A stretch of DNA of 64,000 nucleotides, from assembly GCA_942159475.1 (NCBI GenBank), contig OW804100.1, positions 10,166,646-10,230,645 of the forward strand. The letters are read 5' to 3'. This document shows, one piece after another, positions 1-64,000 of this stretch. Under the pieces are notes generated by a model. That model was given only the letters and a program-made list of their open reading frames with translations, was not told the DNA's origin and did not search any database. Origin of the DNA: Sthenelais limicola. Its lineage: Eukaryota > Annelida > Polychaeta > Phyllodocida > Sigalionidae. Numbering within the stretch: position 1 is the first letter of the stretch; each line of letters opens with the position of its first letter. The position numbers and the translations under genes are program-made.

Positions 1-2509
1 AGTTTTTGCATTTTCGTTAGCAACGTTTTATTTGTGTGCATAAACAGGGGACTGGCATATTCCAGTATGGGAATCACGTATGTCTTACATAATGTCCAGG
101 CTATCTCACCAGACATGAAATACCTTCGTTTGGCTATGTCTGCCAAAGACCACGATGCTTTATTGTATAGTTTACTGGCATGGTGGGCCATTGATAGCCG
201 CTCATCGATATTAACGCCTAAATATTTGAACATGAAACATCTGTCTATAATGGTGCCCTCACAATTCAGAATTACCTCTCTATTTCTGTACCTTCTTCCT
301 ACAGTGAACAATTGATACTTCGTCTTTTTTTTATTTAATTGCAAACCGTTCGCCATACACCAATCATTGTATTTTTGTATGACAGTCTGACCTTTTTCTC
401 TGATCTCTTCAAAACTGCTTGATGCTATCGTTATTACTGCATCGTCAGCATATAGTACCAGCTTTCCATTAAAATCAATGCTTCCCAAATCGTTGCTAAA
501 TATTATAAACATGAGGGGTCCCATTATGCTTCCTTGGGGGACGCCACAAGGTACCTTTATCTTTGATGTTTCAAGATCCCCTTTTATAATATATTGCGTT
601 CTATCGGTAAGATAATTTTCTAATAGTTTGCATAATACCGGGCCAATGCCAATGTTCTTCAATTTATGTAGAAATAGTACATGTGAGACCGTATTAAATG
701 CTTTTTTCACATCGAAATAGATTGACAAACAATGGTTTCCTTTTTCTAAATTATGATGTATGAATTGTAAATGCTCATGTGCGGCACCCAGGGTCGATTT
801 ATTCGATCTGAAGCCATATTGGCATCTTGAGAAGAACTCAGAGTCCTCTAGAAAATTATATAATTTCCTATACACGATACGCTCTGATATTTTACTCGTT
901 GAAGGAACAATAGAAATCGCTCTAATGTTATCGATTAATTGGGTATCCCCATCTTTTGGCAACAGAGTTATCGCAGATTCCTTCCATGAAATTGGTATCG
1001 ATCCTTCCCTAATACATTTGTTTAATAAGGCAGTGAATGCAGAGCAAGTTTGGGATAAACTACATTTCAAATTCTTATTATTTACATCTTTTATACCTGA
1101 ACCTTTGTTATCTTTCAATTTATGTATCTCCTTATATACTTCTTCTTCACCCAGGGTATCGTCAATATCAAATCGTATTTCCCTATCTGGGCGTTCAAGT
1201 TCTAAGTTATTCACATTCCTTAAATTGTCTACACCCAAGGTTGCAAAATAACTATTCGCATACTCTAATGCCTCTTTACCTTTGATAATTTGTCCATTTA
1301 CTTTAAACGAACTCAGATCTTTGGTCGATTTCAGTTTCCCCTTGCTGTATATTTTCCCTAGAGATTGCCAAAACTTTTTCGGATTGTTTTTATTCATATT
1401 CGCTTCCCTGACCAGATAGGCTCTTTTCTTATTTCTTATCAGCTTTGTTACCTGCTTTCGTATGGCTCTTGCTAAACCCCAATCTTCTTGTCTACCACTA
1501 CGTTTTGCTGTTGCAAATGCGGCCTCCCTATCTCTTATCATCGCTCTTACCTCTTGATCAATGAAGGCCTGAGTGGCCATTTTAATCCTGATCCTTTTTC
1601 TAGGAAAGCATTCATTATTAGCTTCGGTTATCTTTCCCACATATTCCTTCCATATCTCTGAAACATTGAGGTCCCCCCAGTGGTTAGTATTCCTCATGTT
1701 CTGTTCAATTCTTTCCCTAAATACATCTTCGTTCTCCCTTTGCTTGGTTCTAACCCACTTATAAGTCCTATCTGCAATTGGTATTGTCTTTCTCACATTG
1801 ACGTATCCAATTACTGGATAGTGGTCGCTGATATGTATATGGCATACCTCGCTATTACTCATATTTAGATTACTATATATAGAACATCTAGTATGGTAGA
1901 GGAAGTGGGAGTTACTCTGGTATTTTTCTTTATCTCTTGTTTGAGATTGTACCTTTTCATTATCTCCTTCCATCTTGATGACTGATTGTTACTCGAACTT
2001 AAATCTATATTTATGTCACCGACTAGAATGATCCTACGATTCCTTCTTGTAAGTTGCGATAGCAAGTTATTTATATACTCAAGGAACATGTCCGTGCTAC
2101 CGGCTGGTCTCCTATACAGGTTGATTAATATCATTTTGCCATAATTTCCATCTTTTATGGTTAACAATTGACATTCATAATCATAAGTACAAGTCGACAT
2201 ACCTTTTGTGAAATCTTCGCTTACTAGTATTCCCTTTTTAATATAACATGCGAGGCCTCCACCGTTCTGTGCTAATCCTTCTATCTCTCTGTCCTGCCTA
2301 TATATATCGTACAAATGGTGTGAGAAATACGTGGAGCTGTCATGTCTACCCAGCCACGTTTCATTCAATGCGACTATACTCAAATCACTATTAAGAATTG
2401 CCATATATACCTCGTCAAAATGAGCTCTTAGGCTTCTACAATTGAAGCTTATGATAGATTGACCAGTTCGATGTAAGTTTCTAACCGATGCCATTTCGTT
2501 CGTGTACAT
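1..2509 (-). mobile_element. CR1/jockey-like non-LTR retrotransposon (LINE), endonuclease + reverse transcriptase, 3' part beyond window
   Basis: Read on the minus strand, this is one LINE polyprotein running from about 2509 down past position 1. The first 214 codons (2509-1868) are an apurinic-like endonuclease: start FNCRSLRAHFDEV, then NETWLG, then a VGDINID segment. The frame stops near 1865. The conserved endonuclease end ISDHYPV appears just after it in another frame (about 1830-1807), so a small indel has broken the ORF. Downstream, reverse-transcriptase motifs are readable: a D-N-x-R-AIS block near 920, YFDVKKAFNTVSH near 720-685, GVPQGSIMGPLMF near 545-505, and YADDAVI near 460-435. 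The YADD catalytic box is intact. The 3' end lies outside the window. The CR1/L2/jockey group fits the endonuclease-RT order; the exact clade is not resolved. The copy is probably inactive because of the frame break. Confidence 0.9.
1865..2509 (-). pseudogene. LINE endonuclease domain ORF fragment
   Basis: This 214-aa open segment is the apurinic/apyrimidinic endonuclease-like domain of the LINE above, which nicks target DNA to prime reverse transcription. Visible family signatures are the N-terminal SFNCRSL block, the NETWL segment holding the catalytic Glu, an INLYRRP strand and VGDINID. The ORF ends early with a stop just before the SDHYPV motif, which continues in a shifted frame. I treat it as a broken retrotransposon gene. 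The first Met at 2509 may not be the true polyprotein start, since many such elements start the endonuclease inside a longer ORF. Confidence 0.8.
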
Positions 2510-3960
2510 TTCGGTTGTTCTCTAAAGACCATTGCATACATAGGTAAATAGTATATCTTCATTACTATTATTTTTTATATCTTCATTACTATCATTAAAT
2601 GGCCGCTTGTATAACAAAGCATATATATCATTTGTATATTTGACTATGTATCAGAAGTCTTTATTCCACATACATAACATTTTCATAATGCTCCAATAAT
2701 GTGTTACGAGTTGGTATTAATAAATGATGGAATTTTACAAAAATAAAATACAAATGTTGTGAACCCGGCTTGTGGAGCTTAATCCATATAGGCGCCAGGT
2801 TTATCGGAAATATAACGAGTGAAGGGATACATGGAGTATCTTGACAAGAGGGAGTTCCGAGGAGAAATCGACTAGAGACACCTATGTACTGCAAGTGCCC
2901 TGGCCGGTAGCTGTTGTTGATGGTGATCCTGATTCAGACAGCAGGACGCAAAGCCAGTTGTTAATGGGGGTAGGGGTGGGGAAGGGGGGATGTTCATGTA
3001 CCGCTGCGCATCTCAATTACTATATACATGCCAGGATAGATTAATTCAATAACAATTCTATAGCTAAAACTAATGATATCTGGAAGCCAATAGGAAGACC
3101 AAGACTTGAGCTTTCACATAATGAATAACTCATAATAAATATGAGTTATATTATATTGAAACCTTGATAAACAAATATACCGGTACTTAATATACCGGGA
3201 CCGTATATACTGAATACTGCATGTTTTCTCTAGCTTTTACTCTGACAGCAAACTGTCATAATTACATGGGACTTAGGATACGTGCTACTCTCCTATTGTA
3301 ACATTTAAATAACCATGAAGATTTCCCCCGATCATATATAGGGTGGGTGAAGTCGTCAGAAAATGTACAATTCACCTTCCAATAAAGTGCAAAATACAGT
3401 TCAACCTATATAACCAGACAGATTGCTAGAATCAATGCAATGTCGAATATACTTGAATTTACCTCGTATTGACCAAATTGCAGCCTAATTCAGCAGAATT
3501 TACTAAATGCGTACAGCTGCCAATTGTACATTAAATATTTCATTCTCATGTAATAGTCACTCACTTTACCGCCATCTCACGGATTACCAATGTATTCGAA
3601 TTGCTTCAGAGTCTCATTATATTACATATCTCAACATTTTTTGGACATTTTTGGACATATTTACAAAACATCATAAAGATCATACCGCTCACAGTATATA
3701 TAGTCTACCGGATAAGATTACATAATTCGTGTTTCAAATTACCCTATTCAGATCCAGTTTTATTTGATTTGGGTAGGCTACATATATCTCAACACTGATT
3801 TAGCAAGTTAATGCTGCGTGTAGTCACTTATATAGTGACCAAGATTTCTCATTAAAAATTCAAAAATCTAATTTATTGTCATATGTTGACCAATTGGTGG
3901 AATTGCTCATGAAATTTATCAATGTTGGCAATTGCCAATTGAATACCCTGGCCCTGGTAC
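2510..3960. other. AT-rich intergenic stretch without recognisable gene
   Basis: No ORF here has domain motifs, and no splice-flanked coding block was found. A short G-rich run (about 2966-2990) and scattered AT-rich repeats are the only structure. The part next to 2510 may be the 5' untranslated region of the LINE. Confidence 0.4.
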
Positions 3961-4136
3961 CTGTCCAGCGAGGTGGTTCTGGGCGTTGGACGCAGGTGTT
4001 CGCGTCACGGGAGACGTTGGGGCAGGGCCCGTCGGGGAGACCGGCGGCGCGTGGGTCTCCGTCACCGGCTTTTGCTGGCCGCGATTCTGCGTCGGCGCTT
4101 GGTCCGTCTGATGCTGGAGCATTTGATTTTGGACAT
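3961..4136 (-). CDS. Possible Gln/Pro/Thr-rich exon
   Basis: A GC-rich island in AT-rich surroundings reads open on the minus strand for 58 codons. The composition is rich in Gln, Pro, Thr and Ala, as in a disordered linker. It is bounded by a plausible acceptor (CTATCACAG before 4136) and a plausible donor (CAG|GTACCAG below 3961). The reading begins VQNQMLQHQTDQAPTQN. No domain is recognised and no partner exon was found, so this may be one exon of an otherwise unseen gene, a transposon-carried fragment, or chance. It lies only 16 bp from the end of the 4153-6628 element. Confidence 0.22.
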
Positions 4137-4152
4137 CTGTGATAGAGTTAGC

Positions 4153-6628
4153 CAGGGGCGTCGGAAGCTAATTTGAAGTGGGGGGACAGCATATTTTCGT
4201 TACAATTTGAAGACATCTTTTAGCATACAAATGTGAAATCAGAACTTTGTAAATTAAGGTTTTAAAAATACAAGAATTCACTATTTTTCTCATATTTTTC
4301 CCACCATGTTACTTTTACACCTTATTGACAGACCAGATACATCAATCGATTATATCACCACACTACTAATGCACCCGCTAAAATTAATAACACTGTAGAT
4401 TCAAACAGATAGCTTTGTATTTAAAGGTATATATGTGATGTGTCCCAGGACAATGAGTCACAACTTGAAAAATTGATACTTTTCAAAGTGTTTTATTTGT
4501 TGGAATGTTCTAATTAGTAGAGTGATTACCACTTTTGGTATGAATACATGTACCAGACTTCAAGACTATATTTTAACATGTCTGAGGTCATCCTAAAGAG
4601 TATATTTAACTATTTGACTAGTGATTGCACCTTAAGAAATATTGCTTTTTGTCTTGCATTAAAGGACCATTCTCAGAAAAGTGGTGCAAATGGCGTCTTT
4701 GCTCTTAATGTGTCTCTTAAGCCAAGGAAAATATAGGGATTGCTTTTCTGGGAATTAAACATTCATTATTCAAGTCATGAGCATTACTTTATGTACAATT
4801 TGGTATATGTGCGAAGGTCACATCAAGGTAATTTGGGGGTGAGTATGGAAAACCCCTATAAATGGTATGTCGATAGGATGATATTCAATGTACAGTTGTA
4901 TTGGGTTAAAATGGAGCAGATTCTTAAATCTTGAAAAAATAGTATTATAAATTTCCTGATATCTAAACTCTCACTGGAATTGGCCAAAACCTATTGTCCA
5001 CCGATTTTATGTCAGGAAACGCGATGGCGGTCTTTAGGTGATATGTGCTCAGTATCTAGTTATACCTATACATTAATAAAACATATGGGAATTAATTGTC
5101 CTCATATCAATGTATTTTTATGTTTATGTAAAATGATCCCCCTTGTATTATCATTGTGGTAGTACTGAATATAATCCACAAACCTCTCATCTTAATTTCA
5201 TTTCTTTTTTCGATTTCCAACCCTGAAATGCAAGTCTTTTCTGAGAAAAATATTGAAGTACTTATCAGATGTCCTTGTGTTTACCATCATTGGAACCTCT
5301 TAGAACTCATCTTTTCAAATATGTTGATATCTCAAAATTCATCTTTTGTGACTTTTGACTCATTTTCCTGTGACACTTCACATATATGTTACTTTTGCTC
5401 ACACATATTATCCAATCCGATTGCGTTCAAAATGTGATGAATTATAATCATGTTTCTCCCAAACAACAAAATAGTGGTGATATCATTGAGGGTCATTAAA
5501 GCCCCAAATTTACATGGTCCTAAGATCACTACAGTACTGAAGGTCTGTCTCAGTGAAAATGATACTATTTACCAGCTTTTCTTAGTGTTACATTGTACAT
5601 CTAAAATCTCATTATTTATGATCCCATTAGTCCTAACACAGTGTATCCATTACATACACCTCTGTGTGAGATGGCCTAGAAAATGTCACAATTTGTCTGG
5701 GCACTAGCATCTGGGCTCTAAGCATTGTTAGGCCCTAACTTCTGGATCCCCATTGGCTCCTGTAATTCAATTGATATAATATTTCTGTGATAGTTGTCAG
5801 AGTTAATTAATATTTAATCATTCCGATTGTCTTTGGCATCTTCCCAATGCTAAAAAGCATGACCAAATCAGAAATATTTTAATATTTTGAAAAATGAATC
5901 TATGAAAAATATCATATTGGCCAACTTATAATGCCCCCCCCACCGCCCCCATCAATAATTCTTGATTACATCATGAAAAATGTTAATTTCGAAAGAATTA
6001 ACTCTCACTCACAGAGGAGTATGTAATGTGTATACTGTGTGGAAGCGAAATATCCATATGAATAATGCTTTAATATAATTGAAATGTTTTGGACCGTTTT
6101 GTTTTCAAGACAGTTTAGTAATTTGCCCCATAATGCCAAACTTTGGTTTCATTAAACTACTAGATCTATGGTTTATGGTTGACCAGGAATATCTAATTGT
6201 GGATGGTCTTGACCTTTTCAGTATTGTATTATTGTACATGTATACTGAATACAAATTTAATATATATATACAAAATCACATAGGCCCTAATAGTGACCTA
6301 GCAAATTTCCCATAATTAGGTCTCTCAATCCTAAGCTTAGGCCCACACAAGCCGTAGAATCTATGACCCAAGACATTATACAGGCTCACCATTAATGTTT
6401 AAAATGTATATTTATTGTAGTAGATTGGGATAAGGATAGACATTTAACTATCATCAAAGACCCAAAGTCACAAAACAGGTTAGATTAATTCGGATAAATC
6501 CTCTGGCGTTTGACCTTTTCAGTATTGAGTTTGACCTTTTCTTATGCTATAGAATTTGTTGTGTGTGTGTGTGGGGGGGGGGGGGGGCATGTCCTGCCTG
6601 CCCCCCCCCCCCGGTTCCGACGCCCCTG
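4153..6628. mobile_element. 2.48 kb non-autonomous DNA transposon-like element with 14-bp terminal inverted repeats
   Basis: The left end CAGGGGCGTCGGAAGC (4153) and the right end, read as its reverse complement CAGGGGCGTCGGAACC (ending 6628), match perfectly for 14 bp. The similarity continues loosely inward as a G-rich stretch followed by ACAGCAT or GGACATG. Ends starting CAGGG are typical of hAT-type elements. The adjacent 8-bp flanks do not match, so no target-site duplication supports this class. No transposase-like ORF lies inside; the interior is AT-rich and has only short random ORFs. Alternative: two independent solo ends of a common repeat. Confidence 0.55.
6573..6612. repeat. G15 / C12 homopolymer pair (hairpin-capable)
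   Basis: A GT microsatellite runs into 15 consecutive G (6573-6587). A 13-bp spacer follows, then 12 consecutive C (6601-6612). The two tracts can pair with each other, or the G tract could form a quadruplex. The pair sits at the right end of the 4153-6628 element. Confidence 0.8.
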
Positions 6629-8271
6629 CCATTTTTCGGCGTAAAATGTAATTATCATTATTTTATATAATTTTACTGAATACGGACATAAACAACACAC
6701 AACGATAGCTTACATATATACAACAGCACATGCAGGTGATCTAGTGTTTGGTTACTTTTTAGGTATAAATTTCATTGTTTTGAAGCTAATATATAATGTT
6801 GTACCGGCGACACAAATATTCCGAAACAATATGCACTTCTTAGTTGAAATTAAGATTACATAACATTATTTTACCATAATAATGAGCATGTGCGGGTGTT
6901 GCAGGATTAGTGCAATCATGGATGGCCGAGACTGGTATCCGTAGCTCGAAAGAGATCTATTGGCTACAACAGAACTATAGTTTTACACGGATAATTAATT
7001 CTAGCCTGGCCTCCCTCTTTCTGTTGGCCCTGCTTCTAGTTGAGCTGCCAGAGAACTATCTGGGCCTATAACGATTCATATTTTACCACATGTATACCAT
7101 GAAAGAATAAGTTCTAAATGATATTTCAAAGGCTCTCCTCCCCGACCCACCCACCCTCGCAATCCTCACACTGCCCGTGCCCGAGTCAAATACGCAGTTG
7201 GAAATAGGGACCTTGAAATGTACGTCAGGATGGGCAATTGAATCCCCTCCCACCCTCCCACCTTCCCACTTATTGATTGTTTCGCGTATAGGGCCTACTG
7301 AGAGCTTTGAATGGTGTAACTTGGCCGAAAGACGCGCTGTCCTATGAATATTTCTCAACCGACCCACTCATTGGCTGATCAAATTGAGGCGCCAAAAATG
7401 ACTTTGAATCGTAGTTATTCATTCTAGTGTAGGCCGGCCGGGTGTAAGGGGGTAAGTGCGTGTTTTCTGTGCTGTTTTCTGTGCTGTTTTCTGTTTCAGG
7501 TTCGGTGCTTTCTATATATAGTATTTACTATGCAGTATGGTTTCCATCGATTGTGCGTGTACGGCGGTGACATGTACACTGAAGGAGGATTTGATATTAT
7601 TTTCGAAAAGGATTCTCAAAAAGGATTTTCCGATCTATCTTTTTTTTACCTTGTGGTCTGAGCAAGTTCCACAAACCGCGATGGTGTACATGCTGTATTC
7701 ATTCTTGAACCGTGCACGACTCAGTTCTAATGTTTATTAGGTTCAACCACTTCATTTGCAATATTTTAGGTTTTATTCACATCGATTACTGCCCGATCTT
7801 ACGTGCATTCGATCATTTCCGACCTTCATCAGGTTGATTGGCCATTGACTGCTCCCCTGTGGATATTAATAATAGCAACCTATGGTAACTATGGTACATA
7901 TATAGGCGACTTTTGTTCATATTAGTTTAAACCTGGATCTGTAATTGTTCGAGTGTCCATTTATTTCACTGTGTTTATTGTCTTGGATTTCGCCCTCGGG
8001 TTCTGGCCCTGGATTTTCTTGGAGTGGTTTTCGTGATGTCCATGATTTCTATTGTCGTTTATTTATACGACATATACCTATTGTGTTACCGAGTAATGGA
8101 TGAGTACTCGGAGTCGTTCATGAATTATGGTATTTGACAAAGATTCAATATACGGGTGTCTTGCAAGATGGCCGTCATGTATAGTGTTAAGATAAGGTTT
8201 GCATTTAAAAGGTATTTTTCTAACCACCCATGTCTATTATGTTATATGGCTCCCATGGATTTGACTACTTA
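6629..8271. other. Intergenic, no gene seen
   Basis: This is AT-rich sequence with short chance ORFs. A small tandem repeat of GTGCTGTTTTCT lies near 7460-7495. No splice-consistent coding pattern or known repeat family was recognised. Confidence 0.4.
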
Positions 8272-8493
8272 TTATTTCTTATTCCCAACCTGACATCGTG
8301 ATCTGGTTTCTCTAGTATTTTCAAGGACTCTGTCCAAATTACCAAATCGTGCGACATTCCTTTCAAGGAGTCGCAACAAATCGGCATTATTTATTTCATG
8401 TAACACTACGTCGTCTTGTTCTTCTTCATAATTTTCCCGATCTATAACATTCTGCATATCGTCCTGCTCAGCGGGATTTCCCATATTTAGCAA
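8272..8493 (-). CDS. Small acidic ORF, 73 aa, function unknown
   Basis: This is a complete short ORF on the minus strand. It has an acidic centre (NYEEEQDDVVLHEINNAD) followed by a Leu/Arg-rich helix-like stretch (LLRLLERNVARFGNLDRVL). The composition is more protein-like than that of its neighbours, but no domain is recognised. There is no upstream or downstream exon that joins it convincingly. It could be an exon fragment of a host gene, or of a transposase or other mobile-element protein, or chance. Confidence 0.18.
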   Translation of the reverse strand: MLNMGNPAEQDDMQNVIDRENYEEEQDDVVLHEINNADLLRLLERNVARFGNLDRVLENTRETRSRCQVGNKK

Positions 8494-9253
8494 ATTAAAT
8501 CAATGTTCTAGTCTCACAATCTTCTGCCGGGTTTGACTCCACCATGCAGTGATAAGATATGCCTTGCAATATATCTTAGAATTCAAGAAGACGTTAAATT
8601 ACAGAATTTAGGACAGTTAGCCAATATAATCACAGTTATACAAAGTCTGTTGAAGAAAGAAGAGAAGCCTGTTCATTCCGCAGCCGTTCACTCAACAGAA
8701 TTCTCTTGAGCTACAAAATAGGGTCCTTGGTGCTGTATCCACTATGGTGCAATTACATACTCAGATTAAATTTAAAATGGAGTAGCCTATATTCTTTTGG
8801 TTCAAATTCTATATTCACACATTGGTTTAGATTGATCTCAGGATTATAATAGCCTGGCTCTCATTTTTCATTTTCCTTCAGGACTGTTTCTGGATAATAG
8901 CTGAGATCCTGTTAGTAACTTGGGTGATTTTGTATGTAGCTTACTCGTGGGTTCGTGTGTCAGGTGTTTATATAAATTCCTAGAATATGCGGCTAAAGTG
9001 CTGGAGTATGTGCTTCTTTGGATGGTATTATGCTATTGTCTGAATGTTGAATGTTGTTGGTAAAATTAATGAATGTTCATTGTCTGGCCTGCTACTGTCT
9101 AAGTGGTATTGTTGTCCATGTTGTAGTTTATACAGGTGGACTGAAGTTGGGTGCTTTATCAGAAGTATTAGAAACATTCCCTTCCCCCGACTGATATGCT
9201 ATGCCCCTTCTCTCGAGTAATTATAATATATAATGTGTAATATATAAATATAA
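8494..9253. other. Left flank of the satellite, no gene seen
   Basis: AT-rich single-copy-looking DNA. No coding block or recognisable element was found before the 80-bp direct repeat at 9254. Confidence 0.35.
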
Positions 9254-9333
9254 ATGGCTTGAATTACAATGGTTCCACTTTTTATCTCCGCAGCAATGGT
9301 ATTCCTAGGTTAATCCCGGCAATGCAGTCTTGG
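9254..9333 (+). repeat. 80-bp direct repeat, left copy, flanking the satellite
   Basis: This starts ATGGCTTGAATTACAATGG and ends GGCAATGCAGTCTTGG. It matches 25308-25387 in the same orientation over 80 bp with no gap and only a few mismatches. The satellite starts directly after it. Both copies contain a pyrimidine tract ending in GCAG|CAATGG, which resembles a splice acceptor. Confidence 0.9.
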
Positions 9334-9600
9334 GTAAGGCTAAGCTAGGTAAGGCTAAGGTTAGGTTAGGCTTAGGTTAGGTTAGACTTAGGTTAGGCAA
9401 GGCTAAGGTTAGGTTAGGCAAGGCTAAGGTTAGGTAAGGCTTAGGTTACGTTAGGCTTAGGCTAGGTAAGGCAAAGGTTAGGTTAGGCTTAGGCTAGGTA
9501 AGGCTAAGGCTAAGGTTAGGCTTAGGTTAGGTAAGACTAAGGTTAGGTAAGGCTAAGGTTAAACTAAGGCTAAGGTTAGGCTAAGGCTAAGGGGTTAGGC
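9334..9600 (+). repeat. Irregular telomere-like edge of the satellite (TTAGG/CTTAGG/CTAAGG words)
   Basis: Short degenerate words such as GGTTAGGTTAGGCTTAGG occur without a fixed period before the regular 23-bp units begin near 9600. They look like a decayed interstitial telomere-like or simple-repeat seed. A perfect TTAGGG array is not present. Confidence 0.7.
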
Positions 9601-12600
9601 TAAGGGGTTGGGCTAAGGCTAAGGAGTTGGGGTAAGGCTAAGGGGTTGGGGTAAGGCTAAGAGGTTGGGTACGCTAAGGCTAAGAGGTTGGGTACGCTAA
9701 GGCTAAGAGGTTGGGTACGCTAAGGCTAAGAGGTTGGGTACGCTAAGGCTAAGAGGTTGGGTACGCTAAGGCTAGGATGTTGGCTAGGAGGTTGGGTACG
9801 CTAAGGCTAAGAGGTTGGGTACGCTAAGGCTAGGATGTTGGCTAGGAGGTTGGGTACGCTAAGGCTAAGAGGTTGGGTACGCTAAGGCTAGGATGTTGGC
9901 TAGGAGGTTGGGTACGCTAAGGCTAAGAGGTTGGGTACGCTAAGGCTAAGGGGTTGGGTACGCTAAAGCTAAGAGGTTGGGTACGCTAAGGCTAGGAGGT
10001 TGGCTACGCTAAGGCTAGGAGGTTGGCTACCGTAAGGCTAGGAGGTTGGCTACGCTAAGGCTAGGAGGTTGGCTACGCTAAGGCTAGGAGGTTGGCTACG
10101 CTAAGGCTAGGAGGTTGGCTACGCTAAGGCTAAGAGGTAGGCTAAGGCTAGGAGGTTGGCTACGCTAGGGCTAGGAGGTTGGGTACGCTAAGGCTAAGAG
10201 GTTGGGTACGCTAAGGCTAAGAGGTTGGGTACGCTAAGGCTAAGAGGTTGGGTACGCTAAGGCTAAGAGGTTGGGTACGCTAAGGCTAGGAGGTTGGGTA
10301 CGCTAAGGCTAGGAGGTTGGCTACGCTAAGGCTAGGGGGTTGGCTACGCTAAGGCTAGGGGGTTGGCTACGCTAAGGCTAGGGGGTTGGCTACGCTAAGG
10401 CCAGGGGGTTGGCTACGCTAAGGCCAGGGGGTCGGCTACGCTAAGGCCAGGGGGTCGGCTACGCTAAGGCCAGGGGGTCGGCTACGCTAAGGCCAGGGGG
10501 TCGGCTACGCTAAGGCCAGGGGGTCGGCTACGCTAAGGCCAGGGGGTCGGCTACGCTAAGGCCAGGGGGTCGGCTACGCTAAGGCTAGGCGGTAGGCTAC
10601 GCTAAGGCTAGGGGGTTGGCTACGCTAAGGCTAGGGGGTTGGCTACGCTAAGGCTAAGAGGATGGCTACGCTAAGGCTAGGACGTTGGCTACGCTAAGGC
10701 TAGGAGGTTGGGTACGCTGAGGCTAAGTAAGGCTAAGAGGTTGGGTACGCTAAGGCTAAGTAAGGCTAAGAGGTTGGGTACGCTAAGGCTAGGAGGTTGG
10801 GTACGCTAAGGCTAGGAGGTTGGCTACGCTAAGGCTAGGACGTTGGCTACGCTAAGGCTAGGGGGTTGGCTACGCTAAGGCTAGGGGGTTGGCTACGCTA
10901 AGGCTAGGGGGTTGGCTACGCTAAGGCTAGGGGGTTGGCTACGCTAAGGCTAGGGGGTTGGCTACGCTAAGGCTAGGAGGTTGGCTACCCTAAGGCTAGG
11001 AGGTTGGCTACGCTAAGGCTAGGACGTTGGCTACGCTAAGGCTAGGAAGTTGGCTACGCTAAGGCTAAGTAAGGCTAAGAGGTTGACTACGGTAAGGCTA
11101 AGTAAGGCTAAGAGGTTGGGTACGCTAAGGCTAAGTAAGGCTTAGAGGTTGGCTACGCTAAGGCTAAGTAAGGCTAAGAGGTTGCCTACGCTAAGGCTAA
11201 GTAAGGCTAGGAGGTTGGCTACGCTAAGGCTAAGTAAGGCTAGGAGGTTGGCTACGCTAAGGCTAGGGGGTTGGCTACGCTAAGGCCAGGGGGTTGGCTA
11301 CGCTAAGGCTAGGGGGTTGGCTACGCTAAGGCTAAGAGGATGGCTACGCTAAGGCTAGGACGTTGGCTACGCTAAGGCTAGGAGGTTGGGTACGCTAAGG
11401 CTAAGTAAGGCTAAGAGGTTGGGTACGCTAAGGCTAAGTAAGGCTAAGAGGTTGGGTACGCTAAGGCTAGGAGGTTGGGTACGCTAAGGCTAGGAGGTTG
11501 GGTACGCTAAGGCTAGGACGTTGGCTACGCTAAGGCTAGGGGGTTGGCTACGCTAAGGCTAGGGGGTTGGCTACGCTAAGGCTAGGGGGTTGGCTACGCT
11601 AAGGCTAGGGGGTTGGCTACGCTAAGGCTAGGGGGTTGGCTACGCTAAGGCTAGGGGGTTGGCTACGCTAAGGCTAGGGGGTTGGCTACGCTAAGGCTAG
11701 GGGGTTGGCTACGCTAAGGCTAGGGGGTTGGCTACGCTAAGGCAGGGGGGTTGGCTACGCTAAGGCTAGGGGGTTGGCTACGCTAAGGCTAGGGGGTTGG
11801 CTATGCTAAGGCTAGGAGGTTGGCTACGCTAAGGCTAGGAGGTTGGCTACGCTAAGGCTAAGTAAGGCTTAGAGGTTGGCTACGCTAAGGCTAAGTAAGG
11901 CTAAGAGGTTGCCTACGCTAAGGCTAAGTAAGGCTAGGAGGTTGGCTACGCTAAGGCTAAGTAAGGCTAGGAGGTTGGCTACGCTAAGGCTAGGACGTTG
12001 GCTACGCTAAGGCTAGGAGGTTGGGTACGCTAAGGCTAAGTAAGGCTAAGAGGTTGGGTACGCTAAGGCTAAGTAAGGCTAAGAGGTTGGGTACGCTAAG
12101 GCTAGGAGGTTGGGTACGCTAAGGCTAAGAGGTTGGGTACGCTAAGGCTAGGAGGTTGGGTACGCTAAGGCTAAGTAAGGCTAAGAGGTTGGGTACGCTA
12201 AGGCTAAGTAAGGCTAAGAGGTTGGGTACGCTAAGGCTAGGAGGTTGGCTACGCTAAGGCTAGGAGGTTGGGTACGCTAAGGCTAGGACGTTGGCTACGC
12301 TAAGGCTAGGGGGTTGGCTACGCTAAGGCTAGGGGGTTGGCTACGCTAAGGCTAGGGGGTTGGCTACGCTAAGGCTAGGGGGTTGGCTACGCTAAGGCTA
12401 GGGGGTTGGCTACGCTAAGGCTAGGGGGTTGGCTACGCTAAGGCTAGAGGGTTGGCTACGCTAAGGCTAGGGGGTTGGCTACGCTAAGGCAGGGGGGTTG
12501 GCTACGCTAAGGCTAGGGGGTTGGCTACGCTAAGGCTAGGGGGTTGGCTATGCTAAGGCTAGGAGGTTGGCTACGCTAAGGCTAGGAGGTTGGCTACGCT

Positions 12601-14221
12601 AAGGCTAAGTAAGGCTTAGAGGTTGGCTACGCTAAGGCTAAGTAAGGCTAAGAGGTTGCCTACGCTAAGGCTAAGTAAGGCTAGGAGGTTGGCTACGCTA
12701 AGGCTAAGTAAGGCTAGGACGTTGGCTACGCTAAGGCTAGGGGGTTGGCTACGCTAAGGCTAGGAGGATGGCTACGCTAAGGCTAGGAGGATGGCTACGC
12801 TAAGGCTAGGAGGTTGGCTACGCTAAGGCTAGGAGGTTGGCTACGCTAAGGCTAAGTAAGGCTTAGAGGTTGGCTACGCTAAGGCTAAGTAAGGCTAAGT
12901 AAGGCTAAGAGGTTGGGTACGCTAAGGCTAAGTAAGGCTGGCTACGCTAAGGCTAAGTAAGGCTAGGAGGTTGGCTACGCTAAGGCTAAGAGGTTGGCTA
13001 CGCTAAGACTAGGACGTTGGCTACGCTAAGGCTAGGAGGTTGGCTACGCTAAGGCTAAGTAAGGCTAAGAGGTTGGCTACGGTAAGGCTAAGTAAGGCTA
13101 AGAGGTTCGGTACGCTAAGGCTAAGTAAGGCTAAGAGGTTGGGTAAGCTAAGGCTAAGTAAGGCTAAGAGGTTGGGTACGCTAAGGCTAAGTAAGGCTAA
13201 GAGGTTGGGTACGCTAAGGCTAAGTAAGGCTAAGAGGTTGGCTACGCTAAGGCTATGTAAGGCTAGGAGGTTGGCTACGCTAAGGCTAGGAGGTTGGCTA
13301 CGCTAAGGCTAGGAGGTTGGCTCCGCTAAGGCTAGGAGGTTGGCTACGCTAAGGCTAGGGGGATGGCTACGCTAAGGCTAGGGGGTTGGCTACGCTAATG
13401 CTAGGGGGTTGGCTACGCTAATGCTAGGGGGTTGGCTACGCTAAGGCTAAGTAAGGCTAAAAGTTGGCTACGGTAAGGCTAAGAGGTTGGGTACGCTAAG
13501 GCTAAGTAAGGCTAAGAGGTTGGGTACGCTAAGGCTAAGTAAGGCTAAGAGGTTGGGTAAGCTAAGGCTAAGTAAGGCTAAGAGGTTGGGTACGCTAAGG
13601 CTAAGTAAGGCTAAGAGGTTCGGTACGCTAAGGCTAGGAGGTTTGCTACGCTACGGCTAGGAGGTTGGCTACGCTACGGCTAGGAGGTTGGCTACGCTAC
13701 GGCTAGGAGGTTGGCTACGCTACGGCTAGGAGGTTGGCTACGCTACGGCTTGGAGGTTGGCTACGCTACGGCGAGGAGGTTGGCTACGCTACGGTGAGGA
13801 GGTTGGCTACGCTACGGCGAGGAGGTTGGCTACGCTACGGCTAGGAGGTTGGCTACGCTACGGCTAGGAGGTTGGTTACGCTACGGCTAGGAGGTTGGCT
13901 ACGCTACGGCTAGGAGGTTGGCTACGCTACGGCTAGGAGGTTGGCTACGCTACGGCTCGGAGGTTGGTTACGCTACGGCTAGGAGGTTGGCTACGCTACG
14001 GCTCGGAGGTTGGCTACGCTACGGCTCGGAGGTTGGCTACGCTACGGCTCGGAGGTTGGCTACGCTACGGCTCGGAGGTTGGCTACGCTACGGCTCGGAG
14101 GTTGGCTACGCTACGGCTCGGAGGTTGGCTACGCTACGGCTCGGAGGTTGGCTACGCTACGGCTAGGAGGTTGGCTACGCTACGGCTAGGAGGTTGGCTA
14201 CGCTACGGCTAGGAGGTTGGC

Positions 14222-14450
14222 TACGCCTCTGCTAGGAGGTTGGCTACGCCTCTGCTAGGAGGTTGGGTACGCCTCTGCTAGGAGGTTGGGTACGCCTCTG
14301 CTAGGAGGTTGGCTACGCCTCTGCTAGGAGGTTGGGTACGCCTCTGCTAAGAGGATGGGTACGCCTCTGCTAAGAGGTTGGGTACGCCTCTGCTAAGAGG
14401 TTGGGTACGCCTCTGCAAAGAGGTTGGGTACGCCTCTGCTAAGAGGTTGG
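14222..14450 (+). repeat. CCTCTGCT-variant block of the satellite, copy 1
   Basis: This is a run of 23-bp units in which GCTAAGGCT is replaced by GCCTCTGCT. The same block recurs near 16817-17043 and 19063-19331, each time after a block of CTACGG units. It is a marker of a higher-order repeat of roughly 2.2-2.6 kb. Confidence 0.85.
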
Positions 14451-16816
14451 CTACGCTAAGGCTAGGACGTTGGCTACGCTAAGGCTAGGGGGTTGGCTAC
14501 GCTAAGGCTAGGGGGTTGGCTACGCTAAGGCTAGGAGGTTGGCTACGCTAAGGCTAGGAGGTTTGCTACGCTAAGGCTAAGTAAGGCTTAGAGGTTGGCT
14601 ACGCTAAGGCTAAGTAAGGCTAAGAGGTTGGATACGCTAAGGCTAAGTAAGGCTGGCTACGCTAAGGCTAAGTAAGGCTAGGAGGTTGGCTACGCTAAGG
14701 CTAAGAGGATGGCTACGCTAAGGCTAGGACGTTGGCTACGCTAAGGCTAGGAGGTTGGCTACGCTAAGGCTAAGTAAGGCTAAGAGGTTGGCTACGGTAA
14801 GGCTAAGTAAGGCTAAGAGGTTCGGTACGCTAAGGCTAAGTAAGGCTAAGAAGTTGGCTAAGGCTAAGGCTAAGTAAGGCTAAGAGGTTGGGTACACTAA
14901 GGCTAAGTAAGGCTAAGAGGTTGGGTACGCTAAGGCTAAGTAAGGCTAGGAGGTTGGGTAAGCTAAGGCTAAGTAAGGCTAAGAGGTTGGCTAGGCTAAG
15001 GCTAAGTAAGGCTAAGAGGTTGGGTACGCTAAGGCTAAGTAAGGCTAAGAGGTTGGCTACGCTAAGGCTAAGTAAGGCTAGGAGGTTGGCTACGCTAAGG
15101 CTAAGTAAGGCTAGGAGGTTGGCTAGGCTAAGGCTAAGTAAGGCTAGGAGGTTGGCTACGCTAAGGCTAGGAGATTGGCTACGCTAAGGCTAAGTAAGGC
15201 TAGGAGGTTGGCTACGCTAAGGCTAGGAGGTTGGCTACGCTAAGGCTAGGAGGTTGGCTACGTTAAGGCTAGGAGGTTGGCTACGCTAAGGCTAGGAGGT
15301 TGGCTACGCTAAGGCTGGGGGATTGGCTACGCTAAGGCTAGGGGGTTGGCTACGCTAAGGCTAGGACAGTGGCTACGCTAAGGGTAGGACGTTGGCTACG
15401 CTAAGGCTAAGTAAGGCTAAGAGGTTGGCTACGCTAAGGCTAAGTAAGGCTAAGAGGTTGGGTACGCTAAGGCTAAGTAAGGCTAAGAGGTTGGGTACGC
15501 TAAGGCTAAGTAAGGCTAAGAGGTTGGCTACGCTAAGGCTAAGTAAGGCTAGGAGGTTGGCTACGCTAAGGCTAAGTAAGGCTAGGAGGTTGGCTACGCT
15601 AAGGCTAAGTAAGGCTAAGAGGTTGGGTAAGCTAAGGCTAAGTAAGGCTAAGAGGTTGGGTACGCTAAGGCTAAGTAAGGCTAAGAGGTTGGGTACGCTA
15701 AGGCTAAGTAAGGCTAAGAGGTTGGCTACGCTAAGGCTAAGTAAGGCTAGGAGTTTGGCTACGCTAAGGCTAAGTAAGGCTAGGAGGTTGGCTACGCTAA
15801 GGCTAAGTAAGGCTAGGAGGTTGGCTACGCTAAGGCTAGGAGATTGGCAACGCTAAGGCTAAGTAAGGCTAGGAGGTTGGCTACGCTAAGGCTAGGAGGT
15901 TGGCTACGTTAAGGCTAGGAGGTTGGCTACGCTAAGGCTAGGAGGTTGGCTACGCTAAGGCTAGGAGGTTGGCTACGCTAAGGCTGGGGGAGTGGCTACG
16001 CTAAAGCTAGGGGGTTGGCTACGCTAAGGCTAGGACAGTGGCTACGCTAAGGGTAGGACGTTGGCTACGCTAAGGCTAGGGGGTTGGGTACGCTAAGGCT
16101 AAGTAAGGCTAAGAGGTTGGGTACGCTAAGGCTAAGTAAGGCTAAGAGGTTGGCTACGCTAAGGCTAAGTAAGGCTAAGAAGTTGGCTACGCTAAGGCTA
16201 AGAGGTTGGCTACGCTAAGGCTAAGTAAGGCTTAGAGGTTGGCTACGCTAAGGCTAAGTAAGGCTAAGAGGTTGGCTACGCTAAGGCTAAGTAAGGCTAG
16301 GAGGTTTGCTACGCTAAGGCTAGGAGGTTTGCTACGCTAAGGCTAGGAGGTTTGCTACGCTACGGCTAGGAGGTTTGCTACGCTACGGCTAGGAGGTTGG
16401 CTACGCTACGGCTAGGAGGTTGGCTACGCTACGGCTAGGAGGTTGGCTACGCTACGGCTAGGAGGTTGGCTACGCTACGGCTAGGAGGTTGGCTACGCTA
16501 CGGCTAGGATGTTGGCTACGCTACGGCTAGGAGGTTGGCTACGCTACGGCTCGGAGGTTGGCTACGCTACGGCTCGGAGGTTGGCTACGCTACGGCTCGG
16601 AGGTTGGCTACGCTACGGCTCGGAGGTTGGCTACGCTACGGCTCGGAGGTTGGCTACGCTACGGCTCGGAGGTTGGCTACGCTACGGCTCGGAGGTTGGC
16701 TACGCTACGGCTAGGAGGTTGGCTACGCTACGGCTAGGAGGTTGGCTACGCTACGGCTAGGAGGTTGGCTACGCAACGGCTAGGAGGTTGGCTACGCAAC
16801 GGCTAGGAGGTTGGCT

Positions 16817-17043
16817 ACGCCTCTGCTAGGAGGTTGGCTACGCCTCTGCTAGGAGGTTGGGTACGCCTCTGCTAGGAGGTTGGGTACGCCTCTGCTAGGA
16901 GGTTGGCTACGCCTCTGCTAGGAGGTTGGGTACGCCTCTGCTAAGAGGATGGGTACGCCTCTGCTAAGAGGTTGGGTACGCCTCTGCTAAGAGGTTGGGT
17001 ACGCCTCTGCAAAGAGGTTGGGTACGCCTCTGCTAAGAGGTTG
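16817..17043 (+). repeat. CCTCTGCT-variant block of the satellite, copy 2
   Basis: The order of sub-variants matches copy 1: GGCTACG units, GGGTACG units, one GGATGGG unit, then a CTGCAAAG unit. It follows CTACGG and then CAACGG units. Confidence 0.85.
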
Positions 17044-19062
17044 GCTACGCTAAGGCTAGGACGTTGGCTACGCTAAGGCTAGGGGGTTGGCTACGCTAAG
17101 GCTAGGGGGTTGGCTACGCTAAGGCTAGGGGGTTGGCTACGCTAAGGCTAGGGGGTTGGCTACGCTAAGGCTAGGGGGTTGGCTACGCTAAGGCTAGGAG
17201 GTTGGCTACGCTAAGGCTAGGAGGTTGGCTACGCTAAGGCTAAGTAAGGCTTAGAGGTTGGCTACGCTAAGGCTAAGTAAGGCTAAGAGGTTGGATACGC
17301 TAAGGCTAAGTAAGGCTGGCTACGCTAAGGCTAAGTAAGGCTAGGAGGCTGGCTACGCTAAGGCTAAGAGGATGGCTACGCTAAGGCTAGGACGTTGGCT
17401 ACGCTAAGGCTAGGACGTTGGCTACGCTAAGGCTAAGTAAGGCTAAGAGGTTGGCTACGGTAAGGCTAAGTAAGGCTAAGAGGTTCGGTACGCTAAGGCT
17501 AAGTAAGGCTAAGAAGTTGGCTAAGGCTAAGGCTAAGTAAGGCTAAGAGGTTGGGTACACTAAGGCTAAGTAAGGCTAAGAGGTTGGGTACGCTAAGGCT
17601 AAGTAAGGCTAGGAGGTTGGGTAAGCTAAGGCTAAGTAAGGCTAAGAGGTTGGGTACGCTAAGGCTAAGTAAGGCTAAGAGGTTGGGTACGCTAAGGCTA
17701 AGTAAGGCTAAGAGGTTGGCTACGCTAAGGCTAAGTAAGGCTAGGAGGTTGGCTACGCTAAGGCTAAGTAAGGCTAGGACGTTGGCTACGCTAAGGCTAA
17801 GTAAGGCTAGGAGGTTGGCTACGCTAAGGCTAGGAGATTGGCTACGCTAAGGCTAAGTAAGGCTAGGAGGTTGGCTACGCTAAGGCTAGGAGGTTGGCTA
17901 CGTTAAGGCTAGGAGGTTGGCTACGCTAAGGCTAGGAGGTTGGCTACGCTAAGGCTGGGGGATTGGCTACGCTAAGGCTAGGGGGTTGGCTACGCTAAGG
18001 CTAGGACAGTGGCTAAGCTAAGGGTAGGACGTTGGCTACGCTAAGGCTAAGTAAGGCTAAGAGGTTGGATACGCTAAGGCTAAGTAAGGCTAAGAGGTTG
18101 GGTACGCTAAGGCTAAGTAAGGCTAAGAGGTTGGCTACGCTAAGGCTAAGTAAGGCTAAGAGGTTCGGTACGCTAAGGCTAAGTAAGGCTAAGAAGTTGG
18201 CTAAGGCTAAGGCTAAGTAAGGCTAAGAGGTTGGGTACACTAAGGCTAAGTAAGGCTAAGAGGTTGGGTACGCTAAGGCTAAGTAAGGCTAAGAGGTTGG
18301 GTAAGCTAAGGCTAAGTAAGGCTAAGAGGTTGGGTACGCTAAGGCTAAGTAAGGCTAAGAGGTTCGGTACGCTAAGGCTAAGTAAGGCTAAGAGGTTGGC
18401 TACGCTAAGGCTAAGTAAGGCTAAGAGGTTGGGTACGCTAAGGCTAAGTAAGGCTAAGAGGTTGGGTACGCTAAGGCTAAGTAAGGCTAAGAGGTTGGCT
18501 ACGCTAAGGCTAAGTAAGGCTAGGAGGTTTGCTACGCTAAGGCTAGGAGGTTTGCTACGCTACGGCTAGGAGGTTTGCTACGCTACGGCTAGGAGGTTTG
18601 CTACGCTACGGCTAGGAGGTTGGCTACGCTACGGCTAGGAGGTTGGCTACGCTACGGCTAGGAGGTTGGCTACGCTACGGCTTGGAGGTTGGCTACGCTA
18701 CGGCGAGGAGGTTGGCTACGCTACGGCTTGGAGGTTGGCTACGCTACGGCTAGGAGGTTGGCTACGCTACGGCTAGGAGGTTGGCTACGCTACGGCTAGG
18801 AGGTTGGCTACGCTACGGCTAGGAGGTTGGCTACGCTACGGCTAGGAGGTTGGCTACGCTACGGCTAGGAGGTTGGCTACGCTACGGCTAGGAGGTTGGC
18901 TACGCTACGGCTAGGAGGTTGGCTACGCTACGGCTCGGAGGTTGGCTACGCTATGGCTAGGAGGTTGGCTACGCTACGGCTAGGAGGTTGGCTACGCAAC
19001 GGCTAGGAGGTTGGCTACGCAACGGCTAGGAGGTTGGCTACGCAACGGCTAGGAGGTTGGCT

Positions 19063-19331
19063 ACGCCTCTGCTAGGAGGTTGGCTACGCCTCTGCTAGGA
19101 GGTTGGGTACGCCTCTGCTAGGAGGTTGGGTACGCCTCTGCTAGGAGGTTGGGTACGCCTCTGCTAGGAGGTTGGGTACGCCTCTGCTAAGAGGATGGGT
19201 ACGCCTCTGCTAGGAGGTTGGGTACGCCTCTGCTAAGAGGCTGGGTACGCCTCTGCTAAGGGGCTGGGTACGCCTCTGCTAAGAGGTTGGGTACGCCTCT
19301 GCAAAGAGGTTGGGTACGCCTCTGCTAAGAG
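19063..19331 (+). repeat. CCTCTGCT-variant block of the satellite, copy 3
   Basis: This is the third copy, slightly longer than the other two because of extra GAGGCTGGG and GGGGCTGGG units. It again ends with the CTGCAAAG unit and a return to CTAAGG units. Confidence 0.85.
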
Positions 19332-20344
19332 GTTGGCTACGCTAAGGCTAGGACGTTGGCTACGCTAAGGCTAGGACGTTGGCTACGCTAAGGCTAAGTA
19401 AGGCTAAGAGGTTGGGTATGCTAAGGCTAAGTGAGGCTAAGAGGTTGGGTACGCTAAGGCTAAGTAAGGCTAAGAGGTTGGGTACGCTAAGGCTAAGTAA
19501 TGCTAAGAGGTTGGGTACGCTAAGGTTAAGAGGTTTGGTACGCTAAGGCTAAGTAAGGCTAAGAGGTTGGGTACGCTAAGGCTAAGTAAGGCTAGGAGGT
19601 TGGCTACGCTAAGGCTAGGAGGTTGGCTACGCTAAGGCTAGGAGGTTGGCTACGCTAAGGCTAGGAGGTTGGCTACGCTAAGGCTAGGAGGTTGGCTACG
19701 CTAAGGCTAGGACGTTGGCTACGCTAAGGCTAGGGGGTTGGCTACGCTAAGGCTAGGGGGTTGGCTACGCTAAGGCTAGGGGGTTGGCTACGCTAAGGCT
19801 AGGGGGTTGGCTACGCTAAGGCTAGGGGGTTGGCTACGCTAAGGCTAGGGGGTTGGCTACGCTAAGGCTAGGGGGTTGGCTACGCTAAGGCTAGGACGTT
19901 GGCTACGCTAAGGCTAGGGGGTTGGCTACGCTAAGGCTAGGGGGTTGGCTACGCTAAGGCTAGGGGGTTGGCTACGCTAATGCTAGGGGGTTGGCTACGC
20001 TAAGGCTAAGTAAGGCTAAAAGGTTGGCTACGGTAAGGCTAAGAGGTTGGGTACGCTAAGGCTAAGTAAGGCTAAGAGGTTGGGTACGCTAAGGCTAAGT
20101 AAGGCTAAGAGGTTGGGTAAGCTAAGGCTAAGTAAGGCTAAGTAAGGCTAAGAGGTTGGGTACGCTAAGGCTAAGTAAGGCTAAGAGGTTGGGTACGCTA
20201 AGGCTAAGTAAGGCTAGGAGGTTGGCTACGCTAAGGCTAAGTAAGGCTAGGAGGTTGGCTACGCTAAGGCTAAGTAAGGCTAAGAGGTTGGGTACGCTAA
20301 GGCTAAGTAAGGCTAAGAGGTTGGCTATGCTAAGGCTAAGTAAG

Positions 20345-22139
20345 GCTAAGAGGTTGGGTACGCTAAGGCTAAGTAAGGCTAAGAGGTTGGGTAAGCTAAG
20401 GCTAAGTAAGGCTAAGAGGTTGGGTACGCTAAGGCTAAGTAAGGCTAAGAGGTTGGGTACGCTAAGGCTAAGTAAGGCTAAGAGGTTGGGTAAGCTAAGG
20501 CTAAGTAAGGCTAAGAGGTTGGGTACGCTAAGGCTAAGTAAGGCTAAGAGGTTGGCTACGCTAAGGCTTAGTAAGGCTAGGAGGTTGGCTACGCTAAGGC
20601 TAAGTAAGGCTAGGAGGTTGGCTACGCTAAGGCTAAGTAAGGCTAAGAGGTTGGGTACGCTAAGGCTAAGTAAGGCTAAGAGGTTGGCTATGCTATGGCT
20701 AAGTAAGGCTAAGAGGTTGGGTACGCTAAGGCTAAGTAAGGCTAAGAGGTTGGCTACGCTAAGGCTAAGTAAGGCTAGGAGGTTGGCTACGCTAAGGCTA
20801 GGAGGTTGGCTCCGCTAAGGCTAGGAGGTTGGCTACGCTAAGGCTAGGAAGTTGGCTACGCTAAGGCTAGGGGGATGGCTACGCTAAGGCTAGGGGGTTG
20901 GCTACGCTAATGCTAGGGGGTTGGCTACGCTAAGGCTAAGTAAGGCTAAAAGTTGGCTACGGTAAGGCTAAGAGGTTGGGTACGCTAAGGCTAAGTAAGG
21001 CTAAGAGGTTGGGTACGCTAAGGCTAAGTAAGGCTAAGAGGTTGGGTAAGCTAAGGCTAAGTAAGGCTAAGAGGTTGGGTACGCTAAGGCTAAGTAAGGC
21101 TAAGAGGTTGGGTACGCTAAGGCTAAGTAAGGCTAAGAGGTTGGGTACGCTAAGGCTAAGTAAGGCTAAGAGGTTAGGTACGCTAAGGCTAAGTAAGGCT
21201 AAGAGGTTGGCTACGCTAAGGCTAAGTAAGGCCAAGAGGTTGGGTACGCTAAGGCTAAGTAAGGCTAAGAGGTTGGCTACGCTAAGGCTAGGAGGTTGGC
21301 TACGCTAAGGCTAGGAGGTTGGCTACGCTAAGGCTAAGAGGTTGGCTACGCTAAGGCTAAGTAAGGCTAAGAGGTTGGGTACGCTAAGGCTAAGTAAGGC
21401 TAAGAGGTTGGGTACGCTAAGGCTAAGTAAGGCTAAGAGGTTGGCTACGCTAAGGCTAAGTAAGGCCAAGAGGTTGGGTACGCTAAGGCTAAGTAAGGCT
21501 AAGAGGTTGGCTACGCTAAGGCTAGGAGGTTGGCTACGCTAAGGCTAGGAGGTTGGCTACGCTAAGGCTAGGGGGTTGGCTACGCTAAGGCTAGGACGTT
21601 GGCTACGCTAAGGCTAGGGGGTTGGCTACGCTAAGGCTAGGGGGTTGGCTACGCTAAGGCTAGGGGGTTGGCTACGCTAAGGCTAGGGGGTTGGCTACGC
21701 TAAGGCTAGGGGGTTGGCTACGCTAAGGCTAGGGGGTTGGCTACGCTAAGGCTAGGGGGTTGGCTACGCTAAGGCTAGGAGGTTGGCTACCCTAAGGCTA
21801 GGAGGTTGGCTACGCTAAGGCTAGGACGTTGGCTACGCTAAGGCTAGGAGGTTGGCTACGCTAAGGCTAAGTAAGGCTAAGAGGTTGACTACGGTAAGGC
21901 TAAGTAAGGCTAAGAGGTTGGGTACGCTAAGGCTAAGTAAGGCTAAGAGGTTGGCTACGCTAAGGCTAAGTAAGGCTAAGAGGTTGGGTACGCTAAGGCT
22001 AAGTAAGGCTAAGAGGTTGGGTACGCTAAGGCTAAGTAAGGCTAAGAGGTTGGCTACGCTAATGCTAAGTAAGGCTAAGAGGTTGGGTACGCTAAGGCTA
22101 AGTAAGGCTAAGAGGTTGGCTACGCTAAGGCTAAGTAAG
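20345..22139 (+). repeat. 1,795-bp tandem segmental duplication inside the satellite, copy 1
   Basis: Rare marker variants recur at a constant +1,795 bp: the TATGCTATGG unit at 20686 and 22481, the GGCCAAG units, a GGCTCCGC unit, and a run of GGGGG units. By eye only a handful of bases differ between copies (for example TTAGGTACG at 21174 against TTGGGTACG in copy 2). The edges are approximate. Confidence 0.85.
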
Positions 22140-23934
22140 GCTAAGAGGTTGGGTACGCTAAGGCTAAGTAAGGCTAAGAGGTTGGGTAAGCTAAGGCTAA
22201 GTAAGGCTAAGAGGTTGGGTACGCTAAGGCTAAGTAAGGCTAAGAGGTTGGGTACGCTAAGGCTAAGTAAGGCTAAGAGGTTGGGTAAGCTAAGGCTAAG
22301 TAAGGCTAAGAGGTTGGGTACGCTAAGGCTAAGTAAGGCTAAGAGGTTGGCTACGCTAAGGCTAAGTAAGGCTAGGAGGTTGGCTACGCTAAGGCTAAGT
22401 AAGGCTAGGAGGTTGGCTACGCTAAGGCTAAGTAAGGCTAAGAGGTTGGGTACGCTAAGGCTAAGTAAGGCTAAGAGGTTGGCTATGCTATGGCTAAGTA
22501 AGGCTAAGAGGTTGGGTACGCTAAGGCTAAGTAAGGCTAAGAGGTTGGCTACGCTAAGGCTAAGTAAGGCTAGGAGGTTGGCTACGCTAAGGCTAGGAGG
22601 TTGGCTCCGCTAAGGCTAGGAGGTTGGCTACGCTAAGGCTAGGAAGTTGGCTACGCTAAGGCTAGGGGGATGGCTACGCTAAGGCTAGGGGGTTGGCTAC
22701 GCTAATGCTAGGGGGTTGGCTACGCTAAGGCTAAGTAAGGCTAAAAGTTGGCTACGGTAAGGCTAAGAGGTTGGGTACGCTAAGGCTAAGTAAGGCTAAG
22801 AGGTTGGGTACGCTAAGGCTAAGTAAGGCTAAGAGGTTGGGTAAGCTAAGGCTAAGTAAGGCTAAGAGGTTGGGTACGCTAAGGCTAAGTAAGGCTAAGA
22901 GGTTGGGTACGCTAAGGCTAAGTAAGGCTAAGAGGTTGGGTACGCTAAGGCTAAGTAAGGCTAAGAGGTTGGGTACGCTAAGGCTAAGTAAGGCTAAGAG
23001 GTTGGCTACGCTAAGGCTAAGTAAGGCCAAGAGGTTGGGTACGCTAAGGCTAAGTAAGGCTAAGAGGTTGGCTACGCTAAGGCTAGGAGGTTGGCTACGC
23101 TAAGGCTAGGAGGTTGGCTACGCTAAGGCTAAGAGGTTGGCTACGCTAAGGCTAAGTAAGGCTAAGAGGTTGGGTACGCTAAGGCTAAGTAAGGCTAAGA
23201 GGTTGGGTACGCTAAGGCTAAGTAAGGCTAAGAGGTTGGCTACGCTAAGGCTAAGTAAGGCCAAGAGGTTGGGTACGCTAAGGCTAAGTAAGGCTAAGAG
23301 GTTGGCTACGCTAAGGCTAGGAGGTTGGCTACGCTAAGGCTAGGAGGTTGGCTACGCTAAGGCTAGGGGGTTGGCTACGCTAAGGCTAGGACGTTGGCTA
23401 CGCTAAGGCTAGGGGGTTGGCTACGCTAAGGCTAGGGGGTTGGCTACGCTAAGGCTAGGGGGTTGGCTACGCTAAGGCTAGGGGGTTGGCTACGCTAAGG
23501 CTAGGGGGTTGGCTACGCTAAGGCTAGGGGGTTGGCTACGCTAAGGCTAGGGGGTTGGCTACGCTAAGGCTAGGAGGTTGGCTACCCTAAGGCTAGGAGG
23601 TTGGCTACGCTAAGGCTAGGATGTTGGCTACGCTAAGGCTAGGAGGTTGGCTACGCTAAGGCTAAGTAAGGCTAAGAGGTTGACTACGGTAAGGCTAAGT
23701 AAGGCTAAGAGGTTGGGTACGCTAAGGCTAAGTAAGGCTAAGAGGTTGGCTACGCTAAGGCTAAGTAAGGCTAAGAGGTTGGGTACGCTAAGGCTAAGTA
23801 AGGCTAAGAGGTTGGGTACGCTAAGGCTAAGTAAGGCTAAGAGGTTGGCTACGCTAATGCTAAGTAAGGCTAAGAGGTTGGGTACGCTAAGGCTAAGTAA
23901 GGCTAAGAGGTTGGCTACGCTAAGGCTAAGTAAG
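22140..23934 (+). repeat. 1,795-bp tandem segmental duplication inside the satellite, copy 2
   Basis: This is the second copy of the block described at 20345-22139. It reproduces the same order of about 60 variant units. One difference is GGATG at 23607 where copy 1 has GGACG. Confidence 0.85.
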
Positions 23935-24254
23935 GCTAAGAGGTTGGCTACGCTAAGGCTAAGTAAGGCTAGGAGGTTGGCTACGCTAAGGCTAGGAGAT
24001 TGGCTACGCTAAGGCTAAGTAAGGCTAGGAGGTTGGCTACGCTAAGGCTAGGAGGTTGGCTACGCTAAGGCTAGGAGGTTGGCTACGCTAAGGCTAGGAG
24101 GTTGGCTACGCTAAGGCTAGGACGTTGGCTACACTAAGGCTAGGGGGATGGCTACGCTAAGGCTAAGAGGTTGGCTACGCTAAGGCTAAGTAAGGCTAAG
24201 AGATTGGCTACGCTAAGGCTAGGAGGTTGTTCAAGGGTTAAGGCTAAGAGTTCA

Positions 24255-24345
24255 GTTCTTGTTCGTGTTTGTCCGTGTTCGTCCGTGTTCGTCCGTGTTC
24301 GTTCGTTTTCGTTCGTGTTTGTCCGTATTCTGATTTTGATGCACT
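24255..24345 (+). repeat. GTTCGTCCGTGT short tandem repeat at the right edge of the satellite
   Basis: About six degenerate 12-bp units built from TGTTCGTCCG (24258-24331) follow the last satellite unit. They are unrelated in sequence to the main array. Confidence 0.75.
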
Positions 24346-24896
24346 AATTACTAATTATCTCTTTTATTCCAGTTGATGTTGAAGAAATGTTGAAGGGGCC
24401 CTGGACCATGGTGCTACGGTTATTTGTACATTTTACTGTTCCCATATTATGTATCTAATCGCCCTCTCTCCCTTAGGTTCACCTCTCTCTCCCATAAGAT
24501 CAAGGTAGGGAGAGGTGATTTAGTAACCTGGTTTAGCCAGGTGTCATGTTGTGGCTCTCATGATTTTAGGAAAATGGGTAGTGAGCCACCAGCAAACGCA
24601 TGAGTTCTGCTGATGGTGTTTTCTCTGGATTCGGCAAGAGACCAAAATTTTGATGCCTGGTGGAACATACATACATTTCTAAAGTACAATATGGAATACA
24701 GAGGAAACACCGCTAGGGCCCGATCATGGTACATTTCCATGATTGTATCTTCCAATAAAAGGGGAAGACATGCACTGATAGACTAGTTCTGAGATGTAAA
24801 GATATATTCTTTAAACTTGTAATGATCTTGTTATTCCTATTTATTTCATTCCATGAATTAACTTTGAATCATGATTTATTTGTGCATGTATTTCAG
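24346..24896. other. Single-copy-looking DNA, weak exon candidate
   Basis: A plausible acceptor TTTATTCCAG lies at about 24363-24372, followed by a short open frame, but no coding function can be assigned. Nothing else is recognised. Confidence 0.25.
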
Positions 24897-25057
24897 ACAT
24901 TATTGCCATAGACAGGGCAACTTCCAATGGGAGGATCACCTATAGCACCATAGGTCAGCCGGTGCACTCAATTTCACCTGGATTGTCAATGTCTCCTGGA
25001 TTGATTTACAAATGACTGTGACTCCAAAACTTCACTTCAAGAATGTTCAGCCTGTCG
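24897..25057 (+). CDS. Exon-like segment ending in an in-frame stop
   Basis: The segment is bounded by ATTTCAG|ACATT and CTGTCG|GTGAGT. One frame is open for 38 codons (IIAIDRATSNGRITYSTIG at its start) and then hits TGA at 25013-25015, so any coding use would end here or be a decayed exon. No family is recognised. It may belong to the same transcript as the small ORF at 25472-25901. Confidence 0.2.
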
Positions 25058-25307
25058 GTGAGTTTTGTCCATTATAAATAAAGTCTGATTGTTTTTATTT
25101 GATAAATATTGTTGACAACTATAACCAGTGACTGGTTCATTTCACTTCAGACCAGAGCTCATTCCTAGTTACTATATTATAGTTAGTACATTTATCTTCT
25201 GTAAATAGACATTCTGATGCGCAGTTATGGTTGGCTGCCATAGAAACAGGGCGTTAGTTGGCCCGCCATTTTACCATGCAATCTAATTAATCTATGTGAT
25301 ACATATA

Positions 25308-25387
25308 ATGGCTCGAATCACAATGGTTTCACTTTGTATCTCTGCAGCAATGGTAATCCTAGGTTAATCTCGGCAATGCAGTCTTGG
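25308..25387 (+). repeat. 80-bp direct repeat, right copy
   Basis: This begins ATGGCTCGAATCACAATGG and ends GGCAATGCAGTCTTGG. It is colinear with 9254-9333. It lies about 1.05 kb beyond the right end of the array, whereas the left copy abuts the array. Confidence 0.9.
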
Positions 25388-25471
25388 TCCTTGTTGCTGC
25401 AAACCTATGCAGTATATTCTGCTGGGTTTTATTCCTTGACATACTTCAATATCATGGATTCTTCAAGTTAA

Positions 25472-25901
25472 ATGGAAGCTCTCAAGAGTACCTCCACATG
25501 GCCAGGTAATTATGCTTTCAATCATGTATTTGCTATATCCTAAGAAATTCCTATTATTTTAATCAAATTCAGGAAATTATTCATGTGTACAATAATTTCT
25601 GTTAACATATCATTCGACGAATGAGAACTATCACTATGTGAAACTTTGTCAATAAAATTTAGTAAAAAAAAAATATCAGTGGTAGTATCAACAAATTGTC
25701 TTCATTGATATAGTTATCTCAATATTTTCTTTTATTTCTACAGACACATGTGGCTTCAACAAATACAAGACTACTGATTATGCATTTGAGAAAGCCATGC
25801 AGGATCTTCTGAAGATGGCGGACCTAAGTTTAGATCCCGTTAAGGAAATGTGTTTCCTCCGACCCGATCCCCGTTGTGGTACTCGTATCCAGAGTAGATG
25901 A
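25472..25901 (+). CDS. Candidate two-exon small protein, 63 aa, unknown
   Basis: Exon 1 is 25472-25505 (ATG directly after an in-frame TAA; donor CCAG|GTAATT). Exon 2 is 25744-25901 (acceptor TTTCTACAG, stop TGA). The join keeps the frame and gives 63 residues. The second exon contains Cys residues spaced at its start, middle and end (TCGFNKYK, EMCFLRPD, PRCGTR) and an amphipathic stretch (AFEKAMQDLLKMADLSLD). There is no signal peptide and no recognised domain. The continuous open frame and good splice sites argue for a real gene; the short length and lack of family argue against. It could be the end of a longer gene. Confidence 0.3.
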
Positions 25902-26237
25902 TATTCCAGAGATAATATGATGTCATAATTTATATTTGATAATTGGTAAATAGTCATTCGTTATAACTTCAACCATCGTTTATGTTCGACGTTGTTCCAG
26001 TTCCTGTTATATTTGAATATTTTTCATGTTTATTATCATTTGAATTTTATCCTGATTTATATTGCAAATACTTCGATGTATCCGTTTATTATTTATTAAG
26101 GTCTCCTTGAGACTTCTGTATGTTCAGGTTGGGGAACACGGACCTCAACCTCTCCAAGGAGTTCAGGAATAAAAACTGGAATTGCAAAAGTATTTTCTCT
26201 ATTCTTATTTAACTCGGAGGAGCGTTAAAACATATAT

Positions 26238-26728
26238 TATCCACCCTATGCCTTTGATTCGGAGATTAGTTCTTTCCCCCACTATCCTTATTATATATAT
26301 TCATAATATTATATTCTCACAGAAGGAAACCATACGATCACGATAATATTATTATTCAAATATCGATAGTGTTTAAGCCCGGAAGAGATCCGGAAGCGAT
26401 ATCACAGAAGTGCAACCATGGCTCATTGACTCAATGGAAAGAACATAGGCAATACTAACAACATAAGGACAGCTCATCTCAGCTTTATCCACCCTATGCC
26501 TTTGATTCGGAGATTAGTTCTTTCCCCCACTCTCCTTATTAAATATATTCATAATATTATATTCTCACAAAAGGAAACCATACGATCGCGATAATATTAT
26601 TATTCAAATATCGATAGTGTTTAAGCCTGGAAGAGATCCGGAGGCGATATCACAGAAGTGCAATCATGGCTCATTGACTCAATGGAAAGAACATAGGCAA
26701 TACTAACAACATAAGGACAGCTCATCTC
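26238..26728 (+). repeat. 248-bp tandem duplication (two copies)
   Basis: Copy 1 (26238-26480) and copy 2 (26486-26728) are nearly identical and in direct orientation, with only a few substitutions. Each starts at TTATCCACCCTATGCC and ends at AGCTCATCTC. The content is AT-rich and non-coding. The duplication appears recent and may belong to the adjacent Crypton remnant or another repeat. Confidence 0.9.
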
Positions 26729-27283
26729 GAAACGTCAGACCATACTGTTATATAAATTAATTCGCAAAAACGCATATTCAAATCGACTCCTCATTCTACA
26801 CTAATTTCAACCGAATACAAGAGTGATTCAACCAGTTGGTAATCATTTTCCACAATCATTTTTCTGAAACAATACCAACCTACGTATATAACCCCTTCTT
26901 AGTCTAGTGCTTGGTATACACGTTGAGGTCAGTTTAGCCCTTAGCCCTGTTTTGTGTTCAAGTTTAACGAAGTTTGTAAACTGTTTTTTATCTGTAGCGT
27001 AAAACTGGAGGCCGTTATTATCCTTGTGTCTGACTGTTTATATAAGTAACAGCTTTGATCTTCAACTTTGATCACCCTAAATTAAGTTATTCAGTTGATA
27101 TGTATTTATATGGCTGCTAGCTACGGTGCGGTCTGTCGAAGTTTTATCCATCGAGGTTGCGGGGGGAGACTGAGGGGCCGAGCGCAGCATAGCCCCGAGG
27201 TCTCTGTTATGTAACATTACGTAACATTGTGTAACCTCATTATATTTATATTAACCTTAACATGTCCCTCCGCAACCGAAGCC

Positions 27284-27594
27284 GGTGTTTTGGGGGAGAC
27301 ATTTAGTTGGGACGAAGAAACATTGTAGTTAATGTTCAAATTGATATTGCCATGGATTGTAGCTGAGGCAAACATTCCACTGCTTGTTTGCAGTAGCCTT
27401 TCTACCACTTGGCCTTGCCTGTTATTTCCGGTTGATGGGACCAGGGCCACGGTTGACGAGGCGGTTGATGAAGCCAAAGGGAAATCGGGCAATGTTCGTT
27501 CCTGGTGGGGAATATTTTGGGTGAAAATGCCCGACAGCCGGAGGGACTGTCTCCCTTCCTCGTCTTAGTTAGTTTTTCCTTAAACGGCTGTCAC
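27284..27594 (-). repeat. Internally deleted tandem copy of the Crypton 3' region
   Basis: Positions 27284-27481 repeat 27658-27857, and 27482-27594 repeat 28287-28395. The two parts are adjacent here but are separated by about 430 bp (the catalytic region) in the longer copy. Order and orientation are conserved, so this is a second copy lacking the active-site block. Divergence between copies is low. Confidence 0.85.
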
Positions 27595-27779
27595 TAACTG
27601 TCATGGTAGCTGCCATGTTTTGAACAAAAATAAACCGACTTCCATTTACTTCTCTAAGCCCGGTGTTTTTGAGGAGACATTTAGTTGGGACGAAGAAACA
27701 TTGTAGTTAATGTTCAAATTGATATTGCCATGGATTGTAGCTGAGGCAAACATTCCACTGCTTGTTTGCAGTAGCCTTT

Positions 27780-28301
27780 CTACCACTTGGCCTTGCCTGT
27801 TATCTCCGGTTGATGGGACCAGGGCCATGGTTGACGAGGCGGTTGATGAAGCTGAAGGGCCGGGGATCGGGAGGGCAGCTCTGGTAGGAGGAGCAGATAG
27901 AGTCGAAGAACTGTTTTTTTCCCCTGGTTGGTAGAAGCAGATGTGATAATGTCCAACATAGCCCTTTGTTGTTCAATGTTGGCTGTCGTATAGGCAGCTA
28001 GGCTATTGACATTTTTATGCCCTGTAATCTGGCATACCAAGATGGGGGGACACCATGCAGAGTCAATCAGATTCTGACAGGTATTTTTCCTGAGGCTGTG
28101 ATTTGTTATTTTACCTGGTAAATTGCAACTTTTCACCATATTAGGCACGATTTTGCCAATCGAATTCTTTCCCATAGGCTGGGCAGCGTACCAAATAGGA
28201 TTTGATTCCTTTATTTTTGTTTTTACGCACAGATAGAAGGGGCCGTTGGCTTCCTTCATTGTGTCTGGCCTGTGTTGAGCAAAATCTTTGTAATCGGGCA
28301 A
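27780..28301 (-). pseudogene. Crypton tyrosine-recombinase catalytic C-terminal fragment
   Basis: This open segment holds the recombinase active-site region: PFYLCVKT, WYAAQPMG, then NHSLRK (the H-x-x-R box), ITGHKN (second His) and SLAAY with the presumed nucleophilic tyrosine. DUF3504 domains in ZMYM2/3/4, QRICH1 and KCTD1 descend from such elements. The upstream part of the protein lies in a different frame (a junction near 28285), so this is a pseudogene fragment. The final residues run out of frame relative to the conserved tail, which suggests another indel near 27880. Confidence 0.75.
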
Positions 28302-29049
28302 CGTTCGTTCCTGGTGGGGAATATTTTGGGTGAAAATGCCCGACAGCCGGAGAGACTGTCTCCCTTCCTCGTCTTAGTTAGTTTTTCCTTAAACGATAGA
28401 TATTCTCTGCCTTGTTCATCTGTGCACAACTTAACATCTGACCAAGTCATTTGTCTGCTTTCATGGCTTCCACGGAAACCAAATCCTTGGGTCAGAAAGA
28501 AAAACAAGGTATTTTGCATCGTTCATATTCCCCAACTCTCCCGATGAACATAGCTTATCAATCATTGTATCTGAAAGAGCCTCTGCTCGGTTTGGTTTAT
28601 TTCCAAGGCCCATAGATTTCAAATCTTTCCTTTTTGCGTGCAACACTTCACGAGATGAGCGGAATTTATCACTGGTGATGACGCTTTCAGGATAGTTATG
28701 TTCGCGGAGATATCTGAAAAAAAATTATTTGAAATAAATAATCTTGTTTTACCTCATTTAAATAGCATTATAACAGAAAATATCATGATCGATTACTAGA
28801 ATAGCTAAAGTTTTCTTGTCAGATTTCACTTTTTCTCTCTCAACACTAGACTCTCTTTACTTAATCGTTTATTCTTACCTGTCGATGGCATATTTTCTTC
28901 TACATTTTGCTCTTCTCTCAGCCAATCGACAAACCTTCTGGTGGCCTGAAATTATTGAAAAAGAAAATATTGCAATAAATATAAATGCTACCGTACTGTT
29001 TTTTTATTTGGAATATATGCCAATTTTGATTTCATCACGATTTATACGC

Positions 29050-30180
29050 TGAGCCTTAATGCTGTTTCAATGTTCGGGGGACAACCTTGTTGGTACTTGA
29101 AGAGAGTGAAAAATTATAAATAGGTATATCTGAGTATATTCTGTATAGTGTTCATTCAATAAATCTGTCTGGTTTTGTTGACCTGTATTTTGAACCTGAT
29201 TTTCGTCTTAAATGTGGGTTTAATATGTCCACCCCTCACACCCAAGCAAGTCCTTCCGAGGCCGGTGAATCAACCCAATTAGGGTACCTCCTGACCTTAG
29301 TGAACAATTATTTTACCACTTGTTCTTAGAACGCATGGCTCGATCTTCCTTTTCTCAAGGAAATCATTGAGATAGCGCCATGGAAAAGATGAGACATTGT
29401 GTGTCATAGCTCCTCAACAAACCCCTAGTCAACCCACAACCAATTAGTCAACCCCTTATAGCAAGGTATGCACAGGAAGACCAGATCCAGATCTGATGTG
29501 TACAACCTGTATGTACTAGTCATGGCAAATAAAGATCGACTTTATTGTTATTACTGATTGATTGTATTCTTTGTTTTGTATTTATATATATATGATTATA
29601 TATATATATAATTATATATATATATAATTATATATATATATAATTATATATACATAATTATATATGTATCCCCATCCCCCATTGGCCGCATGAAATATGT
29701 CATCAGGGGGTTATTATTACTATTAATTAAATTTATTTGCACATGAATACCAGTTCCTATAATGTAACAGTATGGTGTGTATGTATACCCCCATATCTGA
29801 TCTTACGTATACGGGTATACGTATAGTTATAATGTAAAAAACAACGAAACTAGGAATATTAGGGTCACGTACGTTGTCCAATACTATAAATAGGTTAATA
29901 GGCTTGCTTGGATGCCCATGGTTCCCCCACTCGAGATCGTTCCCTGCTCGGGACAATCGGGAGGCAAGGGGACAAATTAATAATAAGGGGTCGGGGACAA
30001 AACAAGTATCTCTGCAGAATAATAATCCAGGGCATGTTTCATTGTACATTATAGGCTATGCATGAAGATACGAAACCAATGATTTGTATTATGTGTAGAA
30101 GTCTCGATAAAAGATAAAGCTACCGGGTCACAGAGATAGGCTACAGTCTGTATATATGCCCGACCCACGTCCCCATAGGA
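29050..30180. other. Intergenic, AT-rich, with a TA-rich microsatellite
   Basis: A palindromic (TA)n/AATTATATATA microsatellite spans about 29583-29665. The rest has only short ORFs and no recognised element. Confidence 0.5.
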
Positions 30181-30289
30181 GATACACTCCAAAGCTGTCT
30201 GTACAGGAAGGAGGAAGTAAAGATATACTAAGCTCTCTAGAGAGAATTCCGTAGAGAATAGAGGACTTTACAGTTGTTGTGGTTTAAAT
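30180..30289 (+). other. Possible 5' untranslated exon of the CARD gene
   Basis: A donor-like TTTAAAT|GTAAGT at 30289/30290 could splice to the acceptor GATTTTAG at 31059, ten bases upstream of the CARD ATG. The exon's upstream limit is unknown. This is inference from splice signals only. Confidence 0.25.
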
Positions 30290-31059
30290 GTAAGTTACTA
30301 AATTTCTGCCTTTAAAGTGAACATATGTGTACGATATGTTGACAAGTTTGACACAATCACATTGAGTGAGATATAATATTATGATATGACCGTTACCTAA
30401 AAGTTACACATGTTTAACCACGAGTGAATCTCTTCAGTACCACTACCAGTTTGGAGATGTAGGTCAAATTTTAGGATCGCATGGATCGAAGAATTGCCAT
30501 TGTGCATTGTCCATATTTCCTACCAATGTTGTTAACAAAACTGTACATGTTAAAAGGAGGAAATGATAATAATAATACAAAATATTATATTCATCAGTAC
30601 TATGACAGTGTACCCATGAAATCTTCTACATCATGTTTACTTATGACTCCACAATGTATCGCGGATTACGATCCTCCCACTAGTTGGATACCAAGCTATA
30701 CCACTAACCAAGAGTTGTGTGTGTCCCGGGGAGGGGGTGGGGGTGGGGTACGAATATTCAAATATTAATACAGGTTAACTAACGTGTTGGTTGAAGGAGC
30801 GTGAATATTGCACGAGTTGCGTGCTTTCAATCATGAAATAGAAAAAAATCAAGTCATAAATTTGAATTTTACCGGTAATCTTAGTAAAAAACAGATTGGT
30901 TGCCATGACATCAGACCACCCCACGTAAATCACTAGTGAAATACGCACTATGTGTAAATCACTTTAGATACGTTGTTTATAGAGTAATGCGTGTATAATA
31001 AATACATTATATACCATGATAATAAATTAACCATTTAATTTATTTTGTGATGATTTTAG
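30290..31059. other. Upstream region or 5' UTR intron of the CARD gene
   Basis: AT-rich with short ORFs only, plus a small G-rich tract near 30726-30748. It ends with an acceptor-like TTGTGATGATTTTAG at 31059. Confidence 0.3.
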
Positions 31060-31069
31060 GACTGAAACG

Positions 31070-31647
31070 ATGGCCGGCATACCAGCGAACTTTGATCGGG
31101 TATTACCTGATGACATCGCAGCAAAACTGAATAAGAACAGGGTTGTTCTCATCGAAAATTTATTACCCGATGATTTGTACGATCAATTGATACAAGATGG
31201 CGTTTTCAAAGTGTGGGAAGTTGAAGAAATAAGAGTGAGGCATCTATTATAGATTACATATAGTTTGTATAGACCCTATCCATCCTAGAGCGTAATAGAA
31301 CGGGAGTATCAATATAACTACCAAATAGCCAACTGAACTCATCCTTTTAATGCAGTAAATTCCAAATCAGCAGCCCATTGTATATATGTTGTATACAATT
31401 ACATTCTTCCTTTTTGTGCTTTGTACGTTACTCAAACTTCCTTCCACATTTTTGGAATGTATATGATCTAATGATTGCTGAATCAAATTTTAAATTAGGA
31501 TGATATCTTATTTTATAGTTGAATGCCATCACAATGGAACAAGCCCGTCGTCTACTAGATAAAATATCAAGGAAGTCCTTGGGGCAATACAACAAATTTA
31601 AATTGGCAGTACAGAAAAATCAAGGTTTTCTAGAACCTTACTTGTGA
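31070..31647 (+). CDS. CARD-only small protein (two coding exons, 97 aa)
   Basis: Exon 1 is 31070-31234 (55 codons, donor ATAAGA|GTGAGG) and exon 2 is 31519-31647 (acceptor TTTTATAG, stop TGA); the junction is in phase 0. Almost the whole protein looks like one caspase-recruitment domain (a six-helix death fold). Visible signatures are NKNRVVLIENLLPDDLYDQL (helices 1-2), IQDGVFKVWEVEEI (helix 3) and EQARRLLDKI then YNKFKLAVQ (helices 4-6). CARDs pair with other CARDs in caspase, RIPK2/NOD and MAVS-type signalling. A protein with nothing but a CARD usually acts as an adaptor or as a decoy inhibitor; which one is not decidable here. The start is in MAGIP, preceded by a splice acceptor at 31059. 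A poly(A) signal AATAAA lies at 31869-31874. BRCC3 follows on the same strand. Confidence 0.75.
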
Positions 31648-31868
31648 ATTGGACGCGGATGACTGTTTCCATATTATTGTCACACTTCCATGATTATATC
31701 TACACAGATCGGCATATAATGATATGCATAGGCAATCCAATATGTATTTTTGATTTCGACGGTGCGTCGACCTATTTTGATTAGCATTTTTGTGAAAAGT
31801 GTACAACTGTGATATTCGGTTACTGATCGAAAAAGGATAACAATTCTTGCCAGGAAAAGTATTTTCGA

Positions 31869-31874
31869 AATAAA
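31869..31874 (+). terminator. Poly(A) signal AATAAA of the CARD gene
   Basis: A canonical AATAAA lies 222 bp after the CARD stop codon and before the BRCC3 start, so the two genes have separate 3' and 5' ends. Confidence 0.5.
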
Positions 31875-32531
31875 GTTTCTATGATAGTTTGTAACATTGT
31901 CGTTACCATCAATTTATTACCATTCTACTGAATCAGAAGAGGAAAGGAGAGGAAACAGAGATATTGGAAGAGGCCAGACGACTCAAAAGATAAACCTATA
32001 GGCCCTATATAGGCCCCTATATGCCTATGTGAATAGGTCGCCGAATTATTGCAGGGCTATACTCAAGTCGGTCGCAGATGAATTGAGTAAAAGTTTGCTT
32101 AAATTTCTATTTATTCAGGTTTTATTTATTTATAATTGCAATGGTCCCAGATTAGCTTGCTTAGGCCTAATATTTAAAAAAAAAAAAAAACCCCCACTAA
32201 AACCCCAAGCTAGGTATGCATGCCAGTCTGATAGGCCTATTAGGGTTTTATCGGCGGAAACTTGGCAAGAGCGTAAATATATAATAGGCCTAGAATACAT
32301 ATATATGCGGTTAAAATTGACAAATCTCCGATGAGAGACCGGCAGAGAACCCCGGCCGGCAGAGAACCCGTCCTTACATAGCTTGTATGAACGCGGTATC
32401 TGCTGGCGCGAAGCTACACTATAATGATTTCCAGAGCCACCTAGTGCCATTTAAGGGAAATTCAGGAAGCCCGATTTGCGGCCTATGCGGAATTATTTTG
32501 TGACTTGACTCAGAGCTACTCAGCCTAAAAA

Positions 32532-35500
32532 ATGGCTGTAACTGGCGTTCATTTATCATCAGATGCCTACATGGTATGTTTAGCCCATGCCTTTTCTACC
32601 GAAAAGGAAGAGATCATGGGTTTATTGATAGGAGAGGTAAGTGTTTTCTGTTATGAGCGATAATAGGTGTTGCCCAGTCATATCCCGCTCTCTTCCCGTA
32701 TGAATAGTCATTAAGTCTATTTACAAAAAAGAAAACATTTCATGCGGTTTCCAGGGCCATGTTAACTTAAGTTTGATGGTCAAATTAATCTTACGTTAGT
32801 ACAACCATAGACCGTATAAATAAACGTCTATGGATTGGTACAACGATAGGGGCCGTCCATAAATTACATGTGAAATTAGGTAACGTTCGAGGGTGTGTGT
32901 CAGTGTGTGTGGGGGGGGGGGGGGGGGGGAAGGGGGGGGGGTGTCCGACCATGTGTTACGGTCCCATAGGTATAACATTTGTTACAAATCCCGGGGGGGG
33001 GGGGGGGGTCTACATTTAATTTGAGGCAAAAAAGCGTTACATAATTTATGGACAGCCCCATACCCTGAAATTCACCTCTCGAAGTGGAACTGTCTGTAGA
33101 CCTGTAGACTTGACTAGCTGGCGAAATGGCATAATTAAATAATTATGTACTACATAACACCAAAGCTAGAGAACACGCCTCCCGTCCATCGGCGCTGCAG
33201 CTATGGTACCCAGACACTTCGGTCCAAAACCGCGTCGGCCCAGGCACTTGGACCTCGTCGGCCCAAGGCTTAGGCCGCGTCGGCCCAAGGGGTAGACCGC
33301 GTCGGCCCACTAGGTAAATATAAAGGTATCAACTAAAAACTAGGAGTCAGAATGCTAGTGGGATATAACTACTGCCTATACTGACCTAGGCTACTGCCTA
33401 TACTGACCTAGGACCACACATTTAAGGTTAGGTTTAGGGTTATAGTTAGCATCAGTATCTTGGGGGTGGGCCAAGCCGGCCTTGGGGGTGGGCCGAGCCG
33501 TCCTTGGGGGTGGGCCGACGCGGTTTTGGAGGTGGGCCAACGCGGTTTTGGAGGTGGGCCGACGGGGCGCACAGGTGGGCCGACGGGGCTTGGGCCGACG
33601 CGGTGTTGGGCTGACATGCCTATGATTCGCAGCTATTACCCAACATTGGACAGGATCCGGAAAAAACCCTATATAACCCATTCACATACACCCTTAACTT
33701 ATCTGAGTGCCTAAGTCAGACCCTTAGGGAGAGATTTGACCAAGATTTTCTGTACGTAGCCTACATGGTCCCTACTACATGACGAGTATAGTTAGTCGCT
33801 ACCGGTACATGTTAAACGTATGAATAATCCTCTTTCAGATTGATGAACGCCGAATATGCCAGATATCAGCGGTCATTATGTTACGGAGATCTGACAAACA
33901 GCCTGACAGGGTAGAAATATCGCCTGAGCAACTTTCAGCTGCTTCCACACATGCCGAAGTAAGCGCAGGCAATTTTTATACATCCTCAAACAGGGATGCT
34001 AAATGTCAGACTTTCAGCTGATTTCCGATTTCATCAATTTCCAAGAAAATCAATACTTTCACTATCATTTATCAAGTTAAGTTGGCATATTCAATCTTGG
34101 GTGCTAGTAATCCTGATGACATATCTATTGCAGATGCTTGCTCGAGATCTTAACAGACCAATGCGAGTTGTTGGCTGGTACCACTCGCATCCACACATCA
34201 CCGTTTGGCCCTCACACGTAGGTGAGTCAACCTTTCGACAAATACAAATAGGCTATACAATTACAAATATTTATTTTCATTCAAAATGGTGTTTTGTGAA
34301 ATATTTTCATCCTAACATAATATTCTTGGGGGTATTTACTTTAATAATCCGAGGTTTCCCTTGTGTGTATTTGGTAGATGTTCAAACACAAGCCATGTAC
34401 CAAATGATGGATGAAGGCTTTGTTGGAATAATATTCTCAGTGTTCAATGAAGACAAGGCTACCAAGGTGAGATATTTTATATTACTGTAAACGTATTAAT
34501 GTTCGCGCAGTATTTATTTTCGCGATTTTCGCGCACACCCTTATGTGCGCGAATTTAAATCCTGCGCGAACCTATAATTATTACATAAACAAAGTGTGAG
34601 GCTTCCTTGCTGCGCGAATTTAAATCCGCACGAAAAGGTGTCAAAGTACTTTATCCGCGCGAAAATAAATACGTTTACAGTATCAAATTTACTTACGTTT
34701 GGTTATGACTATTTCCATCTTTATTGAAGATTATTTTTTTGCGAAACGTTTAACCATTATATGGATGATGTTTTTTCTTATACATTTTACGCTTATATAG
34801 ATGATCACTGAGGTCTATAATCATCAGATATGAACTTAAACGATTCTTTATTAACCCATGGGTCATATATAAATCTTAGTAATTGTTTCTGTACACAGTA
34901 AATTATTTTCTTACTAACAAGTTGCTCTTTTATTTGCAGACAAATCGTTTAGAGATAACATGTTTCCAGTCTGTTAATCAGAGTCCAGAAGGTCAAGCAC
35001 CTCAGTAAGTCATCTCAGCAGTTTTACAAATCAACCCCGCGCAAACTCCCCATGGACGTCTAATCATAACACGACACTTCTTTTCTAAGTCTTGAAAACA
35101 AGAATTCTTGCTCAATGTGGCGAAATTTTAACCATATATCACCCAAGGCAGTTTAAATCAACTTTCAGGTTTGCTGTTTGTAATTATTTCAACCTTTTGG
35201 AAATGCTTGCATACCACGCGTATATAAATGACAGACTTCTGTTCCTGACTCACTTTGTAATGAACCTCAATAACTTCAGATTTGAATTAGATCCGATCTT
35301 TACTTCGTCTATTGGTGGCTTGCATTTTGCCTGGTCACGTCTGTATATGGACACTGAGAGATTTGTGCCATTTGCAGATACATGCGCCTGGAGATCCCGT
35401 TTTACATTGTACCACAGAGTAAAGTAAGTGCCCCCTGCCTGCAGAGTTTGGTAGATTTACCGCGCATTCTCAGCCAGGAGGAGGAGGAGGCCTACATCAA

Positions 35501-35567
35501 GACGACCCAGTGTCCTGATCTAGACCTCATCTGTCAGATTCACAATGGTTCAGGTGAGTTCTCGCCT

Positions 35568-35599
<32 letters not shown>

Positions 35600-36436
35600 A
35601 CTTTTTATTGAGTCGGGGGGGGGGGGGGGCAATTCTCCTTGGTTTAGCAGGTCTGCACGCCCTCCTTTCAATATCTTACATTCATTCAGCTAGCGGACAA
35701 TGCCACCTTCGTCATTGACTGAAGGATGGCTCGCTGCTCTTTCTTCATTAGCAATTTTACAATAGGCAAGATGTTAACATATTACATTTATCTTCTATAT
35801 TGATCTCAGCTGATAATGTACATTGTCAATCTATGAAATTATTATCAATCCATATAGCATTGGTCCTGACATGGTTTTTATCATTTGGTTCTATGATTTT
35901 ATGGGCCACCGTCTGGAGGCGGTTCCAGGAGTATGTTCTCTGCTTTTTAGGGCTCGTGATGCTGAAAAATTACCTTATTTTCTTCTGACCTGTGAAGGGT
36001 TGATGCTGAGTTCACTTATTAAAATTATATAAACTTGTAATTGTTGAATTGTAAATTTTATAACTGAGAACTGATGTAGTCATGTGTAATTATTGTATTA
36101 CAATATTCAGGGCATCTACACCTCAGGTTCATTAACTTATGTATTAGTTAAAGGGTTGTAAATCGAGACGTCCATGTGTCATTCCCAAGCGATTGTCTTG
36201 GTTTTTATTTCGAGTGTATTTTCATGGAATCTATTTGTATTTTTTCAGTGTACACAAGGTCTCTTTGTCGCATTATGGAGGTGATGAGTGGCCCTTTGCT
36301 GCAGACATTACAAAGTCGACGAGAGAGGAACGAGCAGAAAAAAGATGATCTTGAAGCGGAAAAAGCAGAATTATTAAAACTATTAGCTGAAAGTGAACGG
36401 ATGTCGATATCCCCCTCTAAAGTTACTGCCGTATAA
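32532..36436 (+). CDS. BRCC3: BRCC36 (Lys63-specific deubiquitinase, BRCA1-A/BRISC subunit)
   Basis: Seven coding exons: 32532-32636, 33839-33958, 34134-34221, 34378-34466, 34940-35004, 35378-35553, 36249-36436. Frames close at every junction and give 276 aa, slightly shorter than vertebrate forms (about 290-316). BRCC36 is a JAMM/MPN+ zinc metalloprotease that cleaves K63-linked ubiquitin in the nuclear BRCA1-A complex and the cytoplasmic BRISC complex. The active site is intact: Glu27 in EKEEIMGLLIG, His92 and His94 in YHSHPHITVWPS, and Asp105 completed across an exon junction. RRSDK, DRVEISPEQLSAAST and YQMMDEGFVG are family blocks. The C-terminal exon is a coiled coil (RRERNEQKKDDLEAEKAELL) as expected for complex assembly. 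The loop after exon 1 is shorter than in human. Introns hold two MITEs, a foldback element and a LINE-like 3' end. Confidence 0.96.
32849..33059. mobile_element. MITE with GGGGC(C/T)GTCCATAAATTA inverted ends (BRCC3 intron 1)
   Basis: The left end GGGGCCGTCCATAAATTA and the right end (reverse complement GGGGCTGTCCATAAATTA) differ at one base. A 3-bp ATA flanks both sides (32846-32848 and 33060-33062), consistent with a target-site duplication. The interior holds long G runs (about 32911-32940 and 32993-33008). Confidence 0.8.
33190..33650. mobile_element. Foldback element with GGCCGACGCGG-type minisatellite arms (BRCC3 intron 1)
   Basis: The left arm (about 33205-33313) has repeats of CCGCGTCGGCCCA. 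The right arm (about 33462-33620) has repeats of the reverse complement TGGGCCGACGCGG. The centre contains CCTAGGACCAC and TTAAGGTTAGGTTTAGGG. The centre matches the reverse complement of the element at 41676-42071, although the arms differ. Arm ends are approximate. Confidence 0.75.
33380..33412 (+). repeat. Short tandem repeat (CTGCCTATACTGACCTAGG twice)
   Basis: Two direct copies of a roughly 22-bp word lie inside the foldback element, just left of its conserved core. Confidence 0.7.
34483..34682. mobile_element. Palindromic MITE with CTGTAAACGTA ends (BRCC3 intron 4)
   Basis: The ends TACTGTAAACGTA and TACGTTTACAGTA are inverted, and the element has internal CGCGAATTTAAATC repeats. The TA on both sides fits a TA target duplication (Tc1/mariner-like), which would put the ends at 34485 and 34680. 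The roughly 200-bp sequence is rich in CGCG and non-coding. Confidence 0.8.
35568..35630 (-). mobile_element. (GATA)n plus LINE-like 3' terminus and poly-G tract (BRCC3 intron 6)
   Basis: A GATA microsatellite (35568-35599) runs into AAACTTTTTATTGAGTC and 15 G. Read in reverse, GACTCAATAAAAAGTTTATC followed by TATC repeats resembles the 3' end of CR1/L2-type LINEs, which end in short tandem repeats rather than poly(A). How far the LINE body extends to the right is uncertain. Confidence 0.45.
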
Positions 36437-37043
36437 CGTGAGTGGAGTGCTGTGGATAGCTTACGCTGGGTGCACGTGCATATCAAGTTGTAGACTATCA
36501 CACACGTTGTCGCACAGCTGATAGGACTTGCCGGAGCGCACTGATACTTTTTGAGTAATGTCTTATGTAACGATCGATCTATTCCACCGACGATGTGACT
36601 TTCTTATCGACGGGGATACTGTATATTATTGCTTACTGGATATATTACTGTAACGGGTGAAGAAGTGACCACTTCATTTATAGCATTATATTATTGGAAG
36701 TCTGCCATCATTGGAATATGATACATGGTTCTCTGGACGATGAAAATACATAGCTCCGACTCCTGGACACATTCCTCATTTTCGCATCCTTCTTCGTGGT
36801 TGATATATTCATCTATTTGTTATCAACATTGTATGTACATTGTCCCTAGCTTACTCCATCTTCATAAATCATCCCCCCTTTGTACTTTGTTACATGATAT
36901 GTAAATTCAGTTTAAATAATTATGTGTTTAAAAACTTGGACATATTTCCCTGTTAACAACCTGCCAGTAACTACAATTAAGAAGTCTGTGAAAAGGCAAC
37001 TAGTCAAACCGGCTTAGGGATGCTGATTCTGATGTATATAGTG

Positions 37044-37049
37044 AATAAA
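37044..37049 (+). terminator. Poly(A) signal AATAAA of BRCC3
   Basis: This is the canonical hexamer 608 bp after the BRCC3 stop. The intervening DNA has no other gene and is the likely 3' UTR. Confidence 0.55.
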
Positions 37050-38031
37050 CTATTTAGGTTAATCCATCTTATATCGTTCTTTGATGTTCACATTAGGACA
37101 GAAATAAGTATTAAAAATCACGATTTTATCAACACGTGCCTTTATACTTATATAAGTATAATAAATTAGTACTTATATAATATAATAAATAATACATTAG
37201 ATTCAAGTACGCCAGTGGATTAGAACTGCTGTGGATCAATAAGATAATATTTATTACATATTCTAATGGTTTGAATTTTGATATTTATTTCACCCTTGAT
37301 ATGCTCGACGAATTGAAATACAAATAGGCTGTGGATATTGGTAAGTTGGTCAATATTGGCAGTGTCGGGTGGACTGTCAAAGCGTACTATAGTAGTGTAA
37401 GGTAATGCACCGATTGATTTATCAACTTATAATGATGAATACACATCAATGATAAGAGATGTTATGAAGAATATATAAGAGTAAGAGAGACTTGGAAATA
37501 AGCTTCAAGCCTGGAGTACAATCTTACTCCAAGTGATCATCCTGAGGGAACTCATGGCTCCCCCTCTCCAGATGCATGGTAGCAGGCCGACATGACACTA
37601 CGATGAATATTTATGAATTCATCAAATGACCGTCACTCATTAGGTGTGTGGGTGAAATAGGTCGAATTTTTGGGTCAGGCATTCTATCATCTAAGTCATT
37701 GGAAAGCTTTGAGGTTAGGCAGGTCCTTCTTTGAGGCTATGTTTAGGAAATTCGAACGAAGCGAAATGGGTAATGAAATATGTTGAAGTATTTATAAATA
37801 CCTCAAAATGGCCGTAAATCATCATTATTAAAGTGTATGGTAAAATAAACACAGAACTCGTTTCTCGCCGTCGTGATATTCTATGCATGCGGGAGTACCC
37901 ACCCTGCATTGGATATCACTCCCGCCGCGAATTCCGGGTAGTTCTATCTATTTGCCAAAAGTTAGAGACGTGGGATATAAAATAATGAATAATATTTCCA
38001 TGACCAATTGTAAAATGTAGCTTTATTTAAT
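37050..38031. other. Tail-to-tail intergenic region between BRCC3 and NKAP
   Basis: AT-rich, no ORF with recognisable features, no repeat identified. Confidence 0.4.
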
Positions 38032-38037
38032 GCTCTT
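38032..38037 (-). terminator. Poly(A) signal of NKAP
   Basis: TTTATT on the plus strand is AATAAA on the minus strand, 200 bp after the NKAP stop codon. Confidence 0.5.
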
Positions 38038-38236
38038 TCGGCAAAGTATTTCACTGCAGGGATCACTAGCCATTAGCATTTAGCAATATATAATTAAACA
38101 TTTTTAAACTGATAGTGGCGAGGATTCTTTTCTTTAAATGGCAGTTTCAATTAATCAATGGCACGAGGTCCATCACCTATGTACAATACAAATTCATTCG
38201 GATTCCCTTCAAACAATTAGTTGAATTTTCTGGACA

Positions 38237-41118
<2,882 letters not shown>

Positions 41119-41262
41119 CTTACAAGCTGTACCGGTACTGCCGATTCTGAAAATAATAAAACATTAAGTGATAAACAACACAATTTCAACTTCAGTAAGT
41201 AATGCAATGCAGATATAATTAAAATAATACTAATAGTCTTGTCGATCAGACATTTACCTTAC

Positions 41263-41300
41263 CTGGCGGGAGTAATCCTATTGCCAGTTTGAATAGGCCT
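41263..41300 (-). other. Probable 5' non-coding exon of NKAP (upper limit unknown)
   Basis: On the minus strand CCCGCCAG|GTAAGG forms a strong donor at 41263/41262, 115 bp upstream of the acceptor (TTATTTTCAG at 41147) of the first coding exon. The exon may extend into the inverted repeat at 41301-41650. Confidence 0.45.
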
Positions 41301-41316
41301 ATACATAGTATTCACA

Positions 41317-41324
41317 TGACGTCA
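41317..41324. promoter_or_regulatory. Perfect CRE palindrome TGACGTCA (1)
   Basis: This is the full ATF/CREB consensus site, about 200 bp upstream of the NKAP ATG, inside the left arm of the inverted repeat. Binding is inferred from the motif only. Confidence 0.5.
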
Positions 41325-41627
41325 CCCCAGTCAGCGGCTATCCTCACTGGCAGCCATACTGTGTGGCTACACACAGAGCTGGAAGCACCAGATCGACAGG
41401 CTTTCCGTTTCAAATGTTTGATAATGGCGATTATACTCATTATTCCACCATGACACACTAACAAATTACAATCGAGCCTATCAGCTTACTTTATATTACA
41501 TTCGCTAAAACTTTCAGAGGTGAAAACGGCTGGAAAACAGCATTTTCGAGGCTTGGAGCACACATGTCCAGCGTACCATACGTTTACAAAGCTTGACCCA
41601 CAGTATGGCGAGCCGCGGCCAGCGCCG

Positions 41628-41635
41628 TGACGTCA
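41628..41635. promoter_or_regulatory. Perfect CRE palindrome TGACGTCA (2)
   Basis: A second full ATF/CREB consensus, 311 bp from the first, in the right arm of the same inverted repeat and so mirror-placed. Confidence 0.45.
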
Positions 41636-41675
41636 GTGAACACTATGTATATGGCTACAGTACCGTACCAGCGTA

Positions 41676-42071
41676 GGAGGCGGGACCCAAGCGCCCCAGA
41701 ATCATAGCGCCCAGATCCTAGCATCTAGCGCCGGGACTGTAGTGCCCCAAGATCCTAGTGCCCCAGCCTTGGGTTGAAGGGCCCACGACCTGGATCGAAG
41801 CGCCCAGACCGTTAACACTAAACAATACCAAAACTAACCCTAAACCTAACCTTAAATTGGTGGTCCTAAGTCAGTTAAAGGGGTAGTAAACTGTCCAGAA
41901 TAAAAACAGATTAATATAAGTAATTAATTAACTAGTAAACGGTCTGGGCACTTCAATCCAAGCCGCGGGCGCTTCAATCCAAGGCTGGGGCACTTCGACT
42001 CCGGGCGCTAGACGCTAGGGTCTGGGCCAGGTTTGGGCGCTACGATCCTGGGGCGCTTGGGTCCCACCTCC
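41676..42071. mobile_element. Foldback element with GCGCCC/GGGCGC minisatellite arms (NKAP-XRRA1 intergenic)
   Basis: The left arm 41676-41814 (GGAGGCGGGACCCAAGCGCC onward) and the right arm 41938-42071 (ending GGCGCTTGGGTCCCACCTCC) are inverted, imperfect copies over about 135 bp, both bounded inside by AACGGTCTGG. The loop holds ACCCTAAACCTAACCTTAA and GGTGGTCCTAAGTCAG. That loop is the reverse complement of the core of the 33190-33650 element. No ORF is inside. Confidence 0.85.
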
Positions 42072-42188
42072 GAACTGCCTGAGCCGACTTGTGTATGAAC
42101 CGTAGCCTACTGCTAACAATAAACATTAGATTCTAGTAGGGTCAATAGAAGTCTGAACGTCTATTGTCAGTATTGTATCGTAGGTTGT

Positions 42189-42345
42189 ATCATTGGGCCC
42201 CGGCCTTGGACGTTTGGGCCCAAACTAAACGACGTTTAAATTGGGCCCGTACTTGGACGATTGGCCCCGCCGGGCCTTGGACGTTTGGGCCCCGGTCTTG
42301 GACGTTTGGGCCCCCAGCCTTTGGACGTTTGGGCCCTGGCCAGCC
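42189..42345 (+). repeat. Minisatellite of CTTGGACGTTTGGGCCC units
   Basis: There are about five degenerate units of 17-33 bp with the core TTGGACGTTTGGGCCC, separated by GGCC-rich linkers. The style is the same as the arms of the neighbouring foldback element, but no inverted partner was seen. Confidence 0.8.
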
Positions 42346-42384
42346 CGTTGTATTGTTAGCTAAGCTAATATAGCTCACTACTAT

Positions 42385-42430
42385 ACTATACTATAGTATA
42401 CCGATACTATACCGGTACTATACTCTATAG
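42385..42430. repeat. TATACTATAC palindromic short repeat
   Basis: A run of ACTATACTATAGTATACCG and ATACTATACCGGTACTATAC words that can fold on itself. It lies between the GGCC minisatellite and XRRA1 exon 1. Confidence 0.7.
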
Positions 42431-42723
42431 GCATTAGTATAGCTAGCTATTGTTTAAGTTAAAGAAAACGACATCCCAAGGATAGATCATTTATCAATTA
42501 AGAAGTACCAGAAAGATCTATGAAAGACAATAAATCTTAAAGCAAATCTAGGATGTTGATAAAAGGGTGAACACATACACAAATCGAACTTACTCAAACG
42601 TTTCAGTATCACCCGCTCTTGTTGACGAGGGCGATAATAACAGCAGAAATGAATTCACATCCGCTCTCGCGCCAAGCGTGGCTTCAGGCGTGATTATTTT
42701 GGTCGCCAAGCAAGTGTTTAAAG

Positions 42724-45700
42724 ATGGCGGTGCCCGGGATAAAATACGACGACGGGACAGGGGGGTTTGCCACGAATTGCTTCCCTGTAAGATGTTTCAC
42801 ACAAGATCAAGAAGACGAAAGTAAGTAGAATGCACGTCTTTGCACGTTCATCAAGGGAAAATGTCATTTCTAAGCTCTGAATAATCTGTTGAACCCCTGT
42901 ATGTCCCATTGTTTACATTCTGGGTCCGGATCGCACCTGCTGCTCTTCAACTCGAGTCGAGGCCCTGCTCGAGAGACGAGACTGATATGATAATGTATAC
43001 CAGCTACTGCAATATGGTACGGTACCAGTGATACTGATAAGTGGTGGTAATTTTGCTGCAGGAATGTCAACATAGATTAGCCACCTGTTTGAATAAATTA
43101 GTATTCGAATTAATTCTTCCGAAATGAAAAGACTGCACGACTAAAACTATATTTCATGTCCTATGTCATGCTATGTCTGGCTGTATACAGAAGACATTAT
43201 GTTATTTCCTGTTGTTGAATTTTGGAAATAACAACTACTATAAAACAATGACAAAATTGACATTACCGTATATAAATGCTATTTCCTTAACTTAATTAAG
43301 GCTTAACTTGAAATACGGTAGGCCTACTATAACTGCCTTATAAATGGTATGAGCAATATAATATGATAAATACCGGTAGTATAATATTATGTTAAAGAAA
43401 AGAAAAGGTAGATCGTAGGGTAGATTTGGCCCATTTGGGGTGAGTTCATCATGACATAGGAAATTCCCAGCATTAAAACCTCATAGAAAAATAACATTAC
43501 AAAAGTAGGATATGTAGGATATGTAAAAGCATATCACGAATTGACTGGTGGAGATAATATATTTATCATATTAACCACATATGGTAGGCCTATCAAGTGG
43601 AAAGTTAATTTAAGATGCCAAACCAGGTTACACCATACCGCATATTTGTTTCAAATAAATTACTGCTCATGTCAGATATAGATTGAATGCATACGATACA
43701 TGTTGAGTGTATGTAGCCTACATTTAAATGTCTGGGAGGACAGGAAGTATAGGCTATAGCTCCAATTAATCTATTGGACTCTTTGCCTTAGAGAACCTAT
43801 CATATGTAGGATTTTACCATTTTTTCTTAAAGATAAAAAAGCTTACATAAACAATTGCAACAATTAGATTATTAATGTAGAGATAGCCCTGACTATAAGG
43901 TAAGCCTATACACACCTGAGGCTTTGGTGCACCCATGCACCAGTCTTTATACAACGTCGGCTAATATTAATTAAATATATACTTAAATTATGTAGCTGTA
44001 TGTTTCCTTTGTGTACATGAGATTATCGGGTCATCCGAAACTGGCACGCAAATAACATTTCTTTAGAATAAAAAAAAATAAGGGCATATTGTGGAGTCCT
44101 AAACGCGGCGGCGCTTCCCCGAATCCACAAATATTAATGATCATTGTCCCCCATATCCAATGCATTGAATTACTGATTCATCTCACGAAGAAGCTATCCA
44201 ATTGATATACTTAACGCCAGATCCCTCTTGCATTTCATCCCTTCATCTCCTATCATCAACCAACTACTGCGTTCATCTATTTACCCTAGAGTCAGTTATC
44301 TTATATTAGCAGCCTGAAAAGAGGAGCAACCTAGAGATGCTGAATCTGAAATAAATAATGATAATAATAAATGTTCTGATCCCATTTGTAAATAAAAACA
44401 CACAGTAAAATATTTAACGATACGGCGATTTCGACAGATAATTTTAACGCTTTTCCAATTAAAGGTGGCGGTGCTTGGTTGGTTGCACATCGTGCAGAAC
44501 AAAGGAGGCGGTTCAAAGCAGTAGTATGTGCGAAACCAAGGACTTACTCACAGATCAGAGAAGAACGCAAGCGGGCAGTGAAAGAAGGGATTCCTATGGT
44601 CGCACCTCAACTCGAAGATGGCGATGAGGAAGAAGAGAAGATCTTAGACGGATTTTTCTTGGTAAGTTCGGTAAATTCAATTGAAACTGATTTTGAGGTC
44701 TCTTGGCATTAATGTATGAAAGTATCACATTGATGTGCCGGGCTGATTTACAATAAACGATCACTTACCTTTTGGGAAGCTCTTCGTTCACTAGTTATTT
44801 ATATACGCTCTACTTAATAATATAAAAAAGCTAAATAATTACTAGCTGTTTTTGTGGGACGATAATTTGTATGACCAACTCCTGTCTACAATAATGTATT
44901 TCAGATGAAACATTGTTGCATCGAAGATCCTGCAGACCTGTGTTCTGTAAATATAAGTGGACAAGCCCTTACAGATGCAAAAGTTGAGGATTTTGCTTTG
45001 TTTGATAATGTGGCATATGTCAATGCTGGTGAAAACGTATTGTCATTCGGTGAGTGTTATTTCTGGTCGTTTGTATATTTGTTACTTCCGTTTCTTTCGC
45101 ATAGTGTGTACTATCTATCAGCTGAGGACTGTGTCAAATGATCCTGAATTTATCCATGTTAATTCGTCTCTCTGGAAAGTGTAAGCAATGCAAGGGATAT
45201 TTTAATTGACCGTGTACACATACCTATTTCCTCATTCAATAATTTTATCAATCAGTATATATAGACAATCATAGCCTTAAAATAATTTTGTTCCTAGAGG
45301 GCTTCAATCATTTCCCTATCATTCGAGAGCTTGAATTACCTTTGAACGGACTGAGAAACCTTAAAGTGAGTCTTGGGGATTTCACCAGCCTAGAGGTAAG
45401 TTATGTGATCCAGGATGATGTATTTATTTATCTCTATTTTTTAATCGATCGTAAGTAATCAGTAAATGTTGCTTTCGTTTTCATGCCAACATGAAAATCA
45501 CTGTTCACATTACAAAGCCTTTACACTTATTTAAATCCTGTATGTGGCAGACACTGGACTTGTCATATAACAACTTATCACCTGATGATTTAATGCCATT
45601 GGGGCTTCTACCACAACTGCGCGTGCTCAATCTCACTGGAAATTATCTGAAGACTCTCCCTCCCAACCTGATCAAACCTCTCATGTTGCCTGATTCGTAA

Positions 45701-48700
45701 GTATATTCGTTTGAGTTAGTCCACAATTGTATTGAACAACTCACATCCAGAAGAAAGTCAAGATATCTGATAAGAATAAAACTGATCACAATCATGCTAA
45801 AACAAATTCTTTTATCATACTATAATGCTAAGTATTGTGGGTTTTATATGATCTCATATTCTTTTTGTTCAGGTATGAGGAAATACCTCGTTATCAATAT
45901 TTAGAGATTTTGATGTTAGACGATAACAAACTATCAGAAGTCAACTCCTTCGCCTCCCTTGCAGGATTGAGACGGTAAGTCTATATGACCAATGAAGCAA
46001 TTGAAGGAACCATTTCTTCCAAAGCTAGAATAGTCTAGATACTGGTATATGGTTTTCCAGATAATTAAATATGCTAATTTGCTTGCAACAGTGATTCCCC
46101 AAAATAAAAGACATTGAATAATAACTGTATTTATGATAACAAATGTCAAACATTTCAAATAACATTTACAGACTTCAACACCTAAGTCTTTCCAAGAATG
46201 GATTCTTCATCATTCCCCAGCTGATGCTGATTGATGGTCGGCATGTAACTCAGGACAGTGACACGATGAAGAAAAGTATGAGGAAGGCCAGATCTGGTCG
46301 GAGTTCCCGAGGAAGCAAGCGACAGAAATCCAACCTTTCTAGCAGCCAAAGTGAGTACCAGCTTTCAAAATTCGTAAATGTATACATGTATGTCATTAAT
46401 TTTCTCTATAGGAAATTGCACAATGCATTGACACATGTGGTTATTTTGCAGGCGTACAAGTTTTATAATTTGGGTTGCAAGTGGAAAGATTAAACATAAT
46501 AAGACCATGACAAAATATCCTTATATTGATTTACCACTGGCTTCTTGACCTAATTTCCCCCTCTTTGTGATTAATGACAGCTTTTGTAGTTGTTGGTTGT
46601 TGGCAATTTCTATTATAAATGATTGAAATTTGTTTCTGCAGTTGCTCATTGAAATATCTAAAATTTTTAGGTAGGAAATCCATATTGAAAAACACACCAT
46701 CACTGGATGGACCTGTTAACACACCGCTTCTTAAAATTGGGTCAAGTCCAGACACTCACCAGGCCAAGGCTGGCAATGACGAAGACCAGCAAGAGCACGT
46801 CGTCAAGTTCAAAGATGTGAAAGGTGCGTTTCTTTTAATAAAGTAATTACCATGAATAGGTCATGATATAGTTAATATTTTGCCACACTGTCCCATATTG
46901 CTGTTTTATGAGTCATCTGCAAGATATTGTGCTGGATGGTACTTTGCTTCCAATTCACGAGACGGTGGCAAACGCAAATGAGATAAGCCACCGTGGCATG
47001 TGCATGGCAGTGTGTTAGACTGACTGCACATATCATGACAGCCTATCTCCTTTGTGCTCCTCTCCTGGCGAATTTTTAATGCAGAGGCACATATCACTCA
47101 CGGATGACGGCGATTTTACATTTCTACTGCTTAACAAATTCTCCTGAATATTGTTAATATGTTTTTGATCTTTGACCCATCTTCAGGGGTGTCCTGCTAT
47201 GCTCAGAGTCACACCGTGAGAAATAAAGATTTTATTGGCACAGCGCTAGCGCATAGTATTTATATCAATATTTTAATCAAATAGTTTTTGCCAATAGTTA
47301 AAATGACCAAACTATTTATTTTGGCGCCTCTTTTAAGTCATTATTGCAAGACCTACAGGATGTGACGACAAGGACGAGAAGGATGTTGTGACGTGTTCAA
47401 TATTCTATTTTTGAACCATTCTATTCTTTTCAACCCAGATGCACAATTTACACAGTTATATTTTTAAAAATATAACCAAATCTTTCCAATGGTAATAACA
47501 GTTTCTTTTGACTATTCTCCAATTTACAAATCTTTCATTTTCATATCAAAGGATGGTGCTGAGAACAATTTTAGGATGGAGTCTGGTTTCATTGGTCTTG
47601 GCGATTGATCATTATTTACTTTAAAAATCCAGGTTTTACCACAACTAGAATTCTGTTATAGCAAGGCAGTGGATGTAGGAAGTATTCATGCATCAGTGCT
47701 ACACTCTCAAGTGATAACACTTATATACTATGTGTGATTTCTTTCCACCAATTATTTGGTGGACAGAAGTTCATACACAATTTAAGCGCTATACGTTTAT
47801 CGATGAAGTTAATAAATAAATTCAAGATAAATAATGAAAATAAATAAATAATGATTATAGCGGATCGATATGTTCAAAATATTTGGCAGTTTCGATGCAA
47901 TACCTTTTATAGATGCGAATTCCAATGAAGTCGAGAAAACAGAAACTTCGAATCCTGAAGATCCTGCTTCAGAAGCTTCCAAACCGGATGGTTCCAAAGA
48001 GGAATCCCAGGGTGAATTAAATAATGAGGCACCTAAAGAAGGGGATGGTAAGATTTGATAACGTTTTCTACTGACGTTGTCCATCGTGTCATGTTAAATG
48101 TTTAGTTGTTTTTTTTCGTGAAAAAAAAAAAAAAATACTCCCCAAGATAAACAAGATTTCCTTGCCAATAACTTACAGCTTACCCATGATAATGTACAAA
48201 ATCTCAAATACTAAAACTACATATGTATGTGTAATTATTGCCAGTCGCTTTGTGTGATTAATGAAAATGCCCAGTGACTAATAACAATTCGGCTTTCAGC
48301 ATGTCCAACGTTATTAAGTTTTTACATGTTTGTGGTACATGAATAATTGTTAATATAAAAGTTTGTGTCTGATTGTGACTTGAATAATAACAATAAGAGT
48401 AAAATGGAGAAAAAGAAGCAGGACCAGAAAGAGTGAGTGATAGAGAGACAGATTGAGAGAGACAGAGAGCGAGAGAGACAGAGAGCGAGCAGTCAGATAG
48501 CGACAGACCAACTGAGATTTTTTTAAAAAATATTTTTATTGGCCACAAACATTTAGATAAAGGAGATTAAAAGTGTTGAGGCTGATGCGCTCATTTTGAT
48601 GATGGATGGAGATGGATATATATTCAGAACAATATAAACGTTAACAAGATGCCTGGAGTTCATATGATCGCCTGTCTTTTCAGATCAAAACCTGGCATCA

Positions 48701-51700
48701 GAAAGTTTTACAACTTTCTCTGATTTCAATTTCGCACTGGACGGTAAGGTCAGGGCGTCCCCAGAATATCCACCTCCCTCCAATACATCCCAAACACACG
48801 TACCTACTTGTAACATTGTAACAGATAATCAACGTGTCCATTTCCAGCTCAAAAAAAGAACGTTACTAAAATGTTGTTGTGATTGACCGCGTTAGCTGTT
48901 TGTCCTTTTGAAATGTTATATGTTGATGCAGCTGTTCACGTTCTTGTTACCGCATCTTCGTTCGCGATTTCTCTTCTGACACATTTCTTCAAATACTGTT
49001 TTTCTGTTATTTAAGATTGTAGACATTATAATAGGTACCCAGGAGATTATTTTATGAAATATCCATTAACCTTAACTCAAATATTCCGTGAGTATTTTAT
49101 CAGAGACACATAGTGTTTCAATGATAATCATTTCCCCAGAGTTTATGTTACGGTACTTTCCTCCAGATGGCTCTCTAGACGCAGAGTTAAAGCCTCTTGA
49201 GGACGACTTGGATTTCGGAGAACTTAACCTGGAGCAGCTGGATGAGAAGATAGAAGAGGAGGTTTTCCAAGAGGCCTTGGAAGAGCACAAGAAAGAACAA
49301 GAGAAACCCGGCGGTGGGAAAACCTCATCTGGTCCACAACCCCCGCCCTTTCCCGAGTTACGTTCCATTAATCTCTCATTTAATCAGGTTAGTCAATGAT
49401 CTTCGCCGACTTCTTAATTGGGACTTCTGTCGTTATGAAATGAAATAAGATGCGGCTTGTCTGAGAAATAAAAGAACACACATTTCCCAGAAGTACCATC
49501 GCTAGATATAATGATGTTACTTCCAAAGAAGGCTTGAGCGAAGAAGCAGAGACGTGCCGTCGCAATATTCCGCCATATTAACATACCAACTAAATAAGGA
49601 CAATCATCAGGCAATGATATCCTGCCAGGAAAATATGATCTATTTGGGGAGTTGGTTAACTTTTAATTTCCATCGAAACGTAGTATCTGCATATATGCTG
49701 TAATAAACTCATTCCCTCGGTCATCTTCTCTTGTATTCTAGTTCATGGACGAGGATGCACTATTAGCATTGGTGGCATGGCCCATGCTCAACGAGCTCTT
49801 GATTCATGATAATCCCTTGACTACACAACACAGTGGCAATCCTCCCTTGCTTAAACGCTTCCTCCAGGATCGCCTCGGCATCAGTATCGTCAGGTAAGGA
49901 ATCAGCTCTACGTTACCTTGTAGGGCTGTGTTACCCTTGTAACTTAAGGCAATCGTACTGCGGCAGCACAATTTACATCATCAAAAGAAGTAATGTAAAT
50001 GAAAAATAGCCGTTATCACGTGAGTGGCGGATCTAAAATCAGATTAAAAGATGCTAGCAGGTAGAAATATATATCATATATACATGCACATATATATATG
50101 AATTGAGGTCTTAGGATATAAATCGCCTATATCGTCGGTTAATTATGGTCTCCTCTCTAAATACTATTAAAATTAATCTTTCCATATACTACTTCCAATG
50201 GCATCAGCAACTATTCATTTCCTTATACTACTTACATAATCTTCGAATCATGCATGGTATTATTCATTCTGGCAATGTTAGCATTCATTTCAGGATATAA
50301 TGAAATATATATATACATGTGCATATAAAGACCTTAGGATATATATCGCCTTGTGTTTTTCAGGTTTTTTTTAATAATTATCTTTTTATTCTCAAAATTT
50401 TTAGAATTTCATTTCCATTGGATTTAAAAGTAACTCCGTTTTTGGAGTGGGGTCGGTGATGGTGTCCTATCCAAATGATCCTAGAATTAATTTTTCCATA
50501 TACTACTTGCGATGCCATCAACAACTACTCATTTCCTTATACTACTCACACAGTCTTCGAATCTTACATGGTATTATTTATTCTGGCAATGAATGAGACC
50601 GGCTTCATAGGAGGAAATAATGACATTGAATCTATTTTCTACACTAGACGTCGTCCAGACGGACCCCAGAAGCCCCGAGTCCAGCTCGAAGCCAAACCAG
50701 AAAGACAGGTACGAGAAATAGTTCATGACGTAGGAGATTTTTTCTTAGTTTTCTACACATTAAGTCACTCCGAACTAACATTCAGTAGAGAAGTTAGAAA
50801 AAGAGCAGTTGTTCTCAATTCCCCAAGACAACACAAGAACATTCCTAGAGGAATCCCATTTTCTAGTAATTTCCGTGAGACGACAGGCAATTTTGCTGGC
50901 GTAAATCTGGTATTCATAGAGGTCAGTTAACTCGCTTCTTGACAATGCCACATTCTGAATAAGCGTCAACTCTAAAACAAGAATTTGGAATTTTATTTCT
51001 TAAGATATATACTTTAAATAACTTTCTCGGGCACAAAAGTTCTTAAGGTTCTTGCTGACGGCTTCTCAAAAAGGACAAGATTTGTTGGGGCCATATGTAA
51101 ATCAGTATTTTTAACGAAGTTCGTGCTTTTAGATTATTCGGGTGAGCACATGTATTACCGATCTTTATCGAGATCTTGTAAGACTAGTTTATCTCCAGAG
51201 AAAAATAAAAAACATTTATGTGACAGAGGGGTACTGAGAAAAAAGTAAGTTCTATGCATATTTGTCCCGACTATTGGCAAAGCCGATCAGATCTTATTTT
51301 GCTTAAGTCTCTATTGCATACAACATGAAGTTCCCGTGGTGTCGGTTGGATTTACCAACGTTAGATAGTAAGAGGCGGTCGGGCACCTCAAATAAATATG
51401 TTGTGGTAGATAGCGCGAGGGTTTTAAATTACTCCCTGGTGATGGGTCTAGGTCTTGTAATCTGACTATTGATTCCTGTGGAAGAGAAGGCCTTTTCTCC
51501 AATGGGTCCCCAGGGATAAGCCTTGAAGGAGACTGTCTGGGATAAAACCTCTCGGGAGTATTTGGGTTATTGTGACAGGGATGCTTCCAGGCATCTTTGC
51601 TATATATCACTGGGTTTTTAATAACCTTTGTCTGTCATAAATTGAGGCTCTTCTATGTTAGAATATTCAATAAAATTCACTTTAAGATCTGTTTGCCCAG

Positions 51701-54700
51701 GGCGTTGCCTTTTCTCCTGGCTGTTAGGTTTGATTGACTATTCGTGCACTTTCATTACGGCGTAGGTTAAATTATGTCTTTCAAGTATTGGCTCGTTACC
51801 TTCCTGCATTTATCTTTGGATTGGAAAGCGGATCTCCTTTAATGGAGTCACGACAACAGTTATCTTAATGGGGTTCAAGAGATCTGTAATCATTCACTGC
51901 TGGGATAGAAGACAGGAATGGAAACCAAAAAAATATTTTCCTTATTAATTCTATGATATGTTTACATGCAAGGACAGGGTACTTGTCGCTATTTATACGT
52001 TTCAATATTATTCTATTCATCATTTCCCCACTCACTGTGCAGGAGAAACTTGCTTGGAATAAAGGTGATATGGAACTGATCTCACATGTATTCAATATTA
52101 TATATATTGCTATTACTACTTTGTATTGCATGCTGGTAACCTCACCCGGTGACCTCATATACTCCTTGCAAACATTTGTTTATATATTTTTTTTTATTAC
52201 GTCATAAACATACATTTAGCTGGAAAACTGACAAATCAGCTATTCTGACAAATCAGCTATCATATAGTTGTTCCAGATTACCCTTAAAAGGGCTTCCAGT
52301 GAATGGAGGAACACTTTCTATATGGAAAGAAATTCAAAACTCAACGTTCAGACTTGTGCATTAAGATCTCAGGGATAAAGTCTCGTTGAGTGTCGAAGAT
52401 CTTTAAAAATTGCTAAGGCTCCTATAGAAAAAGATACATTATGTTATTACCCTTTTGTCCGGTTATGTATTTACGTTAATTTTATATCTAAACAAAGCAC
52501 TTTTGTGTAGCTTTGTCCCAAATTTTGGAAGTCTTAACAATTTGTGTGTGTTTCTATCCGTAATTTTGTTTTTAAATGCATATGCAATTGCATCGAATCA
52601 GTTAAAAAAACAGAGACAAGTTACAAAGAGAGAAGGACGGACGTTGTTTGACCTCAACAGTTTTTTACTTTCATCGTCAATACCTACAATAAACTTTAAA
52701 AATTTGATGTATGGAATTGCTTTAAGCACAAAAACATTGTATCGTGAATGAGAACCTTCTTAACAAATGAATGAAAGTGGTCGCGTCTAGTCAAGCAGCC
52801 GCCATGTCTCCCCATATATAGTATATATAGGACTTTAAAGATACCAGACAAGGGCCAAGGCCTACATATATCTACAAGCAAATTGACTTTTCAGTCTCTC
52901 TTTTAAACTTCGCTGCTATAAACAATGTTATATATCTTGGTACCATGTGTTTCCATCTCACGAGTGTGATTTAACCCTATACAGCAATTCTATCTATATA
53001 AACCAGGGCGGTATATATACTACACTACGTCCCTGTATAAACTTGTATTTGAATGCATTTACGAGAACATTTTATACGGTACGATGTAAGGCAATCGTTT
53101 CATTACATTACACTGCACTTTATTTTCGCATCCTTCACCAAATTGTTAGGTATTGAAAATTTGCCTCGGAAATTTACCTCGATTCAACAGTTACACATTC
53201 AAGATTACATGGCTCTTTTGAAATATCACAAGTTGGAGAAGAATACCCTTATTCCCAATGCTTTTTGTAGTTGTTTTGACATGACAAATTATAATAACAT
53301 TCTCCGTCTTGATTAAAACCCAGGGGAGAAGTAAAACCTGCGTTTGAAACAACCCCTGTTCCCTGCGGATGTAATTAAAAGAGTAATTCGTTTCCGGTGG
53401 ATGGACCTCCACGCTGCAATTATCCTGCGTGTATAATTAATGAAATGTTTATGTGAAATAGGTGAATACAGTAATCCCTCGTGTGCCCCGGTGTAACGTG
53501 GATGAACTCCTTGCCCTCGAGGCACCTCCCAAACCTACAGAGCGTGCCGCATCTGCTGCCTCCTCCAGACGCCAGATGACCCCAACCAAGGGTTCAGTGA
53601 CACCAGCCTCCCTGGAGAGGACCACCCCACTCCCTCCTATACCAACAACACCTCGCCAGCAAGCAGGACAGCCACACAGCACAACACAGGGAGGACCTCA
53701 GCCTGACGATGCTTTCTTCCTGACTCAGGTATTATACATCTTATTGGAAATTATTCCCATGTTCAAATAGACCTAGAGATCCATTTTGGAAATTGTATGA
53801 ATGGCTTGTATGTTGGGTAAACTTGTCTTGGGGATTGATTAGAAGATAAGAGCAATCAGTACTTAGTACTAATAATATTATAGTAACAATATTTTCTAAA
53901 ACACATTTTATTTAAAGTTTCATGACTTTTTGTATTGGTATTACTGATATGGTAACAAAGAATGAAATGTCATCAATATCGTCATCTACTTGTAGCATTT
54001 GTATTCTAGAAATGAACTCCCAGTAACATAGATAATGCCACTCGGAAGAAAACCTTCTAGAGAACTGCTCGAACATATCACTTTAAGACCGTACATTTAG
54101 TTTACTTGCAATATGCCACATAGTGGTTCAAAGCAATCGAAGATAATAGCATCCCCAGAGGTGAAAACTTGCCGTCTTTTCACACAGGGAGGAGAAGAAA
54201 GGGCTTATTATCTGAGAAATTGCCCTTGCTGTAGCGACATGAAGGACATACAATACACACCATCTTCATTTCTTTAGATGTTCCCACACATTTCACTACG
54301 TCTTTTTCTTCCTTCAACTGGTAATTCTATCTTTGTTCATCGACACTCGATACGATAAATGTAATTACATCATTAGGTAGATGATCCTGCAGCACAGGAG
54401 GATGTTTCAGGGGCAACGGCCGCACCACTACCAAAACCACCCACGGCTGAGAAGCCCAAGGATCAAAGGAAACCCCACAAGAAAAACCAGCTCACATTCG
54501 GTGGAAATTACAAAGGCTATGAGGAACTGCTTCACATTTCTTCCGACGAGGAACAGGCCGAGGATGTTGTTCCTCAAGGTGAGATAGCCACGTTCAGTAG
54601 TCATTAAACGCGAAACGTGCCCGGCAGCACCCCCCCCCCCCCCCACACACACACACATACACGCCTGGACTGGGTGACATTGTTTCCTTTTACCTGAAAT

Positions 54701-55428
54701 TAATTTCTCTCGACCTACATGAATCCCAATTACTGTCATCTATTTTGCTGCTCCATAATAGGAATACCTTCCAGGTTGACTTTATTCTCAAGGGATCGTG
54801 TTGCTGTGAATCCAATAGATACCTCGCTTGGATTGCATTTACATAATTCCCCGATTGAGTTACATTTAATGAAGGGGGGAAATTTGATAATTATGTTTTA
54901 CAATACTTCGCGATACCATTAGTTGCTAATGTTGAGACCTGCAAATCATTGCACTATTTTAAACCATATCAATTTAATCATCTTTCTATGACACAATTTT
55001 CAATACTTGTTATTACCCTGAGAATGGTTTATCAGGTTTTCCGATGAAATAATTCAATGTATAAAGCTCCTGGGGAGAAAGTGTGGAATTATTATGTAAT
55101 CTCCTATCTTAAAAAGTACCTTGAATAAAGGCTTCCTCATTACCAAAACGACTCTAAATTCTCAAGGAATAACACTGATGAATGGGGCAATGACGAATGT
55201 ATAATATAATCAACTTATTTCACGTAGGTCCCTGAAAATCTATTATTGCTTGATGCCTGTAATAAAGCTTGGCAGATATCCGATTTTATCACACGAATAA
55301 CGATCTTATTTGCAGATTTGCAGAGTAATGCCAAATCCCTCCAGTACATCCTTGACCACCCTTTGGTTTTCCGAGACAAACCTGTCCCTTTGGAGCAGCC
55401 TCAGCCGCCATTCAGACCATTAACACGG
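42724..55428 (+). CDS. XRRA1: X-ray radiation resistance-associated protein 1-like (leucine-rich repeat protein), 3' end not found
   Basis: Sixteen coding exons: 42724-42820, 44465-44661, 44905-45049, 45298-45395, 45551-45696, 45873-45974, 46172-46350, 46671-46823, 47913-48047, 48684-48743, 49167-49387, 49742-49893, 50648-50708, 53462-53728, 54377-54578, 55316-55428. Frames close throughout (776 codons) and no stop has been reached. The start MAVPGIKYDDGTGGFATNCF resembles the vertebrate N-terminus. The first LRR block spans residues about 150-280 (LELPLNGLRNLKV, LDLSYNNLSPDDL, LRVLNLTGNYLKTLPPNL, LEILMLDDNKLSEVNSFASL, LQHLSLSKNGFFIIP). An acidic, low-complexity insert follows, then a second LRR block near 500-560 (LRSINLSFNQF, LNELLIHDNPLTT, LLKRFLQDRLGISIVR). 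The tail has a Pro/Ser-rich part and the YKGYEELL and ILDHPL blocks. XRRA1 was named from radiation-response work; its molecular role is unclear. Missing: the last exon(s). Confidence 0.92.
43080..44464 (+). other. XRRA1 intron 1 (upstream part AT-rich, no second gene)
   Basis: Intron 1 runs 42821-44464 and ends TTTTCCAATTAAAG. No independent gene or recognised transposon is seen; GTAGGCCTA-type words recur. Confidence 0.6.
48420..48515 (+). repeat. GAGAGACA-type purine microsatellite in an XRRA1 intron
   Basis: Imperfect GAGAGACAGAGAGCGA tandem words lie in the intron between exons 9 and 10. Confidence 0.75.
50171..50591 (+). repeat. Intronic duplication (107 bp copies 314 bp apart) before XRRA1 exon 13
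   Basis: 50171-50277 and 50485-50591 are diverged direct copies (AATTAATCTTTCCATATACT to ATTCTGGCAATG). A related AT-rich stretch with CTTAGGATATA and ATCGCC also occurs twice (about 50110-50130 and 50333-50352). Confidence 0.8.
50709..53461 (+). other. XRRA1 intron 13 (2.75 kb)
   Basis: This is non-coding between donor CAG|GTACGA and acceptor GTGAAATAG. Chance ORFs on both strands lack domain features. No clear transposon was recognised. Confidence 0.6.
54629..54660 (+). repeat. Poly-C run plus (CA)n in an XRRA1 intron
   Basis: A run of about 15 C followed by CACACACACACATACAC, just after exon 15. Confidence 0.8.
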
Positions 55429-57667
55429 GTAAGAACTTGCCTACTTCTCAACTCCTATTCGCCACTTTCCTAGCATCGCCATGCCAACACCTCAACGCCA
55501 CCATTTACATTCTATCCCTCATCCAGCTCGACGAGAGTTTAAACTAAGGCTTTTTCTCGGCGCAAGCCTGGTTAAATAGAACATCTAGCACATGGAACAG
55601 ACCCAGCTGATGGCTCCCAAACGGGGCACACTCGAAGGTTGACGTGGAAATTAGAAGATTTAATTGCTGGCTATAGTTGGTGACAAGCCCTGGCGTAAAT
55701 AATTAATTGGATTTCTGGTTTTCCCCTGAATCCATAAATGAATGAACAATGTGGGAATATCCAGAAATGATTAGGCGGGAGGAGAGGACTGGGGATGCAA
55801 GGTCCATATGGAAAGCGAAGGAAGTCGAGAAAAGAGAGGTGGGGATCGAGAGAGGCCGGATTGCATGGTGAAGGGAGTGATGTCTATATTTAGTTTCAGC
55901 CGTAAAATGTTCAGTAACTTTGCTGTAAGTGAAGTTGACAAAGAAGACGAATTTCTTAGAAAAGTCTTTGGAATGGCAATGCGGCTGGCAACTTTTTTCA
56001 GCGAGAGTTTTGAGGTGAGAAGGTTCAAAACAACACTTATTTGGACAGTCGGTATTTAGTGATTTATGGGTTTTCTAAAAAAAAAAAGTATTACAATCAA
56101 ATGTTTTTCAATGGTGCAATGAACATTTAATGAAAAAAAATCATCATTTAAAAACTTAACACAGGTTTTTGGTGAAATATTTTGCATGTAGTTATTTCGG
56201 GGACAAAGTTCTGCCGTGAGTCCTTTTTTCGCTGGAGACATGCCAAATGCTGGAACTTCTTTTCAAAGTTCAGATCCATTTGCTTTGAGCATGATAAAAA
56301 AATATAAACACAATGTTGAATATTTGGCGTGGGGGGCGAGGCTTTTCTGTCATCACAGTGACATAACAAAATGTCGTTGAGTCCCGCAATGATGCAGCAG
56401 CACACCCAGAGCACACAAGTGGAAACATGGTATTGAGGCAGTAGTCTAAAACTTCATAGTTATTGACTCTTGAAGCAGCCACTGATTATTAGTCGTCTGC
56501 TAAACCGAGCCATGCTTATACATCCACACAGGAAGGAACTGGTCACAAGCCTGGCTGCTTAATCTCAAGGCTTAAAACCTCGTGCAATTATAGTATGCCC
56601 CAGATACTATAATTACAGCTATGTAGAAAAAGCCCTCAGCCGTATATTGCTATGTTTTGATACAGTAGGCCGCCATCTCTAGCCCACATTGTCCAGCCAC
56701 CCACACTGCTGGGTGGCAATCAAGCAACACACGTTTCCACGCTGCTACTTATTACTTTGTGAAGACTGGCGACTCCTGACATGATAATGTAATATTCATC
56801 AATTTAGGACCCATGTTTGTTGAGGTTGGGAGTTATAGGTGAAAAACCCTTGTGTATAGGGAGTAATGGCCTTGTGCAGGAAGCCTGAGAACTGGGCGGC
56901 GCGCGCCTGGCTGCGGCTGAGTAGGGTATCAGTGATTGGTGGAGATGTTTGGGAGGCTGTAATGAGAAATGGGACAGTTGTGCAAACAGGTTCTATTGAT
57001 TTAGATCAACACCCATAAATGTCATGTCGCCCGATAGCAGCAGGGTCCGTCCCAGGGCGGCACACATGTACACTTAGTCAAGGTTATAAGCTGAGCTTTC
57101 CTTCTGCTTGCGTGTACAGCAAAGATGTAGGAGGGAGGAGACGGACTAAGAAAGATGTATGTGTGAGAGACGAGAACTCAACCGCAAAACCTTTTTGTTC
57201 TTCATTTTACGCCCGTCGGTCATATACAACGCTCGTTAGCGTCCCTTAGATCTCCTTAATTCTGGCCAGTCAACGAGTTACCTCCACCCTACCATATGTT
57301 CTTTTCTATTTCTATTTCCACTTCAAGAAGATTAATTGAATTAGACGATCTTGTTATCAAATGAGAAGCATATTCTCCGTAAGTAATATGAAAGTATTTT
57401 TTCTACTTTCTAATACATTACGTTGTAAAATCAAAATAAATCCTTCGCGTAAAGTTGGCCTTGAGCATCAAGAGCTGGGTTGAGATCCATCCATTTACCA
57501 ATTCATTCCTATAATGGCCCCCTTTTTTTATCGGCTGATCGATTTGAAAAAGCCACCCACATTCATTCAGTTTGACAGAAGTCCCATGTATTTTGTTTTA
57601 GAGAGTGCTTGTTGTACTTGAGAAAGTCAGTTTGGATGATCTTATCTCTACTGCAAATTTAAACTGG

Positions 57668-57714
57668 AGGTGGGGGTGGGGGTGGGGGGTGGGGGGTGGG
57701 GGGGGGGGGGGGGT
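57668..57714 (+). repeat. GGGTGG-type G-rich tract (quadruplex-prone)
   Basis: GGTGGGGGT words run into about 16 consecutive G. Four or more G runs occur within 47 bp, which meets the simple quadruplex pattern. Confidence 0.8.
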
Positions 57715-59200
57715 TCAGCCATGAGCGAGTGTTAAAGTCACTCCGTTTTGGCGGTCATAGAATTAACAATATAATTATTTTATATTATTTTATCACCCAA
57801 AATAAAGCCCAATAGCCAACTAGAGATCTGAGATACATTTTCAGTAACTTATCATGGAACAATTTAATCGGGGGCGGGATTTTAATCTATGATCCTAAGA
57901 ATTAATGTCGATGATATATAAATGATACAAGGTAAATTGGGAAGTAAACACTGGATCAATTCTGTCGCGGACATTTTTATTCCATAAAACTTAAAAGAGT
58001 TCCCACCCGATCTAGATTGCAGTCTAAAAGTTTAAGGCTCCTTCTAAAATTGAGGTAAACATAGAATAATCCTTTAATATCTGTGACAAGGGCCGAAGCA
58101 GCCTGGAGGGAATGGTAAAAACAGAGAGTCTTATGAGAACAAACAATCTCACACATAGCAATATTGAGAGTAATCCTTTTTATGCAGAAGCTTGTTTATC
58201 CCTGGCCCGTGAGTAGATTAAGGACAGCTCTTAACTGGCTTTTTGTGCGCTTCATCAAAGCTACAACTAAAACCACACTAAGACTTTAATACCAGCGGCC
58301 AAGTAAACACCCATGTGATGGTCCTATATCTTACAATGCTCCCCAACTGCTACCCTTTGTGTCTGTCGCTACATCAAAGCCAGCATTTTGCTCTTCTATC
58401 GTATGTGTCCATATTTACCCGTTGTTGCTCATTGTTGGCGGCCTTCTCTTGCTCAAGGCCTCTGCTGTCACTCCAGTCTCCATCTGTCTATATTTCAGGG
58501 GCTGCTATTTCGCCAGACAGAGTTGATGTTGCTCAGTTCATTCCAGAGCTCATAGTCTCCCCACAAGATGATTTATATATTGTTGTTGCATTTCATTTGT
58601 CCTCCTACAGACGATGATAATCCATTATCTAGCAGCATCTTGTCCCGGCTAGATTATAGTTAATATCTTTTGGGATTGGCCACTGTAGAGGCAGGCCCAT
58701 GCAAGGACGGTTTATAAAAGGGAACGTTCTTTCTTGATTAATAACTGTGTATCAACAAACAATTAAGGTAACGACGCTAGCCTCACCTAGTGAAATATCT
58801 GTAGTAATTATTGTTCTTTAATCCGTCATAGATTATAACGTCACCCAGATCCTGAGCGTTATCTCAGATCAGTCGTAGCGCCGCAAAGCGTTGTAAAATT
58901 TCAGTTACGGGAGAAATCTCCTTTAAGTTTATTACATAACATTCATTCAGAATATATATGTTAAATGGCGAAAGTGTAAAAACAAATAGTAAAAGAAAGG
59001 AAACTCAGATGCTTTAGACGAATTTAAAAGTTACAATTCCTCGAATCAAAGATTTAAAAGTTAAGTTAAAAACCTCAATCCTTTAAGAATATTACTAAGT
59101 ATCCGAGCATCTAACTAGACCTGATGGCAGAAACCCTTTGATTTCAAGTCGCCTTTCTTTATGCAGTACGTGGGTAAAGTTGACCAGGAGCCAGGCTCGA

Positions 59201-59560
59201 GTTATTGTAGCTCAGATGGTGAGAGCACAAGGCATGGAGTAGGAAGGTCATGGGTTGATCTCCATCTGGACCAGTCTTACTCTTCAAGTTCACTACAATT
59301 GCCATCTGTGACCACTACTCACAGGGGATATTATGATGCAGCTGTTCAAGCACGGCAGTGGCATATGTAGTATCACTGGTTGTGCTAATGGAAGAGGGAG
59401 ATGGGAAGGGATGGGCAGCAGTCCTGGTGGTAGCCCAGATTTTAAACCAGCTCACACATAACAGAGGGATTCTGAGCTCTATACCTACCAAACTAATCAA
59501 TTCCCCTTCCTGACTTTCTCTGTACTTTTCATTTTTTCTCCTAACAAAATCCATAACCAG
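59201..59560 (+). mobile_element. tRNA-derived SINE-like element
   Basis: The head resembles a tRNA: box A-like TAGCTCAGATGGTGAGAG at 59208 and box B-like GGTTGATCTCC at 59253-59263, about 33 bp after box A ends, which fits an RNA polymerase III internal promoter. The acceptor arms do not pair, so this is not a functional tRNA. The body downstream is unknown and the 3' end is a guess. Confidence 0.5.
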
Positions 59561-61951
59561 ATATGCTGCAGACTTGCCAAGAATGTAAAATTTCCGAATC
59601 TCAACGAGACATCGTTATCATATGCAAACACTAAGATATATTCCCTGTATGATTTATGACCATTGGGTCCTAGCCCTTGTATATTTAGTGAGAAATGAAC
59701 TGGTGAAAGATAGCTTTATTTGTTTTTAGAAAAGTGCTGGTTTATCGCTGTCGATTTGACTTCTGACCCGAATCTCTTTAATCCGTCGCCAATGCCTCAG
59801 TGGATGACTGCTATCTATTGATGTCTATTCAATAAGGCGGATGGCATCTATCACTTCTGTCTCCAGGGCGTGGTTATCAAGGAGGGCACTGAATCTAAGA
59901 GAATCGTTCCTCACAATCTTTACTTGATTCTGATGATCACTTTACTTTTAAAAGTAAGGTTCTCAGGATGTTTTCTCCCTTCTATTGTCTATTATATCAA
60001 TGTTATTGGACCCAAGGAAGCGCACATATCTTAAAGTATGGAAACTTCTTCAAAATACTAAAGTCTGTGTTTGTTTTAAAGGTGATCATTCAAGACTTTG
60101 TGCAAGTATAGTACATGCAGTAGTTGCAACTCAAACTGCATTTGAATGTATAATATTTCTGTTTGATGAAAGTAAAAACATGTTCAAAGCCATTAGATCA
60201 AAGATAAATAGCAACAAATGTATATATGCATCTGTTTGTAGGGATAGGTTCAATTTTCTTTTTTCTATCTATACATGTTTTTATTCTTTCCGACCTGGCT
60301 GGGAAATGTTTCCTCGCCTAGAATGTTCAAGGACAGAAAAGCCACAGTTCTGCATTTTTCCTTGCCCAGAATATGTGCTTATTATACATATCGCTTGTTC
60401 TGACCTACTTTGAAAATCACACAGAACCTGTGCGTGAGAGGGGAACGCTAGTTAAGTAAAGCCCTTAGAAACACTGTCCTTAGAATGACTAATGAGTACA
60501 CGACTGCTGAAAGCCAAATGTATCCTTTCAAGGCTGTCAGTAAGATTTCAGTATGTCACATCTAGTGTCATAATATAGGCATCTATGGGAAAAGGTCTCC
60601 TGGACGAACGACATTCATCTCCAACTCAATCGTAGTAGTGCTCCAGCAAACTCTCACTTGCCTCTTTCTAGTGATGCATCTCACTTTATCTTCCTTTCAT
60701 TGGCAAAATACTTTGCAGCCATCATTTCAAACGATATTAGTTGAAAGAAGGTAATCATGCATTATTGTAAAAGGGTGTAACCCCCAGGAGATATATACTA
60801 TGCTATATAGTAATAGTGACACTATGATACATATATAAAACATGTACCAATATTTAGATATAATAGCTTTTATTATATAATTATTATATTACAACATGTA
60901 TTAATGTAGTTGTAGATGAGCCATGACATGACTATTTATAGCCCGAGGAACTGTAGCTGTTCTGATGGATTAAGACAGAGTGTTATTGTGAGTGGTGAAG
61001 AAGGCATTTGGAGGCTGCTCAATAGCTTCTATTCATGTTTCCTCTAGCCCACATTGTGCTATACTAGATAACAAACTCATTGCTGGCGCCAGTATTTCTC
61101 ACTACGCCAATACAGAGTTAAAAAGATTTTTCATTAAGGGAGGAATGAAGTATTAATGATAGCATCATAAACTACTTTCTCTCGCCTCCCGCGGCTCTCA
61201 CTCTCAGCAGGTCACTAAATCATTGGCTTGTGTTGACAGTCCACTCTAAGTCCCTTCATTACACGCTTTTCCTTTTAAGTCTAAGGATGGAATGAGATCT
61301 TTAGTTGTTGATGAAGAAATACAAATAGTGAAGTTTCCCTCGATTTTAAATCTCAGTTCACCCCCGGGAAGAGCGTCTGCCTATTGAGATTGGGATACTT
61401 AAGCATACATGAGATACTCTCAGTAGTTGGAAGTGGCTGTAAGATCCAAAACAACTTTCAACTCGCAAGGCCTAAGGTTAAGTAAGAAGACATACATTTA
61501 GACGCTGTTAGTGAATCTAACTGGATGTTCTAAAAATATTATTCTGATGAGATCGTATGTACACCAAGCAGCATATGAGAGCTCAGAACCACCTATATAT
61601 CATTTCAAACATCTTCTATCAAATATTATTCCTTTGGATTTTTCGAATTATAGACACTTTCTTTGGAAAAACAGATATTTTTTGAGTGTCATTGATATTC
61701 CAGGCCAGATCTTCTTACATAAAGAAACCTAATGTTAGATTCCCTACATGCAGCCATAGATGCCTTACTCTGATCTATTGCAGAGTTCTGTCAATGGGTG
61801 TATCCCGCTAGTGTTATCATCAGACGGTGCTACCACGAATTGATCAGAAAAAAACTGTTAGGCGGCTGTATCTCTCTATTCTATAGGTAAAACACGAGCA
61901 CTTGCTCTGAGTTGTTGTCACATCACTGAACAGTTATGGAACGCATGGAAT

Positions 61952-61952
61952 G

Positions 61953-61983
<31 letters not shown>
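61952..61983 (+). repeat. (ATT)n microsatellite
   Basis: About ten tandem ATT units within the region downstream of the last XRRA1 exon found. Confidence 0.9.
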
Positions 61984-64000
61984 ACACCATTAACCAGCTT
62001 TCCCCACGATCGTGCGAATTGTAGGCAAAATAACTGTATTCTGGGTAACTTGAAGTTGGAATTAAACCTTATATCCTGAGTGCCTTTGGCATGCAGTACT
62101 AAATGGCAGGATTGGCTGTACCTACATTCTTTCCTGACCCTGACCCAATGAATTGATATTTTCTTAGCCTTAGCCATTCCTATTATCGAATGCACCTTGC
62201 CACTTAGTGTGGTCAAGTTAAGATATACCACTATATATTGATCGAAGAAAGGGGAAAGAAAAATCCCCTTTTGCACACTTTCTCAATACCCTGCTTTCAC
62301 CTTCATTCACCCAGAAGGCTTGTGAGTCAATGCACCTTAGCACGCCGTTGTCATGAAGGGCCAAAAGAAGGCAGTTCTAAGCCCAATCTCAACCTGATTG
62401 GGGGGAGAAAAGAGGGCAAATCCCAGAGAATATTTCACTCGCGTGCCCCTTTCTGTCATGGCAGTTACATTTGGCTGTGAGTTGCTGTGTAGTAATCGAC
62501 CGGAGTCTTTTGTAAAGCCAGATATATTTTTGTGTTCGTTTCTCTGCCAAACTGATGGCACTATCGCATTAAAGATAGGAGAATATTCTCACAGGAGAGT
62601 ACATTTGATGCCAAGGTTTTCCTTTTTAGTGTCAGTGAAAACATCTACACAAACACCTGAATCCTATAGTATCAAGGTCTGACCATAGAGTTGCTTCAAC
62701 ATAGGATATAAGGTCATATAGGTACAAACACGAGGGATGTTTGTCTGTTAAACAGTGACTGAGTCCCTATATTATATATAGGCGTGCACAGTAGCAATGT
62801 GAATAGCATGTGTTTTCTAATTGATTGCTGCTGAATGCAGCAGTCACGCGTACATCACAAGTACAGGCAGGACCTTTGGTTTGACATTTCAGATTTATGA
62901 ACTTGGAAATGGCACAGTTGCGATTTCATCTTTACTGTAAGCAATTCAGACTTGGCTAAATGATCAACGGCATACTCACACTGTTGAACATTTATGTTTG
63001 ATACCACCACAAGGACCTAGGAAAAGTCGTATTCATACCCACTACATTGCTATTTTTTAGGGGTCACATAACTGAGGTACAAGGTTATTATAGAGTTATA
63101 TGTGTGTTGGTCATTATGTATGCTAATTGACTCGCTTGTTTGAAGCTAACCATTCATTCAGGGATTTTTCAGTCACAGAACATATTCTTAGGTAAAACGT
63201 AAGGACGATTCTTGAAATACATTGAACTCACAAATCTTTTAATCTTTTGGGTAAACATACCGAAATAAACGTATAATTTTCCGGGGGGAGTACCAGCAAG
63301 TACCCTCATTCTTCCTATTTTGTACGTGGCTTCATTACATTATCAGATAGATACATTGAGTTAGAGTTTTAATCGTTTGCCAAACCTATTCTGAAGAAGG
63401 GCATCCTAGTGGAATAATTCTTCCTGTCTATTTACCGCTTGGGATATCGTGGAAAGTTTTATAGTTTGATTGATAACGCATTCAATCTATCCACTAAGAC
63501 ATAGTTTTTGTCTATTTTATTACGCTTGTCATATAATGAGAAATTGACCTCATGTTTACGGCCCCATGTTTACAATGGATGTGGCTTCTCTTTGATAAAA
63601 CTATTAAGATTAATTATTATGGAAAAAATAGCATATTAAATTATACCAAGGGACCGGAATCACAGGCTTGCAGGGCGCTAACCAACTTTTCTCGACGTTC
63701 TCTATAACGAACCTCAGTATAGATGCCAAGCTTTTGTCATACTGCCAGGGTCTATATGATAATACACTTTGTATGTCTTGTGCAGTTGCTCTCCCAATTA
63801 GACCAAAGTTATAAATACGAACCAAATTCTTTGGTATATTTTCTATCATTCTAACATAATTCATAGACTATATTTACAGCAGCCAGAGTCTCCAAATTAC
63901 TCGTTCTAGATGCTTTATGCTATTTTACTCCTTATGTCTCTTCACATTCCTCCAGCGGTGGGCTGAGACATGAAAGGTTCTCATAAGTCAAGGGTCAAAC

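What the first reader, a model, noticed from the sequence alone, without database searches (positions are those of the whole stretch)
33190..42345. A foldback family with a conserved core but arms rebuilt from different GGCC-rich minisatellites
The elements at 33190-33650 and 41676-42071 lie in opposite orientations. Their cores match (CTGAC(C/T)TAGGACCAC and TTAAGGTTAGGTTTAGGG), yet the arms use different units: GGCCGACGCGG in one, GCGCCC/AAGC in the other. A one-armed array of TTGGACGTTTGGGCCC lies at 42189-42345. The arms seem to be replaced or diversified while still forming an inverted pair, which is not ordinary MITE behaviour.
Basis: partly seen in the sequence, partly recalled or inferred. 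Interest (0 to 1): 0.78.

Follow-up and report, generated by a model that had tools for sequence, protein, structure and literature searches.

The report
Jumping-DNA families sharing one middle
Two hairpin-shaped repeats and a one-armed array in an animal-like chromosome belong to several small jumping-DNA families that share one middle segment but carry different repeat-built arms; jumping DNA with such arms is known, while unlike arms around a common middle are a less familiar twist.

Summary
The window lies in a 1.13-Gb animal-like genome that holds many relatives. The 33-kb element (33205-33628) belongs to a young, homogeneous family: 32 of 38 copies with both ends carry perfect 8-9 bp target duplications. 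The 42-kb element (41676-42071) belongs to an older family (9 of 19 perfect). The one-armed array matches the arms of a third core-bearing family. An 18-mer of the core occurs 1,564 times, reversed control 0.

Within a family the arms are constant, and matching within a copy is no better than between copies (p 0.18). The core also occurs without detectable inverted arms. Much of the arms' faster change is CpG decay. But between families homologous middles (86% over 116 nt) carry arm units with no detectable similarity, and the window's own 42-kb copy has its outer right arm replaced by an inverted copy of its left end (1 of 38).

Best reading: a superfamily of foldback-like non-autonomous DNA transposons with fast-turning minisatellite arms. 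No transposase was found. New variant of a known kind.

The parts
33197..33204 (.). left target duplication GCAGCTAT of element A
   Evidence: identical to 33629-33636
33205..33628 (+). element A, family of about 380 bp; this copy 424 bp, 1.84% from the consensus over aligned positions
   Evidence: ends defined on 41 copies; divergence
33629..33636 (.). right target duplication GCAGCTAT of element A
33229..33309 (+). left arm array of A, 22-bp units
33459..33568 (+). right arm array of A, 22-bp units
33369..33412 (+). exact 22-bp duplication in the middle of A
33391..33442 (+). core shared with element B, 52 nt, 85%
41676..42071 (-). element B (atypical, nearly symmetrical copy; no target duplication seen by eye)
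   Evidence: family
41835..41886 (-). core of B
41755..41809 (-). inner right arm of B, canonical
   Evidence: alignment to the B right-arm consensus
41676..41748 (-). outer right arm of B: inverted copy of the left end (aligned 73 nt; unambiguous for the outer 57 nt, 41676-41732)
   Evidence: 65 of 73 and 53 of 57 matches, counted on the alignment
42189..42345 (+). array C, one-armed; units match the arms of family I (L106, L107)
   Evidence: 0 of 1000 shuffles; L107
32532..32636 (+). probable first coding exon of a BRCC36-like gene; the next exon starts at 33839, so A lies in the intron between
   Evidence: JAB domain downstream; homologues

Best explanation
A, B and the family represented by array C belong to one superfamily of short non-autonomous, foldback-like cut-and-paste DNA transposons. 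Shown: discrete elements of roughly 0.26-0.42 kb with ends beginning GG and an 8-9 bp target duplication; a homologous middle of about 55 nt in all types and up to 116 nt between some, poor in CpG and with degenerate TTAGGG repeats; in several families, inverted arms of 21-22-bp tandem units that are constant within a family. Shown: arms change through CpG decay and gain or loss of units, and one copy (window B) has an outer arm replaced by an inverted copy of the opposite end. Inferred: a transposase supplied in trans binds the unit arrays and cuts the target with an 8-9 bp stagger; over longer times arrays turn over or are exchanged between elements, so that families keep an alignable middle but not alignable arms.
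For: A: 32 of 38 copies with both ends have perfect 8-9 bp duplications, 0 of 1406 mismatched flank pairs do; copies 0-3.6% from consensus (26 copies). B: 9 of 19 perfect and 13 of 19 with at most one mismatch, control 1 and 3 of 342. Family I: L106 carries GCCGACAT on both sides; the D element of L030 lies inside another element's arm between copies of CTTGGGCC. Middles of nine types alignable in 36 of 36 pairs above 100 shuffles. Core 18-mer 1,564 sites, reversed control 0. CpG arm sites 272/1146 different from consensus, other arm sites 173/3685, middle 84/2946 (23 B copies); 37/158, 32/502, 26/516 in four B copies found by chance. Window B arm replacement.
Against: No transposase or autonomous partner was found: ten MULE loci of 62 matches show no kinship, others were not searched. 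Left and right ends within a family are only weakly similar. Many core sites lack detectable inverted arms. Samples other than A and B are small (D 4, I 2, G 1), B copies were picked by core similarity, and unit sequences were chosen by eye.
Confidence: 0.65

Rival explanations
1. The core is an independent module (perhaps a bound site with telomere-like repeats, itself able to form a 22-bp tandem unit) that was captured by or swapped among otherwise unrelated transposon families; arms and ends belong to the host elements.
For: The core occurs in at least three arm types and in sites without detectable arms; 22-bp tandem copies of the core 18-mer exist and one such element lies in a B copy (L043); B and D middles are 86% alike while their units are unrelated.
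Against: Homology of the middle reaches beyond the core (B-D 116 nt, A-D 107 nt); families share the 8-9 bp duplication length and GG starts; A, G and D units are related.
Confidence: 0.22
2. All arms are plain descendants of one ancestral 21-22-bp unit; CpG decay and array homogenisation made them unalignable, with no replacement or exchange.
For: Same period in all; A-G and G-D 0 of 1000, A right-G 5 of 1000, B-C 3 of 1000, I-A right 8 of 1000; strong CpG decay.
Against: B-D 914 of 1000 and A-B 115 to 386 of 1000 although non-CpG arm sites within B change hardly faster than the middle; the replacement in window B.
Confidence: 0.3
3. Local hairpins and arrays made by replication slippage or template switching, not transposons.
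For: Arms are tandem arrays with variable unit number; window B is nearly symmetrical and shows no target duplication.
Against: Near-identical dispersed copies on several chromosomes with perfect duplications; nested insertion with duplication (L030).
Confidence: 0.02

Closest known systems
Galileo (foldback-like, P superfamily, Drosophila; PMC3573991, passages seen)
   Same: Long internally repetitive inverted arms; subfamilies; tandem repeats in the arms that expand and contract; chimeric copies without matching target duplications; copies whose central region comes from another subfamily.
   Different: There 7-bp target duplications, arms of about 0.3-1.2 kb with a roughly 210-bp repeat in one group, and transposase-bearing copies. 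Here 8-9 bp, 21-22-bp units, elements of about 0.4 kb and no coding copy found.
Tetris (foldback element, Drosophila virilis; PMC4079207, passages seen)
   Same: Non-autonomous foldback with tandem repeats in the arms, 8-10 bp duplications, variable middle, repeats also found as separate arrays; no autonomous copy found there either.
   Different: About 220-bp repeats, arms up to 1.7 kb and middle of variable composition; here the middle is the shared part.
Foldback (FB) of Drosophila and TU elements of sea urchins (recalled, not read)
   Same: Inverted arms made of short tandem subrepeats, duplications of about 8-9 bp (recalled).
   Different: As far as recalled, copies share arms rather than the middle; no sequence comparison was made.
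Ordinary MITEs
   Same: Short, non-coding, numerous, with target duplications.
   Different: Arrays of 21-22-bp units in the arms, weakly matching extreme ends, and homologous middles between families whose arms are not alignable.

Membership tests
Foldback-like DNA transposon (structural class) | inverted arms built of tandem subrepeats | tested here: met
   A and B in the window; families D and I
Foldback-like DNA transposon (structural class) | insertion with a target duplication | tested here: met
   A 32 of 38; B 9 of 19 perfect
Foldback-like DNA transposon (structural class) | transposition by an identifiable transposase in trans | not tested
   no mobiliser identified; only MULE loci looked at
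Mutator/MULE superfamily | target duplication of about 9 bp (8-11; recalled) | tested here: met
   8-9 bp; not specific, other superfamilies fit too
Mutator/MULE superfamily | ends shared with elements that carry a MULE transposase | tested here: inconclusive
Merlin superfamily | 8-9 bp duplication (recalled) and kinship with Merlin-transposase elements | tested here: inconclusive
   duplication length fits; the family search did not complete
P superfamily / Galileo | 7-8 bp duplication and P-type transposase | tested here: inconclusive
   18 of 32 perfect A duplications are 9 bp, which fits poorly; no transposase search done
Helitron / Helentron carrying satellite-like arrays | no target-site duplication (recalled) | tested here: not met
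   8-9 bp duplications
MITE | short non-coding copies with conserved terminal inverted repeats | tested here: inconclusive
   short, non-coding and with target duplications, but the extreme ends match weakly and the inverted part is an array

The most novel reading that the evidence does not exclude
A modular transposon superfamily in which a core of 55 nt or more with telomere-like repeats is the heritable part, while the arms, and so presumably the transposase specificity, are swapped: by exchange between inverted copies (as in window B) or by capture of the core by other elements. Ends and arms would evolve like cassettes around one lasting middle, the reverse of the usual rule that the ends of non-autonomous elements are the conserved part.
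Probability: 0.25. Interest if true: 0.7.

Novelty: new variant of a known kind. Interest (0 to 1): 0.42.

Why it matters
If families of non-autonomous elements can exchange arms while keeping a common middle, classifying such elements by their ends would miss kinship and hide how they change mobiliser. With 1,564 exact core sites and a young (A) and an older (B) family side by side in one genome, the turnover of arm arrays could be dated and tested directly. The CpG result is a caution: part of an apparently conserved core against variable arms is plain mutation bias.

Tried and rejected
Core conserved by selection: a first alignment of 30 B copies gave arms 17-19% (non-CpG) and core 3.4% different, but truncated copies inflated the arms and the copies had been picked by core similarity. 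With full copies and with four chance-found copies the non-CpG difference is small. Per-copy rebuilding of arms: not supported for B and excluded for A by near identity. Helitron: target duplications. RNA-gene or regulatory function of the hairpin: not pursued; no Rfam search was made. MULE as mobiliser: no link in 10 of 62 matches. Relatives outside this genome: exact core patterns gave 0 hits in viral contigs and in the prokaryote genome collection; no other eukaryote genome could be searched. Even density along the genome: 75 kb sampled at fixed steps (15 x 5 kb) held no match to A, B, C or D at E 1e-5. A regular-expression search for further core sites timed out and was replaced by BLAST.

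Organism: the named BRCC36-like proteins among the 120 listed of 862 are animals; the species was not determined. Literature: five searches; among the titles listed I recognised none about these families. Two papers were opened, only at the passages shown.
Full report
Observation. The window (G000:C7:10166646-10230645, an assembly of 1.13 Gb in 161 contigs) contains the two elements and the array as described. The cores agree over 52 nt at 85% in opposite orientation. The arms are inverted within each element and are tandem arrays of about 22-bp (A) and 21-bp (B) units. A BRCC36-like gene with introns lies around A: probable exon 1 at 32532-32636, next exon from 33839, JAB domain downstream, and the named homologues among the 120 listed are animal proteins. 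Element A is therefore intronic.

Element A. A 70-nt query from its core gave 730 candidates; the 40 scored were all 100% identical over 70 nt. With the window copy, which is not among the 40, I examined 41 copies. Ends are sharp: GGTACCCAGAC... and ...GTGCCTATGAATC. Of 38 copies with both ends, 32 have a perfect duplication of 8 (14 copies) or 9 bp (18), 5 have one mismatch and 1 has none; 3 further copies lack an end; 0 of 1406 mismatched flank pairs reach 8 bp. Lengths run from 322 to 424 bp, 26 of 38 being 380 bp. The 26 copies with both ends held at that time differ 0-3.6% from their consensus. The window copy has GCAGCTAT on both sides. This is a recently active, homogeneous, non-coding family whose arms are nearly the same in every copy apart from unit number. 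The 40 hits were picked by perfect core identity, so older members may be missing.

Element B. An 87-nt core query gave 1911 candidates, 40 scored at 94-100% (L029 is the window copy). I read 38 of the 40 (30 loci and 8 of the 10 others). Canonical ends are GGAGGCGGGACCC... and ...CTACAGTCCTGCGATC. Nineteen copies show both ends: 9 have a perfect 8-mer duplication and 13 at most one mismatch; mismatched pairs give 1 and 3 of 342. This family is older.

The window's B copy is unusual. In element orientation its right arm is canonical for 55 nt (41809-41755); the outermost 73 nt (41748-41676) align to the inverted left end with 65 matches, the outer 57 nt of them unambiguously (53 matches; counted on the alignment); the canonical right end is missing. 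A loose search flagged two other copies (L032, L040), but both keep the canonical right end. The copy shows no target duplication by eye and folds nearly end to end. It looks like the product of an exchange with an inverted relative or of a template switch; chimeric Galileo copies likewise lack matching duplications (PMC3573991, passages).

Are arms rebuilt per copy? For 23 B copies with both arms, the score of left arm against inverted right arm is 40.6 within and 39.1 between copies (p 0.067); without the window copy 39.3 and 38.5 (p 0.18). So arms are a family trait.

Other families. A BLAST of cores against everything held by then found 100 sites: 78 central, 2 in the window and 20 met by chance in flanks. 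Of the 19 chance sites that could be scored, 6 have inverted arms above the maximum of 100 shuffles; the other 13 include damaged copies, copies cut by the locus end and sites with no arm-like sequence. Type D has units like GGTCCGAGTCCACTAACCCAGT (L030, L035, L037; L032 damaged); type G (L044) has A-like ends and A-like units with a D-like core. The core 18-mer CTTAGGACNACCAATTTA occurs 1,564 times in the genome (759 + 805; reversed control 0). The first six places of that list by coordinate, not a random draw, gave one B copy with a shortened arm (L105), two copies of a family I with inverted arms of the C type (L106, L107) and three sites without detectable inverted arms (L104, L108, L109). 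L106 has GCCGACAT on both sides, and the D element of L030 lies in another element's arm between copies of CTTGGGCC. Array C of the window matches the unit of family I (0 of 1000 shuffles); no core lies beside it, so its membership is inferred from the unit.

Relation of middles and arms. The middles of nine types are alignable in 36 of 36 pairs above the maximum of 100 shuffles, at 81-96% over 33-116 nt. Units fall into related pairs A-G and G-D (0 of 1000 each), B-C (3 of 1000) and I-C (0 of 1000); I with the A right unit reaches 8 of 1000; B-D (914), A-B (115 to 386), A-D (107 to 320) and I-B (132) are not significant. An earlier test with another A unit gave A-left with B 3 of 120. The units were chosen by eye, the tests are many and they are weak for 21-22 letters.

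Why arms change faster. In 23 full B copies CpG sites of the arms differ from the consensus at 272/1146, other arm sites at 173/3685 and the middle at 84/2946. In four B copies met by chance the figures, summed from the call, are 37/158, 32/502 and 26/516. So most of the contrast between arms and core inside family B is CpG decay; the middle has hardly any CpG. That weakens any claim of special constraint on the core. It does not explain B against D, whose middles are 86% identical while their units are unrelated; turnover or replacement of arrays is needed there.

Mechanism. Shown: insertion with an 8-9 bp duplication, families with fixed arms, CpG decay, change in unit number, one arm replacement. 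Inferred: a trans-acting transposase that binds the arrays. The duplication length fits Mutator or Merlin among others (recalled); 62 MULE matches exist in the genome, but the 10 loci read show no kinship, and the Merlin search did not complete. No mobiliser is named.

Verdict.

Noticed in passing
window 9333-24229: A tandem array of about 14.5 kb with 23- and 33-bp units (GGCTAGGAGGTTGGCTACGCTAA), strongly strand-asymmetric (GC skew about 0.35-0.44 over most of it).
   Followed up: no
window 4429-5387 and 5636-6040; L109: Two further inverted-repeat pairs (44 nt at 82% and 36 nt at 83%). By eye, L109 holds a stretch like the outer arm at 4429-4472 close to a core site.
   Followed up: no
window 27217-28373, minus strand: Tyrosine-recombinase-like ORF (DUF3504 and Phage_integrase hits); the ORF at 27217-27564 repeats its first residues.
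   Followed up: no
L001-L078 against L079-L093: Core sites cluster: 20 extra sites in roughly 187 kb of fetched A and B loci but no family match in 75 kb sampled at fixed steps; exact 18-mer sites average about one per 0.72 Mb. The detection thresholds differ between these figures.
   Followed up: partly
L043 (reverse complement, about 873-1450): An element with three core units, two in tandem at 22 bp, lies inside a B copy between copies of CCCAGACCG (9 bp, by eye); tandem 22-bp core copies also occur elsewhere (for example C1:51317764, 51317786, 51317808).
   Followed up: partly
window 26237-26728: A 248-bp sequence in tandem, two copies at 97%.
   Followed up: no
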